64,000 bases of DNA, taken from NCBI RefSeq assembly GCF_009796805.1, contig NZ_CP047029.1, forward strand, positions 4,416,001-4,480,000, read 5' to 3'. The notes beneath the pieces were generated by a model, which was not told the origin of the DNA, did not search any database, and saw only the letters and a list, made by a program, of their open reading frames with translations. Every line of letters starts with the position of its first letter. Positions within the stretch are counted from its first letter, which is position 1. The position numbers were made by a program, and so were the translations under genes. Positions 1-64,000 of this stretch are shown one piece after another. The stretch comes from Algibacter sp. L1A34. Lineage in GTDB: Bacteria; Bacteroidota; Bacteroidia; Flavobacteriales; Flavobacteriaceae.

Positions 1-423
1 CACTTTTCCATCGTTTATACGCTTAGATAAATGAATTAAATTCAAGTCTTTTCCGTTTCTTAAATATTCGAGAATAACGCCATTTTCTAATTCGGCATTT
101 GGTCCCATAATTTTTATGGAGTTCTCAGTTTCTTTGGTACTCCAAGAGCCAATAATAATTTTGGTTTCACCGCCTTTGGAAACTAAAACATGAGCGGTAT
201 AATCTTTTTTGAAGTCAATTTTGATAATAGAACTAGCCCTCCATTTTTTAGCTGCTGGTGCATGGCTGTTTTGAATCCATTTACCAATAAATGCATGATT
301 ATCCTGATTGTGGTTGATAACAACTATTGTATGGTTTATGTTAGATTGAAAAGTAGCTTTAGTTTTAAAAGATGTTAAGATTATAAAAGCAGATAAAATA
401 ATGATGATATGTAATGATTTCAT
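1..423 (-). CDS. Exported protein of unknown function, 3' end cut by the window edge
   Basis: A minus-strand frame opens with ATG at 421-423 and runs without a stop to base 1, giving 141 residues of a longer protein. The first 22 or so residues (MKSLHIIIILSAF followed by ILTSFKTKA) form a signal peptide. The mature part has short beta-prone blocks: 'AFIGKWIQ' near residue 48, 'TKIIIGSWS' near 88, and 'NGVILEYLRNGKDLNL' further on. This pattern resembles a lipocalin-like or META-like beta barrel fold, but I do not recognise the family. Codon use is normal for the window. The 200-base gap to the next gene carries a structured repeat. Confidence 0.7.
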   Translation of the reverse strand, partial: MKSLHIIIILSAFIILTSFKTKATFQSNINHTIVVINHNQDNHAFIGKWIQNSHAPAAKKWRASSIIKIDFKKDYTAHVLVSKGGETKIIIGSWSTKETENSIKIMGPNAELENGVILEYLRNGKDLNLIHLSKRINDGKV

Positions 424-474
424 TTGGTTATTTTAAAGTAACATCTGTTTTAAAAACCTTGCCATGGGTTTAAT

Positions 475-604
475 CCCGCGTTAAGGATTGAACGGCCTGT
501 TTGAGCTCCCCGACCTTAGAAGGGAGCGAGTAGTGAAAGCCTGACTTTTTACGATGCTGCAAGGTTTACTAAAAAACCTTGCAGGATTGTAAAAAGGAAC
601 GCCC
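475..604 (+). ncRNA. Structured intergenic element, copy 1
   Basis: The element opens with GCGTTAAGGATTG (478-490) and closes with AACGCCC (598-604); GCGTT and AACGC are complementary and form a closing stem. Inside are a hairpin GCTCCC...GGGAGC (about 505-527), the block AAAGCCTGAC (536-545), and a long apical hairpin (about 546-597, arms TTTTTAC/GTAAAAA and CTGCAAGGTTT/AAACCTTGCAG). The three conserved blocks recur in the same order at 36107-36194, where the hairpins between them differ in sequence. That is how a structured RNA family behaves. It may be the Flavo-1 motif of Flavobacteria; that assignment is from memory and untested. Confidence 0.5.
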
Positions 605-636
605 AAATTTTAAAAAGTGTGGCGCTCTTTAATTAT

Positions 637-1980
637 TTAGCTCAACAAATCGTCTTCTGTAGCTGCTGGCTTTGGTTTAGCTGCAGGCGCATCATCACTT
701 CCTTTTGGAGCATTAGCATCTGCTTTATAATAGTCTTCAAAAATTTCTTTCATATCGATACCATAGCGCTCTGCAAAATTCTTTTGAATAGCACCATCTT
801 TAGCACGAATTTCTTGTAAAGCCTCGGCATAACTACTGTAAACACCTTGCATAACTTTCTCGTGAACCGGAATATTATCCATCATATCTTGACGCGCTTT
901 AGCACTTGCAGTATGCATTGAGGCTAGAGTTTGACCAATATGCTCATCGGTTTTAACACCTAAATGTTCTAAAATAGCAGCAAATTCTTGATCGGTACGC
1001 GCTTTTAAAGCAACAACGTAACCATCGTAATATTTAAGACGCTCTTCAGTATCCGACTTTAATTTGGCACGATGAGTTTGTAAGTTGCTACGTAACGATG
1101 TTAACACCTTTATAGTTAAATTGTGCTTATGCACGAAGCTGTCTTTACTTGCGGCAAGCGTGGTGTAAGCATTTTTAAGACCTTCCAACTCTTCTACTTT
1201 TTGTTCTAAAGTCGTCATTTTACCAATGGCTTCAGAATACTCTGTAGATTGTTTATCGGCGATATCTTCTAACTCTTGGCGCGCTTGTTTTAATAAAGCA
1301 TATTGCGTTTCAAGCTTTCCTTCTACCTCTTTCTTTTTCTCTAAGGCTTTGGTGTGGTTTTTTGAAGCTTCTACAATAGCATCTTTAAGCTTTTCTTCAA
1401 CTTCTTTAATTTCTACTTCACGATTTTTTAAACGTGTTACCGCAGCTTGCGATTTATATGATAATTCGCTTAAAAGTGTTTGGATATCGGCACTTTCTAT
1501 ACGCTCTTGAAACATAGCTTTAGCTTTATTATCTGCTCCTGCTCGCGTTTTTTCGGCTACCTTAAACTCTTCTTGTTCTTTTTTAATTTTACTTTTACGT
1601 CCCCAAAGGTTATTCCACCAAGTATCTTCTTTCTTTTCGGCATCTTCTAACTCAATTCTGGCGCGTTCTAATGCCTTTTGAGCATCATCAATCACCTTTT
1701 GTTCTGTTGGGTTTAATGCCGAAAATTTCTCGAACATAATACCAACTTCATCTTGATAATCGGTTAAATCCTTAATAGCATCTAATAGCGTAGATCTATC
1801 TTTTTCTGCCATATGCACAACATCGTCCAAAGTAGCATTTAGAATTTTTTGACGCACTTCGGGGTCATCCTCTTGCGATAATTTAGATTTCATGGTATCA
1901 ATGGCTTTTCCCCAATTGACATCTACTTTTTCTGTTTTTTCGTTTGAATTAGTTTCTAATAAATCAAAATCATCGGACAT
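637..1980 (-). CDS. Cytoplasmic coiled-coil protein of unknown function
   Basis: 447 residues, no signal peptide and no membrane segment. Long charged heptad-rich stretches run from about residue 90 to 290 (for example 'KALERARIELEDAEKKED' and 'EKKKEVEGKLETQY'), so the protein is mostly alpha-helical coiled coil. The C-terminus is a low-complexity Ala/Pro/Lys/Asp tail ending DDLLS. A short Trp-rich patch, 'DTWWNNLWGRKSK', interrupts the helix near residue 120. I do not recognise a catalytic domain; similarity to structural or TelA-like helical proteins is possible but not shown. It starts at ATG 1978-1980 and is followed by an AT-rich gap, so it is probably a single-gene transcript. Confidence 0.8.
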   Translation of the reverse strand: MSDDFDLLETNSNEKTEKVDVNWGKAIDTMKSKLSQEDDPEVRQKILNATLDDVVHMAEKDRSTLLDAIKDLTDYQDEVGIMFEKFSALNPTEQKVIDDAQKALERARIELEDAEKKEDTWWNNLWGRKSKIKKEQEEFKVAEKTRAGADNKAKAMFQERIESADIQTLLSELSYKSQAAVTRLKNREVEIKEVEEKLKDAIVEASKNHTKALEKKKEVEGKLETQYALLKQARQELEDIADKQSTEYSEAIGKMTTLEQKVEELEGLKNAYTTLAASKDSFVHKHNLTIKVLTSLRSNLQTHRAKLKSDTEERLKYYDGYVVALKARTDQEFAAILEHLGVKTDEHIGQTLASMHTASAKARQDMMDNIPVHEKVMQGVYSSYAEALQEIRAKDGAIQKNFAERYGIDMKEIFEDYYKADANAPKGSDDAPAAKPKPAATEDDLLS

Positions 1981-2306
1981 ATGAATACTGTATTATTTAA
2001 GATTAAACATTTTCGATAAGCAATTTCGGTAAAATATATGAGTTCTAAAAGTAATAAAAGAAAATATACTTTTCTATAACTTAGAATTTCACTTTTTATT
2101 CCTACAAAATATAAGTCTATTACTTTAAAGAAATGTTACACCAAATTTTTAACTATAAATATAAAACACTGCTATAAAGATAAATACCAACACTATTTTT
2201 TTTAAAAAACTGAAGGAAAAAGTATTGAAAAATAAAAAATTAGAAGAAAAAACTTATAAAAAAACATTATCTTTGAAATGCTATTAATTATATTTCGCAC
2301 TAAATC
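1981..2306. other. AT-rich divergent intergenic region
   Basis: 326 bases between two divergent genes. It must hold both start regions. Only the rightward -7 element (2268-2275) is convincing. I see no open frame of note, no repeat and no hairpin with a T-run. Confidence 0.6.
2268..2275 (+). promoter_or_regulatory. -7 promoter element of the 2307 gene
   Basis: TATCTTTG fits the Bacteroidota -7 consensus TAnnTTTG and lies 31 bases before the ATG at 2307, so a short leader of about 25 bases is expected. No clear -33 TTG is present at the usual distance. Confidence 0.5.
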
Positions 2307-2549
2307 ATGTTGAATTTTCAACTAAGCCAGACCATACTTGCAATTGCTTTAGTATCACAGTTTGCTATCGCATCCCTACTAACTGTTGTTGTTATATTTT
2401 TTACTACCCTATTGTGTCTTGGTGTTAGAAAATCGTATAAATTAAAAAAAGAAAATGAACGCTTAGAATCTATGAGCCCTCAAATAAACGACGAAAAAGA
2501 TAAGCCTTATAATGATTTTACACAAGGCCACATGTATGATGAAAAATAA
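2307..2549 (+). CDS. Small single-pass membrane protein
   Basis: 80 residues. A hydrophobic segment (about residues 11-38, 'AIALVSQFAIASLLTVVVIF' and on) is followed by a basic stop-transfer 'RKSYKLKKENERLE' and an acidic hydrophilic tail. This suggests an inner-membrane protein with a short cytoplasmic coil. It resembles the next gene in size and plan (short N-terminus, one TM, then a Y-K-L-K-K-x-N-x-x-L-E motif), so the two look like tandem paralogues. A -7 promoter element stands just upstream. No family is recognised. Confidence 0.65.
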   Translation: MLNFQLSQTILAIALVSQFAIASLLTVVVIFFTTLLCLGVRKSYKLKKENERLESMSPQINDEKDKPYNDFTQGHMYDEK

Positions 2550-2629
2550 AGATTAAGTACATCAATACTATCTAAATATTTTGAACTTTAAATTAAAACC
2601 AAATCTTTTTTATATAAAAATAAGCTATT

Positions 2630-2836
2630 ATGAATTTATTATTTACAATTGTTACAGCTCAAAATGCTATTGAAAGTACAAATAGCTTAATTTCAATTTT
2701 ATCCATCGCATTTATTACAATTCTAGCTTTACTAACAATGAACTTATATAAAGTGTACCAATTAAAAAAGAGAAACGCTGAATTAGAAGCCGAATTAAAA
2801 GCTTTAAAAACCGAAACAAGACATCTTTCAAATTAA
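2630..2836 (+). CDS. Small single-pass membrane protein, paralogue of the preceding gene
   Basis: 68 residues. The N-terminus 'MNLLFTIVTAQNAIES' is followed by a TM segment (about residues 18-41) and then 'YKVYQLKKRNAELEAELKA', a charged coiled-coil tail. The layout and the motif L-K-K-x-N-x-E-L-E match the gene at 2307-2549. The pair is separated by 80 bases and shares one terminator at 2857-2890. Function unknown; dimerisation through the cytoplasmic coil is an inference. Confidence 0.6.
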   Translation: MNLLFTIVTAQNAIESTNSLISILSIAFITILALLTMNLYKVYQLKKRNAELEAELKALKTETRHLSN

Positions 2837-2856
2837 TTTTAATTGAAATTTTTCTA

Positions 2857-2890
2857 TAAAAAACGCCCACTTCTCAGTGGGCGTTTTTTA
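2857..2890. terminator. Rho-independent terminator, probably bidirectional
   Basis: CGCCCAC (2864-2870) and GTGGGCG (2877-2883) form a perfect 7-bp stem with a 6-base loop. It is flanked by an A-run on the left and a T-run on the right, so it can serve both converging genes (2630 on plus, 2909 on minus). Confidence 0.9.
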
Positions 2891-2908
2891 ATTTATATGT
2901 CAGTAAAA

Positions 2909-4600
2909 CTATCTTACTAATTTCTTATACTTAATTCGTTTCGGCATTAAATCACCACCAAGACGTTTCTTTTTATTCTCTTCATAATCAGAGAAACTAC
3001 CTTCGAAGAAATAGACTTGCGAATCGCCTTCAAACGCTAAAATATGCGTACAAATACGATCTAAAAACCAACGGTCGTGACTAATAACTACAGCACAACC
3101 TGCAAAGTTTTCTAAACCTTCTTCTAAAGCTCTTAATGTATTTACATCTAAATCATTGGTTGGCTCATCCAGAAGCAATACGTTTCCTTCTTCTTTAAGC
3201 GTCATTGCTAAATGCAAACGGTTACGCTCTCCACCTGAAAGTAATTTCACCTTCTTGTTTTGCTCACCACCAGAGAAATTAAATCGACTTAAATAAGCTC
3301 TTGAATTCACTTCTTTACCTCCCATCATTACCAATTCTTGCTCATCACTAAAGTTTTGCCAAATGGTTTTTTCAGGATCTATATTAGAGTGTTTTTGATC
3401 TACATAAGCTAGTTTTGCAGAATCTCCAACTTTAAACTCCCCTTTATCAGGAGTTTCCTCACCCATAATCATTCTAAAAATAGTGGTTTTACCAGCACCG
3501 TTTGGTCCAATAACACCAACAATTCCCGCCTGTGGTAAGTTAAAATTTAAATCATCATATAATAATTTATCATCGTAACCCTTGGCAACACCAGAAGCTT
3601 CGATAACATTAGTACCTAAACGTGGTCCGTTCGGGATGTATATTTCTAATTTTTCGTCAAGTTGTTTTTGATCTTGACTCATTAATTTATCGTAATTATT
3701 TAAACGCGCTTTTTGCTTAGTTTGGCGTCCTTTTGCACCTTGACGTACCCATTCTAGCTCACGTTCCAATGTTTTTTGACGCTTAGAAGCTGTTTTGCTT
3801 TCTTGTGCCATACGCTTAGATTTTTGATCTAACCAAGAAGAGTAGTTCCCTTTCCATGGAATACCTTCTCCTCTATCTAATTCTAAAATCCAACCAGCAA
3901 CGTTATCCAAAAAGTATCTATCGTGAGTTACGGCAATTACAGTTCCTTTGTATTGTGCTAAATGATGCTCTAACCAATGTACAGATTCTGCATCTAAGTG
4001 GTTGGTAGGCTCATCTAACAATAATACATCTGGTTCTTGTAAAAGTAAACGGCATAAAGCTACACGACGTTTTTCTCCACCAGATAAAACTCCTATTTTT
4101 TTATCGCCATCTGGAGTACGTAAAGCATCCATAGCAATTTCTAATTTGGTATCTAATTCCCAAGCGTTAGAAGCGTCTATTTGATCTTGAAGTTCCGCTT
4201 GGCGGTTCATTAACTTCTCCATTTTATCAGCATCAGAATACACTTCTTCTAATCCAAATTGATCGTTAATTTTATTGTACTCATCAAGAATAGCAACCGT
4301 TTCAGCAGCACCTTCACGAACTATTTCAATAACCGTTTTCTCATCATCTAATTTCGGTTCTTGCTCTAAGTATCCTACCGAATAATCTTGAAGAAATGTA
4401 ACATCACCTTGATAATTTTTATCGACACCTGCGATAATTTTTAATAAAGTAGATTTACCCGATCCGTTAAGACCTAAAATTCCAATTTTTGCTCCGTAGA
4501 AAAAACTTAAATAAATGTTTTTTAATACAGGCGTATTTGCTCCTGGAAATGTCTTGGTTAAACCAGACATTGAGAATATTATTTTTTTATCATCACTCAT
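2909..4600 (-). CDS. ettA: ABC-F ATPase EttA, energy-dependent translational throttle
   Basis: 563 residues with two ABC domains and no membrane segments, the ABC-F plan. Walker A motifs are at 43-51 (GLNGSGKST) and 365-373 (GPNGAGKTT). The signatures are LSGGEKRR (172-179) and LSGGERNR. The Walker B/H-loop segments read LLLDEPTNHLD and LLLDEPTNDLD. The charged linker between domains (about 255-320, rich in K, R and Q) is the ribosome-contacting region. Members bind the ribosomal E site and couple elongation to ATP level. Length and motifs match EttA rather than Uup or YbiT. The CAL67264-type gene lies just upstream on the same strand (62 bases), so the two may be cotranscribed. Confidence 0.93.
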   Translation of the reverse strand: MSDDKKIIFSMSGLTKTFPGANTPVLKNIYLSFFYGAKIGILGLNGSGKSTLLKIIAGVDKNYQGDVTFLQDYSVGYLEQEPKLDDEKTVIEIVREGAAETVAILDEYNKINDQFGLEEVYSDADKMEKLMNRQAELQDQIDASNAWELDTKLEIAMDALRTPDGDKKIGVLSGGEKRRVALCRLLLQEPDVLLLDEPTNHLDAESVHWLEHHLAQYKGTVIAVTHDRYFLDNVAGWILELDRGEGIPWKGNYSSWLDQKSKRMAQESKTASKRQKTLERELEWVRQGAKGRQTKQKARLNNYDKLMSQDQKQLDEKLEIYIPNGPRLGTNVIEASGVAKGYDDKLLYDDLNFNLPQAGIVGVIGPNGAGKTTIFRMIMGEETPDKGEFKVGDSAKLAYVDQKHSNIDPEKTIWQNFSDEQELVMMGGKEVNSRAYLSRFNFSGGEQNKKVKLLSGGERNRLHLAMTLKEEGNVLLLDEPTNDLDVNTLRALEEGLENFAGCAVVISHDRWFLDRICTHILAFEGDSQVYFFEGSFSDYEENKKKRLGGDLMPKRIKYKKLVR

Positions 4601-4662
4601 TTTTTGTTCTTATAAATTTAAAATGGTTTATGAATTTATTTATTACGTTCTAAATTCTAGAT

Positions 4663-4845
4663 TTAAACACGTCCTTTAAGTGCATTAAACACCCAAGCTA
4701 CGGCAAAAAAGCCAAAACCTACTGCTGCAAAACCCCAGCCCGCAACATCATCGTATCGAAAAGCCCCTAAGGCTATTAAACCTAATCCTACTAAAATCAT
4801 TATGATTGTAGCCCAAGCTAAAACCGTATTTTTATCCATTGCCAT
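4663..4845 (-). CDS. CAL67264-family small membrane protein
   Basis: 60 residues with two hydrophobic helices (about 8-28 and 34-54) linked by 'FRYDDVAGWG', ending in a basic 'KGRV'. The sequence recalls the short CAL67264 family of Flavobacteriia, which I remember as a neighbour of ettA; function unknown. It begins with ATG at 4843-4845. A second Met two codons later is an alternative start. Confidence 0.75.
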   Translation of the reverse strand: MAMDKNTVLAWATIIMILVGLGLIALGAFRYDDVAGWGFAAVGFGFFAVAWVFNALKGRV

Positions 4846-5069
4846 ATTCTTTCTCTTTTTTTGATGGTTAGTCTAAAGGCAAATATCGGATTTTTAGAAG
4901 TAAAACTAAAGTTCTAATCGTTATATTTTTTTAAACTTCACATATTTATGTTTTGAAGTGAAATATAAGAATAAAGCAAAACCGAACCCCTTCCCTTATT
5001 CATTTAACAACTTTTTAGAACTTATTTTAAACACTTTTCAATTAACTTTTTTTTAATAAAAAACACAAA

Positions 5070-5097
5070 TTGATACGTATTTTATACTCTATTTTTG
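5070..5097 (+). promoter_or_regulatory. Promoter of the MFS gene
   Basis: TTG (5070-5072), a 17-base spacer and TATTTTTG (5090-5097) together fit the Bacteroidota -33/-7 consensus. The ATG follows 22 bases after the -7 box, so the leader is very short. Confidence 0.6.
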
Positions 5098-5119
5098 TAG
5101 TTGATTAAAACCTAACTAT

Positions 5120-6304
5120 ATGAATAAAGCCTTACTATCCTTAGCTATTGGCGGATTTGGGATCGGACTTACCGAATTTGTAATCATGGGCATATTGCCT
5201 GATATTGCGACATCTTTCGACATTAGCATTCCTGTAGCTGGCCATTTCATTTCGGCATATGCCTTAGGTGTTGTTGTGGGAGCTCCTATACTTACGGGCT
5301 TAGGTAGCAAATGGCCTGCACACAAAGTTTTACTAGTTTTAATGCTCTGGTTTACCGTTTTTAATACACTTTCATCTTTTGCTACTGGTTACAATTCCTT
5401 TATTATTTTAAGGTTTTTATCAGGCTTACCACATGGTGCTTTTTTTGGAATTGGAGCTGTTGTTGCCGGTAAATTATCGAAAAAAGGAAAAGAAGCTCAA
5501 GGTATTGCCATTATGTTTAGTGGTTTAACATTCGCTAACCTTTTAGGTGTGCCGTTAGGAACATATTTAGGAAAATATTTTAATTGGAATGTATCATTTT
5601 TAATGGTTGGTATTGTTGGTGTTTTAGCCGTTTTAGCTGTTAAATTCTGGATGCCTGTTTTAAAACAATCTTCGGAAACTAGCTTTATAAAAGAATTAAA
5701 AATATTTAAACGCTTAGAACTTTGGCTTATCATTTTACTAACCACAATTGGTACTGGTGGCTTCTTTGCTTGGTATAGCTATATTGCCCCATTAATTACT
5801 GATGTTGCAGGGCATGAAAAAGAAGTCGTTTCATACGCCATGATTCTTGCTGGCTTAGGTATGGTAATAGGAAATATAATTGGAGCCAAACTTGCAGAAA
5901 AACTACAACCTATTGTTGCCGTTATGTTAACCTTAGTTTTTATGGCAATTTGTTTAATACTAAACACGTATTTAGCGTCCGATAAAGTTATGGTGTTAGT
6001 CATGACGTTTATAATTGGCATGGTTACCTTTTGCTTATCAACTCCAATTTCATTAGCAATTATAAATGCTTCCAAAGGATCTGAAACTTTAGGATCTTCG
6101 CTAAACCAAAGTGCTTTTAATGTTGGAAATGCTGCTGGTGCTTACTTTGCAGGTTTACCAATTGCAATGGGCTATGGTTATACAGCAGCCGATTGGGTTG
6201 GAGCAGCTATGGCTGGTATTGGTGTTTTTATTGCCTTCGGAATTATTCTATATAGGAAACATCGCTTTAAGCGGAAAAACAAAATGAAAGCGTGCTATTC
6301 ATAA
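5120..6304 (+). CDS. MFS transporter, AraJ-type drug/sugar efflux (DHA1 group)
   Basis: 394 residues, highly hydrophobic, with twelve predicted membrane helices. The N-terminal helix carries 'LTEFVIMGILPDIA', typical of the AraJ/chloramphenicol-efflux branch of the major facilitator superfamily. A conserved loop follows helix 2 ('GAPILTGLGSKWPAHKVLL', the MFS motif A position). A central charged loop (about residues 185-200) separates the two halves, and the C-terminus is basic (RKHRFKRKNK). Substrate cannot be read from the sequence; proton-driven export of a small molecule is inferred from the family. It is monocistronic, with its own promoter and a terminator at 6336-6371. Confidence 0.85.
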   Translation: MNKALLSLAIGGFGIGLTEFVIMGILPDIATSFDISIPVAGHFISAYALGVVVGAPILTGLGSKWPAHKVLLVLMLWFTVFNTLSSFATGYNSFIILRFLSGLPHGAFFGIGAVVAGKLSKKGKEAQGIAIMFSGLTFANLLGVPLGTYLGKYFNWNVSFLMVGIVGVLAVLAVKFWMPVLKQSSETSFIKELKIFKRLELWLIILLTTIGTGGFFAWYSYIAPLITDVAGHEKEVVSYAMILAGLGMVIGNIIGAKLAEKLQPIVAVMLTLVFMAICLILNTYLASDKVMVLVMTFIIGMVTFCLSTPISLAIINASKGSETLGSSLNQSAFNVGNAAGAYFAGLPIAMGYGYTAADWVGAAMAGIGVFIAFGIILYRKHRFKRKNKMKACYS

Positions 6305-6335
6305 TAGCTTTTTGAAACGTTTTTAAAACAAAAAT

Positions 6336-6371
6336 AAAGACTGTCTAAATTAAATTTAAACAGTCTTTTTT
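6336..6371. terminator. Bidirectional terminator between converging genes
   Basis: AAAGACTGT (from 6337) pairs with ACAGTCTTT across an AT-rich loop, and a T-run follows. It lies between the 3' ends of the MFS gene and the pirin gene. Confidence 0.85.
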
Positions 6372-6390
6372 ATTCCTTAAATTTAATGTT

Positions 6391-7113
6391 TTAGAACAAC
6401 ATCGGTACTTCTATAAAAAGTAAACTAGCATCCTTATTTGATATTATTTCAAATGAATTTGTTTCTGAAACACCTATGGCATCCCTAATATTTAAAATTG
6501 AATTATTAATGATAACTTCTCCAGAAATCGTCATGATGTAAACACCATGATTTTCAGTTTTTAAGTTATAATTGAAGCTTTTGTCTTTATCCAAATCTAT
6601 TCGAGAAATCACGGCGTCTTGATGAATTTTTAAACTGCCTTCATGAGCTTCATCTATTGATGTTACCAAAGTTTGAAGTTTGTTTTTTCTTTCATCTAAA
6701 TTGAACATTTTTTGATCATATCGAGGCGTTACATTTTCTTTATTTGGTATCACCCAAATTTGAAATAAAGATAAATGCTCATCTACCGAACCATTAATTT
6801 CAGAATGCTCTAACCCTGTTCCTGCCGACATAATTTGAACTTCGCCAGGAAGAACTGACTGCCATACATCGTGCATAGAATCACGATGTTTTAACACGCC
6901 TTTTAACGGAATGGTAATAATTTCCATATTGTTGTGAGGATGTGTACCAAAACCCATTTTAGGAGCAATAACATCATCATTAAAAACACGTAAAGCTCCA
7001 AAATTTACTTTTTCTGGATTATTAAAATTAGCAAAACTAAAAGAATGATTAGCTTGCAACCATCCATGATTTGCAAACCCTCTACTATCTGCTGTATGAA
7101 TTATTGTTTTCAT
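6391..7113 (-). CDS. Pirin family protein (YhhW-like bicupin)
   Basis: About 240 residues from the preferred start 'MKTIIHTADSRGFANHGWL' at 7113. The frame stays open to an ATG at 7149, but the extra 12 residues precede the family's usual N-terminus. The N-terminal cupin carries the metal ligands in 'GFGTHPHNNMEIITIPLKG' (two His, then Glu after a gap) and a later His in 'GTGLEHSEING'. Pirins are Fe- or Ni-dependent cupins; YhhW-type members can oxidise quercetin and respond to oxidative or electrophile stress. It is the last gene of the DoxX/FMN-reductase/MarR operon, consistent with a redox role. Confidence 0.88.
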   Translation of the reverse strand: MKTIIHTADSRGFANHGWLQANHSFSFANFNNPEKVNFGALRVFNDDVIAPKMGFGTHPHNNMEIITIPLKGVLKHRDSMHDVWQSVLPGEVQIMSAGTGLEHSEINGSVDEHLSLFQIWVIPNKENVTPRYDQKMFNLDERKNKLQTLVTSIDEAHEGSLKIHQDAVISRIDLDKDKSFNYNLKTENHGVYIMTISGEVIINNSILNIRDAIGVSETNSFEIISNKDASLLFIEVPMLF

Positions 7114-7169
7114 GTTCATGCTTGTTTTAATTAAAATCTCGAAATCCATTCAAAGTTAAAAACCTGTAT

Positions 7170-7610
7170 TTACCATCGCATTTTATCAAGTAAATCGCTT
7201 AATTGTCCTGCTTCTTCTTCATTTAAATTTTTAAACAAATCTGAGTTCAATGTATTTGGTATAGACTCTAATAAATCGATGCCTTTTTGGGTAATTTCAA
7301 TATTAACCACACGCCTATCTTCCTTATAAGACAAACGGTTTATATAGTTCTTGGCATACAATTTATCCATTAAACGTGTTGCATTAGGCGCACGCTCTAC
7401 CATTCTATCTTTTATTACTTGTACACTTAAAGCTTCTTTTGCACCGTTAAGAATTCTTAAAATATTGAATTGTTGTGCAGAAATCCCAAAGGGTTTAAAA
7501 AACTCTGCTTGATAACTCGCAATCCAATTTGCCGTGTAAAGAACGTTAAGCATCGCTTTCACCTTATTATTAGGGAATTTCGAATTTATATCTTTACTTA
7601 TATCGCCCAC
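7170..7610 (-). CDS. MarR family transcriptional regulator
   Basis: 146 residues with the MarR winged helix: N-terminal dimerisation helix, 'GISAQQFNILRILNGA', recognition helix region 'MVERAPNATRLMDKLYAK', and wing 'YKEDRRVVNIEITQKG' with the conserved D-R-R. It lies in the middle of a four-gene operon. The operon promoter carries a perfect palindrome at 8549-8566, so autoregulation of the redox operon is likely. No Cys is present in the protein, so a direct Cys-oxidation switch as in OhrR is not supported; a ligand such as a phenol or quinone is possible. Confidence 0.88.
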   Translation of the reverse strand: MGDISKDINSKFPNNKVKAMLNVLYTANWIASYQAEFFKPFGISAQQFNILRILNGAKEALSVQVIKDRMVERAPNATRLMDKLYAKNYINRLSYKEDRRVVNIEITQKGIDLLESIPNTLNSDLFKNLNEEEAGQLSDLLDKMRW

Positions 7611-7612
7611 GT

Positions 7613-8143
7613 TTACAAACTGTTTTGAAATTTATTAACCGCTTCTTTTAATTGCGTATCCAATGTATTGTCTACTATTTTATTTTCCTTAAAATTTTCA
7701 CCGAAAAAAGGAAGCGAAAAACTCTCTACAATATTTGCATCGTGAAAAGGGAAACGGCCTTTGGCTATTTCTAAAACAGATAAACCACCTCGTCCTCCTG
7801 GAGATGTAGCCATAAGTAGCATTGGTTTTTTGAAAAACAATTTACCTTCAATTCTAGACATCCAATCGAATAAGTTTTTAAAAACAGTTGAATATGCTCC
7901 ATTATGCTCAGCCAACGATAATATAATACCATCTGTATCTTTTAGAATTTCTAAAAACCGATGTGCATCTTGTGGAATGCCATGTTCATTTTCAAAATCG
8001 ATACCATAAAGTGGTAAATCAAAATCGTTTAAATCTAATACAGTGGTTTCTACATTTTCGACTAAACTCGCTGCGTAAACCGCTAACTGCTTGTTAATAG
8101 ACAACTTACTATTACTTCCTGCGAATGCTATAATTTTTTTCAT
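7613..8143 (-). CDS. NADPH-dependent FMN reductase
   Basis: 176 residues with a flavodoxin-like fold. The phosphate-binding loop 'AFAGSNSKLSINKQLAVY' is near residues 6-23. The flavin site 'ATSPGGRGGLSVLEIAKGRF' lies near 112-131, and 'PLYGIDFENEHGIP' follows strand 2. The family (NADPH_dep_FMN_red, ChrR/AzoR-like) reduces FMN, quinones, azo compounds or chromate with NAD(P)H. Only 2 bases separate it from each neighbouring gene (DoxX upstream, MarR downstream), which indicates translational coupling in one operon. Confidence 0.88.
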   Translation of the reverse strand: MKKIIAFAGSNSKLSINKQLAVYAASLVENVETTVLDLNDFDLPLYGIDFENEHGIPQDAHRFLEILKDTDGIILSLAEHNGAYSTVFKNLFDWMSRIEGKLFFKKPMLLMATSPGGRGGLSVLEIAKGRFPFHDANIVESFSLPFFGENFKENKIVDNTLDTQLKEAVNKFQNSL

Positions 8144-8145
8144 AA

Positions 8146-8502
8146 TTATTTATTTATTCGTTTATTAAAAATATACGATATTATTAAAAACACTAACGCT
8201 AATGCTGCTGTCATGTGTCCACCATCATTAACCATAATATGGGCCGAAAACGCTAAAATAAAGGCAAAAAAGAAACCAGAATACGCCCACTCTTTTAATG
8301 CTTTAAAATTAGGATTCCATACGGCAAATAAACCGAGTAATTTTAATCCTGCATAAGGGTAAATTATGTACGACGGATAGCCTAAACTAGTAAACGCGCC
8401 AACAATGGCTTCATGCTTAAAAACATACATGTAAACCGAAAACAATACAATTACAGATAATAAACCTGTTGCGATATAAAATATAATTTTATCTCTTTTC
8501 AT
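8146..8502 (-). CDS. DoxX-like membrane protein
   Basis: 118 residues with four hydrophobic helices. 'YPYAGLKLLGLFAVW' in the second or third helix and 'FAFILAFSAHIMVNDGG' are characteristic of the DoxX-like family of quinone-associated membrane proteins. It is the first gene of the operon with an FMN reductase, MarR and pirin. Its start at 8502 lies only about 25 bases from the -7 element, so the mRNA leader is very short. A role in membrane redox balance or thiol/quinone stress is inferred from context. Confidence 0.8.
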   Translation of the reverse strand: MKRDKIIFYIATGLLSVIVLFSVYMYVFKHEAIVGAFTSLGYPSYIIYPYAGLKLLGLFAVWNPNFKALKEWAYSGFFFAFILAFSAHIMVNDGGHMTAALALVFLIISYIFNKRINK

Positions 8503-8527
8503 CTTTTTTTATTTCATTATTAGATCA

Positions 8528-8566
8528 CAAAACTAGTAAATTAAAATTTATATTCCAAGGAATATA
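8528..8566 (-). promoter_or_regulatory. Promoter and probable MarR operator of the redox operon
   Basis: On the minus strand TAGTTTTG (8535 down to 8528) fits the -7 consensus. A TTG 20 bases upstream (8558 down to 8556) fits the -33 element. The -33 element sits in the centre of a perfect inverted repeat TATATTCC-AA-GGAATATA (8549-8566). A repressor bound there would block the promoter; the operon's own MarR protein is the obvious candidate. Confidence 0.65.
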
Positions 8567-8649
8567 TTTCCATGGTTTGTATTTTAACAAAATATTCGCT
8601 TTATAATTGATTTTTGGTTTTGTAAATTCGTGCAAATAAAATTTCGATA

Positions 8650-10278
8650 ATGGACATCAACTTCAATAAAAACGAAGATCATAACAAACTCTTACTTTCC
8701 GAATTAAAAAAACGCCTTGTTAAAGTAAAATTAGGTGGCGGAAAAAGTCGTATTGAAAAACTGCACGCCAAAGGTAAAATGACGGCTAGAGAACGTATTG
8801 ATTATCTATTAGATTCTAAAAAGAAATCGATTGAAATTGCTGCTTTTGCAGGTGAAGAGATGTATGCTGAACACGGTGGATGTCCTTCTGGAGGCGTAGT
8901 TGTAAAAATAGGCTATATAAAAAATAAACAATGTATTGTTGTTGCAAATGATGCTACGGTAAAGGCTGGTGCATGGTTTCCCATTACTGGGAAGAAAAAC
9001 TTGCGTGCCCAAGAAATTGCTATTGAAAATAGACTACCTATTATCTATCTGGTAGATTCTGCTGGCGTGTATTTGCCTTTACAAGACGAAATTTTTCCTG
9101 ATAAAGAACATTTTGGACGTATTTTTAGAAACAACGCCATAATGAGTAGCATGGGCATTACCCAAATTGCGGCTGTTATGGGAAGTTGTGTTGCTGGTGG
9201 TGCTTATTTGCCAATTATGAGCGATGAAGCTTTAATTGTAGACAAAACAGGAAGTATCTTTCTTGCCGGAAGCTATTTAGTGAAAGCGGCTATAGGAGAA
9301 AGTATAGATAACGAAACTTTAGGAGGAGCCACAACGCATTGCGAAATATCGGGTGTTACCGATTATAAAGCCAAAAATGATGCCGACGCTTTAAATACTA
9401 TTAAAAATATTATTGATAAAATTGGTGATTTTGATAAAGCGGGATATAACCGTAGTGAAGCTAAAAAGCCAAAAGAAAATCCTGAAGATATTTACGGGAT
9501 TTTACCAAAAAGTCGTGCAGATCAATACGATATGTACGAAATTATTAAGCGTGTAGTCGATAACTCGGAATTTGATGAATATAAAGCTGGTTATGGAAAA
9601 ACTATTATAACTTGTTATGCTAGAATTGACGGTTGGGCAGTTGGTATTGTTGCCAACCAACGTAAATTAGTTAAAACTGCTAGCGGAGAAATGCAGTTTG
9701 GAGGTGTTATTTATAATGATAGTGCAGATAAAGCCACACGATTTATTGCCAATTGTAACCAAAAGAAAATTCCTTTGGTGTTTTTACAAGATGTTACTGG
9801 TTTTATGGTAGGAAGTAAAAGCGAGCATGGAGGTATTATTAAAGATGGTGCCAAAATGGTAAATGCTGTAAGTAATTCTGTAGTACCAAAATTTACTATT
9901 ATTATAGGAAATAGCTACGGAGCTGGGAATTATGCCATGTGCGGAAAAGCATACGACCCTAGATTAATTGTAGCTTGGCCAAGTGCTGAACTTGCCGTTA
10001 TGAGTGGGAATTCTGCTGCGAAAGTGCTACTTCAAATAGAAAAAGCATCTTTACTAAAAAAAGGAGAAGAAATTACACCGGAAAAAGAAGCTGAACTTTT
10101 TAATAAAATTAAAGATCGATACGATAACCAAGTATCTCCTTATTATGCGGCAGCGCGTATTTGGACCGATGCTATTATAAACCCTTTAGATACCAGAACA
10201 TGGATAAGTATGGGTATTGAAGCAGCGAACCACGCTCCTATTGAAAAACCTTTTAATTTAGGATTATTACAAGTATAA
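8650..10278 (+). CDS. Acyl-CoA carboxylase carboxyltransferase (beta) subunit, methylcrotonyl- or propionyl-CoA type
   Basis: 542 residues, the usual length for biotin-dependent acyl-CoA carboxylase beta chains (two crotonase-like halves). The N-terminal half has 'KMTARERIDYLLD', 'GGCPSGGVVVKIGYI' and 'MGSCVAGGAYLPIMSDEALIV', which forms one oxyanion site. The C-terminal half has 'LQDVTGFMVG' and 'IIGNSYGAGNYAMCGKAYDP', the second. It transfers a carboxyl group from carboxybiotin to an acyl-CoA. The pattern 'GGACLPLQ'-like plus 'NNAIMSSMGITQIA' looks closer to methylcrotonyl-CoA carboxylase (leucine breakdown) than to propionyl-CoA carboxylase, but substrate is not certain. The biotin-carrying alpha subunit is not in the window. 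It has its own terminator. Confidence 0.88.
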   Translation: MDINFNKNEDHNKLLLSELKKRLVKVKLGGGKSRIEKLHAKGKMTARERIDYLLDSKKKSIEIAAFAGEEMYAEHGGCPSGGVVVKIGYIKNKQCIVVANDATVKAGAWFPITGKKNLRAQEIAIENRLPIIYLVDSAGVYLPLQDEIFPDKEHFGRIFRNNAIMSSMGITQIAAVMGSCVAGGAYLPIMSDEALIVDKTGSIFLAGSYLVKAAIGESIDNETLGGATTHCEISGVTDYKAKNDADALNTIKNIIDKIGDFDKAGYNRSEAKKPKENPEDIYGILPKSRADQYDMYEIIKRVVDNSEFDEYKAGYGKTIITCYARIDGWAVGIVANQRKLVKTASGEMQFGGVIYNDSADKATRFIANCNQKKIPLVFLQDVTGFMVGSKSEHGGIIKDGAKMVNAVSNSVVPKFTIIIGNSYGAGNYAMCGKAYDPRLIVAWPSAELAVMSGNSAAKVLLQIEKASLLKKGEEITPEKEAELFNKIKDRYDNQVSPYYAAARIWTDAIINPLDTRTWISMGIEAANHAPIEKPFNLGLLQV

Positions 10279-10280
10279 AA

Positions 10281-10311
10281 AAGAGCGACTTAACAGTCGC
10301 TCTTTTTTTAA
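10281..10311. terminator. Bidirectional terminator
   Basis: GAGCGACT and AGTCGCTC pair around TAAC (10283-10302) and a run of seven T follows. The genes on either side converge on it. Confidence 0.9.
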
Positions 10312-10350
10312 ATTATTTTTTAGAAAATATTCCGAAGTAAAAACCTCAAC

Positions 10351-12147
10351 TTATTCAGAATACATTTTATCAATAAGTTCTTTGTATTTTTTCAGAATTA
10401 CTTTTCGTTTTAATTTTAAAGTGGCCGTAATCTCTCCTGCTTCAATACTAAACTCTTTTGGTAATAGAGTAAATTTCTTAATTTTTTCAAACTTTGAAAA
10501 CTCTTTTTGCAACTCCTCAAAACGCTTTTCAAACATATCTTTAATTTGATTATTACTAATCAAATCTTCTATATCTTTAAAACTAATTTTATGCTCTTCA
10601 GCATATTTTTTAATATTCTCAAAACTGGGCACAGCCAAAGCGGTTACATATTTTTGTTGATCTCCTATTACTGCAATTTGCTCAATAAAAGAATCACCAA
10701 TTAATGCTGTTTCTAGCTTTTGAGGAGCAATATATTTTCCTCCCGAAGTTTTCATTAAATCTTTAATTCTATCCGTAATAACTAAGTTTCCATATTTGTC
10801 AATTTTTCCTGCATCACCAGTTTTAAACCAACCATTTTCAAAAACTTCCGCAGTTGCCTCAGGTTTTTTGTAGTAACCTCTCATAACTCCTGGTCCTTTC
10901 ACTAAAATCTCATTATTAGCACCAATTTTAATTTCAGATCCTGTAATTGTTTTTCCTGCAGAATTAAATTCAAAAAATTGATTTCCAAACAAAGAAACCG
11001 TAGCAGTTGTTTCTGTTAAACCATAACCACATTTAATATTTAACCCAAATGAATGAAAAAACGAAACCATATCCGGTACTAAAGGAGCACCTCCACAAGG
11101 CATAAATTTTATATTTCCACCAAAGACATCCCGTAATTTACTAAGCACCAATTTATCTGCTATTTTATATTTTAGCTTTAGCTTTAAAGGCACTTTTTTA
11201 TTAAGACGATGATACTTGTTATGGTATGCATTTCCAATTCCCAAAGCCCAACTTGCTAGTTTCATTTTAGTTGGAGAAGCTTCTTTTCTTTTTTCTTGAA
11301 TAGCCGTGAAAATTTTTTCAAAAATTCGTGGTACCGTGCACATTAAAGTTGGTTTAACTTCTTTTAAAACCTCAGCAATTTTTTTTGGATCTTGGTTAAA
11401 ATAAACTTGAATACCCTGTTGCAAACAGAAGAATACCCAACTGCGCTCGTAAATATGACTTAATGGTAAGAAACTTAAAGAAACATCGTTTTCATCAACA
11501 TCTAATTCTGCTTCGTGTACTTTTAAAGACGATGCAAAATTATTATGGTCTAACATAACGCCTTTTGGTTCTCCTGTTGTTCCAGAAGTGTAAATTATAC
11601 TTGCTAAATCATTTAATTCAGATTCAAAATGTCGCTTTTCTAATTCTGTTTCAATACTTTTTGGAAATTCAGCATTTATAAAATCGGTAAAATAAACGGC
11701 ATTTCTATGATTTCTTAAATCAACCGTTTTAGTTAAAACAACTATTAACTTCAGATATTTATTATCCTCTGAAATATTTTCGACTTTGTCAAATTCTTCT
11801 TGATCACCAACAAACAACACGCTAATTTCAGCATCGTTTACAACATATTCTACTTCCTTTTTAGAGTTGGTTGCATAAATTGGAATACTTACGGCTCTTA
11901 CCCCCATAATTCCAAGGTCTGTAATAATCCACTCTGTCATATTTTGAGCAAAAACACCAATATTATCTTGCTCTTTTATTCCGAAATTAATTAAAGCCTT
12001 CGAAACTTGTTGGATTTGACGGTAAAAAGAATCCCAAGAAATTCCTTTCCAACTTTGTGAAGCTTCATCTTTATAAAAAATAGCCTCCTTAGTTGTAAAT
12101 CGCTTCGTGTTATCCTTAATTACTTCTAATAAATGTTTGTAATTCAT
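10351..12147 (-). CDS. Long-chain fatty acid-CoA ligase (AMP-forming)
   Basis: About 598 residues from ATG 12145-12147 ('MNYKHLLEVIKDNTKRFTT'). The frame continues upstream to 12273, but the extra 42 residues are not family-like, and a -7 promoter box lies within them. Motifs: the P-loop 'IIYTSGTTGEPKGVMLDH', the A4/A5 region 'GYGLTETTATVSLF', A7/A8 'GWFKTGDAGKIDKYGNLVITDRIKD' and the catalytic Lys region near the C-terminus. It activates long-chain fatty acids to acyl-CoA through an acyl-AMP, at the inner membrane face. The layout matches the Bacteroidota ligases of FadD15/FACS type. It is monocistronic. Confidence 0.9.
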   Translation of the reverse strand: MNYKHLLEVIKDNTKRFTTKEAIFYKDEASQSWKGISWDSFYRQIQQVSKALINFGIKEQDNIGVFAQNMTEWIITDLGIMGVRAVSIPIYATNSKKEVEYVVNDAEISVLFVGDQEEFDKVENISEDNKYLKLIVVLTKTVDLRNHRNAVYFTDFINAEFPKSIETELEKRHFESELNDLASIIYTSGTTGEPKGVMLDHNNFASSLKVHEAELDVDENDVSLSFLPLSHIYERSWVFFCLQQGIQVYFNQDPKKIAEVLKEVKPTLMCTVPRIFEKIFTAIQEKRKEASPTKMKLASWALGIGNAYHNKYHRLNKKVPLKLKLKYKIADKLVLSKLRDVFGGNIKFMPCGGAPLVPDMVSFFHSFGLNIKCGYGLTETTATVSLFGNQFFEFNSAGKTITGSEIKIGANNEILVKGPGVMRGYYKKPEATAEVFENGWFKTGDAGKIDKYGNLVITDRIKDLMKTSGGKYIAPQKLETALIGDSFIEQIAVIGDQQKYVTALAVPSFENIKKYAEEHKISFKDIEDLISNNQIKDMFEKRFEELQKEFSKFEKIKKFTLLPKEFSIEAGEITATLKLKRKVILKKYKELIDKMYSE

Positions 12148-12188
12148 AATTAATGTTTCGATTATTTTCAAAACTTTTTTGTAACCTT

Positions 12189-12196
12189 CAAATTTA
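12189..12196 (-). promoter_or_regulatory. -7 element of the acyl-CoA ligase gene
   Basis: CAAATTTA on the plus strand is TAAATTTG on the coding strand and fits TAnnTTTG. It lies 42 bases before the ATG at 12147 and inside the unused upstream frame, which supports the shorter protein. Confidence 0.45.
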
Positions 12197-12296
12197 CGAA
12201 TAATTAGATGACTTAAACATAAATTACTATTTTGATTGTCACTATTAGATATAATACCTATAACCTTCAACATATCATTTTTGGAAGCACTTCTCT

Positions 12297-12500
12297 TTAA
12301 AGGTTTTGATATGAATTAACTAATCTTATAAATCCTAATCTATAACCACCTTTATCATCTCCTCTACCTGCCTCTACTAGTTTAACCACCTCTTCTAAAC
12401 TGGTTTTATTTGAGTATTTAGAAACTCTTAACCTATAAGCCTTGTACTTTAGTTGAGTTAAATTCTAATTGTGGTTTCAAATTTTTAGCTATTGTAAAGC
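12297..12500 (-). pseudogene. Remnant of an unidentified gene
   Basis: On the minus strand two adjoining frames read like one protein with a frameshift. First comes '...TIAKNLKPQLEFNSTKVQG', then in another frame 'YRLRVSKYSNKTSLEEVV' and on to 'GGYRLGFIRLVNSYQNL' with a stop near 12298. The amino-acid composition is protein-like, but there is no start codon and no full-length frame. I do not recognise the parent family. It is a gene end left after decay or insertion. Confidence 0.4.
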
Positions 12501-12593
12501 ATATCTCTTAACGAACATGAACAGCATTTTTTCACTGAATTCAGGGTGAAAAAGCTAACTAAAAAACAAGAAATTTGCATGATATAAATAAAT

Positions 12594-13180
12594 ATGACAT
12601 CAAAAAAAATATTCTTATTAGAAGGATTAGAATTAATGAATGCCTTTATAACTTATTTTAAACCTTGGGCTTTAACCCCTTCGCCTATTCAAGTACCTTT
12701 TAAGATAATCACTTTACAATACCAGAATCATATAAAACGGTAGTTCAAATGCATAACACAATACTATTTGGTGTTGGAGCACCTGACTATATAGAATTTA
12801 ATGGGTATGATGGTGAATCTCCTTCTTCTGATGAATTTATGTTGGAAGAACTTAAAGGTGATAAGGGAATACATCAAAGGTTTTGTGATGTTGGTCAAAA
12901 TTGGATTATATGAGATCATCAACGAAAAAATACTTTAAGAGAACCTGTTATTGTAATTGCTGACCATGGTTTAACCGTTGAAGATATCGATGATTTCCCA
13001 GGACAAGATGAAATAGCTTTCGGTATAGGAGGACTTTTTTTAAAATTGATGAGCCAATTTATATTAAACAACACAGATTACGTATGAGATATAATAATTT
13101 TAAAATCACCAATAGATGAGGCTTCCTTTTTAACCAATTTAGCTCACTTAATCGAAACAAAACAACACTTTAACCGGTAA
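12594..13180 (+). pseudogene. Decayed gene, possibly SMI1/KNR4-like
   Basis: ATG at 12594 opens 'MTSKKIFLLEGLELMNAFI'. After about 40 codons the protein-like reading moves to another frame: 'DNHFTIPESYKTVVQMHN', then 'GVGAPDYIEFNGYDGES', 'EPVIVIADHGLTVEDIDD' and finally 'DEASFLTNLAHLIETKQH', ending at TAA 13178-13180. In this frame TGA codons interrupt at 12911-12913 and 13085-13087. Near 13044, at a run of seven T, the reading improves after another shift. So at least two frameshifts and one or two stops are present. The 'IPESYK' start of the second part faintly recalls SMI1/KNR4 immunity-type proteins; that is weak. Confidence 0.55.
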
Positions 13181-13212
13181 AAGTTAAATTTTAACAGTAT
13201 TTTAGCCGCATA

Positions 13213-13220
13213 TATCTTTA
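13213..13220 (+). promoter_or_regulatory. Possible -7 element of the giant surface-protein gene
   Basis: TATCTTTA differs from TAnnTTTG only in the last base and lies 10 bases before the ATG at 13231. No -33 element is clear. The preceding DNA is a pseudogene. Confidence 0.3.
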
Positions 13221-13230
13221 AATCCCTAAT

Positions 13231-16200
13231 ATGAAATATATAATTAACCTACTCTTTCTATTTTTAAGTCTCACTTCATTTTCACAAACGGAATTCTCAT
13301 CTCTTTGGAATACTTCGAATATAGACACAGGGACTTCTGCTATTAATGAAATTGCAATACCAACAAACCCAAGTTACACCTATAATTACAACGTAGATTG
13401 GGGAGATGGACAGACTGACGCGGGAGTTACTGGAGATATTACCCATACCTATGCTACTCCAAATACCTACACAATAACTATTGACGGTACTTTTCCTTCT
13501 ATATATTTTAATAATCAAGGTGATAAATTAAAAATTATAGAGATTCTAAATTGGGGTAACACCCAATGGCAAACTATGGAAAACGCTTTTTATGGTTGTG
13601 AAAATTTAAATTTTGATGCCATAGATTCTCCTGACTTATCACAAGTGACTTCTCTTAAAAACATGTTTAAAGCTGCCACATCTTTTAACGGTATTATCAA
13701 TAATTGGGACATCAGTACTATTACGAATATTTCAGGTTTGTTTTACGGAACAGATATCTTTAATAGACCTCTAGATCTATGGAATACAGGAAATGTAACA
13801 GATATGTCTGAAACATTCTATCGTGCGTCAAATTTTAACGAACCCTTAGACAATTGGAATACGGCACAGGTAACAAACATGACCAAAATGTTTTATTCTG
13901 CTTTTACGTTTAATCAAAATATAAATGGTTGGGATGTTAGTAGAGTCACGGATATGTCTTACATGTTTTATGGTACTATTTACAACCAACCTTTAAACAA
14001 CTGGATAGTAAACAATGTTACTAATATGTATTACATGTTCTACTCATCAGATTTTAATTTACCCTTAAATAACTGGACTGTTGATAATGTTACCAATATG
14101 TCTAGAATGTTCGGACAATCGGAGTTTAATCAACCTATAGAGATTTGGAATGTTAGTAATGTTACCGACATGTCTTACATGTTTTATAGGCATAGAACCT
14201 TTGACCAACCTTTAAACGAATGGGATGTTAGCAATGTTACTAATATGACGAGTATGTTTGATGGATATAGCTGGGGTGGTAAATTCAACCAACCATTAAA
14301 CAATTGGGTCGTTAACAATGTAACAAACATGAGTTTCATGTTTAGAGATAACAGATATTTTAATCAACCTTTAAATAATTGGATTGTTAGTGCGGTTACA
14401 GACATGGAATCGATGTTTGAAGATACCGAAATCTTTAATCAGGATATTACAGGTTGGGATGTTAGTAATGTTATTGACATGAGTTCTATGTTTGAAGATG
14501 CCGATGCTTTTAACCAAGCTATTGCTAGCTGGGATGTTAGTAATGTTACCAATATGAGCTCTATGTTTTATTTAACTGACACGTTTAATCAGCCTCTTGA
14601 AATTTGGGATGTTAGTAAAGTTAGAAACATGAGTTCTATGTTTAATCGAGCGCTAGCATTTAATCAAGCGTTAAATGGTTGGGAGACCTCGGCTGTAACC
14701 AACATGTCTTACATGTTTTATACTTATAACACTGTTACAGCATTTAACCAGCCTCTAAACAACTGGGATACTTCTGCCGTATCAAATATGTCTGCCATGT
14801 TTGGAAATGCGTCTACATTTAATCAAAGTTTAGGTTCTTGGAACATAAGTAACATATCAAATATGTCTGATATGTTAGACAACTCGGGGCTTTCTCAAAC
14901 TAATTATGATAATACATTAATAAGTTGGGAATCGCAATCTGTAAAAGATAATGTGACTCTTGGTGCTGCTGGATTAAATTATTGCGACAGTAGAGATCAA
15001 CGACAAAACCTAATAGATAATTCTAACTGGACAATCAACGATGACATTATTAACTGTTCGTTTGTGCTTTGCACCTCTTTGGTTTCTCCTGTTAATGGTG
15101 ATACTAACGTACCTTCTAACACTAATATAACTTGGGAAGCCGTACCTGGAGCTACAGGTTATAAAGTTAGTTATCGAATAGAAAACGGAGGTGCCATTAC
15201 CGCTACAGAAACCGATTTAGACGTGGGCTACGTTACTGGTTTGGACTTTACATCAGATCTAACTCCTGGCGACACTGTTTATGTAACCATTGTGCCTTAC
15301 AATACAACTGATGGTGATGCTACAGGGTGCACAGAGGAAAGTTTTACCGTTATATCTAATTGGGTAAACGATCCTACCGCTTTTAAACTTACGATTGACA
15401 CGAGCATAGCAGAAAGCTACACTAGTGCTGCAAATCAACTTGAAATAGATGCTAATTCTGGGTATCCAGATTATTTAACTTATAACTACTCTATAGATTG
15501 GGGAGACAATCAATTTAACAATAATGTTACAGGAGATATTACACATACTTACCTTGTTCCTGGTATTTATACTATCAGTATTATTGGAGATTATCCTGCT
15601 CACTATTACTCTTCTTATTTTTCTGACAGCAAGAAACTTCTATCGATAGACCAATGGGGAACCCAGCAATGGCAATCTATGAAGGATGCTTTCTACGGAT
15701 GTTCGAATATGGAATACAACGCCACAGATATACCAGATTTATCACAGGTAACAACCGCGTATCGTATGTTTGGATCAGCTAGTCTTTTTAATGGTGATAT
15801 AAACGATTGGGATGTTAGTAATATAGAAGACATGTCTAGTATGTTTCAAAGCGCAACTGTTTTTAACCAGCCTTTAAATGATTGGGATGTCTCTAGCGTC
15901 ACCAATATGCAGTATATGTTTTCTAGTACGAGAAATTTTGACCAACCACTAGACAACTGGATTACAAGTAATGTTACAAATATGCTCGGAATGTTTTCAT
16001 ATGCCAGTATATTTAATCAAAACATCAACAACTGGGATGTAGGTTCCGTAACTACCATGAGGCGCATGTTTGATAGAGCCAGTCTATTCAATCAACCGTT
16101 ACTCGGTTGGGATGTGTCATCTGTTAACTCCATGGAAGAAATGTTTAACGACGCAATCGCTTTTGATCAACCAATAGATAACTGGATTGTTAGCAACGTT

Positions 16201-19200
16201 ACCAACATGTCTTCTATGTTTGAAAACGCCACAGCATTCAATCAAAATATTAATAGCTGGATTGTAAGTGCCGTTACCGATATGAATTCTATGTTTAACA
16301 GTGCTACAAACTTTAACATGCCTTTAAATAATTGGGATGTGACTTCTGTAACCAACATGCAATCTATGTTTGAAAGTGCTGAAACGTTTAACCAAAATAT
16401 TAATACATGGAACGTAACCAATGTTATAAATATGGCGTCAACGTTTGAGAGTGCTAAAGCCTTTAACGAACCATTAAACGGTTGGGACGTTAACTCTGTA
16501 GTAGATATGACTTCTATGTTTGAAAGTGCTGAAGTCTTTAATCAGCCATTAAACATTTGGAATGTAAGTGCTGTTGCCAACATGACTTCTATGTTTGAAA
16601 AAGCTTTGGTTTTTAACCAAGACTTAAGTACTTGGAATGTTAGCTCTGTAACTTTGATGCCTTCTATGTTTGAAGATGCTAGAGCCTTTAACCAACCTAT
16701 TAACACTTGGAATGTTGCTTCTGTTACAACCATGGAAGAAATGTTTAAAAATGCTATTGTTTTTAATGAATCATTAGACAATTGGAACACAGGAGAAGTA
16801 TTAACCATGGAGGAAATGTTTAGTGGAGCAACTGCTTTTAATCAAAACATAGACAACTGGAATGTTTCCTTTGTAAAGACCATGGAAGCCATGTTTAAAA
16901 ATGCTTCAAGCTATAACCAAACCATGAATTCATGGAATGTTGCCTCTGTAACAACTATGGAAGAAATGTTTAGTGGGGCCACTGTATTCAACAAGATTAT
17001 TGATAGTTGGAATGTTAGAGCCGTTACTACCATGGAAGAAATGTTTTATAATGCTACCGCTTTTAATCAAACTATTAATAGCTGGCGAGTTTCAAATGTC
17101 TTAAATATGGACGCCATGTTTAGAAACGCCTCATCTTTCGATCAAGCGTTAGATCGTTGGGATATTGGAGAAACAAGTATGCGTTATATGTTTAGCAATG
17201 CTGCGGCTTTAAACCAAGAGTTTAGTACTTGGGATGTTAGTCGTGTTACTAACATGCAATATATGTTAGATAATACAGCATTAACTAGAGAAAACTATGA
17301 TGCAACTTTAGTAGCTTGGTCTAAGCTAGTCTTAATTACTAACATAAACCTTGGAGCTCAAAGCTTACTTTATTGTGACGCCCTGGAAGAAAGACAATCC
17401 ATGATCGATACTTATGGTTGGACATTTACAGGTGATATTTTAGACTGCCCGATTCCTGCTTGTACCCAACTTATTTCTCCTGCAAATGGAGATACAGATG
17501 TACCTGTTAATACAAACCTTACTTGGGAACCTACTCTTTATGCCAGAGGGTATAAACTAACGGTTATAACTCAACCCGGAAACGTTTTATTAGTAAATAA
17601 CGAAACAGTAACAGATCCATCGTATCAATTTTTATTAGATTTTTCAGGAAATGAAATTGTAGAAGTTACTATTACTCCTTTTAATGATGAAGGAGAACCA
17701 ACAGGGTGTACCATGGAAAGTTTTACTATTACCAACAATAGTGTTCCAACAGTTCCTGAATGTACTTCTTTAACAACGCCTTTAGATGAAACTATAGATA
17801 TTTCTGTAGAAAGCAGCTTAGAGTGGACGCCAATTGCGAATGCAGATGGATATAGAATTACAGCAGGAACAACTTCAGGTGCTACCGATATACTAAATGA
17901 TATTGATGTAGCCAATGTAACGGTTTACGATTTACCTTCAGACCTACCTGAAAACACTAAAATTTATATCAAAATAACGCCTTATAATGCCACTGGAGAT
18001 GCAACAACCTGTTCCGAAGAAAGTTTCACTACAGAAATTATCCCTGTTGCTCCAACGTGTACAAACTTAACATCTCCTTTAGATGGAGCTACAGATGTTC
18101 CAACAGATACAGATATTAGTTGGAACGCTACACCAAATACAACAGGATACCTACTTTCTGTAGGTACTACAGGAGGAGGAATTGAAGTTCTTAATAATAT
18201 TGACGTAGGTAATGTAACAACTTATGATCTTCCTGATAATCTAAATGCTAATCGATTAATTTTTGTAAACATTACGCCTTATAATGAAGTTGGCGACGCA
18301 ACAAGTTGTAACGAAGAAAGTTTTAGAACAGGATCTTTTGCAAGCACAGATACTCAAACATGCACAAGCCTTACAAGTCCACTAAACAACGCAACAGATA
18401 TTTCTATATCAACAAATTTAACTTGGGCTAGTAATGCAACAGTTAATGGTTATAAAATATCTATAGGCACCACAACAGGAGCAACAGATATTCTTACTCT
18501 AACAGATGTAGGCAATATAACAACCTACGATTTAGTAACAGACTTACCTGAAACTACTACTATTTTTGTTACTATAATTCCATACGGCGATATAGGTGAT
18601 GCTACTGGATGCACAGAAGAATCTTTTACTACAGAAACCTTACCAACGGCTCCTAATTGTACAACACTTAATAATCCGTTAAACAATGATACAGATGTAG
18701 ATATTACTACGGATTTAAGTTGGATAGCTGCAGCAGATACCGCTGGATATATTATTTCCGTGGGGACAACCTCAGGTGCTACAGATATTTTAGATAACGA
18801 AGATGTTGGAAATATAACAACTTACAACTTAACTTCAGATTTACCTGAAACAGAAACTATATTTGTAACCATTACACCATACAACGCGGTAGGCAATGCC
18901 ACAGGATGCACTGAGGAATCGTTTGTTACAGAAACCTTACCAACGACCCCTAATTGCACAACACTTAATAATCCGTTAAACAATGATACAGATGTAGATA
19001 TTACTACAGATTTAAGTTGGATAGCTACAACAGATACCGCTGGATATATTATTTCCGTGGGAACAACTTCAGGCGCTACCGATATTTTAGATAACGAAGA
19101 TGTTGGAAATGTAACAACTTACAACTTAACTTCAGATTTACCTGAAACAGAAACTATATTTGTAACCATTACACCATACAACGCGGTAGGCAATGCCACA

Positions 19201-21021
19201 GGATGCACTGAGGAATCGTTTGTTACAGAAACCTTACCAACGACCCCTAATTGCACAACACTTAATAATCCGTTAAACAATGATACAGATGTAGATATTA
19301 CTACGGATTTAAGTTGGATAGCTGCAGCAGATACAGCTGGATATATTATCTCTGTGGGGACAACCTCAGGTGCTACAGATATTTTAGATAACGAAGATGT
19401 TGGAAATGTAACAACTTACAACTTAACTTCAGGTTTACCTGAAACAGAAACTATATTTGTAACCATTACACCACACAACGCGGTAGGCAATGCCACAGGA
19501 TGTACTGAGGAATCTTTTACTACAGAAACCTTACCAACGGCTCCTAATTGCACAACACTTAATAATCCGCTAAACAATGCTACAGATGTAGATATTACTA
19601 CAGATTTAAGTTGGATAGCTGCAGCAGATACCGCTGGATATATTATTTCCGTGGGAACAACTTCAGGCGCTACCGATATTTTAGATAACGAAAATGTTGG
19701 AAATGTAACAACTTTCAACTTAACTTCAGATTTACCTGAAACAGAAACTATATTTGTAACCATTACACCATACAACGCGGTAGGTAACGCGACAGGATGT
19801 ACTGAGGAGTCGTTTGCTACAGAAACCTTACCAACGGCTCCTAATTGCACAACACTTAATAATCCGCTAAACAAGGCTACAGATGTAGATATTACTACAG
19901 ATTTAAGTTGGATAGCTGCAGCAGACACCTCTGGATATATTATCTCTGTGGGGACAACCTCAGGTGCTACAGATATTTTAGATAACGAAGATGTTGGAAA
20001 TGTAACAACTTACAACTTAACTTCAGATTTACCTGAAACAGAAACTATATTTGTAACCATTACACCATACAACGCGGTAGGCAATGCCACAGGATGTACT
20101 GAGGAATCTTTTACTACAGAAACCTTACCAACGGCTCCTAATTGCACAACACTTAATAATCCGCTAAACAATGCTACAGATGTAGATATTACTACAGATT
20201 TAAGTTGGATAGCTACAACAGATACCGCTGGATATATTATTTCCATGGGAACAACTTCAGGCGCTACCGATATTTTAGATAACGAAAATGTTGGAAATGT
20301 AACAACTTACAACTTAACTTCAGATTTACCTGAAACAGAAACTATATTTGTAACCATTACACCATACAACGCGGTAGGCAATGCGACAGGATGTACTGAG
20401 GAATCTTTTGTTACAGAAACACTTCTAACGATTCCCAATTGTACAACACTTAATAATCCTGTTAATAACGATATAGATATCTCAATAGAGACTACTATTG
20501 ATTGGGAACCTGTTACAGGTGCAGATGGATACAAAATTTCCATAGGTTCTACATCTGGAGGAACACAGATAATAGATAATTATGATATCGGGTTTTCTAC
20601 ATCTTATAGTTTAGATAACGACTTACTAGAAGGAACGTCTTACTATGTAAATATCACGCCGTATAACGTTATGGGAGATGCTGAGTCTTGTACAGAAAGC
20701 ATTTTCACAACATTAACCCTTCCAAAAAATGATGTTAAATATGGGTTTTCGCCGGATAATGATGGCATTAATGATTTCTGGACTATTGAAGGCATAGAAG
20801 TCCACCCTGATAACATCGTTACTATTTATAACCGTTGGGGAGATATGGTATTTCAAACTAAAGGCTATAACAACACAACTAATGTGTTTAGAGGTATCGC
20901 TAACAAAAAGACAAAAATGGGAGCAGATATATTACCTGAAGGAACTTACTTCTTTAATTTCTCAATTAAAGGCTCACATAATTTTGACAAACTAAAAGGC
21001 TTTGTTGTTATAAAAAGATAA
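13231..21021 (+). CDS. Giant T9SS-secreted surface protein with PKD-like, DUF285/BspA and FN3-like repeats
   Basis: 2596 residues with a signal peptide ending at about residue 19 (SFS-QT). The plan is two copies of one module followed by a repeat stalk. Module 1: PKD-like domain ('VDWGDGQTDAGVTGDITHTY', about 48-97), about 17 DUF285 (BspA-type, 25-residue) units of the form W-x-V-S-x-V-T-x-M-x-x-M-F (134-567), then one FN3-like unit beginning at Cys 614. Module 2 repeats this order: PKD-like from 711, about 20 DUF285 units at 837-1354. From 1411 come eleven FN3-like units of about 99 residues, six of them (1810-2403) nearly identical. The C-terminus (about 2499-2596: 'FSPDNDGINDFWTIEG', 'IYNRWGDMVFQTKGY') is a T9SS type B (CHU_C, gliding-associated) sorting domain. 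Adhesion is inferred. The partner gene lies 10 bases downstream. Confidence 0.92.
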   Translation: MKYIINLLFLFLSLTSFSQTEFSSLWNTSNIDTGTSAINEIAIPTNPSYTYNYNVDWGDGQTDAGVTGDITHTYATPNTYTITIDGTFPSIYFNNQGDKLKIIEILNWGNTQWQTMENAFYGCENLNFDAIDSPDLSQVTSLKNMFKAATSFNGIINNWDISTITNISGLFYGTDIFNRPLDLWNTGNVTDMSETFYRASNFNEPLDNWNTAQVTNMTKMFYSAFTFNQNINGWDVSRVTDMSYMFYGTIYNQPLNNWIVNNVTNMYYMFYSSDFNLPLNNWTVDNVTNMSRMFGQSEFNQPIEIWNVSNVTDMSYMFYRHRTFDQPLNEWDVSNVTNMTSMFDGYSWGGKFNQPLNNWVVNNVTNMSFMFRDNRYFNQPLNNWIVSAVTDMESMFEDTEIFNQDITGWDVSNVIDMSSMFEDADAFNQAIASWDVSNVTNMSSMFYLTDTFNQPLEIWDVSKVRNMSSMFNRALAFNQALNGWETSAVTNMSYMFYTYNTVTAFNQPLNNWDTSAVSNMSAMFGNASTFNQSLGSWNISNISNMSDMLDNSGLSQTNYDNTLISWESQSVKDNVTLGAAGLNYCDSRDQRQNLIDNSNWTINDDIINCSFVLCTSLVSPVNGDTNVPSNTNITWEAVPGATGYKVSYRIENGGAITATETDLDVGYVTGLDFTSDLTPGDTVYVTIVPYNTTDGDATGCTEESFTVISNWVNDPTAFKLTIDTSIAESYTSAANQLEIDANSGYPDYLTYNYSIDWGDNQFNNNVTGDITHTYLVPGIYTISIIGDYPAHYYSSYFSDSKKLLSIDQWGTQQWQSMKDAFYGCSNMEYNATDIPDLSQVTTAYRMFGSASLFNGDINDWDVSNIEDMSSMFQSATVFNQPLNDWDVSSVTNMQYMFSSTRNFDQPLDNWITSNVTNMLGMFSYASIFNQNINNWDVGSVTTMRRMFDRASLFNQPLLGWDVSSVNSMEEMFNDAIAFDQPIDNWIVSNVTNMSSMFENATAFNQNINSWIVSAVTDMNSMFNSATNFNMPLNNWDVTSVTNMQSMFESAETFNQNINTWNVTNVINMASTFESAKAFNEPLNGWDVNSVVDMTSMFESAEVFNQPLNIWNVSAVANMTSMFEKALVFNQDLSTWNVSSVTLMPSMFEDARAFNQPINTWNVASVTTMEEMFKNAIVFNESLDNWNTGEVLTMEEMFSGATAFNQNIDNWNVSFVKTMEAMFKNASSYNQTMNSWNVASVTTMEEMFSGATVFNKIIDSWNVRAVTTMEEMFYNATAFNQTINSWRVSNVLNMDAMFRNASSFDQALDRWDIGETSMRYMFSNAAALNQEFSTWDVSRVTNMQYMLDNTALTRENYDATLVAWSKLVLITNINLGAQSLLYCDALEERQSMIDTYGWTFTGDILDCPIPACTQLISPANGDTDVPVNTNLTWEPTLYARGYKLTVITQPGNVLLVNNETVTDPSYQFLLDFSGNEIVEVTITPFNDEGEPTGCTMESFTITNNSVPTVPECTSLTTPLDETIDISVESSLEWTPIANADGYRITAGTTSGATDILNDIDVANVTVYDLPSDLPENTKIYIKITPYNATGDATTCSEESFTTEIIPVAPTCTNLTSPLDGATDVPTDTDISWNATPNTTGYLLSVGTTGGGIEVLNNIDVGNVTTYDLPDNLNANRLIFVNITPYNEVGDATSCNEESFRTGSFASTDTQTCTSLTSPLNNATDISISTNLTWASNATVNGYKISIGTTTGATDILTLTDVGNITTYDLVTDLPETTTIFVTIIPYGDIGDATGCTEESFTTETLPTAPNCTTLNNPLNNDTDVDITTDLSWIAAADTAGYIISVGTTSGATDILDNEDVGNITTYNLTSDLPETETIFVTITPYNAVGNATGCTEESFVTETLPTTPNCTTLNNPLNNDTDVDITTDLSWIATTDTAGYIISVGTTSGATDILDNEDVGNVTTYNLTSDLPETETIFVTITPYNAVGNATGCTEESFVTETLPTTPNCTTLNNPLNNDTDVDITTDLSWIAAADTAGYIISVGTTSGATDILDNEDVGNVTTYNLTSGLPETETIFVTITPHNAVGNATGCTEESFTTETLPTAPNCTTLNNPLNNATDVDITTDLSWIAAADTAGYIISVGTTSGATDILDNENVGNVTTFNLTSDLPETETIFVTITPYNAVGNATGCTEESFATETLPTAPNCTTLNNPLNKATDVDITTDLSWIAAADTSGYIISVGTTSGATDILDNEDVGNVTTYNLTSDLPETETIFVTITPYNAVGNATGCTEESFTTETLPTAPNCTTLNNPLNNATDVDITTDLSWIATTDTAGYIISMGTTSGATDILDNENVGNVTTYNLTSDLPETETIFVTITPYNAVGNATGCTEESFVTETLLTIPNCTTLNNPVNNDIDISIETTIDWEPVTGADGYKISIGSTSGGTQIIDNYDIGFSTSYSLDNDLLEGTSYYVNITPYNVMGDAESCTESIFTTLTLPKNDVKYGFSPDNDGINDFWTIEGIEVHPDNIVTIYNRWGDMVFQTKGYNNTTNVFRGIANKKTKMGADILPEGTYFFNFSIKGSHNFDKLKGFVVIKR
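18658..20439 (+). repeat. Six tandem 297-bp repeats inside the surface-protein gene
   Basis: Unit starts (first base of the Cys codon) are at 18658, 18955, 19252, 19549, 19846 and 20143, each exactly 297 bases (99 codons) apart; a divergent seventh unit starts at 20440. Units differ at only a few positions (for example AAAD/ATTD, NND/NNA/NKA, SVG/SMG). Nucleotide identity is high even at silent sites, so the array arose by recent duplication or is kept uniform by gene conversion. Confidence 0.95.
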
Positions 21022-21031
21022 ACCCAAATCA

Positions 21032-21952
21032 ATGAATTTCACAAAAAAAACAATAGCAATAGCTATACTTATAGGGTTTGCACACTGTATAAACGCACAA
21101 CAAACACCTACATTTTCAGAATACAATTACAATCCTTTTATAATAAATGCAGCGTACGCCGGCTTAACAAAAAACACAGAGTTCTCTATGAGTAATACTG
21201 GTTTTTTCAATCAGTTCGAAGGTAGTCCAAGAAGTTTTTCACTAAGTGGGCATGGCTCTTTAAATGAAAAAAAGATGGGTATCGGTGCAGCCATAATGCG
21301 AGACCAAATAGGCATTACCAAATCAACTTCTTTTTTCGCAGCATACTCGTATAAAATATTTTTTGATTTTAAAAGTAATAGACCTTATTGGCAATTGTAT
21401 GATACAGGAGTTCTATCCTTTGGTATTACTGCTGGATTACAGCAATATCAAAGTAACTTAACCGAATTAGGTATCATAGGAGACCCTAAATTCGCCCAAG
21501 ATATAAATACATCTATACCAACCATAGGTCTTAGTTTTCTTTTTAACCATGCTTCCTTTTACGTTGGTTTTTCGACTCCAAATGTTATGGGAGATAGCTT
21601 AGCTTCAGACAAAAACTTAGTACTAAACAGCCCTTATTATGGATATTTTGGTTACCGTATTTACAATAACCGCTTTGAAGATTTTATGATAAAACCAAAT
21701 ATGCTAATTAAATATGAAGATGGAGCACCATTACAAGCAGATTTTAATGTTGCGTTTAGTTTTAAAAATAAGTTTGAAATAGGAACAGGATATAGAACAA
21801 GTAATTCTATCAACTTTTTAGCTGGTATTTATTTATTTAATAATATGCGTGCTATTTACAATTACAATATAGCTAACAAAAATTCACCTTTAGGAAATAC
21901 CCATGGCCTGATATTAAGCCTTCAATTAAATGAAGGTTATAGTAATAATTAA
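21032..21952 (+). CDS. PorP/SprF family type IX secretion system membrane protein
   Basis: 306 residues with a signal peptide ('IAILIGFAHCINAQQ', cleaved about residue 22). The mature protein starts with the family's 'PTFSEYNYNPFIINAAYAGL' and continues as alternating beta strands ending in 'LSLQLNEG', an outer-membrane barrel plan. PorP/SprF proteins work with T9SS and are usually encoded directly after the large type B-sorted protein they serve (as sprF follows sprB). The 10-base gap to the giant gene shows cotranscription. A terminator follows at 21979-22012. Confidence 0.92.
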   Translation: MNFTKKTIAIAILIGFAHCINAQQTPTFSEYNYNPFIINAAYAGLTKNTEFSMSNTGFFNQFEGSPRSFSLSGHGSLNEKKMGIGAAIMRDQIGITKSTSFFAAYSYKIFFDFKSNRPYWQLYDTGVLSFGITAGLQQYQSNLTELGIIGDPKFAQDINTSIPTIGLSFLFNHASFYVGFSTPNVMGDSLASDKNLVLNSPYYGYFGYRIYNNRFEDFMIKPNMLIKYEDGAPLQADFNVAFSFKNKFEIGTGYRTSNSINFLAGIYLFNNMRAIYNYNIANKNSPLGNTHGLILSLQLNEGYSNN

Positions 21953-21978
21953 TTACTTATAAAAAATTGAACAAAAAA

Positions 21979-22012
21979 AAACAGACACCTATCAAAGTGT
22001 CTGTTTTTTTTG
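21979..22012. terminator. Bidirectional terminator
   Basis: ACAGACAC and GTGTCTGT form a stem (21981-22003) with an A-run before and a run of eight T after. It separates the PorP/SprF gene from the converging sppA. Confidence 0.9.
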
Positions 22013-22025
22013 TTTATAAAATGGA

Positions 22026-23789
22026 TTACTTCACATCTAAACTATAAGGAAATAATAACTGAATACCTTTACGTTGTGTAAGCGTTTTTACTTCTTTGTA
22101 AATATTATATTGCACTTCCCCAAGTTCATCTTTTAAAATAGTTTCTTTAGCTTTTACTAAACCAAACTCTTGCAGCATTTTATCTAAGTCCTTTTTAAAG
22201 ATAGGAAATTCGTTAATTTTATAATCTTCAATTCCAGCAGCTTCGGCAGCATATTTTAAGGCTAAATCTAATCCACCTAACTCATCTACCAATCCGTTTT
22301 CCAAGGCATCATTTCCTGTCCAAACACGACCTTGAGCAATAGCCTTAACATCATCTTGGTTCATGTCTCGTCCATCAGCAACTCTTTTGGTAAACAACTC
22401 ATAAATATCTATAATACCTTCTTTTATAAAAGCATGTTGATCTTCACTCATCGGTTCAAAAAAGCTAAAAGTTACTGCATTCTTATTTGTAACCACTTGT
22501 TCTGCATTAATACCCATTCTATCGGCTAAAACCTTACCGTTTGGCAACATACCAAACACACCTATACTCCCCGTAATTGTTGTAGGTTCCGCTATAATTT
22601 TATCCGCATTACAAGCAATATAATATCCTCCAGATGCAGCAAGATTACCCATAGAAACAATTACAGGTTTTACTTTTTTAGTCAATTCAATTTCTCTCCA
22701 AATTAACTCACTCGCCAAGGCGCTTCCTCCTGGAGAATTAATACGTAAAACAACTGCTTTCACCTTATCATCCTCTCTTGCTTTCTTAAGAGATGCATTC
22801 ATAGTACCTTGTCCAATATTATTCTCATCACCTTCACCATAGATAATTTCACCTTCAGCATAAATTACGGCTATTCTATTTTTGTTAGTTTTTAACTTCA
22901 ACTTACTGGCTGTATGGATTGCATAATCATATATTGATATTGTTTTTAATTTTTTATCATTTTCAACACCAACGGCATATCTTAATCCATTTACATACTC
23001 ATCATGATAAGCAATTTTATCAACCATTTTTGAAGACATTGCCAAAGTTGCATTTCTTGCTAAAAGGCTATCGGCAATAATATTTAATCTAATTTCATCA
23101 ATCATTCTACTTTTAGAAATGTCTTGTTTCATTTCATTCCAAAGTGAATTTAAATACACCGTAATTTGTTCACGATTATTGTCGCTCATTTCATTTTCTA
23201 AAAATGGCTCAACAGCACTTTTATATTTACCAAAGCGAACCACTTCCATTTTAACTCCAGATTTTTCTTGAAAATCTTTGAAGTATAATTGTTCGGAAGA
23301 CAAACCTTTAAACTCCATCATCCCAACAGGATTAATATAAATAGTATCAGCAACCGAAGATAAATAGTAATCTTTTTGCGTATAAACATCGGCGTAAGCC
23401 ACAATAAACTTTCCAGATTCTTTAAATTTTAAAAGTGCATTTCTTAAAGCTTTAGTTTGCGATATTCCAGCATCTATAAAATTATTATCAATAGAAATTC
23501 CTTTAATTTTATCATCTGTTGCCGCAAAATTAATAGCATCAATTATATTGAAAAGACCATTTTTCTTGTCTTCATTTAAAAATGGATATTCTGCAAACTC
23601 TGTTTTACCTGCGTAATCCTTAATAGGGAAATCTAGTTTTAATTCTAAAATAGAATTGTCTCTTACTTGAACGACATCATTACCTCCTGAGCCCAAAACA
23701 GCTCCTAAAAGAACAATACCCAAAAAGAAAAGTACACAGAATAAAATAATTCCTGTTACTGTTGATAATACACGTTTTATAAAATCCAT
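22026..23789 (-). CDS. sppA: Signal peptide peptidase SppA, 67K type
   Basis: 587 residues, two SppA/ClpP-like halves anchored by an N-terminal membrane helix (about 12-33). The Lys of the catalytic dyad is K190 in 'FGKYKSAVEPF'. The Ser is S386 in 'MGNLAASGGYYIA', preceded by the oxyanion loop 'RINSPGGSALASE'. This Lys-in-first-half, Ser-in-second-half arrangement is that of the long SppA of E. coli, a membrane-bound tetramer that degrades cleaved signal peptides. The N-terminal start 'MDFIKRVLSTVTG' fits Bacteroidota homologues. It stands alone, between convergent terminator and the men cluster. Confidence 0.93.
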   Translation of the reverse strand: MDFIKRVLSTVTGIILFCVLFFLGIVLLGAVLGSGGNDVVQVRDNSILELKLDFPIKDYAGKTEFAEYPFLNEDKKNGLFNIIDAINFAATDDKIKGISIDNNFIDAGISQTKALRNALLKFKESGKFIVAYADVYTQKDYYLSSVADTIYINPVGMMEFKGLSSEQLYFKDFQEKSGVKMEVVRFGKYKSAVEPFLENEMSDNNREQITVYLNSLWNEMKQDISKSRMIDEIRLNIIADSLLARNATLAMSSKMVDKIAYHDEYVNGLRYAVGVENDKKLKTISIYDYAIHTASKLKLKTNKNRIAVIYAEGEIIYGEGDENNIGQGTMNASLKKAREDDKVKAVVLRINSPGGSALASELIWREIELTKKVKPVIVSMGNLAASGGYYIACNADKIIAEPTTITGSIGVFGMLPNGKVLADRMGINAEQVVTNKNAVTFSFFEPMSEDQHAFIKEGIIDIYELFTKRVADGRDMNQDDVKAIAQGRVWTGNDALENGLVDELGGLDLALKYAAEAAGIEDYKINEFPIFKKDLDKMLQEFGLVKAKETILKDELGEVQYNIYKEVKTLTQRKGIQLLFPYSLDVK

Positions 23790-23893
23790 AATTATTATTT
23801 TTCTATAAGTATTAAAAAAAGCTGTAAAGTTACAGTTTCTACTTATTAATTTTAAAATATTATTCGAAGGAACAATTTCACTTCAATTTAAAC

Positions 23894-23936
23894 TAAAAAA
23901 CAATACCTACAAGGTTATAAAAACCTTGTAGGTATT
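23894..23936 (-). terminator. Terminator of the menaquinone cluster
   Basis: A 15-bp perfect stem, AATACCTACAAGGTT and its complement (23902-23936), is followed on the minus strand by GTTTTTTAG. It lies just after the menE stop codon in the direction of transcription. Confidence 0.85.
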
Positions 23937-23959
23937 ATTAAGTGATGCTTTATATTTAC

Positions 23960-25030
23960 TTAAAAAGTAATTTGATCTAAAGTATTTTTGCGATGAATTT
24001 TCCCTGAAGCAGTATTAATAAATTTATTTACTGTATAAATAGCTTTCGGTTTTTCATATTTATCTAAACCATCAAAAATAGAATCGTCTAGCTTTTTATT
24101 TTTACCTTCAATAATTAAAATAGCTTTTTCACCTAAAGTTTCATCTGGGATAGAGGTAATAAAAAATTGTTGTTCAATTTTACATTGAAGTTTATGTTCG
24201 ATTACCTCAGGGTATAATTTTATCCCGCCAGAATTAATCACGTTATCAAAACGACCTAACCATTCAAAACTAGAATCCGAATGTATTTTTACTATATCGT
24301 TAGTAATAATTTTTTCATCTAAAAGTTCTGGTGCATCAATAACCAAACAACTTCTATCGTCTGTAGAGACCGTAATTCCTGGTAAAGTTTTAAAACATGT
24401 TTTGGAATCGGAATCTGTGAAATTATTAATCTTTTTAACAGCAATATGCGAAACAGTTTCTGTCATACCATAGGTTTCATAAACCATAGGTTTTTTATCT
24501 TGAATTAAAGCTTTTATACTTTCAGAAACGCGTCCGCCACCAACAATTACAGTTTTTATTTTATCAAAATATTTTGCGAAATTTTTAAGTTGCATAGGTG
24601 TAAAAGCGCAAAACTCATAATCCTTCTCGTAATCTATTCTTGGAAAAGCAGCAGGCTCTACAATATCCAATTCTAGACCTAAAACAATAGCCCGAACAAT
24701 CATCATTTTACCAGCAATAAAATTTGATGGCAAGCAATGTAATACTTTTTTACCTGGCGTAAGATTAAAGAAATTGCCCGTAGCAATAGCCGATTTTATC
24801 ATGGCTTCTTTTTTAATCATTATCTCCTTTGGCCTACCAGTAGATCCAGATGTATGTACTTTTATAAAATCATGCCTATCTAACCAATCAAGTAAAAATT
24901 CACCCAATTCTCGTTCGTAAGCATCTCCCTCTTTTACAAAGCTATACGCTACTTCCATTAAGTCTTCGTGAGAATAATGGTGATCATTTAATTTAAACCT
25001 TACATGTACTTTAGTGTAATCTGGTATCAT
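23960..25030 (-). CDS. menE: o-succinylbenzoate-CoA ligase (MenE-like AMP-binding enzyme)
   Basis: 356 residues, shorter than classical MenE (about 450) but usual for Bacteroidota. AMP-binding P-loop 'VHTSGSTGRPKEI' at 58-70, 'YETYGMTETVSHIAV' in the middle (A5), and a C-terminal domain with 'WLGRFDNVINSGGIKLYPE' and the late Lys in 'TASGKIHRKNT'. It adds CoA to o-succinylbenzoate in menaquinone synthesis. It is the last gene of the run menC - CPBP - menE, with 2 bases to the CPBP gene, and is followed by a strong terminator. Confidence 0.9.
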   Translation of the reverse strand: MIPDYTKVHVRFKLNDHHYSHEDLMEVAYSFVKEGDAYERELGEFLLDWLDRHDFIKVHTSGSTGRPKEIMIKKEAMIKSAIATGNFFNLTPGKKVLHCLPSNFIAGKMMIVRAIVLGLELDIVEPAAFPRIDYEKDYEFCAFTPMQLKNFAKYFDKIKTVIVGGGRVSESIKALIQDKKPMVYETYGMTETVSHIAVKKINNFTDSDSKTCFKTLPGITVSTDDRSCLVIDAPELLDEKIITNDIVKIHSDSSFEWLGRFDNVINSGGIKLYPEVIEHKLQCKIEQQFFITSIPDETLGEKAILIIEGKNKKLDDSIFDGLDKYEKPKAIYTVNKFINTASGKIHRKNTLDQITF

Positions 25031-25032
25031 AA

Positions 25033-25989
25033 TTATTCTATTATTTTATAATCATCTTTTGGTGGTTCTACAACATTTCCTATTAATTTATCTTTCCAAT
25101 TACTCCAGTTATATTTCTTAGAAAGAATAAATAAAAGTATTGGAAAAACTACAAATACAGGGAAAAATATTTCGCCCAAGGCCATAGTATCAGGATCGGA
25201 CATATCTTTTAAAATTGAATCGGTTTGAAAGGCTGTCCAATCGGCAGTAACTAACAAAGCTGTAAATAAATTATTGGCTGCATGGAACCCTAAGGCAAGT
25301 TCTAAGCCTTCGTCCATTAAAGTTAAAACACCTAAAAACAAACCTGTGCCTATGTAATAAACCATAATTACTGGCCCTAATTGCTCCACTTCAGGATTTG
25401 CAATATGCATAAGTCCAAAACCAACAGAAGTTATTAAAAGTGGTAACCATTTATTTTTAAATACCACACCAATACCTTGCATTAAGTAGCCTCTAAAAAA
25501 ATACTCTTCGAAACTCGTTTGTAACGGTATTAATGTAATAGCTATAGCTGCTAATATTAAAAATGGTTTTAATTTAAAATTAAGTACATAGTCTTCTGGA
25601 GCAAAAAAGAAATAATCCACCAATACAAAACTAGATGAAATAACGCCCCATAGAATAAAAATAAACCAAAAACGTTTCCAATCTATTTTTTTTCTCGCCG
25701 TTGTTAATTGCACAAACGACTGTTTATGTATAACTTTAGCCGAAAAAATAACACCTACCAATCCTGCTGCAAAAGACAACAGCATTAAAAACAGAAATAA
25801 ATTACTACCCAAAGCCTCAATCATATCTGGGATAGTAACTGGCATATCGCCTGTTTGAAAAACTTTTATGCCTAATACAATTCCCAGAGGAATCATACCA
25901 ATTATTTGCCAAGCTATAAAAATTATTAATACACCTAATAAATATCGCCACCAATCGTGTAAACCTTTAAAGGCTTGAGCTATATACAT
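25033..25989 (-). CDS. CPBP family intramembrane metalloprotease
   Basis: 318 residues with about eight membrane helices. The CPBP (Abi/Rce1-like) motifs are complete: E161-E162-x-x-x-R166 ('SFEEYFFRGYLMQG'), H195 in 'GFGLMHIANPE', and a later His in 'LGFHAANNLF'. Members are glutamate-type intramembrane proteases. The gene overlaps menC by 10 bases and is 2 bases from menE, so it is translated with the menaquinone genes. Why a CPBP protease belongs here is unknown; conserved linkage or chance insertion cannot be told apart from one genome. Confidence 0.9.
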   Translation of the reverse strand: MYIAQAFKGLHDWWRYLLGVLIIFIAWQIIGMIPLGIVLGIKVFQTGDMPVTIPDMIEALGSNLFLFLMLLSFAAGLVGVIFSAKVIHKQSFVQLTTARKKIDWKRFWFIFILWGVISSSFVLVDYFFFAPEDYVLNFKLKPFLILAAIAITLIPLQTSFEEYFFRGYLMQGIGVVFKNKWLPLLITSVGFGLMHIANPEVEQLGPVIMVYYIGTGLFLGVLTLMDEGLELALGFHAANNLFTALLVTADWTAFQTDSILKDMSDPDTMALGEIFFPVFVVFPILLFILSKKYNWSNWKDKLIGNVVEPPKDDYKIIE

Positions 25990-27032
25990 ACTTCTAAATT
26001 AAATTTCCAAGGTTCTACCTTATTATACTGCAATGTACCATTTTTAACTAAAAGTGGTGACTCAAAATTATTAGAAAACAAACTACCCGTTCCTAAACCT
26101 TGTGGCAAATTACTGTTTAAAGCATACGTATATTGCGCGATGGCATTTAACCCCACATTGCTCTCTAAGGCACTTGTAATCCACCAACCTATATTTTGTT
26201 TGTTGGCTAAACTAATCCAAGAGTCGCTCCCTTTAAAACCACCAATTAAAGTTGGTTTTAGAATAATATATTGTGGACAAATAGCTTCTAGTAATACTTG
26301 TTTTTTATCTTCGGAAAACACACCTATAAGTTCCTCGTCTAGAGCAATAGGTAATGGTGTAGCTTCGCAAAGTTTTGCCATTTCGGTTATTTGTCCTTGT
26401 TTTATAGGCTGTTCAATGGAATGTAAATCGAAATCTGATAATATTTTCAGTTTTTCTAAAGCTTCCGAAGGTTTAAAAGCACCATTAGCATCTACACGTA
26501 ATTCAATATCATTTGAATTGAATTCCTTTCGAATAGATTTTAGCAGATTAATCTCTGTTTGAAAATTGATAGCACCAATTTTCATTTTAATGCAACTAAA
26601 ACCAGCCTCTATTTTATCCTGAATTTGTTCCTTCATGAAACTTTCCGTTCCCATCCAAATTAATCCGTTAATAGCAATACTATCTTCAGTTTTAGTAAAT
26701 TTTGAAGGAAATAAATCAAAACCATCAACGCTGTCAATAGATTTAAACGCCATTTCTAAACCAAATTGGATACTAGGAAATTCTTCTAACTGCAATAACA
26801 AATTATCTAAACCTAGATTTATGTTTTCGCAAACCCATTTTAGTTTTTCTTCATAATCGGGTCTATCATCAATAGAAAGTCCTCGAAACATTCCACATTC
26901 TCCAACACCTTTCTTGGGTCCTTTATCTAAGATAATAAACCAAGTTTCTTTAGTTTTCAAAATACCTCGCGATGTACCGCTGGCTTGTTTGAAGTTTAAA
27001 GTATATGGTTGGTAAGTTGCCGTCATAGTCAT
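25980..27032 (-). CDS. menC: o-succinylbenzoate synthase
   Basis: 350 residues of the enolase superfamily (muconate-lactonising subgroup). Catalytic and metal-binding motifs: 'CIKMKIGAINF' (K-x-K pair), 'LRVDANGAF' (Asp ligand), 'SIEQPI' (Glu ligand), 'PIALDEEL' (Asp ligand), 'YIILKPTLIGG' (Lys base). MenC dehydrates SHCHC to o-succinylbenzoate. ATG at 27030-27032; a second ATG two codons on (27024-27026) would give 'MTATYQPYTL' and is equally possible. The 3' end overlaps the CPBP gene. Confidence 0.92.
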   Translation of the reverse strand: MTMTATYQPYTLNFKQASGTSRGILKTKETWFIILDKGPKKGVGECGMFRGLSIDDRPDYEEKLKWVCENINLGLDNLLLQLEEFPSIQFGLEMAFKSIDSVDGFDLFPSKFTKTEDSIAINGLIWMGTESFMKEQIQDKIEAGFSCIKMKIGAINFQTEINLLKSIRKEFNSNDIELRVDANGAFKPSEALEKLKILSDFDLHSIEQPIKQGQITEMAKLCEATPLPIALDEELIGVFSEDKKQVLLEAICPQYIILKPTLIGGFKGSDSWISLANKQNIGWWITSALESNVGLNAIAQYTYALNSNLPQGLGTGSLFSNNFESPLLVKNGTLQYNKVEPWKFNLEVCI

Positions 27033-27263
27033 GCTAAATTAATAATTTATTCCATGAAACATTAAAACTTAACAAGGATTATCATAAAATTTTCAGATTG
27101 ATTAGTTGTTTATTCTTTTAATATAAAATTGATAATTATTAGACACATAAAGTCATAATAAACCACTTTTTATATAAAATTAGAATTATTACAACGAAAT
27201 AAGGTCTTAAAAACCAGATGATTCAAATTTAAAAACAAACGGATTAAAAATTACGATGCGTAT

Positions 27264-27941
27264 TTAAAGCTCAATACTCTCTCCTATTTCTAAAAGCATT
27301 AAATCTTTATCCTTCTCGAAAAATTTTCGCTTTGCGACCTCGTGATCGATTTCGATGTAACCAAAAGTATCAAAATGACAACCTAATATTTTATCGCATT
27401 CCACAAAATCGCTCGCTAAAATGGCATCGTTAATACCCATAGTAAAATTATCACCAATAGGAAGAATTGCCAAGTCTAGTTTGGTTTGCATCGGAATTAA
27501 TTTCATATCAAACGTTAAAGCCGTATCTCCAGCGATATAAATATTTTTATGCTCACTTTCAATTATAAAACCGCCTGGCTGCCCACCATAAGTACCATCA
27601 GGAAAAGACGAGGTATGAATAGCGTTTACATATTTCACGTTTCCGAACTCAAAATCCCATTGTCCTCCATGGTTCATTGGGTGTCCTTCTAAACCAAGAT
27701 TCCCAAAATGAGTTACAATTTCGAAGTTAGAAATTATAACAGCATTAGTCCGTTTGGCAATGGCATCAACATCTAGAATATGATCTTGATGCGCATGCGT
27801 AACCATAATATAATCGGCTTCTATGGTATTAATATCAATATTTGCAGCCTTTTCGTTACCTGTAATAAAAGGATCGACAAGTATGCTAATATCATCTATT
27901 TTAATACCTAAACAAGCATGACCGTAAAATGTGATTTTCAT
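27264..27941 (-). CDS. Metallo-beta-lactamase-fold hydrolase (UPF0173 type)
   Basis: 225 residues. The start 'MKITFYGHACLGIKID' and the metal motif H49-A-H51-Q-D53-H54 ('THAHQDHILDVDA') are typical of the UlaG-like UPF0173 group. Further ligands are His in 'MNHGGQW' or 'IHTSSFPDG', Asp in 'YIAGDTAL' and His in 'LGCHFDTFGYI'. The family's substrate is unknown. It lies 43 bases downstream of menA in the same direction, inside the menaquinone cluster, but no function in that pathway is established. Confidence 0.88.
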   Translation of the reverse strand: MKITFYGHACLGIKIDDISILVDPFITGNEKAANIDINTIEADYIMVTHAHQDHILDVDAIAKRTNAVIISNFEIVTHFGNLGLEGHPMNHGGQWDFEFGNVKYVNAIHTSSFPDGTYGGQPGGFIIESEHKNIYIAGDTALTFDMKLIPMQTKLDLAILPIGDNFTMGINDAILASDFVECDKILGCHFDTFGYIEIDHEVAKRKFFEKDKDLMLLEIGESIEL

Positions 27942-27984
27942 TAGAAATAAATTATTAAAATTGAACTCTAAATTTACTAAATTT

Positions 27985-28887
27985 TTACAACAATTGCCCC
28001 AAACCCAGTAAAATAGATAAAAGCACCGTTGTAAGCGCTAACTTTTTTAATTCAGGATCAAAATGTTGTGGGTTTTGTGTGTTATTCACTTTTTTAAGAT
28101 GAAGAAATAAAGGTATAAAAGCAATTAAAAAAATAAAATTAAAAGCTGACTTATAAAACAAAACACCAAATAAAATTGATAGTAAAATAGCCAAAATAAT
28201 TAAAAAACTATGATATGTTTTAGCCTTTAAGCTACCTAATTTTAACGCTAAAGTAATTTTATTGGATTTTGTATCCGATTCTATATCACGCATATTATTA
28301 AGGTTTAACACAGCGGTGCTTAACAAGCCAATTATTACGGCTGGTAAAATCACTATAAAATCTATCGTTTTTGCAAACAATACATAACCACCAATAACGC
28401 TAACAAAACCAAAAAACAGAAACACAAAAATATCTCCCATGGCATTATACCCATAGGCATTACCACCAACTGTATATTTAATTGCGGCAATTATTGCCCC
28501 AACGCTAAGCACAAAAAAGACTACTGAAAGTAAAAAATGAGTGCTTCCAAAAGCAAAATAAATAGTTAATAAAGCCAAAATGGTTGAAATTACCACATTT
28601 ATTGTAATGGCCTTTTTCATTTCCTTTGGAGATATTACGCCACTTTGTATAGCACGCTCCGGCCCTATTCTATCATCATTATCGGTTCCTTTAACACCAT
28701 CACCATAGTCGTTTGCTAAATTGGAAAGTATTTGAAAACTTAGAGTCGACAAAATAGCCAACAAACAAATTACCCAATTAAAGACACCTTGATAAGCTGC
28801 TAAAAAGGAAGCTAAAATAATTCCGGAAATGGATAAAGGTAAAGTGCGCAAGCGCATAGAAGAAATCCAGATTTTTGTTTTATTCAT
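27985..28887 (-). CDS. menA: 1,4-dihydroxy-2-naphthoate polyprenyltransferase
   Basis: 300 residues with about eight or nine membrane helices of the UbiA superfamily. The first Asp-rich motif is 'NLANDYGDGVKGTDNDD' (about residues 56-72) followed by 'RIGPERAIQSG'; the second is 'NNMRDIESDTKSNK' (about 196-209). Both bind Mg and the prenyl diphosphate. MenA prenylates DHNA in the membrane to demethylmenaquinone. The ATG directly abuts the menB stop (no gap), so translation is coupled. Confidence 0.94.
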   Translation of the reverse strand: MNKTKIWISSMRLRTLPLSISGIILASFLAAYQGVFNWVICLLAILSTLSFQILSNLANDYGDGVKGTDNDDRIGPERAIQSGVISPKEMKKAITINVVISTILALLTIYFAFGSTHFLLSVVFFVLSVGAIIAAIKYTVGGNAYGYNAMGDIFVFLFFGFVSVIGGYVLFAKTIDFIVILPAVIIGLLSTAVLNLNNMRDIESDTKSNKITLALKLGSLKAKTYHSFLIILAILLSILFGVLFYKSAFNFIFLIAFIPLFLHLKKVNNTQNPQHFDPELKKLALTTVLLSILLGLGQLL

Positions 28888-29727
28888 TTATGGGATCCAT
28901 TTTTTAGGAAAATTAGGCTTTCTTTTTTCAAGAAATGCATCTCGACCTTCTTTGGCTTCATCTGTCATATAAGCTAAACGTGTTGCTTCACCAGCGAATA
29001 CTTGTTGCCCAACCATACCATCGTCTGTTAAATTCATTGCGAATTTCAACATTTTTATCGATGTTGGAGATTTTCCTAATATTTCCTGAGCCCAATCATA
29101 AGCTGTACTTTCTAATTCATCGTGTGGGATAACGGCGTTTACCATGCCCATATCATAAGCTTCTTGTGCTGAGTAATTTCGTCCTAAAAAGAAAATTTCA
29201 CGTGCTCTTTTCTGCCCTACCATTTTAGCTAAATAAGCCGAGCCATAACCACCATCAAAACTAGTAACGTCGGCATCTGTTTGTTTAAAAATAGCGTGTT
29301 CTTTACTTGCTAAAGTTAAATCACAAATTACATGCAAACTATGTCCGCCACCAACAGCCCAACCAGGAACTACTGCTATCACAACTTTAGGCATAAAACG
29401 AATTAAACGCTGAACTTCTAATATATTTAAACGATGATACCCATCTTCTCCTACATAACCTTGATGACCTCGTGCTTTTTGATCTCCACCACTACAAAAA
29501 GAATACACACCATCTTTAGTAGAAGGCCCTTCGGCAGATAATAATACCACACCAATATTCACATCTTCATTCGCATCATAAAATGCATCATACAGTTCTG
29601 CCGTTGTTTTTGGTCTAAATGCATTTCTAACATCTGGTCTGTTAAACGCGATTCGCGCTACACCATTACATTTTTTATATGTAATATCTGTATATTCTTT
29701 AACAGTTATCCAATTTTCTTGACTCAT
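28888..29727 (-). CDS. menB: 1,4-dihydroxy-2-naphthoyl-CoA synthase
   Basis: 279 residues of the crotonase superfamily from 'MSQENWITVKEYTDI'. Motifs: 'RPDVRNAFRPKT', oxyanion loop 'FCSGGDQKARG', 'VPGWAVGGGHSLHVICDLTLAS', and the catalytic 'TSFDGGYGSAYLAK'. It closes the second ring of menaquinone from o-succinylbenzoyl-CoA. The start is set at ATG 29725-29727. An in-frame TTG at 29745 also exists, but it overlaps a -7 promoter element (29743-29750), so the mRNA probably starts after it. First gene of the cluster menB-menA-hydrolase-menC-CPBP-menE. Confidence 0.94.
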   Translation of the reverse strand: MSQENWITVKEYTDITYKKCNGVARIAFNRPDVRNAFRPKTTAELYDAFYDANEDVNIGVVLLSAEGPSTKDGVYSFCSGGDQKARGHQGYVGEDGYHRLNILEVQRLIRFMPKVVIAVVPGWAVGGGHSLHVICDLTLASKEHAIFKQTDADVTSFDGGYGSAYLAKMVGQKRAREIFFLGRNYSAQEAYDMGMVNAVIPHDELESTAYDWAQEILGKSPTSIKMLKFAMNLTDDGMVGQQVFAGEATRLAYMTDEAKEGRDAFLEKRKPNFPKKWIP

Positions 29728-29742
29728 TTTCTTTATTTTAGC

Positions 29743-29750
29743 CAAAAATA
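29743..29750 (-). promoter_or_regulatory. -7 element of menB
   Basis: TATTTTTG on the minus strand matches TAnnTTTG and ends 16 bases before the menB ATG. A very short leader is expected, and the upstream TTG is excluded as a start codon. Confidence 0.55.
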
Positions 29751-29781
29751 AATTTTATTTCATTAAAACCATTCATTCCCT

Positions 29782-30897
29782 ATGAAAAATAATATTTCAT
29801 TACTTGTTTTGCTCTTCATTTGTATCTCTATAAATGCACAAACTTATAAGTTTGAAACTGTTATAGATATTGAAACTACCGATGTTATTAGTCAAGGAAA
29901 TACAGGAACATGTTGGAGTTTTTCTACGTCTTCATTTTTAGAAAGCGAAATAATAAGACTTACAGGTAAAAAAATTGATTTATCTGAAATGTACACGGTA
30001 CGTAATACCTATCCTAAAAAAGCTTGGAACTATATAATGCGCCAAGGAAAAACACAATTTAGCGAAGGTGGCTTGGCTCACGATGTTTTAAACAGCGTAA
30101 AAGATCATGGTTTAGTTCCTAGTTTTGTTTTTACAGGACTGGATGAAGCTAATACAAGACATAACCATTCTGAAATGATTACAGTTTTAACTGGTGTTTT
30201 AAATACCTATGTAAACGATGTAAAAAAACCACTATCTCCAAAATGGAAACAAGTTACAGAATCGATTTTGGACATTTACTTAGGTAAAAACGTTGAAACT
30301 TTTAATTATGAAGGTATACAATATACTCCAAAATCATTTTTAGAAATGACTAAAATTAATCCAGATGATTATGTGAGTTTAACATCTTTTTCTCATGAAC
30401 CATATTACACCAATTTCGTTTTAAACATTCCTGATAATTTTTCAAACGGGAGCTTCTACAACATCACAATTGAAGATGCAGTTAAAACGGTAAATAATGC
30501 TCTTAAAAAAGGATATACAATAGCTTTAGATTGCGATGTAAGTGAAAGTACATTTACAGCAAATCCTGGTATGGCAATAATTCCAGAAGACAGCAATGTA
30601 AACCTAAAGGAATTGACCGAAATTGTACCAGAAAAAGAGATTACACAAGCGTACAGACAACAAGAATTTGAAAATTTCAATACCACAGACGATCATTTAA
30701 TGCATATTACAGGATTAGTAAAAGATCAAAACGGAAATACATACTATAAAGTAAAGAATTCATGGGGAAAAAACTCCGAACGTATTGCTAATAACGGTTT
30801 TATCTACATGAGTGAGGCTTATTTCAAATTAAAAATGATTTCTATAACACTTCATAAAAATGTAGTTGATAAAAAATATCATAATATTTTGAATTAA
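29782..30897 (+). CDS. Exported C1 family (papain/bleomycin hydrolase-like) peptidase
   Basis: 371 residues with a signal peptide (cleaved after about residue 19, INA-QT). The papain-type triad is in order: C44 in 'NTGTCWSFSTSSFLES', H308 in 'DDHLMHITG', N326 in 'YKVKNSWG'; Q38 ('ISQGNTG') gives the oxyanion hole. The large insert between Cys and His matches C1B aminopeptidases of the bleomycin hydrolase/PepC group, though those are usually cytoplasmic while this one is exported to the periplasm or beyond. It is divergent from menB with only 54 bases between the start codons. Confidence 0.9.
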   Translation: MKNNISLLVLLFICISINAQTYKFETVIDIETTDVISQGNTGTCWSFSTSSFLESEIIRLTGKKIDLSEMYTVRNTYPKKAWNYIMRQGKTQFSEGGLAHDVLNSVKDHGLVPSFVFTGLDEANTRHNHSEMITVLTGVLNTYVNDVKKPLSPKWKQVTESILDIYLGKNVETFNYEGIQYTPKSFLEMTKINPDDYVSLTSFSHEPYYTNFVLNIPDNFSNGSFYNITIEDAVKTVNNALKKGYTIALDCDVSESTFTANPGMAIIPEDSNVNLKELTEIVPEKEITQAYRQQEFENFNTTDDHLMHITGLVKDQNGNTYYKVKNSWGKNSERIANNGFIYMSEAYFKLKMISITLHKNVVDKKYHNILN

Positions 30898-30983
30898 TCA
30901 TAAATCTAACTCCTAAAATATTACGGATACCACAAAAATGAAAAACCGCATTTATAAACGAATGTTCATATTATTTAAATTAT

Positions 30984-31036
30984 TAACTTTGCACATATAA
31001 ATAGTAGATTATGCATAATTTGCATATCGTCGATAT
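30984..31036 (+). promoter_or_regulatory. Promoter and palindromic leader of the 58-residue gene
   Basis: TAACTTTG (30984-30991) matches the -7 consensus. Between it and the ATG at 31074 lies a perfect odd palindrome ATATCG-T-CGATAT (31024-31036), next to a partial ATGCA...TGCAT repeat. These could be protein binding sites or part of the leader; the function is not known. Confidence 0.4.
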
Positions 31037-31073
31037 AATTTGTACATTGTCGAATATTTAAACCCCATTTAAT

Positions 31074-31250
31074 ATGATTTCAACAATTATTCTTACACTT
31101 TCAATACTTATTTTATTTAATTTATTGCTTCTAAAATTTAGCTGTAACAAGACACCTAAAACTACGAAAGTAAATAAAGAGCCTGTTGTTTTATCACCGT
31201 ATTTAGAATTAGATAACATGAATGAAAGACTTGCACCTACAGGAAGCTAA
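31074..31250 (+). CDS. Small single-pass membrane protein, 58 residues
   Basis: ATG at 31074-31076, TAA at 31248-31250. The sequence is 'MISTIILTLSILILFNLLLL' followed by 'KFSCNKTPKTTKV' and a tail ending 'LDNMNERLAPTGS'. One membrane helix, then a hydrophilic domain. A good -7 element lies 83 bases upstream and it fills an otherwise empty 400-base gap. I do not recognise it, and expression is unproven. Confidence 0.5.
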   Translation: MISTIILTLSILILFNLLLLKFSCNKTPKTTKVNKEPVVLSPYLELDNMNERLAPTGS

Positions 31251-31301
31251 TAACACTTTCTTTTTAGCTTAATGCTAAGTTTTAATTTTCCCTATTTAAT
31301 T

Positions 31302-31967
31302 TTACCAGTTAAGTGTTTTTTCACCTAAGTCTTTAAGATATTGGTTTACCTGCGAAAAATGCTTATTCCCAAACCAATACCCTCTATTTGCAGATAAAGG
31401 TGATGGATGTCCACTAGTTAAAACCAAATGCTTCTTATCATCTATAAGTTTCACTTTCTTTTTTGCAAAACCTCCCCAAAGTAAAAATATTATATTCTCA
31501 TTTTTATCACTAACTGTTTTTATCACAGAGTCCGTAAAGGTTTCCCAACCTTGTTTTTGATGACTTGCAGCTTCGTGAGCTCTAACTGTAAGCGTAGCAT
31601 TTAAAAGTAAAACGCCTTGTTTTGCCAAACGTTCTAGATTACCACTTTTAGGATAGGGAATTCCTAAATCGGCTTCAATTTCCTTAAAAATATTAACTAA
31701 TGAAGGTGGATGTTTTACACTATCGGCAACAGAGAAACATAAACCATTAGCCTGACCGTAATCATGATATGGATCTTGCCCAATAATCACAACTTTTACA
31801 TCATTAAAATGACAATAATTAAAAGCATTAAAAACAGCTTCTTCTGGAGGGAAACAAGTATTCGTGTTATATTCATCAGTTACAAATTTCATTAAATTCT
31901 TGAAGTATTCCTTTTTAAATTCTTTATCTAAATACGGTTTCCAACTATCGTGAATGTCTAAATTCAT
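31302..31967 (-). CDS. ung: Uracil-DNA glycosylase, family 1
   Basis: 221 residues. The water-activating loop 'VVIIGQDPYHDYGQANG' (GQDPYH at 63-68) carries the catalytic Asp D65; the DNA-minor-groove loop 'SGHPSPLSANRGYWFG' has the HPSPLS motif. 'LLLNATLTV' is the family's third block. UNG removes uracil from DNA. Length and motifs are standard. It stands alone on the minus strand. Confidence 0.97.
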   Translation of the reverse strand: MNLDIHDSWKPYLDKEFKKEYFKNLMKFVTDEYNTNTCFPPEEAVFNAFNYCHFNDVKVVIIGQDPYHDYGQANGLCFSVADSVKHPPSLVNIFKEIEADLGIPYPKSGNLERLAKQGVLLLNATLTVRAHEAASHQKQGWETFTDSVIKTVSDKNENIIFLLWGGFAKKKVKLIDDKKHLVLTSGHPSPLSANRGYWFGNKHFSQVNQYLKDLGEKTLNW

Positions 31968-32035
31968 TTATATTTTTTTAAGAAGAAACTAAATTAACAC
32001 TATCTTTAATCTAATTTCAATTTAAGAAGAAAAAA

Positions 32036-32470
32036 ATGGCTTTTAATTCCTTACAGATAGAAACAGATTCTAGAATTGAACAAGTGTTTAACAATTATCC
32101 AGAGTTCGTTAAAAACCAGATACAACAACTTAGAACACTTATTTTAGAAGTTGCAAATAGCATTGAAGGTATTTCTAAAATTGAAGAAACCCTAAAATGG
32201 GGAGAGCCTAGTTATTTGGTGAAAAAAGGAAGTACAATTAGAATACACTGGAAACCTAAAAAACCAGACCAATATGCCATGTATTTTAAATGTACCAGTA
32301 AATTAGTTGAAACTTTTAAAATTGTTTTTAAAGATATTTTTGAGTTTGAAGGGCATCGCGCTATTGTATTTAAATTAGATGATAAAATACCCGAAACCGA
32401 ATTAAAACAATGTATTGAAGCTGCTTTAAAGTACCATAAAGTAAAACAATTACCTTTTTTAGGATTATGA
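32036..32470 (+). CDS. DUF1801 domain protein
   Basis: 144 residues. The pattern 'IEQVFNNYPEFVKNQIQQLR' at the N-terminus, 'EETLKWGEPSYLVKKGSTI' in the middle and 'FEGHRAIVFKLDDKIPETEL' towards the end is that of DUF1801 (YdhG-like) proteins, small soluble alpha/beta proteins of unknown function. No signal peptide. TATCTTTA at 32001-32008 may be its -7 element. It converges with holA, the stops being 1 base apart. Confidence 0.8.
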   Translation: MAFNSLQIETDSRIEQVFNNYPEFVKNQIQQLRTLILEVANSIEGISKIEETLKWGEPSYLVKKGSTIRIHWKPKKPDQYAMYFKCTSKLVETFKIVFKDIFEFEGHRAIVFKLDDKIPETELKQCIEAALKYHKVKQLPFLGL

Positions 32471-32471
32471 A

Positions 32472-33476
32472 CTAAATAAAAATACGCACCAAAAGTTCTT
32501 TAAGCAAATCGCCTTGAGGAATAGCATTAGAACCAACACCTTTACTTTTTACATCGAATTCGCGCAAAGTTGCCACTACACCACTCACCTTTCTCATCGG
32601 GAAATTTCTAGCAGCAGTAATATAATCATTCACAAAATACGGATTAACACGAAGCGCAGAGGCAACACTTCTAGGCGACTTATCACTTAATCCATGAAAC
32701 GTAAGCAATTGCGAAAAAAAAGCAAACAATAATGAAACAGTAACAACCATTGGGTTATCTTTTGGGTTATCTCCAAAATATTGTACAATTTTAAAAGCTT
32801 TAACCGCGTTGCGTTCACCAACAGCTTTCCTTAACTCAAAATTATTGTAATCTTTACTAATCCCAATATTTTCCTCAACATGTTCTGGCGTAATTTGTGT
32901 GCCTTTTGGTAAAATAATCTGAAGTTTTTCTAACTCATTATTTATTTTACTCAAATCAGTTCCTAAAAACTCCACAAGCATTTGTGCTGCTTTCGGGGTA
33001 ATTTCATATTTCTTCGGAGCCAGTACACGACGAATCCAATCGGCTACTTGATTATCATAAAGTTTTTTACTCTCGTAAACAATACCCTCTTTTTTAAGCG
33101 TTTTATATAGCGCTTTACGCTTATCAATTTTTTTGTACTTATAATTAAAAACTAAAACAGTACTTGGTTGTGGGTTTTCGGCATATTTAGCCAATTTCTC
33201 AATACTTCTGGATAAATCTTGAGCTTCCTTTACAATAATAACTTGGTGCTCTGCCATCATTGGGTATCGTTTAGCATGCCCAACAATATCATCTATAGTA
33301 ACATCACGACCGTACAAAACCATTTGGTTAAACCCACGTTCAGCTTCATCTAAAACAGAAGTTTCAATAAAATCTGAAATTTTATCAATATAATAAGCCT
33401 CTTCACCCATTAAAAAGTAAATAGGTTTTAAGTTTTTATTTTTTATATCGGTTACTATTTGTTTTACTTCGTCCAA
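32472..33476 (-). CDS. holA: DNA polymerase III subunit delta
   Basis: 334 residues. The N-terminal ATPase-like domain lacks a Walker lysine as in other delta subunits ('KPIYFLMGEEAYYIDKISDF'). 'LVFNYKYKKIDKRKALYK' and 'KYEITPKAAQMLVEFLGTDL' are typical of the middle. The C-terminal collar region contains 'LRVNPYFVNDYITAARNF'. Delta opens the beta sliding clamp in the clamp loader. The divergent HsdR_N gene lies 102 bases away, an arrangement I recall from other Flavobacteriaceae. Confidence 0.92.
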   Translation of the reverse strand: MDEVKQIVTDIKNKNLKPIYFLMGEEAYYIDKISDFIETSVLDEAERGFNQMVLYGRDVTIDDIVGHAKRYPMMAEHQVIIVKEAQDLSRSIEKLAKYAENPQPSTVLVFNYKYKKIDKRKALYKTLKKEGIVYESKKLYDNQVADWIRRVLAPKKYEITPKAAQMLVEFLGTDLSKINNELEKLQIILPKGTQITPEHVEENIGISKDYNNFELRKAVGERNAVKAFKIVQYFGDNPKDNPMVVTVSLLFAFFSQLLTFHGLSDKSPRSVASALRVNPYFVNDYITAARNFPMRKVSGVVATLREFDVKSKGVGSNAIPQGDLLKELLVRIFI

Positions 33477-33551
33477 ATCTGGTATAAATTCCTAATTATA
33501 AATTTCAAATTCCTAAAAACGATTGCTGCCTATAAAATTTGATTAATTGCT

Positions 33552-33559
33552 TAACTTTG
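33552..33559 (+). promoter_or_regulatory. -7 element of the HsdR_N gene
   Basis: TAACTTTG matches TAnnTTTG 20 bases before a GTG at 33579-33581. It supports the GTG start and a nearly leaderless mRNA. Confidence 0.5.
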
Positions 33560-33578
33560 AAAAAATTTTAAAATTTCA

Positions 33579-34031
33579 GTGTTACAAAAATTAAATTTTC
33601 CTGAGTTTTCATTTCGTTTCAAAAATAGCGAAAATAAAGTATCTATTTTCGATTGTATTCGCAAAAAATTTGTGATTTTACAACCCGAAGAATGGGTTAG
33701 ACAACATTGCACACTCTATTTAATAAATGTTAAAAAATATCCCCTTTCATTAATTAACGTGGAAAAAGAACTCACTATTAACGATTTAAAAAAACGTTAC
33801 GATATTGTTGTTTTCAATCCCGACGGCAGTATTCATTTAATTGTAGAATGTAAAGCACCAAAAATAAACATTAATCAAACCACATTCGACCAAATTGCAC
33901 GTTATAATACAGAACTAAACGCCACTTATTTAATGGTAACTAACGGAATAAATCATTATTATTGCCAAATGGATTTCGAAAACGAACGGTATCAGTTTTT
34001 AAAAGATATTCCGGAGTATAATCCACAATAA
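33579..34031 (+). CDS. Small protein with HsdR N-terminal (type I restriction) nuclease-like domain
   Basis: 150 residues starting with GTG (33579-33581) as 'MLQKLNFPEFSFRF'. It has the PD-(D/E)xK core: D75 in 'KKRYDIVVFNPDG', E90-C-K92 in 'IVECKAPKI'. The domain matches HsdR_N (PF13588-type), which occurs both in restriction subunits and as a stand-alone protein in Bacteroidota. No helicase part and no methylase are nearby, so it is not a restriction system on its own. A housekeeping DNA-repair role next to holA is a guess. Confidence 0.85.
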   Translation: MLQKLNFPEFSFRFKNSENKVSIFDCIRKKFVILQPEEWVRQHCTLYLINVKKYPLSLINVEKELTINDLKKRYDIVVFNPDGSIHLIVECKAPKININQTTFDQIARYNTELNATYLMVTNGINHYYCQMDFENERYQFLKDIPEYNPQ

Positions 34032-34108
34032 AATAGTTTTAACACCATTCAACAATCTAAACGTTATATTTTTAAACAAATAAACTTTTAACCCATAAAC
34101 AAGATCAA

Positions 34109-35095
34109 TTGAAAATCGCCATCGCCATACTAAACTGGAACGGAAAAAAACTTTTAAAACAGTTTTTACCTTCGGTAGTTGAACACTCTAAAGAAGCCGA
34201 AATTTATGTAGCCGATAATGCATCAACCGATGATTCTATTTCATTTATTAAAAACAACTTCCCTACTGTAAAAATTATTCAGAATGAAGAAAATGGAGGT
34301 TTTGCAAAAGGTTATAATGATGCTTTAAAGCATATTGAGGCCGAGGTGGTTTGTTTATTAAATAATGATATAGAAGTTACAAAAAACTGGCTTCTCCCTA
34401 TTATTGAGGCCTTTAAAAGCAACCCAAATACCGCAATACTTCAACCTAAAATATTAGACTTTAAAAACAAAGCCTATTTTGAATATGCTGGTGCAGCAGG
34501 CGGATTTATAGACAAATACGCCTACCCATATTGCCGAGGCCGTATTTTTAACACGCTTGAAAAAGACAATGGACAATACAACGACACTAGCGAAATTTTT
34601 TGGGCAACCGGAGCTTGCTTTTTTGTAAAAAATCATATTTTCAAACAATATAATGGTTTCGATGAGCACTTCTTCGCTCACATGGAAGAAATAGATCTAT
34701 GCTGGCGCGTAAAAAACGAAGGTTATTCTATAAAATACGTTGGAACATCTACTATTTATCATGTTGGTGGGGCTACATTAAATGCTATAAATCCAAAAAA
34801 AACCTATCTTAACTTTAGAAATAGTCTTTATACACTTACCAAAAATGCAAAAGGCTCTTTATTCTTTATTATTTTTATCCGTTTAGTTCTCGATGGTTTT
34901 GCTGCAACAAAATTTTTATTCGAATTAAAACCCAAGCATACCATAGCAATTCTAAAAGCCCATTTTAGTTATTATTCTAATTTAAATAGGTTATTAAAAC
35001 AACGCAAGACAATAAAAAATAAAACAAATTACTACAAAAAAACATCCATTGCTATCGATTATTTCGTAAATAAAAACATCTATTACAAAAGATAA
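34109..35095 (+). CDS. Glycosyltransferase family 2
   Basis: 328 residues. The GT-A domain starts at once ('KIAIAILNWNGKKLLKQFL'), so TTG at 34109-34111 must be the start codon; no in-frame ATG lies upstream. Motifs: 'VADNASTDDS' (UDP-sugar binding), 'VCLLNNDIEV' (D-x-D position, 82-90), 'ATGACFFVK' and 'DLCWRVKNEGYSI' (acceptor-site E/D-x-x-W-R). The C-terminal 90 residues hold a weak hydrophobic segment ('GSLFFIIFIRLVLDGFAAT') and a basic tail, suggesting membrane association. It resembles rhamnosyl transferases of surface polysaccharides; acceptor unknown. Confidence 0.9.
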   Translation: MKIAIAILNWNGKKLLKQFLPSVVEHSKEAEIYVADNASTDDSISFIKNNFPTVKIIQNEENGGFAKGYNDALKHIEAEVVCLLNNDIEVTKNWLLPIIEAFKSNPNTAILQPKILDFKNKAYFEYAGAAGGFIDKYAYPYCRGRIFNTLEKDNGQYNDTSEIFWATGACFFVKNHIFKQYNGFDEHFFAHMEEIDLCWRVKNEGYSIKYVGTSTIYHVGGATLNAINPKKTYLNFRNSLYTLTKNAKGSLFFIIFIRLVLDGFAATKFLFELKPKHTIAILKAHFSYYSNLNRLLKQRKTIKNKTNYYKKTSIAIDYFVNKNIYYKR

Positions 35096-35147
35096 AAGAA
35101 ATTAGCAAAAGTTTTGTTAATAACTCTGCTAACAACCTATTTTTATA

Positions 35148-35155
35148 TACTTTTG
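35148..35155 (+). promoter_or_regulatory. -7 element of the OmpA-family gene
   Basis: TACTTTTG matches TAnnTTTG and lies 47 bases before the ATG at 35203. The -33 part is not clear. Confidence 0.5.
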
Positions 35156-35202
35156 TTAATTATAGAACGAACATTTTTTAATCCAAAATTATAAAACAAC
35201 TT

Positions 35203-36042
35203 ATGAAAAAAGTTTTATTACTTAGTCTGTCAGCCATGTTACTTTTAAGTTCATGTGTTTCAAAAAAACAATTTACAGATCTTGAAGCTAAACAAAAAGA
35301 AACTCAAGATTTACTCAACTCGGCAACCGTAAAATTAAACTCTTGTTTAGAAGATCGCGCAGCAGCAACAGCTAAAGCTACCGTATTAGAATCTCAAGTA
35401 AACGATTTACGTAATAACAATGATAACCTTCAATTATTATCTTCTAAAGGAGCTAGTAGTATCGAGAAAACATTAGAAAGTATAAAAGAAAAAGAACTTA
35501 AAATTTCACGTTTACAAGACGCACTTACTAAAAAAGACAGTATCACGTTAGCTTTAGTAACAAGCCTAAAACGCGAAGTTGGTATTAACGATCCAGATAT
35601 CCAGGTAAATGTAGAAAAAGGTGTAGTTTTCATTTCTATCGCCGATAAATTACTTTTCCAAAGCGGAAGTTACAACGTAACCACTAGAGCTAAAGAAGTA
35701 TTAGCTAAAGTAGCTAAAGTTATCAATAGCAAACCAGAATTTGAAGCAATGATTGAAGGTCATACAGATAGCAGATCTTACCAAAAAGGTGTGCTTTTAG
35801 ACAACTGGGATTTAAGTGTTAAACGTTCTACATCTATCATTCGTGTGTTACAAGGCTTAGGTGTTAATCCAGGACAGTTAATCGCTGCAGGACGTAGTTC
35901 TTATGTACCTTTAGTAGATAACGATACTGCTGAAAACAGAGCAAAAAACAGACGTACACGTGTTGTTGTTCTTCCTAAAATCGATCAATTTTACGATATG
36001 ATCGAAAAAGAAATGAAAAACTTAGAAGCTGGAGGAAAATAA
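35203..36042 (+). CDS. OmpA family peptidoglycan-binding lipoprotein
   Basis: 279 residues. Lipobox 'LLLSSC' with lipidated Cys at 18. A coiled-coil region (about 25-115: 'FTDLEAKQKETQDLLNSA', 'IKEKELKISRLQDAL') precedes the C-terminal OmpA domain (about 130-265), with 'LLFQSGSYNVTTRAKEVLAKV', 'IEGHTDSRSY' and 'NRRTRVVVLPKI' (the N-R-R-x-R pair that binds diaminopimelate). The plan is that of a tether between outer membrane and peptidoglycan. It is monocistronic, with a -7 box and a strong terminator. The gene is rather richer in G+C at third positions than its neighbours, as expected of a highly expressed gene. Confidence 0.93.
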   Translation: MKKVLLLSLSAMLLLSSCVSKKQFTDLEAKQKETQDLLNSATVKLNSCLEDRAAATAKATVLESQVNDLRNNNDNLQLLSSKGASSIEKTLESIKEKELKISRLQDALTKKDSITLALVTSLKREVGINDPDIQVNVEKGVVFISIADKLLFQSGSYNVTTRAKEVLAKVAKVINSKPEFEAMIEGHTDSRSYQKGVLLDNWDLSVKRSTSIIRVLQGLGVNPGQLIAAGRSSYVPLVDNDTAENRAKNRRTRVVVLPKIDQFYDMIEKEMKNLEAGGK

Positions 36043-36064
36043 TCAGCTTAGTATTAAACATTTA

Positions 36065-36094
36065 AAAGCCCGACTGTAAAGTTGGGCTTTTTTT
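36065..36094 (+). terminator. Terminator of the OmpA-family gene
   Basis: AAAGCCCGAC and GTTGGGCTTT (one G-T pair) form a stem from 36065 to 36090, followed by a T-run. Confidence 0.9.
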
Positions 36095-36106
36095 ATGCCT
36101 TTTTTT

Positions 36107-36194
36107 GGGCGTTACCCTATCGGGTCAGGCTTTACGTTGCAATTCCTCGTTCGTACCTCTCTGCGGGATTTTCACTGCAATCCTTAACGCAGGG
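36107..36194 (-). ncRNA. Structured intergenic element, copy 2
   Basis: On the minus strand it reads GCGTTAAGGATTG (36190 down to 36178), then a variable hairpin region, AAAGCCTGAC (36133 down to 36124), a small hairpin ACCC-GATAG-GGGT-like, and AACGCCC (36113 down to 36107). The three blocks match copy 1 (475-604) exactly, while the hairpins between them differ in length and sequence. It lies directly after the OmpA terminator, in the opposite orientation to that gene. Confidence 0.5.
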
Positions 36195-36367
36195 CTTAAC
36201 ACAAAGGTTTGGTTAGAATAGCCTTCTTATAGTGGCATAATTATTACAGAATTCTTTATAGGTTTTACTTTTGGAATTGTATTTTTACTTTATTAATATG
36301 TGCCAGTTCTATCATTATTAGGCACAAGCTGGAAAAAAACAACATTAGAGCTAAATATGACACTTAG

Positions 36368-36556
36368 AGAATTGAAAAAGGAATTAAATCTCAAGCACTA
36401 AACAATTCGTTTAAATTTAAGACATATATTATATTGCATAAAGCTTTCGATGAACTTGGAATTAGAATATTGGATGGAATAGAAATTGAAAAGCCAATAA
36501 TGATTTATGGAAATGAGCACGATTGCGAACCGATTAACATCTATGCATTTGAATAA
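36368..36556 (+). pseudogene. C-terminal fragment of an unidentified gene
   Basis: A frame of 62 codons without a start codon, reading 'RIEKGIKSQALNNSFKFKTY', then 'KAFDELGIRILDGIEIEKP' and 'NEHDCEPINIYAFE' up to TAA 36554-36556. The composition is protein-like. The stretch before it (36225-36365) contains broken hydrophobic frames. It is the end of a lost gene, immediately followed by a repeat-like spacer. Confidence 0.35.
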
Positions 36557-36700
36557 AAAAACTGGCTACAACACAATATATAATTTATTATTAGTCTTAG
36601 CTTGTTTGAGGAAACCCTCCGGGTTTCCCAATCTTATGGGTTTTATTTGCTAAATTAGTGGCTTAAACCATACACAAAACCGAGTCCAATTAAAAAAACG
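36557..36700 (+). repeat. Probable dispersed intergenic repeat
   Basis: Starting with CTGGCTACAACACAATATAT just after a gene-end fragment, this spacer includes a hairpin GAAACCC-TCC-GGGTTTC (about 36610-36626) and ends with TTTGCTAAATTAGTGGCTTA and ACACAAAACCGA. I remember closely similar spacers (CTGGCTACAACACCGTGTAT...) from other Flavobacteriaceae; this needs a search. No copy of this type was found elsewhere in the window. Confidence 0.4.
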
Positions 36701-36706
36701 GAGTAC

Positions 36707-38386
36707 ATGAAACAAAATTTAACATTAATACTCATTCTATGTATCACCCAACTGATTTTGGGCTGTTCTCAACCGGAGAAGTCTAAAACGGTACAAAAGG
36801 AAGTAGAAACCAATATTGAACTAAAAGACAATTGGTACTACCTTAATGGAGAAAAGTTTTTTATAAAAGCAATTGGATACGAAATAGGTGCACGTCCAGG
36901 ACAACATCCTTATGAAGATGAAAAGAAAGATCATTTGGAGTTAATGAAATTTGATCTCGATAACATTAAAAAAGGTGGTTATAATACGATAAGAACTTGG
37001 AGTCAATTTTCTGAAGCTCAATTGAAACTTGTACAAGAATCGGGTTTAAAACTTATTATGGGTTTAGATGTTAATCCAGAAGAAGATTATAGGGATCCTA
37101 AATTTATAAATCACTGCAAGACACAGCTTGAAAACATTTTAAAATATGCACCAAAATATAATTGTATAATTACGTATTTGGTTATTAACGAACCTCAAAC
37201 GGATCATATTCATGAGGTTTCTGCTCAGGCATTTAAAAACTTAATGAAAATGATGGTAGATATGATTCATAAAAATCATCCAAATATACCAGTAACACTT
37301 TCTGCAAATGCAATGATTAGTGATTGGATGGATGAAAGTATGTATGATGTATACGCTTATAATTGTTACGGTTACAATGAAGGCCAAACAGCAACAATGG
37401 GGTTTAGAGATTATATTAAAGGTTTAAATGAATTAAACGGATTAGATAAACCATTTATAATAACTGAGTTTGGACATTCAGTATCTCCAAAAGGAGGTTT
37501 TGGTAGTTTTGGCTCAAGAACCTTAAAGGAACAAAGCGAAGGATTAGTTTCTAATTACAGAGATCTTATGGATGCTGGAGCTGTAGGTATGTGTCCATTT
37601 TATTATGCTGATGGTTGGTGGAAAGGTGGAGAAAAAAGCATACATAATAAAGAGCAACCAGAAGAATGGTTTGGATTTTGGGGTTATAAAGATATTAACG
37701 ACAAATATGGCTCGCCACGCCCAGTTTGGTTTGCCATGCGAGATTATATGAAAGGACTAATTATAAGTCCTAAAAACAAAACAGTACACACCAACACAAC
37801 AACGATACCTTTAGAGTTTTATAATGATGCCACTATAAAAAAAGTAGTTGTAAAAAACCGTGATGAAATTATCTATTCTAAAAACATAACAAACGCAGGT
37901 TATTTTGCAGATCAATTAACAATTAATCCAGATGGTATTGAAGCCATGGAGCTTGCTTTTGAGTTTTTTGATAGTGAAGATAATAGTGTTAAAAACGAAT
38001 CTATTATAATTCTGGCTTCCAAAACAGTTATAGACTTGCCTAAATTAAGCATAGAAGTTTCACCCAAAAAAGATTTAAACGACGTAAAAGTTGGAAGCAT
38101 TACAACCAAAATAGAAACCAATGAAAATTTTAAACTCATTGGTGATTTAATCGTTAGCTATAATACACATCTTGGATGGGACGTTGGTCCACAAGTATCT
38201 GTTTCGGTTAAAGATCAAATGGATAAAAAAGTAATTACTTCTGAAAATTTCTTTAATATTCCTGATAATTGCTGGGTTGTAAATGCATCTGCAGGAATCT
38301 CAGTTAGGTATGGTAAGTTTACCTTTAAAATTCATGACCAAAAAATAATTTATAGAGGTGATTGGGCTAAAGAAATCAGTCGTTAG
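36707..38386 (+). CDS. Lipoprotein glycoside hydrolase, TIM-barrel (clan GH-A like)
   Basis: 559 residues with a lipobox 'LILGC' (Cys 20). The catalytic (beta/alpha)8 domain runs from about 40 to 370. Clan GH-A residues are in place: acid/base E162 in 'YLVINEPQ' and nucleophile E254 in 'FIITEFGHS', with 'GYNTIRTWSQF' forming strand 3. A C-terminal part (about 375-559) holds beta-sandwich repeats. The barrel recalls GH2/GH5 or GH72-like beta-glucanases; the exact family and substrate cannot be fixed by eye. No SusC/SusD pair or other polysaccharide-locus gene is near, so it is a solitary enzyme between repeat-like spacers. Confidence 0.8.
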   Translation: MKQNLTLILILCITQLILGCSQPEKSKTVQKEVETNIELKDNWYYLNGEKFFIKAIGYEIGARPGQHPYEDEKKDHLELMKFDLDNIKKGGYNTIRTWSQFSEAQLKLVQESGLKLIMGLDVNPEEDYRDPKFINHCKTQLENILKYAPKYNCIITYLVINEPQTDHIHEVSAQAFKNLMKMMVDMIHKNHPNIPVTLSANAMISDWMDESMYDVYAYNCYGYNEGQTATMGFRDYIKGLNELNGLDKPFIITEFGHSVSPKGGFGSFGSRTLKEQSEGLVSNYRDLMDAGAVGMCPFYYADGWWKGGEKSIHNKEQPEEWFGFWGYKDINDKYGSPRPVWFAMRDYMKGLIISPKNKTVHTNTTTIPLEFYNDATIKKVVVKNRDEIIYSKNITNAGYFADQLTINPDGIEAMELAFEFFDSEDNSVKNESIIILASKTVIDLPKLSIEVSPKKDLNDVKVGSITTKIETNENFKLIGDLIVSYNTHLGWDVGPQVSVSVKDQMDKKVITSENFFNIPDNCWVVNASAGISVRYGKFTFKIHDQKIIYRGDWAKEISR

Positions 38387-38387
38387 C

Positions 38388-38483
38388 AAGACTTTGGGTA
38401 GGGATTTTAACTTTTATGACTCAAAAATTTATGATGGTTGGACACAATGGGAAAATGGAAATAAAATTGTAGAACAAACATAA
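38388..38483 (+). pseudogene. C-terminal fragment of an unidentified gene
   Basis: A short open stretch directly after the hydrolase stop codon, in another frame: 'GRDFNFYDSKIYDGWTQW' then 'ENGNKIVEQT', ending with TAA 38481-38483. There is no start codon. It reads like the last 30 residues of a protein and is followed by a repeat-like spacer, as with the fragment ending at 36556. Confidence 0.35.
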
Positions 38484-38620
38484 TATAACACCTATTGCTA
38501 ACATGTATAAAAAACATAGGGCATCTTTGGCTAAACAGAGACGAAAGCACTTACAACCTACCCTGCGTTTCTTGCACCAAACTTAGTGTGAACTATGCCT
38601 CTTAAAGAACACAATAGATA
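38484..38620 (+). repeat. Probable intergenic repeat/cassette spacer
   Basis: The stretch after the fragment begins ATAACACCTATTGCTAACAT and includes CCTAT/ATAGG complementary ends around 38490-38520. It contains no open frame of note and is more G+C-rich than the flanking genes. It may belong to another dispersed repeat type; only one copy is present here. Confidence 0.3.
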
Positions 38621-39118
38621 ATGAAAAAATCACTACAATTTGTAAGGTTTAAAAAGTTTAATGTTTTAATACAATTACTAATATTTACTTTTATACTCTT
38701 ATTTATTGGAGAGATTTTAGAATTAGTTTTTGGCATATTTTTTGGAAACAATAATTTTTCAAAATTAGACTTTAGTGATAGTTCTATTGAATATGTGTTG
38801 TTCGAAACAGTAATTTTATCTCCACTAATTGAAACGTTTTTTATTCAATTTCTTCTGCTTGAATTTTTACGAGTGCTTTTTAACGGATTATCAATAAATT
38901 ATTTTTTAGCAGTTTTAATATCAGGTTTTATTTTTGGAGTGTTACATCATTATAATATTCCATATATGATAGCTTTAACAATATTAGGTTGGATGTTTGG
39001 ATATATTTATGTCTTTTATAAAAAAAACAAGAAAATACATCCTATTTTAGCTGTATTGATTACACATTCTTTATATAACTTAATAATTGTATTAAAAGAT
39101 TACATTTTAGTAAATTAG
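38621..39118 (+). CDS. CPBP-like intramembrane protease with degenerate active site
   Basis: 165 residues with four or five membrane helices. The CPBP fold motifs are visible: 'SPLIETFFIQFLLLE' at the E-E-x-x-x-R position, 'GVLHHYNIP' (His) and 'VLITHSLYN' (His/N). But the first motif reads E-T-x-x-x-Q instead of E-E-x-x-x-R, so the second Glu and the Arg are missing. Such proteins may be inactive or act by another mechanism. It is also shorter than the CPBP protein at 25033-25989. It is a single gene in a repeat-rich stretch, possibly acquired. Confidence 0.75.
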   Translation: MKKSLQFVRFKKFNVLIQLLIFTFILLFIGEILELVFGIFFGNNNFSKLDFSDSSIEYVLFETVILSPLIETFFIQFLLLEFLRVLFNGLSINYFLAVLISGFIFGVLHHYNIPYMIALTILGWMFGYIYVFYKKNKKIHPILAVLITHSLYNLIIVLKDYILVN

Positions 39119-39245
39119 AATAATTCAGTTGAAGAGCACCTTTAGTAAGTAAAAATAAAAAGATTATTAAACACAAAATCTATAGTATTCATTGTAGAAT
39201 TCAACTAAAAACTCAAGAACTTGAGTCGTAATTTAAATAGAACCC

Positions 39246-39647
39246 ATGAAAAAGTCAAACCAAAAACAATATCACTATATTTTAATACTCTTTGCGTTTA
39301 TACTATTTAGCTGTAATTCTGGTAAAGAAAAATTTATAATTGAAGAAATCGAAGAACCTACTAATGGCACAGCCATATCAATAAGAAAGTTTGAAGTTAA
39401 AAGTTTTGGTTCGAGTTTCTCTTATTCTACGAACTCTACTGACAAAGACAACGAAGTAAAAGACATCAAAATTAGTTTCAATAATGAGCCACTAAGCACT
39501 ATTTTAGAGAAATTGGAGCATTCATACAATATAGGCGACCTTAAAAAAGATCCTATATTGAACATTGACTATTACAGAGAAAACATAACAAATGAAAAGG
39601 CCGTTAAAGACATCATTTCTCAATTAAAAAAAACGTACCAGTTTTAA
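39246..39647 (+). CDS. Small lipoprotein of unknown function
   Basis: 133 residues; lipobox 'FILFSC' with Cys 23. The mature part starts with a Glu-rich linker and then 'ISIRKFEVKSFGSSFSY'. The last 60 residues ('ISFNNEPLSTILEKLEHSY' and 'DIISQLKKTYQF') faintly recall an STN-like or DUF3738-like beta-alpha-beta domain. It stands alone, 128 bases after the CPBP-like gene, and converges with the YciO-type gene. Not recognised. Confidence 0.65.
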   Translation: MKKSNQKQYHYILILFAFILFSCNSGKEKFIIEEIEEPTNGTAISIRKFEVKSFGSSFSYSTNSTDKDNEVKDIKISFNNEPLSTILEKLEHSYNIGDLKKDPILNIDYYRENITNEKAVKDIISQLKKTYQF

Positions 39648-39660
39648 AAAAGAGTATAAA

Positions 39661-40281
39661 TTAAAAAATATCCAAACTTCCCTTACCTTCACGAATAATA
39701 ACTGGTTCACCTTCAGAAAGATCAATAACTGTAGAAGCCTCATTATCACCATAACCACCATCGATTACTAAATCGACTAAATTACCCCATTTTTCAAGTA
39801 TCAATTCAGGATCTGTAGTATATTCCAAAACAGTATCATCATCATGGATAGATGTCGAAATAATAGGATTCCCTAACAGTTTTACAATATCTAAAGCAAT
39901 AGCATTATCGGGTACACGAATACCAACTGTTTTCCTTTTCTTAAATGGATTAGGCAAGTTTTTAGATCCCGGTAAAATAAATGTATATGGCCCAGGAAGT
40001 GCACGTTTTAGGATTTTAAAAACAGAGGTGTCAATTTGTTTTACATAATCACTTATATTACTTAAATCGTGACAAATAAAAGAAAAATTAGCTTTATCCA
40101 ACTTAACACCTTTAATACGTGCAATTTTCTCTAAAGCTTTTACGTTAGTAATATCGCAACCCAAACCATAAACGGTATCGGTTGGATAAATTATGAGTCC
40201 ACCACGTTTCAAAATAGCGACCACTTTTTCAATCTCTTTAGGATTTGGGTTTTCCTCATAAATTTTAAAAAATTCAGCCAT
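39661..40281 (-). CDS. Sua5/YciO/YrdC family protein, L-threonylcarbamoyladenylate synthase-like
   Basis: 206 residues with the YrdC fold. 'GGLIIYPTDTVYGLGCDI' carries the K/R-x-S/T site region; 'PGPYTFILPGSKNLP', 'KRKTVGIRVPDNAIA' and 'STVIDLSEGEPVIIREGKG' follow. The start 'FFKIYEENPNPKEIEKVV' and overall sequence are closest to the YciO subgroup, whereas tRNA t6A synthesis is proven for TsaC/Sua5. It probably makes threonylcarbamoyl-AMP, but the YciO subgroup may have another role. Monocistronic. Confidence 0.88.
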   Translation of the reverse strand: MAEFFKIYEENPNPKEIEKVVAILKRGGLIIYPTDTVYGLGCDITNVKALEKIARIKGVKLDKANFSFICHDLSNISDYVKQIDTSVFKILKRALPGPYTFILPGSKNLPNPFKKRKTVGIRVPDNAIALDIVKLLGNPIISTSIHDDDTVLEYTTDPELILEKWGNLVDLVIDGGYGDNEASTVIDLSEGEPVIIREGKGSLDIF

Positions 40282-40393
40282 AATAACTATCTTGCATTAC
40301 ATTATTTACTGGTACAAAGTAAATATTATTTTTAACATACAATTATATAGTCCGATATACTTCAATTAAAAAAGTTATAAAATTATTAACAAT

Positions 40394-41263
40394 ATGAAAG
40401 TTTTTAAGTTTCTCTCCCTAAATCTCTTAGTTTTAATTACCTTTTTAGGTTGTTCAGAAAAAATAGAACCTATTGCAACAACCAATATTTTAGATACCAC
40501 GCAAGTCTACGAAGAGTTTGATGTTGTTTATGGTGATGATGAGAACCAAACCTTCGATTTATATTTACCAGCAAACAGAACGTTAGATACTAAAGTGATT
40601 ATTTTAGTCCATGGAGGCGGTTGGTCTGGAGGTGACAAGACGGAAATGGATGCACTAAAAACACTTTTAATTGAAGATTTTGCTGATGTGGCCATAGCCA
40701 ACATTAATTACCGATTAGCAGACAGCAACAACAAACCTTACCCAATGCAAACCAACGATATTAGTACCGTGGTGAGATATTTAAAAACAAATGAGATTAA
40801 ACTTTCTATTTCCGACCAACTTGGTTTTATAGGTACAAGTGCCGGCGGCCATTTATCCTTACTTTGGGCTTATAGTTTTGATACGTTACAAAAAACGAAT
40901 ATGGTTTGCAGTATTGTTGGCCCTACCAATTTAACCGACCCAAATTATGTTACTGCAGCGGAAGAAAGTGATGAACTAGCCACTTATTTAAACTTATTTG
41001 GTGATAATCTTACAGATGAATATTTGCAAGAAGCAAGCCCGCTCTATCAAGTTACTGCCAATGCACCTGCTACGCAATTGTTCTACGGTGGAAATGACCC
41101 GTTAATACCAATTAGCCAAGGCGCAGATTTAAACGAGAAATTATCTAAACTAAACGTAACTCACGAATATACACTTTATCCCGAAGCTGGACACGGCTGG
41201 ACAGGTTTAGAGTTTTTAGATACTTGGACAAAAATGAAAGCATTTATAAATACTAATTTGTAG
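40394..41263 (+). CDS. Alpha/beta hydrolase lipoprotein (esterase/lipase, BD-FAE-like)
   Basis: 289 residues; lipobox 'TFLGC', Cys 20. Catalytic elements of the hormone-sensitive-lipase/BD-FAE type: oxyanion 'HGGGW' at 73-77, nucleophile S149 in 'GTSAGG', acid D235 in 'YGGNDPLIP', base H267 in 'EAGHGW'. It is expected to hydrolyse carboxyl esters at the outer membrane or in the periplasm; substrate unknown. Terminated by a bidirectional hairpin at 41270-41312. Confidence 0.87.
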   Translation: MKVFKFLSLNLLVLITFLGCSEKIEPIATTNILDTTQVYEEFDVVYGDDENQTFDLYLPANRTLDTKVIILVHGGGWSGGDKTEMDALKTLLIEDFADVAIANINYRLADSNNKPYPMQTNDISTVVRYLKTNEIKLSISDQLGFIGTSAGGHLSLLWAYSFDTLQKTNMVCSIVGPTNLTDPNYVTAAEESDELATYLNLFGDNLTDEYLQEASPLYQVTANAPATQLFYGGNDPLIPISQGADLNEKLSKLNVTHEYTLYPEAGHGWTGLEFLDTWTKMKAFINTNL

Positions 41264-41269
41264 AAATAA

Positions 41270-41312
41270 AAAAGGCTAAAATTCAGAAATTGAATTTTAG
41301 CCTTTTTTATTT
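41270..41312. terminator. Bidirectional terminator
   Basis: A 15-bp stem AAAGGCTAAAATTCA / TGAATTTTAGCCTTT (41271-41306) is bounded by an A-run and a T-run. It lies between converging genes. Confidence 0.92.
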
Positions 41313-41327
41313 TAATATATTTTTTTT

Positions 41328-41984
41328 CTAACGCATGCCGCCACCTGGAGGGCCTCCTTGTCCTCCACTAGACATTCCTGAGTTGCTACTTTGATTCGAT
41401 TCCGGCTTAGGGTTTTGTTCCGATTTAACGAAAGTTTGATATTTAATCCACTTAGTATATTGTTTTTCGCTTAAAATAGCTTCTAAGCCTTTATTTAACT
41501 TTACCTCAGCAGCTTTAACTTCTATTTTAGCAGGATTAATTTTTGCTTCAATTAAAGCACGTTCTGGATCTTTAGAATCATCAGAAGCGTCACTTCTATC
41601 CATTCTTGAACCACTTTCACTTCGACTAGACTGCATGGCTTTCATCTTAGCATTTACATACACATTCAATGTATCAAAGTTATCCTTATTTAAAAGTGCA
41701 ATTTCATTTACTCGGTTATTATACTTCTCTATAGATTTACGAACCTTTAAGATTAGTTCTTTATCCTTTTTCTTAATTTTAATTTTCTTAATGGCAGCTT
41801 CGTCATCATAATTAAAAATTCCTGCAACTTTAGAGGCACTAAATTCAACCATTTTTGGACGCTCTTGGCTGCTCATTCCGCTACTTCCTCCTGGGCCACC
41901 ACCTTGTCGTCCTCCGCCACCGCCAGGTTGCGCATGTATAAAACTAAAACTTAAAACGCATACTATTACTAAAAGAATTCTCAT
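41328..41984 (-). CDS. Exported glycine-rich protein of unknown function
   Basis: 218 residues with a signal peptide (about 1-18, 'SFSFIHA-QP'). Both ends are Gly/Ser/Pro-rich low-complexity ('GGGGGRQGGGPGG' near 21-33; 'SSGGQGGPPGGGMR' at the end). The middle (about 45-190) is charged and helical, with 'KVAGIFNYDDEAAIKKIKIK' and 'LSEKQYTKWIKYQTF'. The last recalls the helical C-terminus of Spy/CpxP-like periplasmic proteins with an L-x-x-x-Q-x-x-K pattern, but that is only a hint. Single gene. Confidence 0.75.
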   Translation of the reverse strand: MRILLVIVCVLSFSFIHAQPGGGGGRQGGGPGGSSGMSSQERPKMVEFSASKVAGIFNYDDEAAIKKIKIKKKDKELILKVRKSIEKYNNRVNEIALLNKDNFDTLNVYVNAKMKAMQSSRSESGSRMDRSDASDDSKDPERALIEAKINPAKIEVKAAEVKLNKGLEAILSEKQYTKWIKYQTFVKSEQNPKPESNQSSNSGMSSGGQGGPPGGGMR

Positions 41985-42151
41985 ATAAATTTATTTTTCT
42001 GTTGTTCTTAAGTTTAGATGCGGAATCGAAAAAAAACTTTCGGTGTTGGGAAAACTTTAACGGTTTCAACTAAAATATAAATTTCATACCAAACCTAAGA
42101 ACAGACCATTTTAAATATCAAATTAATAAAACCATCTCTTCTTAAAAAACT

Positions 42152-44524
42152 CTACCCAATAACCTCAAGCTTCGCAAACCTTAATAATAACTTCTTAATA
42201 CCACCATGTTGAAAACTAATTTCAGCTTTCATATCTGCACCTACACCTTCAATTTTCATAACTTCACCAGTACCAAAACGGATGTGCTTTACAATATTAC
42301 CAACAATTAATTTACTATCAAATAAATTGGTATTATTACCTGTTTTAGCAACAGGTTTTAAATTTTTAGGTGTTGTAACTTGAAACTTTTCCGGATTAGA
42401 TTTAGTAGGTCCGCCTTTTTTAAGCACAGCTTGTTTTGCAGGTTTAAACCTAATTTTATTTGGATTTGCAGGTTTATTGTCAACATCACCAAAAATATTA
42501 GCATCCAGCATCGGGTTAAATCGGCGCTCCTCTATTGGTGTTACAATATCGAGGTATTGTTCGTCTATTTCTTCTATAAAACGACTCGGTTCAGAATCTA
42601 CTAATTTCCCCCAACGGTAACGAGATAGCGCATAAGTTAAATACGCTTGTTTTTCGGCACGTGTTAAGGCTACATAAAATAAACGACGTTCCTCTTCAAG
42701 TTCGCTACGCGTATTCATACTCATACCACTTGGAAACAAATCCTCCTCTAAACCAACAATAAAAACATGTTGAAACTCTAGCCCTTTTGCCAAGTGAATC
42801 GTCATTAAAGCCACGTGATCGGCATCACCTTTATCAGAATCTAAATCTGTTGATAAGGCAACATCTTCGAGAAATTCGGCTAAATTACCTGTGGTGTCGG
42901 CTATTTCTTTTTGGCCTTCCACAAAATCTTTCATACCGTTTATAAGCTCCTCAATATTTTCTATTTTAACAACACCTTCTGGCGTGTTATCCTTTTTATA
43001 TTCGGAAATTATTCCTGCTGTTCGGGTCACGTATTCAGCCAATTCAAAAACATCGGCTGTTTGATTTAATACTTGGAAAGTTTCAATTAAAGTAACAAAA
43101 TTTACAAGCTTAGTTTTGGTTCCTGCATTAATTTTAACATCCGTTTTATCGATATTTTTCATCACCTCGAAAATAGAACGCTTGTAACCATTGGCTGCAA
43201 CAATCAATTTATCTACGGTAGTTTGACCAATACCACGGCCAGGGAAGTTTATAATTCGTTTTAATGCTTCCTCATCGGCTGGATTAATAATTAATCGCAA
43301 ATAAGCTAAAACATCTTTAATTTCTTTCCTTTGATAAAAAGATAAGCCTCCATAAATTCGATACGGAATATCTCGCTTTCTTAAAGCATCCTCAATAGAC
43401 CGCGATTGAGCATTGGTACGATACAAAATAGCAAAATCACTATTTGGTAACTGGTCGTTCATTTTAGTTTCCCAAATGGTACTTGCCACATAACGCCCCT
43501 CATCACCATCGGTTAAAGATCGGTTTACTTTTATTAACGGTCCTTCATCATTAGCTGTCCAAACTATTTTTTCAAGTTTAGTTTCATTTTTATCAATAAT
43601 TGAATTGGCAGCATTTACAATATTTTTTGTAGATCGGTAATTTTGTTCCAATCTAAACTCCTTCACATCATCATAATCCTTCTGGAAGTTTAAAATATTG
43701 CTAATATTAGCACCACGGAAGGCGTAAATACTCTGCGCATCATCTCCTACCACACAAATATTTTGAAATTTATCTGATAAAGCTCGAACAATTAAATACT
43801 GGGAGTGGTTTGTATCCTGATACTCATCAACCAAAATATATCTAAATCGGTTTTGGTATTTCGCCAACACTTCCGGAAAACGAGTTAATAGTTCGTTCGT
43901 TTTCAATAGTAAATCATCAAAATCCATCGCACCTGCTTTAAAACAGCGATCTACAAATTCTTTGTAAACTTCACCCATTCTAGGTCGGCGTGCCATTGCA
44001 TCGGCTTCTTTCAATTCTGGATTTTGAAAATAAGCACGAACCGTAATTAAACTATTTTTGTAAGATGAAATTCGAGAACGTACCTGCTTATATTTATATA
44101 GATCTTTATCTAGCCCCATTTCTCTAATAATAGAAGAAATCAGTCTATCGGAATCTTGAGTATCATAAATAGTAAAATTAGATGGATAGCCCAATTTATC
44201 GGCTTCTATACGTAAAATTTTGGCAAATACGGAGTGAAAAGTTCCCATCCATAAATTTTTCGCTTCACTATTACCAACAATAGTTCCAATACGCTCTTTC
44301 ATTTCACGAGCCGCCTTATTGGTGAAGGTTAACGATAAAATATTAAACGGATCAACGCCCTGACTCATTAAATATGCTATACGAAAAGTAAGCACACGTG
44401 TTTTACCAGAACCTGCGCCGGCAATAACAATCATAGGGCCATCCTTTTGTATGGTAGGTGCCAATTGAGCTTCGTTTAACTTACCTAATTGCACCTTTAA
44501 TTCCTTCTCTAAATCCTTTTCCAA
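42152..44524 (-). CDS. pcrA: UvrD/PcrA-type DNA helicase (superfamily 1A)
   Basis: 790 residues. Motif I 'IAGAGSGKTRVLT' (36-42 as Walker A), Ia 'LTFTNKAAREMKER', II 'ILVDEYQDTNHSQY', III 'VGDDAQSIYAFRGA', IV 'LEQNYRS', V 'LMTIHLAKGLEF', VI 'YVALTRAEKQAYL'. The C-terminal 'VKHIRFGTGEVMKIEG' is the Tudor-like RNA-polymerase-binding part seen in PcrA. It unwinds DNA 3' to 5' in repair and transcription-coupled processes. The start is uncertain: the best in-frame start is TTG at 44522-44524, while the nearest ATG (44533-44535) is out of frame. Confidence 0.92.
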   Translation of the reverse strand: MEKDLEKELKVQLGKLNEAQLAPTIQKDGPMIVIAGAGSGKTRVLTFRIAYLMSQGVDPFNILSLTFTNKAAREMKERIGTIVGNSEAKNLWMGTFHSVFAKILRIEADKLGYPSNFTIYDTQDSDRLISSIIREMGLDKDLYKYKQVRSRISSYKNSLITVRAYFQNPELKEADAMARRPRMGEVYKEFVDRCFKAGAMDFDDLLLKTNELLTRFPEVLAKYQNRFRYILVDEYQDTNHSQYLIVRALSDKFQNICVVGDDAQSIYAFRGANISNILNFQKDYDDVKEFRLEQNYRSTKNIVNAANSIIDKNETKLEKIVWTANDEGPLIKVNRSLTDGDEGRYVASTIWETKMNDQLPNSDFAILYRTNAQSRSIEDALRKRDIPYRIYGGLSFYQRKEIKDVLAYLRLIINPADEEALKRIINFPGRGIGQTTVDKLIVAANGYKRSIFEVMKNIDKTDVKINAGTKTKLVNFVTLIETFQVLNQTADVFELAEYVTRTAGIISEYKKDNTPEGVVKIENIEELINGMKDFVEGQKEIADTTGNLAEFLEDVALSTDLDSDKGDADHVALMTIHLAKGLEFQHVFIVGLEEDLFPSGMSMNTRSELEEERRLFYVALTRAEKQAYLTYALSRYRWGKLVDSEPSRFIEEIDEQYLDIVTPIEERRFNPMLDANIFGDVDNKPANPNKIRFKPAKQAVLKKGGPTKSNPEKFQVTTPKNLKPVAKTGNNTNLFDSKLIVGNIVKHIRFGTGEVMKIEGVGADMKAEISFQHGGIKKLLLRFAKLEVIG

Positions 44525-44603
44525 ATCCTGTTCATTTTAAAGCGTGAAATTAACCATTGTTACGCATTTTTTAAGTTTGAATTATTAAAAATTATGAACA
44601 ATC

Positions 44604-44634
44604 AACTTAAATATTTAAGTTTTAAATATCTTTA
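44604..44634 (+). promoter_or_regulatory. Palindromic site and possible promoter of the glutamate-synthase-like gene
   Basis: AACTTAAATATTTAAGTT (44604-44621) is a perfect 18-bp palindrome. Six bases on stands TATCTTTA (44627-44634), one base off the -7 consensus, 29 bases before the ATG. A regulator bound to the palindrome would cover the -33 region. It may instead be chance in AT-rich DNA. Confidence 0.35.
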
Positions 44635-44663
44635 CGTCTAAGTTATTCAAATAAAAAAAATAT

Positions 44664-46208
44664 ATGTTAGATTTTCTAGGAACAATTTCATGGTGGGTAT
44701 GGGTCTTAATCGCACTAGCCATTGTGGCCATTCGTGATGTATTGCAAAAGCATCACACCATAAGTCATAATTTCCCTATTGTAGGCCATTTGCGCTATTG
44801 GTTAGAAAGTATAGGTCCCGAAATGCGACAATATTTTGTAGCAAATAACCGTGAAGAATTACCTTTTAACCGTATAGAACGTGGCTGGATTTACGCCTCT
44901 GCAAAAAAAGAAAACAACTACGAGGGTTTTGGAACCGATAGAGATATTTTCCAACATCAACACATATTTGTCAATAATGCCATGATGCCTTTTGAAGTAA
45001 AAGACAAAAACCATCCGCACATAACCGATAAAACCTTTTTGCCGTGTGCAAAAATAATGGGAGAATTTAATAAACGTAAAAAACCATTTCGTCCAGGATC
45101 TATAATCAATGTATCGGCTATGAGCTTCGGTTCGCTTTCTGCAAAAGCAGTAGAATCCATGAACAAAGGTGTGAAAATAGCAGGCGCTTACCATAATACT
45201 GGTGAAGGTGGTTTATCTCCATATCACAGCTACGGTGGCGATGTTGTTTTTCATTTTGGAACAGGATATTTTGGTGTACGCGCTGCGGATGGTGGTTTTT
45301 CTATGGAAAAATTAGTTGCTTTAGTAGAGAAAAACCCATTTATACGTGCCATAGAAATCAAACTTTCACAAGGCGCAAAACCAGGAAAAGGCGGAGTTTT
45401 ACCAGGTGCAAAAATAACCAAAGAAATTGCTGAAATTCGCCATGTAGAAATGGGAAAAGATGTGCTTTCTCCTCCCAACCATAAAGCATTTTCTAACGTA
45501 CCAGAAATGTTGATTTTTATCGAAAAAATAGCAGAAGCAACGGGCTTACCTGTAGGTATAAAAGGAGCTATTGGAAAACTAGAACAGTGGAAAGAATTGG
45601 CAGATATTATGCAAAAAACAGGTAAAGGTCCTGATTTTATTACGGTAGATGGTGGCGAAGGCGGTACAGGTGCTGCACCTCCAAGTTTTGCCGACCACGT
45701 ATCTTTACCATGGGTTTATGGTTTTTCCGATTTATACAAAATGTTTAAAGATAAAGGACTAAGCGAGCGTATTGTCTTTATAGGAAGTGGAAGATTAGGC
45801 TTTCCTGCTAAAGCAGCGATGGCCTTCGCAATGGGTGCCGATTGTATTAACGTAGCTCGTGAAGCTATGATGAGCATTGGTTGTATACAAGCACAAATTT
45901 GCCACACCAACCGTTGCCCAACAGGAATTGCTACGCAAAACAAATGGACACAAAACGGTATCGATCCAACTTTAAAATCTGAACGTTTAGCTCAGTATTT
46001 TAAAACCTTTAGAAAAGAATTAGTAGAAATTACACATGCTGCAGGTTACGAGCATCCTTGCCAATTTAAAATGACCGATATAGAAATTAATATCGACGGC
46101 AACGACTTAGCAAGAGACTTAAGCAGAACCTATATGTACGAGAAAACAAAAGTGCCTTTTAATGGCATGCAAGCTTTAAAAAATTGTGAATATTTAGGAG
46201 GTAAATAA
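44664..46208 (+). CDS. FMN-binding glutamate synthase family protein
   Basis: 514 residues. An N-terminal membrane helix (about 7-25, 'ISWWVWVLIALAIVAI') anchors a glutamate-synthase-like (beta/alpha)8 FMN domain: 'SFGSLSAKAVESMNKG', 'GEGGLSPYHSYGGDVVF', 'IKLSQGAKPGKGGVLPG', 'VDGGEGGTGAAP'. Cysteines in 'CIQAQICHTNRCPTGIA' match the 3Fe-4S site of GltB. The protein lacks the amidotransferase domain of GltB, so true GOGAT activity is doubtful. Such stand-alone membrane-bound forms are common in Bacteroidota; the reaction is unproven. Confidence 0.88.
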   Translation: MLDFLGTISWWVWVLIALAIVAIRDVLQKHHTISHNFPIVGHLRYWLESIGPEMRQYFVANNREELPFNRIERGWIYASAKKENNYEGFGTDRDIFQHQHIFVNNAMMPFEVKDKNHPHITDKTFLPCAKIMGEFNKRKKPFRPGSIINVSAMSFGSLSAKAVESMNKGVKIAGAYHNTGEGGLSPYHSYGGDVVFHFGTGYFGVRAADGGFSMEKLVALVEKNPFIRAIEIKLSQGAKPGKGGVLPGAKITKEIAEIRHVEMGKDVLSPPNHKAFSNVPEMLIFIEKIAEATGLPVGIKGAIGKLEQWKELADIMQKTGKGPDFITVDGGEGGTGAAPPSFADHVSLPWVYGFSDLYKMFKDKGLSERIVFIGSGRLGFPAKAAMAFAMGADCINVAREAMMSIGCIQAQICHTNRCPTGIATQNKWTQNGIDPTLKSERLAQYFKTFRKELVEITHAAGYEHPCQFKMTDIEINIDGNDLARDLSRTYMYEKTKVPFNGMQALKNCEYLGGK

Positions 46209-46213
46209 AAAAA

Positions 46214-46244
46214 AAGCCGTTTCTATTATAGAAACGGCTTTTTA
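46214..46244. terminator. Bidirectional terminator
   Basis: AGCCGTTTCTA and TAGAAACGGCT pair around a TTA loop (46214-46238), with A-run and T-run on the two sides. Confidence 0.92.
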
Positions 46245-46264
46245 ATTTTAAGATTAAGATCTAG

Positions 46265-48025
46265 TTAATTATCTCTTAACACATGGATTGTAACAGAAAG
46301 TGTTCTTATACTTCCTGCTGTGTCTGTATAGGTTCCATTAATCGTTGCATCAATATAATCGCCAATATTACCATAGCTCGCCAAGTTTAGCTGTAAACTA
46401 TTCGCGACATTATAATCCAAATTTACATTTCCTCCTTCAAAACCAAACTGAGAGAAAGCATAATTACCAGGCGTTATTGTATCGATTCCTATATAAAACC
46501 AATCGTTAGTAGCTCCAGTGTTCGATTTTGCATTTATCGTAAAACCTGTACCTTGTTGGTAAGTATTTGCATCGATACCTATAACATAATAATCTACTGG
46601 ATTATTATCTACCTGTATACTAACGTATTCTGTTATAGAATTACACGCTATAATATTTCCAACATTACTATTGGTGAAATTAAACGTTAACTCATTGGTT
46701 GTTTGAAAACTATCATAATCTACACCTTCTAATGTAAAATCGAGAACAGAAGGACATTGTAATACTGAAAATGAAAATGAACCATTTGTTACTTGAGATG
46801 TTGCATATTGGTTACCATAATCTAAAACCACATAACCATTTGTAACATTAACACTAGAACAATCTACCAAACTTCCCGTAATAGTTGAAGAAACAACTGA
46901 AGACAGTACTACATCTCCTAAATTAGTATCTGCTGAAAAAGGACCAACTGTAGTAGTATACTCTAAATCTCCACATTGATTAAAGGCTTTTAAAGTTAAT
47001 ACCTCATTTGCAGGTATTAATCCACAAATTTCGCCGTCGCCATTAGAATTACCAATTCTTGGATAAACAGCACCACTTCTCCATAACTCTACTTTCACAT
47101 TAGAAACAGGATTATTAGCATTGTCTACAATATTTAAACACAGGTTTACTGTTGGAAATTGTGCATCGCAGTTCCACCAAGAAAAATGAGCAACTTCTCC
47201 AATATATTTTCCGCCTACTAATGTTGCAATACCATCTTCAATCCAATATCCATTAACCTCATCAAAATGCCATAACGGTATACTTGCTGGCGCTACACTT
47301 ATTTGTGCAGGATCTACAGGTAATTCAATTTGTGCAAAACTACCATCGGCAATGTTTAATTTTTCTCCAGAATCTCCTTTTAATTCAACATTTATCATCC
47401 CGTAAGTTTCTAAAACACGCTCTTGTCCATTAGAATTTTGAGCTTGTAAACTTCCTGGCATTAAATCTTCCACATCAGGATTAGCTGGGTCTAAGTGATA
47501 TACAAATACCTTAACATTCCCTGAGTAAGCGTTTCCGTTTTCATCTTTAAAATCACCATCAAAACTTACTTTTGTTCCATTGGTTAAAGAAACCTCACTA
47601 CTGCTTCCAGAAGCTACTGTACCGGCTAAATGCTCTGCTACTAGTATTATTTTAATTTGGTTTGTACCAGAAGTTGGCACTACGGAGCGCATTCCTTTTA
47701 AATAACCCAATTTTTCGGCTGTAATAAATGCTAAATCTTCGTTTACATCGGTATTATTAATAATAAACATACCGTTTTCGTCTGTAGAAGCAATCTTACC
47801 TCCTATTGTAATGTTTACATTTTCTACAGGTAAATTTGTTTCATCAACAATTCTTCCCATAAAATCTCTTTGAATACTTGAACCTAAATCTAAAGTTGCT
47901 TCGCTATTTTCTCCAAAATCTACAGAAGAGTCATTACTATCCTTTGGATCGCATGAAGTAAATAATGTGCTTAACACTATAAATAGGCTAAGCATAAATC
48001 TAAAATTTTTGTTTACTATTTTCAT
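46265..48025 (-). CDS. Lipoprotein with carboxypeptidase-regulatory-like domains
   Basis: 586 residues; lipobox 'TLFTSC', Cys 25. An N-terminal CarboxypepD_reg-like sandwich (about 52-130: 'RDFMGRIVDETNLPVENVN', 'GYLKGMRSV') is followed by a region with 'IPLWHFDEVNGYWIEDG', like the FAM171-type extracellular domain, then a second such sandwich ('VSNVKVELWRSGAVYPRIG'). The C-terminal 130 residues ('EYVSIQVDNNPVDYYV' and 'GNIGDYIDATINGTYTDT') resemble the lipoprotein at 51748-52299. It lies 84 bases after the response regulator gene, same strand. A surface-exposed role is inferred. Confidence 0.8.
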   Translation of the reverse strand: MKIVNKNFRFMLSLFIVLSTLFTSCDPKDSNDSSVDFGENSEATLDLGSSIQRDFMGRIVDETNLPVENVNITIGGKIASTDENGMFIINNTDVNEDLAFITAEKLGYLKGMRSVVPTSGTNQIKIILVAEHLAGTVASGSSSEVSLTNGTKVSFDGDFKDENGNAYSGNVKVFVYHLDPANPDVEDLMPGSLQAQNSNGQERVLETYGMINVELKGDSGEKLNIADGSFAQIELPVDPAQISVAPASIPLWHFDEVNGYWIEDGIATLVGGKYIGEVAHFSWWNCDAQFPTVNLCLNIVDNANNPVSNVKVELWRSGAVYPRIGNSNGDGEICGLIPANEVLTLKAFNQCGDLEYTTTVGPFSADTNLGDVVLSSVVSSTITGSLVDCSSVNVTNGYVVLDYGNQYATSQVTNGSFSFSVLQCPSVLDFTLEGVDYDSFQTTNELTFNFTNSNVGNIIACNSITEYVSIQVDNNPVDYYVIGIDANTYQQGTGFTINAKSNTGATNDWFYIGIDTITPGNYAFSQFGFEGGNVNLDYNVANSLQLNLASYGNIGDYIDATINGTYTDTAGSIRTLSVTIHVLRDN

Positions 48026-48109
48026 AATTCAAATGTTTAAGTGTTCGATTTTTACTGATTATACACTTATATACATTTACCTTATTTTTTGTTACCCTAT
48101 TTTTTAAAA

Positions 48110-48850
48110 TTAATTAAATAAACTTAAAAATGCTTTTCTATTTGTTTTAGATATAGGTACACGATATTCGTTATCTAAAACAACATAACCTTCATTTTCA
48201 AAATGACGCACTTTTCCAAGATTAATTATGTGAGATTTATGACATTTAAAAAAATTAGAGTTTAACATTTTTTCGAACTTCCCTAAATTGTAAGAGCTCA
48301 TTATTGTTATTTTATCTATTAAGTGAATTTTAGTATAACCATCGTACCCCTCTAAATGTAAAACTTCATCTTGAGGAATAAAGGAAACTCCTTTTTTAGT
48401 AGGCACCACAATTTTGTTATTGTTAGAAATATTTTCTTCTAATAAACTTACCAATTTTGAGTTATTATCACTTTCATTTTTTAACTTTATTAAGTCTAAA
48501 GCTTTATTTACAGCAGCAATCAAATCATCATTATCCACAGGTTTCAAAATATAATCTATGGCAGATTTTTTAAAAGCTTCAATAGCATATTCACTATAAG
48601 CTGTTACAAAAATGACCTGAAAATTGACATTTTTTAATTGAGCCAACAGTTCGAAACCATTAATTCTAGGCATTTCTATATCTAAAAACAAAATGTTAGG
48701 TTCTTCTTGCAAAATAGCTTCTATGGCTTCTTCTGGTTTTTGAAAAGCACCTAAAACTTTAATAACAGGAAACAGTTTTTTTATCTTGCGTTGTAAACCT
48801 TTCAAGTTTGAAATTTCATCGTCTACCAATATGGCCGTTATACTATCCAT
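48110..48850 (-). CDS. LytTR family response regulator
   Basis: 246 residues. Receiver domain (1-120): acidic pocket 'ILVDDE' (9-12), phosphoacceptor D57 in 'ILFLDIEMPRINGFE', Thr in 'VIFVTAYSEYA', Lys in 'DYILKPVDN'. The LytTR DNA-binding domain (about 145-240) has 'KKGVSFIPQDEVLHLEGYDG' and 'FFKCHKSHIINLGKV', and binds promoter DNA as a beta-fold. The start ATG shares one base with the kinase stop (48850), so kinase and regulator are translationally coupled. Confidence 0.95.
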   Translation of the reverse strand: MDSITAILVDDEISNLKGLQRKIKKLFPVIKVLGAFQKPEEAIEAILQEEPNILFLDIEMPRINGFELLAQLKNVNFQVIFVTAYSEYAIEAFKKSAIDYILKPVDNDDLIAAVNKALDLIKLKNESDNNSKLVSLLEENISNNNKIVVPTKKGVSFIPQDEVLHLEGYDGYTKIHLIDKITIMSSYNLGKFEKMLNSNFFKCHKSHIINLGKVRHFENEGYVVLDNEYRVPISKTNRKAFLSLFN

Positions 48851-51699
48851 TATTTATTTTTTTCAATTATAAATATCGACTTATTCCCTTTATCCTCTCG
48901 ATCCGGATACATTTCTTCTTTACTGTAACTTATGTTCCATTTTTCTGAAGAATTTAAAAAGTGTAATCTATCTTTTAAAACATTAGAAGATTTAACTTCC
49001 TTTTGGTTTCTTTTTTTTGTCTTCACAAACCCAACTCCATCATCAATAATTTCAACCTTAAAAGTGAGCGGATTGATGTAAATAAAATTAAGCGTAATTA
49101 ACCCGTTATCCATTTTATTAAAAACTCCATGATTTACAGCATTTTCAACAATGGGTTGCAACAACATGGTTGGTATGGTTATGCGTTCTTTATCTAATTT
49201 CACATCAATATTGATGGTAAAATTCAGCTTTTCTTTAAACCGAAGCTTCTCTATCTCCAAATAATTATGAAGCACACTTATTTCTGTTCCTAAGGAGATT
49301 TCGTTTTCTTTGGATAACTCGAAAAATTGACGAATAAGTTTTGAGAATTTCACTAAATATGTTTCGGAAGCTTCAAAATTATTTTCCCCAATATAATATT
49401 GTATAGCCGATAGAGAGTTGAAAACAAAATGAGGATTCATTTGAAACCTTAAGGCTTTTAGTTGTAGTTCTGACAAGCGCTTGTCTTGAAATATTTGTTG
49501 ATTTTTTTTGAATTGTGAGCGTTTTACAAAAAATCTAGAAATTAACACAACAAGAATAATACTTAGTAATACAATTAATCCTTTTACCCATATGGCCTGC
49601 CACCACAAAGGCTGAATAGTAAAACTTAATTGCTTTTTCGCACTGTTAGTATCTATATACAGCGTATATTTTCCGGGTTGAAGATTATTAAAACTAAAAT
49701 TATTAGTAGTTGTTGAAACCCAATCTTTTTGAATAGGTTTTAATTTGTATTTATATGAAAAAACATCGTCTCCTGACGAAAAATCAATATGCGATATATT
49801 GAAATTTAAATTATTATTTTTTTGATATTTAAAAACAGAATAATCTGCAGAAATATCACTTTTATTATATGTTGCCTTGTCTATATAAACATCTAACAAA
49901 TGGGTTTCGTTTTGTACATCTTTAGGTAAAACTACAATCCCTTTGTCTGTACTCGCCATTAATTCATTCTTGTAAACAATAACATTACTTACGCTGTTAG
50001 AAGATAAACCGTTGTTTTTATCTATGATCAATTGTAGGCTAAAAACACCGTTGTTTTTCGTGTATTTTAATATACCAGACTCTGTTGCTAACCAAATAAT
50101 ATCATCTTCAATAAAGGCATTATTTACAATTTGAAATTCGGAACCAGGAAGTTGTTTTATGGTTTTCAAATCTGAAATGTAAGCGCCAAAACCATCTGTA
50201 TTTATTAAAATATCGTCTTCTGAAACTGCTTTAAGGTTTAAAATAGACTTATTAAAATCTTGATTGGTAAATGGTATAGATTTAAATTCTTCATCTATAA
50301 ACTCTTTTAAACCACTAGATGTAGCTACTAAAAGTTTCTGATTGAATAGGAATATTTGATTAACCCCTTGTTGATCATACTGGTTTTCAATACTGTAATT
50401 ATTTGGATTTATTTTATTCATTCCAAATGAAAACCTAGTATAAAAATAATCATCATAATAAACTAACTGCCTGATTTTATCGTTAATACCATTGATGTTA
50501 TTTAAAAAATCCAGCTTCTCAATTTTATTGTTTTTTGCGATTCTTACACTCGATTTAGACAGATAATATTCTGCGTCTAAAGCTTTAATATAAGAAGCAT
50601 CAAAAATATAATCATCTTCTGCTATAAACTGTACAAACTCTTTTTTAAGATCATCATATTTATAAAATCCTTTATTAAAAACATTGGCGATTATTTTATC
50701 ATTCACATAAGCAATGTTACTTACGGTTTCTGCAGATAAGCAATATTTAACTTGTTGTTTTTCTTTAGGCAAGTGGTAAATACCATTTGTAAAAGTACTT
50801 AACCATATAGAACCCACTTTATCATAAAAACCAAAATGTGCTTTTAATTCCTTCGGAATATAATATGTATTGGTGATATAAAAATTGGAGTCTAGCATAC
50901 CAACAAAGCCTTCTCCTGAAATTTGCAAGCCATTATTCACAAGATTAATCCTTACGTATTTAGACGTTTCAACATTAATCTCATTTTTAAAATTTCTCCT
51001 ATATAATTTTAAAGTATTTAAGTTGAGAAAAGCGTATTCTTTATTATTTACCCAATAAAATAAACTATCGGTAATTTGGCCTCTTACATTCTTATTTTCA
51101 AGTACATCTTTAAACTCAAAACCATCAATAACAGTCTTATTTTCATCTCTAACAAAAATAGAATCTTTAGCTGTATTTGTTGTAAAACTTGAAACCTGAG
51201 CATGCTTAACATAAGCCACTCTTATTAAATCTTCTGCTCTAGAATCGGCTAGGCTACGCCATTTTTCATCTTTTAAAACATGAAATTTATTAGAACCCGT
51301 TAAAATAATAGTATTATCAACCTGACTTGAAAAAATTGGACTAAAAATCTCTCCTTTTTGCTCACTCTCAAAACCGTATACACTATCACTCTCTATGTAA
51401 CCTAATTTTGATGATTTAGATAAATACCAAAGCTTATTATCTGGTGTTGGGTAAATTCCCCAAACATCATTATTTGCCAAACCGTCTTTAGTAGTAAACA
51501 CTTTAAAGGTATTGCCATTATATTTAACCAAACCTTTAGCAGTGGCAAACCATAAAAACCCTTTTTGATCTTGAGCTATTTTATAAATATGGTTACTTGG
51601 TAAACCATTATCGGTAGTGTAATTTGTAAATTGTTGTGAAAAGGAAAAACTCCATATCGAAATAAGTAATAAAGCGATATAGAGTTTTTTATATTTCAA
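48850..51699 (-). CDS. LytS-type sensor histidine kinase with periplasmic two-component propeller and Y_Y_Y domain
   Basis: 949 residues. Signal peptide (about 1-21). The periplasmic sensor comprises beta-propeller blades ('TTDNGLPSNHIYKIAQDQKG', 'FLWFATAKGLVKYNG' and similar weaker ones to about 630) and a Y_Y_Y sandwich (about 640-705). One membrane helix (about 715-735). The kinase part is HisKA_LytS-like: His 757 in 'FQMNPHFVFNSLSAIQYYIG', N-box 'PIVENAVNHG' (849-858), G-box 'DDGVGF'. Unlike SusR-type hybrid sensors it lacks fused receiver and HTH domains; these are on the separate LytTR protein. The ligand is unknown. Confidence 0.92.
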   Translation of the reverse strand: MKYKKLYIALLLISIWSFSFSQQFTNYTTDNGLPSNHIYKIAQDQKGFLWFATAKGLVKYNGNTFKVFTTKDGLANNDVWGIYPTPDNKLWYLSKSSKLGYIESDSVYGFESEQKGEIFSPIFSSQVDNTIILTGSNKFHVLKDEKWRSLADSRAEDLIRVAYVKHAQVSSFTTNTAKDSIFVRDENKTVIDGFEFKDVLENKNVRGQITDSLFYWVNNKEYAFLNLNTLKLYRRNFKNEINVETSKYVRINLVNNGLQISGEGFVGMLDSNFYITNTYYIPKELKAHFGFYDKVGSIWLSTFTNGIYHLPKEKQQVKYCLSAETVSNIAYVNDKIIANVFNKGFYKYDDLKKEFVQFIAEDDYIFDASYIKALDAEYYLSKSSVRIAKNNKIEKLDFLNNINGINDKIRQLVYYDDYFYTRFSFGMNKINPNNYSIENQYDQQGVNQIFLFNQKLLVATSSGLKEFIDEEFKSIPFTNQDFNKSILNLKAVSEDDILINTDGFGAYISDLKTIKQLPGSEFQIVNNAFIEDDIIWLATESGILKYTKNNGVFSLQLIIDKNNGLSSNSVSNVIVYKNELMASTDKGIVVLPKDVQNETHLLDVYIDKATYNKSDISADYSVFKYQKNNNLNFNISHIDFSSGDDVFSYKYKLKPIQKDWVSTTTNNFSFNNLQPGKYTLYIDTNSAKKQLSFTIQPLWWQAIWVKGLIVLLSIILVVLISRFFVKRSQFKKNQQIFQDKRLSELQLKALRFQMNPHFVFNSLSAIQYYIGENNFEASETYLVKFSKLIRQFFELSKENEISLGTEISVLHNYLEIEKLRFKEKLNFTINIDVKLDKERITIPTMLLQPIVENAVNHGVFNKMDNGLITLNFIYINPLTFKVEIIDDGVGFVKTKKRNQKEVKSSNVLKDRLHFLNSSEKWNISYSKEEMYPDREDKGNKSIFIIEKNK

Positions 51700-51725
51700 T
51701 AGTATTTAATTTTAATTGATTAAAA

Positions 51726-51733
51726 CAAAAGTA
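51726..51733 (-). promoter_or_regulatory. -7 element of the kinase gene
   Basis: TACTTTTG on the minus strand matches TAnnTTTG and ends 26 bases before the kinase ATG. It suggests that kinase and regulator can be made independently of the upstream lipoprotein genes. Confidence 0.45.
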
Positions 51734-51747
51734 AGGGTTTTAAGTAT

Positions 51748-52299
51748 TTATTGATCTATTTCTCGTAATACTCTACCTTCACCTTCTACATAACCTTGAA
51801 TAGCAGGATCTAATGCATCAATATAATCTCCAGAAAAGGTGAATTCTATATAATCGCCTACAATTACCGGGTGTGCTGTAACTGTGCACATAATAGGTGT
51901 GCTTGGTAAATTTGTTGTACTAGAAATAAACATGTTTCCTGCAAAAATATCTGTAAAATAAAAATTACTAGTAACACCATCTGAAACTCCCCAAGCAAAA
52001 TTAGTAGTAGATGTAAACGCGTTGAAATCTTGAAAGGTAAAACTTCCATCTACAATAGGGCTTGATCCTGATGCTGTTTCGGCACCTGCTCTAAAAAAGA
52101 ACTTTTGGTATACGGAATTAGTATTTGAAGTAAACCAACCTTTAGCTTGCGAATCGAAAACTCTTTCTACTCCGTTATTAACGGTATATTTAAAATACTC
52201 ATCGGTATTACCTGTAGACATTAATGCATCATCACTACTGCAACTACTCATTAATAACAATATAACGGTTAAGCTTATTGATTTTAAAATTTTATTCAT
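51748..52299 (-). CDS. Lipoprotein of unknown function sharing a C-terminal domain with the 46265 protein
   Basis: 183 residues from ATG 52297-52299 ('MNKILKSISLTVILLLMSSC'), which places the lipobox 'LLMSSC' properly at Cys 20. A longer frame opens at 52332 but would bury the signal peptide. After a short linker, 'DEYFKYTVNNGVERVFDS' and the end 'VIVGDYIEFTFSGDYID' resemble 'EYVSIQVDNNPVDYYV' and 'NIGDYIDATINGTYTD' of the lipoprotein at 46265-48025. The two thus appear to share a domain of about 130 residues, and they flank the two-component system. Function unknown. Confidence 0.75.
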   Translation of the reverse strand: MNKILKSISLTVILLLMSSCSSDDALMSTGNTDEYFKYTVNNGVERVFDSQAKGWFTSNTNSVYQKFFFRAGAETASGSSPIVDGSFTFQDFNAFTSTTNFAWGVSDGVTSNFYFTDIFAGNMFISSTTNLPSTPIMCTVTAHPVIVGDYIEFTFSGDYIDALDPAIQGYVEGEGRVLREIDQ

Positions 52300-52324
52300 A
52301 GAAAAATATCGTTTAAAGTTTAAT

Positions 52325-53365
52325 TTATTCACCTAGCGCTATAAAATTCCCAAAACCAATAGCTAAAGAAGATTCTAATTCAAAATCATTATTACTTATA
52401 TCATAAATATGTAATCCATCTGCATCTGTGACATAAGCATAATCTCCATTTAAGGCTATACCGCTTGTTCTGTTTAATGCTGTGATATCATATAAAGATA
52501 AAGTAGATAAATCATACATACGAACACCATCATAACTTGTTTGTAAAGGCGCATTTAAACTCGGTTTCATTGTTACAAAAGCAACTCCATTATGCAAAGC
52601 AAAAGCCGTAGGATACCCTTCTATAGATACTTCATTTACTAAAGTAAGTGTTGCTGCATCAAATTGTTTAATTTTTTTATCATTTGTATTCGCTACAAAA
52701 ATAAATGTACCATCTGTTTCTACCCATGTGTGGTATTGCCCAATAGGCGTATCTGCATAAGATGAAGTATCCACATCTGTATTATTTGCTACTCCTGTTG
52801 TTACAGGTGTTCCAGGTGTGGTAATATCATAAGCATATAAACCATTAGCTTGATCTATAACAAATAATTCATTTTGAACTTTTGTTAGACTCATAGCATC
52901 TCCTCCTAAATTTACTTGGCTACTAAAATTAAAATTAGCAACATCTACAACATGTAAACCTCTATAAAAATCTGTTAAATAAGCAACATTATTAATCATA
53001 AACATATCACTTATTAAACTAAATGCAAGCGTATTATCTTTTTGGATTTCTACAGAAACATTTGGTATTGTCGGGTTGCTAATATCTATTAAACTTAAAT
53101 AAGGCTCTATGGCATCATATTGAGCAACATAAGCCACATCTGGAGACACACTTACAAAGTAAGATGTATTTACAGCAATACTACTTACAAAAGCTGGAGC
53201 GGTTGGTGTAGCTATATCAATAATTTTTAAATCTGTACCATCAGTGACATATGCATATTGCGGCGTTGTTGTACTTCCTGAAGAGTTAGAAGAACTATTA
53301 TTACTACAACTAAAAGCTAACAAGCTTAAAGCTATTAAATATGTTATTTTTATAAAATTTTTCAT
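52325..53365 (-). CDS. LVIVD-repeat beta-propeller lipoprotein
   Basis: 346 residues; lipobox 'LLAFSC', Cys 20, followed by a Ser/Asn-rich linker. The rest consists of LVIVD-type repeats of about 40 residues: 'YAYVTDGTDLKIIDIATPTA', 'YLSLIDISNPTIPN', 'LHVVDVANFNFSS', 'GLYAYDITTPGTPVT', 'GVRMYDLSTLS', 'GLHIYDISN'. This predicts a seven-bladed propeller at the outer-membrane surface, usually a protein or sugar-binding scaffold. Same strand as its neighbours; 25 bases to the next lipoprotein gene. Confidence 0.85.
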   Translation of the reverse strand: MKNFIKITYLIALSLLAFSCSNNSSSNSSGSTTTPQYAYVTDGTDLKIIDIATPTAPAFVSSIAVNTSYFVSVSPDVAYVAQYDAIEPYLSLIDISNPTIPNVSVEIQKDNTLAFSLISDMFMINNVAYLTDFYRGLHVVDVANFNFSSQVNLGGDAMSLTKVQNELFVIDQANGLYAYDITTPGTPVTTGVANNTDVDTSSYADTPIGQYHTWVETDGTFIFVANTNDKKIKQFDAATLTLVNEVSIEGYPTAFALHNGVAFVTMKPSLNAPLQTSYDGVRMYDLSTLSLYDITALNRTSGIALNGDYAYVTDADGLHIYDISNNDFELESSLAIGFGNFIALGE

Positions 53366-53455
53366 GTTTATTGTTTTAAAAGAAAAAGTCTTTCTTGTAT
53401 TTTTTTTCTTTACACTAACATGTAAAGCTTACTTTAACCTTATTACTACTATTTA

Positions 53456-54556
53456 TTAATCTGTAAAAACATTATTTCCGTTAGCAACTAACGTATTATA
53501 ATCTGCTACACCTTGCCCTGTTGGTGGTGCCGCAGTTTGTTGATCATATAATGAAATATTTTTCCCTGAAAAAGACGGTGAAATAGCTACTAACTGACTG
53601 AGAATACGATTAACCTCTGTAGTATCTAAATTATTAAATGGAAAATACACTTGATTAAAAGAAACTATTGATGGGAAATTTATACTTGATAAGCTAGCAT
53701 TCCTGTATAAATTAAAACTCGATAATGTATTTGTTAATTGAGGTAAATTAATTGACGCTAATTGATTGTTTTCATGTATTGTAAACTGAACAGTACTTGT
53801 TAAAGAAGATAAATCTATACTGGTTAATAAATCGTTATCATAAATAAGTAAATTAGAGTCAATTACAGAAAGATTAGATAAATTTAAGGTTGTTAAACTC
53901 GCACTTTCTGTTATAATTACCTTATTTCCATTAATGACTCCACTTAAATCTAATGATGTAAGGTTTAAATTTTCTTGAAATTCAATATTAAAAACTTCAG
54001 ATAAATTATTTAAAGATAAACTCGTTACATTAGTATCTCTAATATATAAATCATAAACCTCGGTTAATGCCGAAATATCAATCTGTTGTAAACAAGTTAA
54101 TACACCAGGGCTACCATCTATAAAAAGAACAGATACCTTTTCTAAACTTAATAAATCTAAACTGGTAAGTAATGGTGTATCATCAAAACTTAGCTCATCG
54201 CTAACCTCAACTAAATTAGACACATTTAATGTTGTTAAAGTTTGGTTATCATCAATTTGTAAAGACACTAAGTTTGTAACACCAGACAGGTCCAAGGTAG
54301 TAAGTTGAGTTGTGTTTTCTATATAGATAAACTGTGTGATAGATCCTATTTCATTCTGTACTTTCAAAGCTGCTTCTGCATCAGTTATATTTCCATTAAA
54401 GTAAACATAAGTAACTCCAGATGCATCTTGCCCGTCTGTTCCGTTTGTACCGTTAATGCCATCTTGTCCATCTACGCCGTCTACACCATCAACACAACAA
54501 GAAACCATCAAAATTAATTGGAAACTTAAAAAGAGTGATTTTAAAATTGTTTTCAT
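53456..54556 (-). CDS. Leucine-rich-repeat-like lipoprotein with collagen-like linker
   Basis: 366 residues. Signal with lipobox 'LILMVSC' (Cys 20 or 21). The N-terminal linker has G-x-x triplets 'GVDGVDGQDGINGTNG' like a short collagen. From about 70 to 320 come irregular leucine-rich repeats of 22-24 residues ('TTLDLSGVTNLVSLQIDD', 'LTSLDLSGVINGNKVII', 'LTSIDLSSLTSTVQFTI'), like receptor L-type beta solenoids. It is probably a surface ligand-binding protein. 91 bases separate it from the LVIVD gene; the terminator just upstream (54598-54625) suggests that a new transcript starts here. Confidence 0.8.
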   Translation of the reverse strand: MKTILKSLFLSFQLILMVSCCVDGVDGVDGQDGINGTNGTDGQDASGVTYVYFNGNITDAEAALKVQNEIGSITQFIYIENTTQLTTLDLSGVTNLVSLQIDDNQTLTTLNVSNLVEVSDELSFDDTPLLTSLDLLSLEKVSVLFIDGSPGVLTCLQQIDISALTEVYDLYIRDTNVTSLSLNNLSEVFNIEFQENLNLTSLDLSGVINGNKVIITESASLTTLNLSNLSVIDSNLLIYDNDLLTSIDLSSLTSTVQFTIHENNQLASINLPQLTNTLSSFNLYRNASLSSINFPSIVSFNQVYFPFNNLDTTEVNRILSQLVAISPSFSGKNISLYDQQTAAPPTGQGVADYNTLVANGNNVFTD

Positions 54557-54597
54557 ATTTGTTATTTTTTATTTGCGTTATAAAAATTTAATGCTTC

Positions 54598-54625
54598 AAA
54601 AAAAGGGAATCCAAAATAAGGATTC
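54598..54625 (-). terminator. Terminator after the 54715 lipoprotein gene
   Basis: On the minus strand GAATCC and GGATTC pair around TTATTTT (54625 down to 54607), followed by CC and a run of seven T (54604 down to 54598). The stem is short, so termination may be partial. Confidence 0.55.
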
Positions 54626-54714
54626 TTTCCTTCGTAATAAATTATTTTCACAGATTCTAGTGTTGGATTATCTATAAAAATGATTAGTATTAAAACAAAT
54701 CTATTTCTATTCTA

Positions 54715-55377
54715 TTAATCTAAAATAACTCCAAAAGTTCCTTCGTAATGACCTGTTATAACATCACCATTTTCATTGATAAAAGTATAATCTGCATCAA
54801 TAGTACTTCCTGTTGGATCATTAGCATCTAAATTAATTTGATTTATTGTTATTGTTGTTCCAACAACTTCGGTTTCATTAACAACACCTTCATCTTCATC
54901 CCCTTGTCCAAATTCTATATTGTTATTAGAATATGATGGACTTAAAGCATTAATTAGTCCGTTTTCTATTATAACCGTATCACTACTACCACCAATATAA
55001 GTACTTCCTACCATTGGACCTGCGCTTACTAAACTTGGGTTCTCATCTGCACGTAGATTAAAAAACACCCAATTTGTAGTGTCTAAAGAAAATAAATAAT
55101 CGTCGCTTATGCCATTTACATGTGTTTCATTATCAAGCATTCTTCCATTAGAAAAGAAAAAATTGTATTCATCTGGAAATCCATTATTACCTATATTAGC
55201 GTTGTGATCGTCATCATCCTCATCTATTTCAAAATAAGCATTAGCCGTTTCGTAAAATGTGCCATTATGTGTAAACCCATCTGTTGGGTTTACTGGATCT
55301 GTTTGAGCGTCATCATTATTATCACAACTATACATTGAAATAGTAAGAAGTATTAAAAGTGCTTTTATTATTTTCAT
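54715..55377 (-). CDS. Lipoprotein of unknown function
   Basis: 220 residues; lipobox 'ISMYSC', Cys 18. The mature protein is strongly acidic ('EIDEDDDDHNANIG' near 51-64, 'EFGQGDEDEGVVNETE' near 155-170), hinting at calcium binding. Beta-rich sequence such as 'TITINQINLDANDPTGS' and 'DADYTFINENGDVITGHY' near the C-terminus ends like a small immunoglobulin-like or lipocalin-like domain. No family recognised. It lies 20 bases after the next upstream lipoprotein gene. Confidence 0.7.
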   Translation of the reverse strand: MKIIKALLILLTISMYSCDNNDDAQTDPVNPTDGFTHNGTFYETANAYFEIDEDDDDHNANIGNNGFPDEYNFFFSNGRMLDNETHVNGISDDYLFSLDTTNWVFFNLRADENPSLVSAGPMVGSTYIGGSSDTVIIENGLINALSPSYSNNNIEFGQGDEDEGVVNETEVVGTTITINQINLDANDPTGSTIDADYTFINENGDVITGHYEGTFGVILD

Positions 55378-55397
55378 CGCTATTTTTATTTTTTCTA

Positions 55398-55829
55398 TTA
55401 ATGGTATAAGTCAATAATTACGCAGTATTCAGCTTCTACACCACCACCAGTAATATCATATCTAAATTCTTCTCCTATGGCATTACCAGCTCTTTGGCAA
55501 GCAACATTTACAGTATGGATTGTACCATTAACACTTAATTGTCCTACTCCAGTTGCCCCGTCTGTTACAACTAATGTTACAAACCAAAAATTCCCTGGGT
55601 CGCTAGATTTATATATCTCTACTTCTGGCCCATTTGATGATGTGTAAAAGAAATCGGTGGTTAGATCAGATTCCGCAATTAATGTTTGCGTATTATCTGA
55701 AGTATCTAAAAAAGTAAACCCGGCAAAATTACATTCATCTTGATTGTCTGCATTGCCATCATCATTATCGCAGTTAAATAAAACTAGTGTTAAAACTAGT
55801 AGGCAAAGCGTTTTGATAGTTGTTTTCAT
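55398..55829 (-). CDS. Small lipoprotein of unknown function
   Basis: 143 residues; lipobox 'LVLFNC', Cys 20, then an Asp/Asn-rich linker 'DNDDGNADNQDEC'. The body is beta-rich ('FWFVTLVVTDGATG', 'LSVNGTIHTVNVACQRAG') with three further Cys residues. Only 20 bases separate its stop from the next gene, so the two are cotranscribed. Not recognised. Confidence 0.7.
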   Translation of the reverse strand: MKTTIKTLCLLVLTLVLFNCDNDDGNADNQDECNFAGFTFLDTSDNTQTLIAESDLTTDFFYTSSNGPEVEIYKSSDPGNFWFVTLVVTDGATGVGQLSVNGTIHTVNVACQRAGNAIGEEFRYDITGGGVEAEYCVIIDLYH

Positions 55830-55923
55830 AATTGTTAATTTGTTTTTATATTTATTATATATTTCTCTTATATCAAAGCAACTAAGAAATTGTTACCCCT
55901 TAATTGATTCTTTTTTTAATTAT

Positions 55924-56595
55924 TTAAGAAACTTCATCTACTATTCCATCACAATCATCGTCAATATCATTTTTTATTTCTGTAGAGTAAGGGTGAATAT
56001 AAATATTAGTATCATCGCAATCTAAAGAATTATAGACACCATCTTTTTCTGCTCGTTCCTGAGAGCCATAACCATCTCCGTCTGCATCTACATAAGTAAT
56101 ATCATCTGTATCAATTTCTCCGTTACAGTTGTCATCTATTTCATTATTATAAATTTCGTCTGCTATAGGGTTTATGTTAGGATCTTTATCATTACAATCT
56201 GCATTATTAGTCACAAAATTTTCTGGAGCACCTTCTCCTAAAACGATCTCAATAACTTCTGAAACATCCGAATTTCCAAAACCATCACCATCTTCATCAT
56301 GATAAAAAGTAAAAGCGTGTAAATCATTACAATCTTCATCTATAAGATTATCTGGAATTTCTGTTGCTCCAGGATAAACACTTGCATTGGTATCATCACA
56401 ATCTGTATTATCTGCTACATATCCTTGAGGTTGGTCATATTGACTATTATAACTTCCATTATCACCATAACCATCTCCATCTGCATCTTCAAACCAATCT
56501 CCAGATGGGTCACCAGTACACCCGGAACCTATAATAAATACAGCGGTTACTAATAACATAATTGGTAATATTATTTTTAAAAATCGATTTTTCAT
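55924..56595 (-). CDS. MopE-type putative metal-binding lipoprotein
   Basis: 223 residues; lipobox 'FIIGSGC', Cys 26. It holds three MopE-like units, each with an EF-hand-like D-x-D-G-D-G-x-G ('EDADGDGYGDN', 'DEDGDGFGN', 'DADGDGYGSQ') and a Cys pair motif D-C-D-D/N...E-D-C-N ('NTDCDDTNASVYPGA', 'ADCNDKDPNINPIADE', 'LDCDDTNIYIHP'). Such units occur in surface proteins, including the copper-binding MopE, and probably bind calcium. The gene starts 4 bases after the Lgt-like gene's stop, so it is translated with it. Confidence 0.88.
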   Translation of the reverse strand: MKNRFLKIILPIMLLVTAVFIIGSGCTGDPSGDWFEDADGDGYGDNGSYNSQYDQPQGYVADNTDCDDTNASVYPGATEIPDNLIDEDCNDLHAFTFYHDEDGDGFGNSDVSEVIEIVLGEGAPENFVTNNADCNDKDPNINPIADEIYNNEIDDNCNGEIDTDDITYVDADGDGYGSQERAEKDGVYNSLDCDDTNIYIHPYSTEIKNDIDDDCDGIVDEVS

Positions 56596-56599
56596 AATG

Positions 56600-57400
56600 T
56601 TATATATTAATTGTTTTTAAATCTGTTTGTGTATAATATTTATAGTAGAAATAAGCTGAAATTGAAATAAGGCATAAGCCGATAAATTGCGAATGCGAAA
56701 GCACATTTTCTATAATAAACCCTCTATCGTCTCCTCTAAAAAACTCTAGAATACCACGACCTAAAGCATAAAGCATCAAATAGATTAAGAAAATTTGACC
56801 ATTAAATTGTTTGTGTTTTTTAACCATTAATAATGTTAACATAATGCACACCAATAATAATACCTCGTACAATTGTGTTGGATGTACAGACGCACCATGT
56901 GTTGTAGGGAATATTAAACCAGAGCCACTAGTTGTTGGAGATCCATAACAACATCCTGCACTAAAACAGCCTAATCGACCTATAGAATGTACAATGGTTG
57001 TTGTAATTGCAAAAATATCTAGCATTGGCAAAACCGGTATCTTCTGCTTTTTTAAATACCAAATGATATATGGAATAATAACTACAAACGAACCATAGAA
57101 TACAAAACCGCCAGAGAAATTATCTAGCATTAAACTGGGGTTTTGTATATAGTGCAACGGATCTTGCAAATAGAAAAATAACTTTCCGCCAACAAACCCC
57201 GCTATAAAAATGAGATAAAAAAATGTGTTAGAAATATTAGTGATACCTAGTTCTCTTTTCGCACTCCATTTAGTATAAATAGCTGCTGCCAAAGTACCTA
57301 ATGCAATTAAAAAAGCATAAGAGTAGACGGTAACATGCTTTACACCCAATAGATTTGATAAAAATTCTGGTAATGAAAAATTGAATAGTTCTGGGTGCAT
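56600..57400 (-). CDS. lgt: Prolipoprotein diacylglyceryl transferase family protein (Lgt-like, atypical active loop)
   Basis: 266 residues with seven membrane helices. The Lgt signature region reads 'HSIGRLGCFSAGCCYGSP' instead of the usual G-R-x-G-N-F-x-N-G-E; the Arg is kept, while the Asn and Glu are replaced and three Cys appear. The H-G-G-L loop of Lgt is 'NFSGGFVFYGSF', so the essential His is lacking. 'LGRGILEFFRGDDRG' matches the last conserved Arg region. Lgt attaches diacylglycerol to prolipoproteins. This variant occurs in Bacteroidota, and it may be a functional Lgt or a related acyltransferase. It is followed at once by lipoprotein genes. Confidence 0.8.
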   Translation of the reverse strand: MHPELFNFSLPEFLSNLLGVKHVTVYSYAFLIALGTLAAAIYTKWSAKRELGITNISNTFFYLIFIAGFVGGKLFFYLQDPLHYIQNPSLMLDNFSGGFVFYGSFVVIIPYIIWYLKKQKIPVLPMLDIFAITTTIVHSIGRLGCFSAGCCYGSPTTSGSGLIFPTTHGASVHPTQLYEVLLLVCIMLTLLMVKKHKQFNGQIFLIYLMLYALGRGILEFFRGDDRGFIIENVLSHSQFIGLCLISISAYFYYKYYTQTDLKTINI

Positions 57401-57750
57401 CTCGTAAATTATTTTTTTTGTTGAAAAACCTTCTTGTATTATTTTTATAACATTTATTTAGAAGCAGTAAATACTAACTTTATATGCTTTTCTTATTTAT
57501 ACCAATAACACCTTGAAAATATTACCCTTTCAGTAAAAAAATACGTTAGCGAAAATTGATAAAATCCTACTAACGATAAGTCTTATAATAATTAAGAACA
57601 CGTGCAAAATAAAGTGTATTACTAAGATTATGAAGATGTATTTACCCAATAGATATTTTCGTTGAATGAAACCGTGTTTTCATTCAACCATTAGATAATT
57701 TATGTTTTTATAAAAAAACACCTTATGTTTGTAGGAGGATAATTAAACTT
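57401..57750. other. Divergent intergenic region with an inverted repeat
   Basis: 350 bases, AT-rich, with no gene. It contains the start region of the Lgt-like gene (no clear -7 found), and close to the rightward gene an 11-bp perfect inverted repeat with a 6-base loop (57661-57688), described separately. Confidence 0.6.
57661..57738 (+). promoter_or_regulatory. Inverted repeat, -7 element and purine-rich leader of the 57751 gene
   Basis: GTTGAATGAAA (57661-57671) and TTTCATTCAAC (57678-57688) are perfect complements. TATGTTTG (57724-57731) matches the -7 consensus. AGGAGG (57733-57738) looks like a Shine-Dalgarno sequence, rare in this phylum, but it lies 12 bases from the ATG and would be at the transcript's very start. 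The repeat is placed about where an activator or repressor would bind. Confidence 0.45.
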
Positions 57751-58269
57751 ATGGAACAGCAAATTTTAAACCTTTTAATGTATATAATTCCTTCTATAAT
57801 TACGGGAGTTATCGCTTTTTACTTTTTTAAAGAACACACAAAAAATGAGGATGGTCGCAGACGTTTTCTCTTAAAAAAAGATCTGCAAGTAAACGCATTG
57901 CCTTTACGCTTACAAGCTTACGAACGGATGGCTATTTTTTTAGAACGCATTACGCCATCAAAACTACTTATTAGAGTAGCTCCAACATCTTCAGATAAAG
58001 AAAATTATGAATCTCTATTAATACAAAGTATAGAACAAGAATTTGAACATAACTTATCACAACAAATCTATATAAGTGATAAATGTTGGAACATTATTAC
58101 TGCATCAAAAAATGCAACTATTCAACTTATTAGAAAAGCCAACTTACTCGAAAAAACCGATTCTGCTAATAAATTACGTGAAGTTCTTTTAACCGAAATG
58201 ATGGACCGTTTAGCTCCAACCGATGCTGCTCTATCTTATATAAAAGAAGAAGTTTCTAGTTTATGGTAA
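57751..58269 (+). CDS. Membrane-anchored conserved protein of unknown function
   Basis: 172 residues. One N-terminal helix (about 7-26, 'LNLLMYIIPSIITGVIAFYF') and a cytoplasmic alpha-helical domain with 'LPLRLQAYERMAIFLERI', 'SLLIQSIEQEFEHNLSQQ' and 'LLTEMMDRLAPTDAALSYI'. The style is that of a small Bacteroidota membrane protein, but I do not know its role. Its last 9 bases overlap the 3' end of the converging patatin gene. Confidence 0.75.
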   Translation: MEQQILNLLMYIIPSIITGVIAFYFFKEHTKNEDGRRRFLLKKDLQVNALPLRLQAYERMAIFLERITPSKLLIRVAPTSSDKENYESLLIQSIEQEFEHNLSQQIYISDKCWNIITASKNATIQLIRKANLLEKTDSANKLREVLLTEMMDRLAPTDAALSYIKEEVSSLW

Positions 58270-59181
58270 AATATCTTGGCGCAACTCATTAGAGCGTGCT
58301 TCATGGCTTTTTGCCTTCGCATATTCAAAACCTTGTTGCCACCAAGTAGCCATATGTTTTTTATTAAAAATTAATGAGTTTTCGGTAAGTTTCGATGGTG
58401 TATAATATAAATTAAGTTGTACATTTTTATATTTGGCAGCTAATTTACCAATGGTAATATCACTACGCTCTACCTGATCTAGTAAGTGCCCAAATAAGTT
58501 AAGCATTAACGAAAACGGATTTTTACCAAGTACTTTATTGTACTCCATATTTTCAGATTCTAAAATAACGGCATCAATTTCGGTAGCACCACGTAAAATA
58601 GCTTCTCGAATAGGAACAACACAGCCAAAAGCGCCATCTGCATACTCAAAACCATCAACTTTAGCCAAAGACATAAATGGAATGTAATTACATGAAATCC
58701 AAATCCATTCGCAAAACTCTTCGTAACTAAATTCTTTTATAGACTTATACTCTACTCTATTTTTTGATAAATTAGAAACCGTAACTACAACATCTTCTTT
58801 GGTTGCTCTAATTAAATCGAACTCCTCTTTTGTAAAGTGCTTTTTTAAGTAACGTTTTAGCGATTTACTTTCACCAAAAGTCCTTTTACTTTTTGCAAAC
58901 TGAAGTAATGTGTTAAAATAATTGATAGTTACATACTCTCGGTCACCCTTTTTTCTCATTACAAAAGGATTTATACTAAAAATATTACTCTGCTTCACGT
59001 TTGTAAAAACATCATATATTTTATCAATTTTACCCGCTGCTAAATGAGGCACAAGTAAGCTTCCCGTAGATGTTCCTAAAAACAAATCGTATTCCCTTCC
59101 TTCATGTTGCATTAAATATTGAGCCACACCACCGGCATATGCTCCTTTACTTCCTCCACCCGATATTACTAATGCTTTCAT
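58261..59181 (-). CDS. Patatin-like phospholipase
   Basis: 306 residues, no signal peptide. The Ser-Asp dyad: oxyanion loop 'SGGGSKGAYAGG' (7-18), nucleophile S38 in 'LGTSTGS', Asp D182 in 'EYADGAFG'. Members hydrolyse acyl groups of phospholipids or related lipids and act in the cytoplasm. Length matches short bacterial patatins without a BamA barrel. Convergent with the 57751 gene. Confidence 0.92.
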   Translation of the reverse strand: MKALVISGGGSKGAYAGGVAQYLMQHEGREYDLFLGTSTGSLLVPHLAAGKIDKIYDVFTNVKQSNIFSINPFVMRKKGDREYVTINYFNTLLQFAKSKRTFGESKSLKRYLKKHFTKEEFDLIRATKEDVVVTVSNLSKNRVEYKSIKEFSYEEFCEWIWISCNYIPFMSLAKVDGFEYADGAFGCVVPIREAILRGATEIDAVILESENMEYNKVLGKNPFSLMLNLFGHLLDQVERSDITIGKLAAKYKNVQLNLYYTPSKLTENSLIFNKKHMATWWQQGFEYAKAKSHEARSNELRQDILP

Positions 59182-59382
59182 TCAAAAATTTTAATGGGTA
59201 AATATAAACAAGAATTTATAGATAGCTTATTATTCGTTTAAAACTTATTATTCTAAGAATTAAAAAATAGTATAGTCTATTAACTGTATTTGTAAAAAAC
59301 GAATATTAAATATAGTTTTAAAACGAAATCATTTACTTAACAAGATGTTTAACATTTAGAAAACTTAGAACGATTAAAACAA

Positions 59383-61380
59383 TTACTCAACCTTTAATAA
59401 TTCTTTTGCAAATTTTGAAAATCTCCAATTATGATGTTTTGTAGCTTCTTGCAAATTTTCTTTACACGAGGTATTACAAGCTTGTATTTGATGTAAATAC
59501 TGAAAAGCATTTTGTCTAATTTCAAAACCATATTCAGGACTGGTATAGTTTGTTAATTCTTCAAAATATTCCGCTTTGTTTTTGGGTTCATAATCTTCCG
59601 TTATTAATGTTAACACCAACCAAAGTTGACGCACATTTTTACTGTTAAAACCATGAATTCCTTTTGTTTTATCAAGATATTCTTTTCGCTGTAGCGGAAA
59701 ATTGCTCCACAAATTAAACAAAGCCGTTTCTATAGTGATATACGATTTATCATCTAAAAGCGACTCGTATTCTGTTTTAAATTCTGAAGGGATATTGGAC
59801 ATAGATTTAGCTACCTCTTGACGAACTTTAATGTCTTTTGAGTTTAAAACACCTTTAAATAAATTATCCTTATCAATTAATGAGTCATTAACTAATGATT
59901 TAAAAAAATCAACACGAGCAAAATCCCCCACCATTCCATAAAGTAAATCCCATTCTGTAAAACTTTTTTGGTTAACTTCTGCCAATCTACAAGAAAACAT
60001 AACACCTTTATTCCTTTGTTTTTTTAATATCTCATCAGACTTTCTTTTTAAAACAGATTGAAAAGAATCAACATTCACGATATAGTTCTGCATAAACATG
60101 TTTAAATCTAATCCACTTGCCTGCTCTACTTCACCTATAAAATCTTTAGTTTCAACATTTTTAAATTTATACTTCTGTAAATAACTTTTAACACCCTTTT
60201 TAAAAGCTTCTTCGCCAACTTTTTCTCGCAACAAATGCAATATCCAAGCTCCTTTTTTGTAAAATGTGGTGCTACTAGATTTCGGGTTTAAAAGCGAAGT
60301 GCTTCCTCCTACTTCATCTTGCTCTAATAATTCCTGAGCGTACTCGTAAAGTCTCCAATAGTAATAATCGAAACCAAACACGTCACCTTCTGCTAAAAGC
60401 GCGTAATAAGTTGCAAAACCTTCTTGTAACCAATGGTGCGTTCCAGAGGTTTCTGTAACCAAATCTCCAAACCATTGATGTGCCAACTCATGTGCATTCA
60501 CGTTTACATAATTCTTATCTACAAAACCAATAGAATCGATAACAAAAGCATCAGAAAACAAGGTTGTGCTCGTGTTTTCCATACCTGCATATAGAAAATC
60601 TTTAACAGGAATCTGCTTGTAATTTTGCCAAGGATATGGCACACCAATTTCTTTTTCTAAAAAATCGAACATTTGCTTTGTATAGCGATATGTAGGCTCA
60701 AATTTTAGAGAATCTTCTGGGTAAAAATACATTTCTAAGGGAATCCCGCTTTTAGATATTTCGGTGTTTTTAGAATATTTTCCAATAGCCAAAGCCAGTA
60801 AATAACTTGACATTGGGTGCTGCATATCATAATGCCATGTTGAGGTTTGATCTTTAACGACTTTATTTACAAGCTTTCCATTCGCTATTACTTCATAATT
60901 ACTATCAAATAAAATAGTTAAATCAAACTCAACTTTTTCGTTCATATCATCGAAACTCGGCAACCAGTTGCTTGTATACTTTCCTTGCCCTTGCGTCCAG
61001 ATTTGTTTATTTCCATTAGAATAACCCCAATCTATAAAATACATGGCTTTTTTAGGATTCGTTTTAAATAAAATTTCAATGGAATGCTTTGTATTCGCCT
61101 TAAACGGTTGTTTTACAATTAGCTGATTCCCATTGTAAAGACTATCAGAAAACTGTGAATCTAAAACATAAGAAATATTTTTAAAATTTCTAGCATCAAT
61201 AAAAATGGAATCGGTGTTTTTTAATATTTCAAATTGATAAACAATCTTCCCTTCAACCTCTTTTTTTAATAAATCGCCAAATAAAATATCAGCTTTAGCA
61301 GTAGTAAAATCTACATATTCGGTTTGTTGACCAAACGAAAAATTCCAAATAAAAATAAATACTAACAAAGACAATCTCAT
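59383..61380 (-). CDS. M1 family metallopeptidase (aminopeptidase N-like), exported
   Basis: 665 residues; signal peptide 1-17 ('FIWNFSFG-QQ'). Zinc motif H297-E298-L-A-H301 ('NAHELAHQWFGDLV') with the third ligand E320 in 'WLQEGFATYY'. The exopeptidase motif is 'AGMENTSTT' (265-273) in place of GAMEN, common in Bacteroidota M1 proteins. N-terminal beta saddle and C-terminal helical repeats are present. It probably trims peptides in the periplasm. Single gene. Confidence 0.93.
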   Translation of the reverse strand: MRLSLLVFIFIWNFSFGQQTEYVDFTTAKADILFGDLLKKEVEGKIVYQFEILKNTDSIFIDARNFKNISYVLDSQFSDSLYNGNQLIVKQPFKANTKHSIEILFKTNPKKAMYFIDWGYSNGNKQIWTQGQGKYTSNWLPSFDDMNEKVEFDLTILFDSNYEVIANGKLVNKVVKDQTSTWHYDMQHPMSSYLLALAIGKYSKNTEISKSGIPLEMYFYPEDSLKFEPTYRYTKQMFDFLEKEIGVPYPWQNYKQIPVKDFLYAGMENTSTTLFSDAFVIDSIGFVDKNYVNVNAHELAHQWFGDLVTETSGTHHWLQEGFATYYALLAEGDVFGFDYYYWRLYEYAQELLEQDEVGGSTSLLNPKSSSTTFYKKGAWILHLLREKVGEEAFKKGVKSYLQKYKFKNVETKDFIGEVEQASGLDLNMFMQNYIVNVDSFQSVLKRKSDEILKKQRNKGVMFSCRLAEVNQKSFTEWDLLYGMVGDFARVDFFKSLVNDSLIDKDNLFKGVLNSKDIKVRQEVAKSMSNIPSEFKTEYESLLDDKSYITIETALFNLWSNFPLQRKEYLDKTKGIHGFNSKNVRQLWLVLTLITEDYEPKNKAEYFEELTNYTSPEYGFEIRQNAFQYLHQIQACNTSCKENLQEATKHHNWRFSKFAKELLKVE

Positions 61381-61487
61381 AAATAAATTCTTTCAAAAAC
61401 TAAACCAATATAGATGTTTTAAAAATGAAATATTAAAAATAAGCAACAAAGTTATTGTAATTTGATAATTATTTCTAGTTTAGTTTT

Positions 61488-63593
61488 GTGAAAAGTAACT
61501 ACCTACAAACCCCGATAGATTATTTAAAAGGCATTGGCCCCAATCGTGCCGATGCTTTGCGTAAGGAACTTGGTATACATACGTTTCAAGATTTGATGAA
61601 TTTATTTCCAAATCGCTATATAGATCGTACGCAGTTTTACAAAATTAGCAGGTTACAACAAAGTAATGCCGATATACAGATTGTAGGAAAAATTACAGGT
61701 TTTAAAGAAGTTGCCCAAAAACGAGGTAAACGACTTGTTGCTAATTTTGTTGATGAAACAGGCACGATGGAATTAGTTTGGTTTCGTGGCCAAAAATGGA
61801 TAAAAGAGAATTTAAAAACCAATATTGAATACGTTGCTTTTGGAAAAGCCAATGCATTTGGAGGTAAATTCAGCATGCCACATCCGGAGTTAGAATTGCT
61901 AACAGAACACGAAAAAAATATGAGATCGGCCATGCAACCGGTTTATCCATCAACCGAAAAATTGGCCAATAAAGGCATTACAAATCGTGTAATTAGTAAA
62001 ACGATGCAGCAAATATTTCTGGATACAAACGGAAAATTTGTTGAAACTTTATCCGATAATCTACTTTCTGAATTAAAATTAATTTCGAAAAGCGAAGCCC
62101 TTTTTAACATCCATTTTCCAAAGAGTCAAGAATTACTTTCTAAAGCACAATTTCGATTAAAGTTTGAAGAATTATTCTATATTCAACTACAGTTAATTAT
62201 TAAAAATTTAATTCATAAATCGAAAATAAAAGGTTTTCCTTTTGATAAAGTAGGCAAATATTTTAATCAATTTTTTAAAGACCATTTACCTTTCGAATTA
62301 ACTGGTGCGCAAAAGCGTGTTTTAAAAGAAATTCGGTCAGATTTAGGCAGTAATGCACAAATGAATCGCCTTTTGCAAGGCGATGTAGGTTCTGGAAAAA
62401 CCATAGTAGCTTTCATGTCTACATTAATGGCGCTTGATAACGGTTTCCAAGCTTGTCTAATGGCACCAACCGAAATCTTATCAGTCCAGCACTATAATGG
62501 TTTAACTGAGCTATCTAAAGAATTGAACATTAGCATCGAAATTCTTACAGGCTCAACCAAAACCTCAAAACGACGAATAATTCATGAAAAACTAGAAAAT
62601 GGCGATTTGCAGCTTTTAATTGGTACACATGCTCTACTTGAAGACAAAGTGAAATTCAAGAATTTAGGTCTTGCAATTATAGATGAACAACACCGATTTG
62701 GAGTTGCTCAACGGAGTAAATTGTGGCGTAAAAACACCTCGCCTCCACACGTTTTAGTGATGACGGCAACACCAATTCCACGTACTTTAGCCATGTCCGT
62801 TTATGGTGATTTAGACATATCTGTAATCGACGAATTGCCACCTGGAAGAAAGGCTATAAAAACAGTTCATAGATTCGATAAAAATCGACTAAACGTTTTT
62901 CGTTTTATTCGTGACGAAATTAAATTAGGTCGACAAATTTACATCGTGTATCCGCTTATAAAAGAAAACGAAAAAATGGATTATAAAGATTTAATGGATG
63001 GTTACGAAAGTATCTCGCGAGACTTCCCGATGCCAGAATATCAAATCTCGATTGTACACGGAAAAATGAAACCTGCAGATAAAGAATTCGAAATGCAACG
63101 TTTTATAAAAGGTGAAACTCAAATTATGGTTGCCACTACCGTTATTGAGGTTGGTGTAAATGTGCCTAACGCCTCCGTAATGATTGTTGAAAGTGCCGAA
63201 CGTTTTGGTTTATCTCAATTGCACCAATTACGTGGTCGTGTGGGTCGTGGTGCAGAGCAGAGCTACTGTATTTTAATGACGGGACACAAACTAAGCTCCA
63301 ACAGTAAAACGCGTATAGAAACCATGGTAAAAACTAATGATGGTTTTGAAATTGCTGAAGTCGATTTACGCCTTCGTGGTCCTGGAGATATTATGGGTAC
63401 GCAACAAAGTGGTATTTTAGATCTTAAGATAGCAGATATTATTAAGGATAACGATATTCTTCAACATGCAAGACACCATGCTAAAGCCATATTAAGCGAC
63501 GATAAAAGTTTATCAAAACCAGAGAATCTGGCTATTTTAAACACTTATAAATCGTTAAGTAAATACAAAAATATTTGGAATTATATTAGTTAG
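61488..63593 (+). CDS. recG: ATP-dependent DNA helicase RecG
   Basis: 701 residues. N-terminal wedge domain with OB fold ('TPIDYLKGIGPNRADALRKE' at 8-27), helicase motif I 'QGDVGSGKT' (297-305), motif II DEQH (399-402), motif III 'VMTATPIPRTL', motif VI 'QLRGRVGRGAEQS', then 'LRLRGPGDIMGTQQSG' (TRG-type). RecG reverses stalled forks and processes Holliday junctions. The start is GTG (61488-61490), since no ATG lies near the conserved N-terminus. A TAGTTTTG at 61481-61488 overlaps the start codon and is probably coincidental. Confidence 0.96.
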   Translation: MKSNYLQTPIDYLKGIGPNRADALRKELGIHTFQDLMNLFPNRYIDRTQFYKISRLQQSNADIQIVGKITGFKEVAQKRGKRLVANFVDETGTMELVWFRGQKWIKENLKTNIEYVAFGKANAFGGKFSMPHPELELLTEHEKNMRSAMQPVYPSTEKLANKGITNRVISKTMQQIFLDTNGKFVETLSDNLLSELKLISKSEALFNIHFPKSQELLSKAQFRLKFEELFYIQLQLIIKNLIHKSKIKGFPFDKVGKYFNQFFKDHLPFELTGAQKRVLKEIRSDLGSNAQMNRLLQGDVGSGKTIVAFMSTLMALDNGFQACLMAPTEILSVQHYNGLTELSKELNISIEILTGSTKTSKRRIIHEKLENGDLQLLIGTHALLEDKVKFKNLGLAIIDEQHRFGVAQRSKLWRKNTSPPHVLVMTATPIPRTLAMSVYGDLDISVIDELPPGRKAIKTVHRFDKNRLNVFRFIRDEIKLGRQIYIVYPLIKENEKMDYKDLMDGYESISRDFPMPEYQISIVHGKMKPADKEFEMQRFIKGETQIMVATTVIEVGVNVPNASVMIVESAERFGLSQLHQLRGRVGRGAEQSYCILMTGHKLSSNSKTRIETMVKTNDGFEIAEVDLRLRGPGDIMGTQQSGILDLKIADIIKDNDILQHARHHAKAILSDDKSLSKPENLAILNTYKSLSKYKNIWNYIS

Positions 63594-63642
63594 ACTTTTA
63601 GTTCCAACCTACAAATAACTACTTTTACAAAAAATAAAAAAC

Positions 63643-64000
63643 ATGCTTGGTTTAAAATTAGCTACCGACCCGCGATGGGTAAATATTGTAGAATCGAATA
63701 TTGAAGAAATATTAACCGATCATGCTTGGTGTGAGCAAAAAGCGGCCACTAATGCTATAACTATAATTACTTTAAACCCTGAACACGAAGACTTAGTAAC
63801 CGATTTACTTGAATTGGCTAAAGAAGAATTGGAGCACTTTCAAATGGTACATGATATCATTAAACAACGTGGTTTTAAGCTTGGTCGTGAACGTAAAGAT
63901 AGTTATGTAAACGAACTCTATAAATTTATGAATAAAGGAGGTAGTCGCTTACAATCTATGGTAGACAGACTATTATTTTCCGCCATGATTGAAGCTAGAA
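63643..64000 (+). CDS. miaE: tRNA-(ms[2]io[6]A)-hydroxylase, 5' part, cut by the window edge
   Basis: The first 119 residues from ATG 63643-63645: 'MLGLKLATDPRWVNIVESN'. It carries the ferritin-like di-iron ligands of MiaE: Glu in 'IEEILTDHAWCEQKAA', E-x-x-H in 'AKEELEHFQMVHDII'. MiaE hydroxylates the ms2i6A37 base of tRNA. It begins 49 bases after the recG stop in the same direction, so cotranscription is possible. The remaining 80 or so residues lie beyond base 64000. Confidence 0.93.
   Translation, partial: MLGLKLATDPRWVNIVESNIEEILTDHAWCEQKAATNAITIITLNPEHEDLVTDLLELAKEELEHFQMVHDIIKQRGFKLGRERKDSYVNELYKFMNKGGSRLQSMVDRLLFSAMIEAR

Follow-up and report, generated by a model that had tools for sequence, protein, structure and literature searches.

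Lgt, the prolipoprotein diacylglyceryl transferase, is generally regarded as a housekeeping enzyme for all lipoproteins. E. coli Lgt has been proposed to hold its peptide site in the HGGL motif and to filter the donor with the signature motif, and its H103Y form does not complement (PMC4728403, cited in part, as are the other papers below). The N146A enzyme does not complement either; a Leptospira Lgt with Cys at N146 restored cell shape in E. coli and restored viability only poorly, and Firmicutes Lgts have Y at H103 (PMC13251419). The residues essential in E. coli Lgt were taken from the same paper. The ordinary Lgt pathway is the one relied on in PMC12636315, and our literature search yielded no paper that we recognised as dealing with an Lgt paired with a substrate of its own. 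For LytTR regulators, published sites are mostly 9-bp repeats with 12 bp between them (PMC6193735).

The locus described here lies in a 64-kb stretch of DNA (the window) from Algibacter sp. L1A34. From its sequence, it is probably a surface-protein locus that is regulated locally and whose cargo can be exchanged, a dedicated Lgt-substrate pair coming first in that cargo. Loci and genomes used for comparison carry our own L and G numbers.

Gene content of the interval

The interval 46265-57400 is filled by ten genes, all on the minus strand and placed as in a preliminary description of this DNA; one gene remnant is listed with them:

56600..57400, minus strand: Lgt*, variant prolipoprotein diacylglyceryl transferase homologue (PF01790, 5.5e-50; motifs FYGS / GRLGCFSAGCCYG)
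55924..56595, minus strand: partner lipoprotein (MopE); 26-residue special signal peptide, 3 stretches of MopE metal-binding motifs (PF11617, 1.8e-26)
55398..55829, minus strand: lp143, recurrent lipoprotein of no known family, with acidic residues after the Cys
54715..55377, minus strand: lp220, recurrent lipoprotein, compared with the L032 and L027 copies
54565..54684, minus strand: remnant (C-terminal part) of an x105-family small lipoprotein gene (tblastn)
53456..54556, minus strand: LRR-like lipoprotein with Gly-rich linker, accessory cargo (LRR_5 below the Pfam cut-off)
52325..53365, minus strand: LVIVD-repeat lipoprotein, accessory cargo with paralogues (PF08309, 6.1e-14)
51748..52332, minus strand: lp194 lipoprotein, accessory cargo, without Pfam match
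48850..51699, minus strand: HK, propeller, Y_Y_Y and LytS-type histidine kinase (Pfam His_kinase, Y_Y_Y, Reg_prop)
48110..48850, minus strand: RR, receiver and LytTR DNA-binding domain (Pfam)
46265..48025, minus strand: lp586 lipoprotein, with conserved element AGGGTAACAA upstream

A lipobox-type N-terminus was found on seven proteins by eye and by script, and with the Pfam matches this agrees with the earlier account of an Lgt-like enzyme, seven lipoproteins and a LytS/LytR pair on one strand. That account had also proposed several scaffold types; MopE and LVIVD were borne out at the E-values listed, whereas LRR_5 (16.1 bits, cut-off 27.7) and CarboxypepD_reg (19.7 bits, cut-off 32.3) fell under their cut-offs, so that these two labels are weak. 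As functional labels, LVIVD, MopE and DUF192 are database names or general background. The Pfam search gave no family above cut-off for lp143, lp220 or lp194. It likewise matched no SusC/SusD, peptidase or transporter family in the ten proteins, as the preliminary description had said; lacking a SusC/SusD pair, they do not form a polysaccharide utilisation locus. Rfam matched nothing within the window.

In the 397 family genomes lp143 is present in 14, 11 of which also have HK; its AF2 model (pLDDT 84) matched no PDB entry at E ≤ 1e-3, and its fold therefore gave no hint of function. lp220 is 51-52% identical to the L032 and L027 copies, where Lgt and HK are 93-96% identical. The remnant between lp220 and the LRR-like gene resembles x105 of L025 (tblastn, 60% over 40 aa, 2.7e-15), and a terminator-like hairpin at 54625 was rejected because it sits inside this remnant. 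Among the loci compared, the LRR-like lipoprotein has a relative in L057 only, and lp194 has relatives in L027, L032, L056 and L108. A hairpin and T-run lie downstream of lp586 at 46243-46211.

The variant Lgt

Lgt* scored 170.4 bits against Pfam LGT (PF01790; cut-off 24.9), and its predicted structure (pLDDT 74) matched PDB 5azb with Z 18.4 and rmsd 3.8 over 231 residues. In E. coli numbering, the window copy and every CCYG-type copy aligned carry H103→Y, N146→C and E151→C, in keeping with the atypical Lgt first described; canonical Lgt was defined by E151 and by H103 and N146, both essential in E. coli, and with Y, C and C in their place Lgt* was not filed as canonical. The residue alignment showed that equivalents of Y26, R143, R239, E243 and R246 are retained, and the E. 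coli-essential Y26, R143, G154 and R239 are all present in the window copy and in all aligned CCYG-type copies. Because H103Y and N146A fail to complement E. coli, activity of Lgt* is not assured. The argument that Lgt* is inactive because H103 is lost was dropped, since Firmicutes Lgts carry Y there (PMC13251419).

The genome encodes ordinary Lgt homologues beside Lgt*. Ordinary Lgt residues were confirmed in 8/10 Lgt* family genomes and in the source genome, using a residue table without five loci missed by the ORF filter (L215, L219-L222). At E ≤ 1e-60, Lgt* was found in 12 of 397 family genomes; it occurred in 4 of 375 genomes of the phylum sample (source genome included) and in 1 of 346 of the order sample, the source genome only, these samples partly overlapping and a truncated copy at a contig end (G1043) being left out of the counts. 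Two genera have it in 6/7 and 4/6 genomes. Outside the family, three related variant Lgts (L143-L145) had no partner lipoprotein of the special type.

The partner lipoprotein and its signal peptide

Directly after Lgt*, in 19 of 19 Flavobacteriaceae loci (17 plus L244 and L245), stands a lipoprotein whose signal peptide is special: it has 26 residues, a mid-helix Pro and Gly at −3. This Gly is present in 17/17 partners versus 2/56 other lipoproteins. The mature part of the partner is swapped between loci while the signal peptide persists, and in 77% of 136 partner pairs the signal peptide is more alike than the mature part. In 8 loci ordinary lgt is also followed, at a distance of −1 to 6 bp, by a lipoprotein gene, so adjacency in itself is nothing special; in these pairs, taken as control, the signal peptide was more alike in 0/28.

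A signal-peptide profile gave a single strong match per genome in 13/13 Lgt* genomes (E 2e-18 to 8e-6), the next-best match having E 0.018; Lgt and signal peptide pair one to one. The G147 match stood outside the profile, and L060, left out of it for a miscalled start, was recovered independently (E 8e-6). The lp143 signal peptide of G077 weakly resembles the special peptide (E 0.037). Signal peptides of lp220 also often exceed the mature parts in likeness (67% of 55 pairs, the comparison leaving out L054 lp143 and L118 lp220, whose starts were miscalled). Acidic residues at +2 to +6 number about 3 in lp143 and lp220 and 1.1 on average in the Lgt partner.

Probable operator and promoter elements

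Two elements precede Lgt*:

57657..57687, minus strand: putative LytTR-type operator, TTGAATGAAA and TTCAACGAAA at a 21-bp period, with a weak third repeat to about 57636
57603..57611, minus strand: conserved TATTTTGCA element, probable −7 region, at near-constant distance to the operator (compared by eye, then checked)

The label of −7 region for TATTTTGCA follows Bacteroidota promoters. The repeats have the geometry of LytTR-controlled promoters (about 9 bp, 12 bp apart, upstream of the promoter). A matrix built from 12 sites picked by eye scored the candidate operator highest in the window, at 21.2 bits (16.5 when left out, as it is a training site; runner-up 16.0), and with 0 mismatches the operator pattern matched the source genome only there. 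For two training sites the left-out scores were only 4.3 and 7.1 bits. A LytTR-type operator precedes the cargo in 24 of 25 loci at the HK-RR site, L108 having none (best 6.5 bits). Outside training, 12 of 13 site loci have an operator of at least 15 bits before a cargo gene (L025, L026, L029-L032, L054, L055, L110, L127, L244 and L245), L110 being a near-duplicate of training locus L109, and L032, flagged as coding by a crude ORF filter, being counted because its operator lies directly before the first cargo gene. The background was at least 10 other operator matches in coding DNA over 2.0 million positions, both strands. Repeats of 8/10 or better at a 21-bp period occurred in 11/18 regions, versus 1 to 7 for other periods from 14 to 30. 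Off-site loci without an operator of at least 15 bits before cargo include L059-L062, L111, L113, L114, L116, L119 and L122.

A large regulon was rejected: with up to 2 mismatches, matches to the pattern versus its reversed control in four genomes were 9/10 (the source genome), 8/5, 6/5 and 7/7. A sigma-70-type promoter scan gave 63 sites versus a mean of 72.1 in shuffles and was set aside as uninformative. HK is preceded, 34 bp upstream, by a promoter-like TAnnTTTG element of its own, so the gene set is probably not one transcript.

The HK-RR site and its exchanged neighbours

HK and RR are a LytS/LytTR pair, a His_kinase (PF06580) kinase (2.7e-20) adjoining a receiver and LytTR regulator (2.4e-21 and 2.8e-16). 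The pair adjoins a glutamate-synthase-like gene in 23 of 54 mapped loci, and also in L244 and L245. Across 25 flavobacterial loci it stays at the same place in the chromosome, and what changes is the genes next to it: in the window they encode lipoproteins. In L127 it lies behind curlin-repeat proteins; in 8 related loci an HK-RR pair of this kind, with the operator, lies behind one gene, without a lipoprotein, and the copy of that single cargo gene that was tested encodes a type IX secreted protein. A sensor pair beside swappable surface proteins, its probable DNA switch ahead of them, is seen in some marine bacteria.

Among the 397 family genomes, 12 have Lgt* and 38 have HK at the thresholds applied, and both occur in 10 versus 1.15 expected (P 1e-9, kinship of genomes ignored). 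The proposed co-occurrence holds for Lgt* and HK, but the other cargo varies. The neighbourhood claimed as one lipoprotein system does recur, but a fixed scaffold set in one complex is not supported. Control of production by the locus's own sensor, also claimed, is likely, given the LytTR-type operator before the operon. The signal peptide of the Lgt partner, the operator and the exchange of cargo were not mentioned in the preliminary description.

Discussion

A single calcium-dependent complex of all seven lipoproteins on the outer surface, made from one regulated operon, appears very improbable. The common strand, recurrent neighbourhood, MopE motifs and nearby sensor would suit such a complex, but cargo differs even in the close relatives L032 and L027, where LRR and LVIVD are missing; the minimal form, L244, has only Lgt-MopE-HK-RR and none of the remaining cargo families; the 8 single-gene loci have a gene of a different kind instead; and HK and lp586 each have a separate upstream element.

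The role of Lgt* itself may be read in other ways. As an extra general Lgt that adds capacity at times of high lipoprotein output, the partner peptide being kept by linkage with recombination just past it, it would accord with the many lipoproteins that accompany it here, with the roughly 1,300 genomes for which two lgt copies are reported (PMC13251419), and with L057, where a MopE-type signal peptide fused to an lp143-type mature part is the expected recombination trace. Lgt and signal peptide could indeed stay alike by linkage alone. Yet in L059, L060 and L244 the partner is the sole lipoprotein of these families beside Lgt*, the lipoprotein next to ordinary lgt has the same linkage and shows no such conservation, and the kept features (Gly at −3, Pro, fixed length), persisting even at 53-54% Lgt identity, likely matter for recognition; we regard extra capacity as rather unlikely. 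It is unlikely, too, that Lgt* has ceased to be a diacylglyceryl transferase and transfers another lipid or serves as a chaperone or retention factor for the partner. Substitution of H103, N146 and E151 in every aligned CCYG-type copy would fit this, as would the roles proposed for HGGL and the signature motif (PMC4728403); the retained Y26, R143, R239, E243 and R246 equivalents argue against it, as do the partly working Leptospira enzyme and the Firmicutes Lgts (PMC13251419).

In the favoured reading, a locally regulated locus with exchangeable cargo, the membrane HK would sense a signal and phosphorylate RR, which would bind the repeats (21-bp period) ahead of the cargo operon and alter its transcription; both this binding and the sign of its effect are what we infer. 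In this clade the operon would begin with Lgt* and then the partner. Lgt*, if active, would lipidate mainly or only the partner, recognising its special signal peptide, and ordinary Lgts would serve the remaining lipoproteins; the cargo would presumably be surface exposed. Flavobacteria could thus retain sensor, regulator and operator while swapping the surface proteins seemingly controlled (lipoprotein, type IX or curlin-like), and the locus predicts the regulator binding site to the base. An Lgt copy that goes one to one with a single signal peptide offers a natural pair for testing the substrate specificity of Lgt. The chances are about even that Lgt* is a substrate-dedicated transferase that reads a signal-peptide code of its own and is produced when the local sensor calls for it; with its donor and peptide motifs altered, the partner may receive a different lipid.

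Comparison with known systems

In such a dedicated role, Lgt* and its code would parallel sortases and the sorting signals matched to them. With E. coli Lgt (PDB 5azb) it has in common the Pfam family, the fold and the R143, R239 and E243 equivalents; it differs in the three substitutions, in adjoining a lipoprotein with a matched signal peptide and in having further Lgt homologues in the genome. Second Lgt copies, such as M. smegmatis MSMEG_5408, which has N146C as in Lgt*, and the Firmicutes plasmid lgt, are likewise paralogues beside ordinary Lgt, and the portion of the account in PMC13251419 cited here describes for none of them a dedicated substrate whose signal peptide is matched. The acidic +2 to +6 residues of lp143 and lp220 resemble the Bacteroidota surface lipoprotein export signal (SDDFE in F. 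johnsoniae; PMC5080379), whereas the conserved part of the Lgt partner lies ahead of its cysteine. LytTR and LytS/LytR systems likewise regulate locally and have, upstream of the promoter they control, direct repeats with a period of 21 bp; unlike those in the cited part of PMC6193735, the present system has a propeller-type histidine kinase with a receiver-LytTR regulator, the repeat TTGAATGAA in place of the streptococcal ACCxCTTAx, and cargo exchanged between genomes.

Gene content of the interval

The interval was found to hold ten genes, all on the minus strand and encoding an Lgt homologue, seven lipoproteins, a LytS-type kinase and a LytTR regulator. This confirmed the gene list of the preliminary description, except that its LRR and CarboxypepD_reg labels fell under Pfam cut-offs. 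The features referred to are as follows (window coordinates).

46265-57400, minus strand, the ten-gene interval
48110-48850, minus strand, LytTR regulator (RR)
48850-51699, minus strand, LytS-type kinase (HK)
55924-56595, minus strand, MopE lipoprotein, the partner of the Lgt variant
56600-57400, minus strand, Lgt homologue (Lgt variant, CCYG-type)
57657-57687, LytTR-type direct repeats (predicted operator), before Lgt
57751-58269, divergent small gene

The other lipoproteins are named lp143, lp220, lp194, lp586, LRR and LVIVD, and a small lipoprotein gene remnant sits between lp220 and LRR. L-numbers denote loci fetched from other genomes (L001 and L002, from the same genome). The host is a flavobacterium near Algibacter lectus, to whose kinase HK is 93% identical.

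The gene set is real and non-random. Among 397 family genomes, counted at our thresholds and uncorrected for relatedness, the Lgt variant (12 genomes), lp143 (14) and HK (38) overlapped in 10 genomes for Lgt-HK (1.15 expected), 11 for lp143-HK (1.34) and 7 for Lgt-lp143 (0.42). The proposal that the set forms one new complex was unsupported, since the neighbours of HK-RR differ between loci; an operator with exchanged cargo and an Lgt with a matched signal peptide are the stronger findings. No description of either was found in the searches made of an open-access library.

A fixed site with exchanged cargo

Window proteins were compared with the fetched loci by tblastn and 54 loci were mapped. 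HK-RR adjoins a glutamate-synthase-like gene in 23 of them (followed in the window by UvrD), and the divergent small gene lies on the other side in 21 of the 23; the remaining two, L026 and L127, show one side only. L244 and L245, fetched later, raised the site loci to 25. In eight of these (L109, L110, L112, L115, L117, L120, L121 and L123) a single gene of about 580 residues precedes HK; the copies are homologous (44-97% identity to that of L110), and the L110 protein, the only copy examined, has a C-terminal type IX sorting domain. Larger type IX proteins are the cargo in L054 and L026, and curlin-repeat proteins in L127 (two examined). The relatives of the window carry Lgt-MopE with a varying set of lp143, lp220, LVIVD, lp194, LRR and lp586. 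Compared with its close relatives L027 and L032, the window shows 91-96% identity in Lgt, HK, RR, lp194 and the main copy of lp586, 73-81% in MopE and 51-52% in lp220; LRR and LVIVD were absent from both by tblastn.

Stop-containing HK fragments lie 3' of MopE in L031, L053 and L056. In L029 part of a second LytTR regulator remains (14815-14994), the trace of a lost HK-RR copy. Together these suggest that cargo modules arrive with their own HK-RR, the surplus copy then decaying. A CPBP/Rce1-like membrane protease gene follows MopE in L053 (6280-7209, the copy examined); genes of similar size occur in L029, L031 and L056, with the HK remnant alongside in L031, L053 and L056. Second lp586 copies were seen at L057:3549-7307 and L032:7129-8853, the latter heading the operon directly after the operator.

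Predicted operator and promoter elements

Promoter alignments revealed 10-bp direct repeats, spaced at a 21-bp period, ahead of Lgt and likewise ahead of the type IX gene. From 12 sites carrying such repeats a matrix was built (left-one-out scores 4.3 to 23.2 bits; the weak sites were L117, 4.3 bits, and L123, 7.1 bits). Of the 13 site loci that did not contribute to training, 12 had a match scoring 15 bits or more ahead of a cargo gene; only L108 lacked one. With L117 counted at 14.6 bits, the operator is present in a total of 24 of 25 site loci. Away from the site, it is found ahead of lp143 in L058 (22.7 bits) and L118 (15.6 bits) and ahead of HK in L125 (17.3 bits), L059 has three different repeats spaced 21 bp, and most other loci had no operator before cargo among the matches listed. 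A pattern count gave no genome-wide excess of operator-type sites, so control looks local. By eye, a TATTTTGCA-like element follows the operator 3' at a near-constant distance in Lgt-clade loci. A separate TAnnTTTG element, a motif of Bacteroidota promoters, lies 30-34 bp upstream of HK in 7 of the 22 HK upstream regions compared.

In L127 (1063-8727) curlin-repeat genes precede the same kind of HK-RR, with matrix matches before several; this pair may also control curli-like fibres. Repeated weak matches inside a 2596-residue ORF of the window (13231-21021) are probably coding repeats.

The Lgt variant and its partner

Of the four Lgt homologues in the genome, two (L001 and L002) carry the ordinary H103, N146 and E151 (E. 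coli numbering). At these positions the window Lgt, like every aligned CCYG-type copy, carries Y, C and C, but it keeps the equivalents of Y26, R143, R239, E243 and R246. Its AF2 model (pLDDT 74) matched E. coli Lgt with Z 18.4.

A lipoprotein gene directly follows the variant in 17/17 Flavobacteriaceae loci (4 bp apart in 13, at most 36 bp or overlapping in the others), always with an MKKxFLKTILPxxLLVxAVFIIGSGC-type signal peptide, 26 residues long in 15; two later-found loci agree. Thirteen of the 17 mature parts are MopE and that of L057 is lp143-like; L058, L061 and L062 have other proteins in this place. A signal-peptide profile gave one strong match per genome in 13/13 Lgt-variant genomes. 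Gly at -3 occurs in 17/17 partners vs 2/56 other lipoproteins of the same loci, and the signal-peptide Pro in 16/17 vs 4/56. In 52 partner pairs with mature identity below 30%, mean signal-peptide identity was 51%. As control, the lipoprotein encoded immediately behind ordinary lgt (spacing -1 to 6 bp) in eight genomes was 35% identical in the signal peptide vs 61% in the mature part, the former being the more alike in 0/28 pairs. A partial counter-example is lp220, for which 67% of 55 pairs resemble each other more in the signal peptide than in the mature part. Three CCYG-type Lgts outside the family had no partner of this type beside them.

In L002, L210-L214, L216 and L218 the small lipoprotein gene that lies within a few bases after ordinary lgt resembles DUF192; the two form a conserved pair without a common signal peptide.

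Proposed mechanism and known systems

We infer that an external signal sensed by the kinase is relayed to the operator by the regulator, whose binding there is predicted; transcription of the operon would then supply the variant Lgt together with its partner and additional lipoproteins. The partner would be lipidated as the constant substrate of the variant, the other cargo being exchangeable.

Known surface-export signals carry acidic residues after the cysteine (PMC5080379), as do lp143 and lp220. For E. coli Lgt, HGGL has been proposed as the peptide site and the signature motif as the lipid filter (PMC4728403). Replacements like those of the window Lgt occur in other Lgts, and Leptospira Lgt, which likewise has Cys in place of N146, retains partial function in E. 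coli (PMC13251419); by this analogy the window Lgt may well be active. Published LytTR sites mostly share the 9-12-9 geometry of the operator predicted here (PMC6193735).
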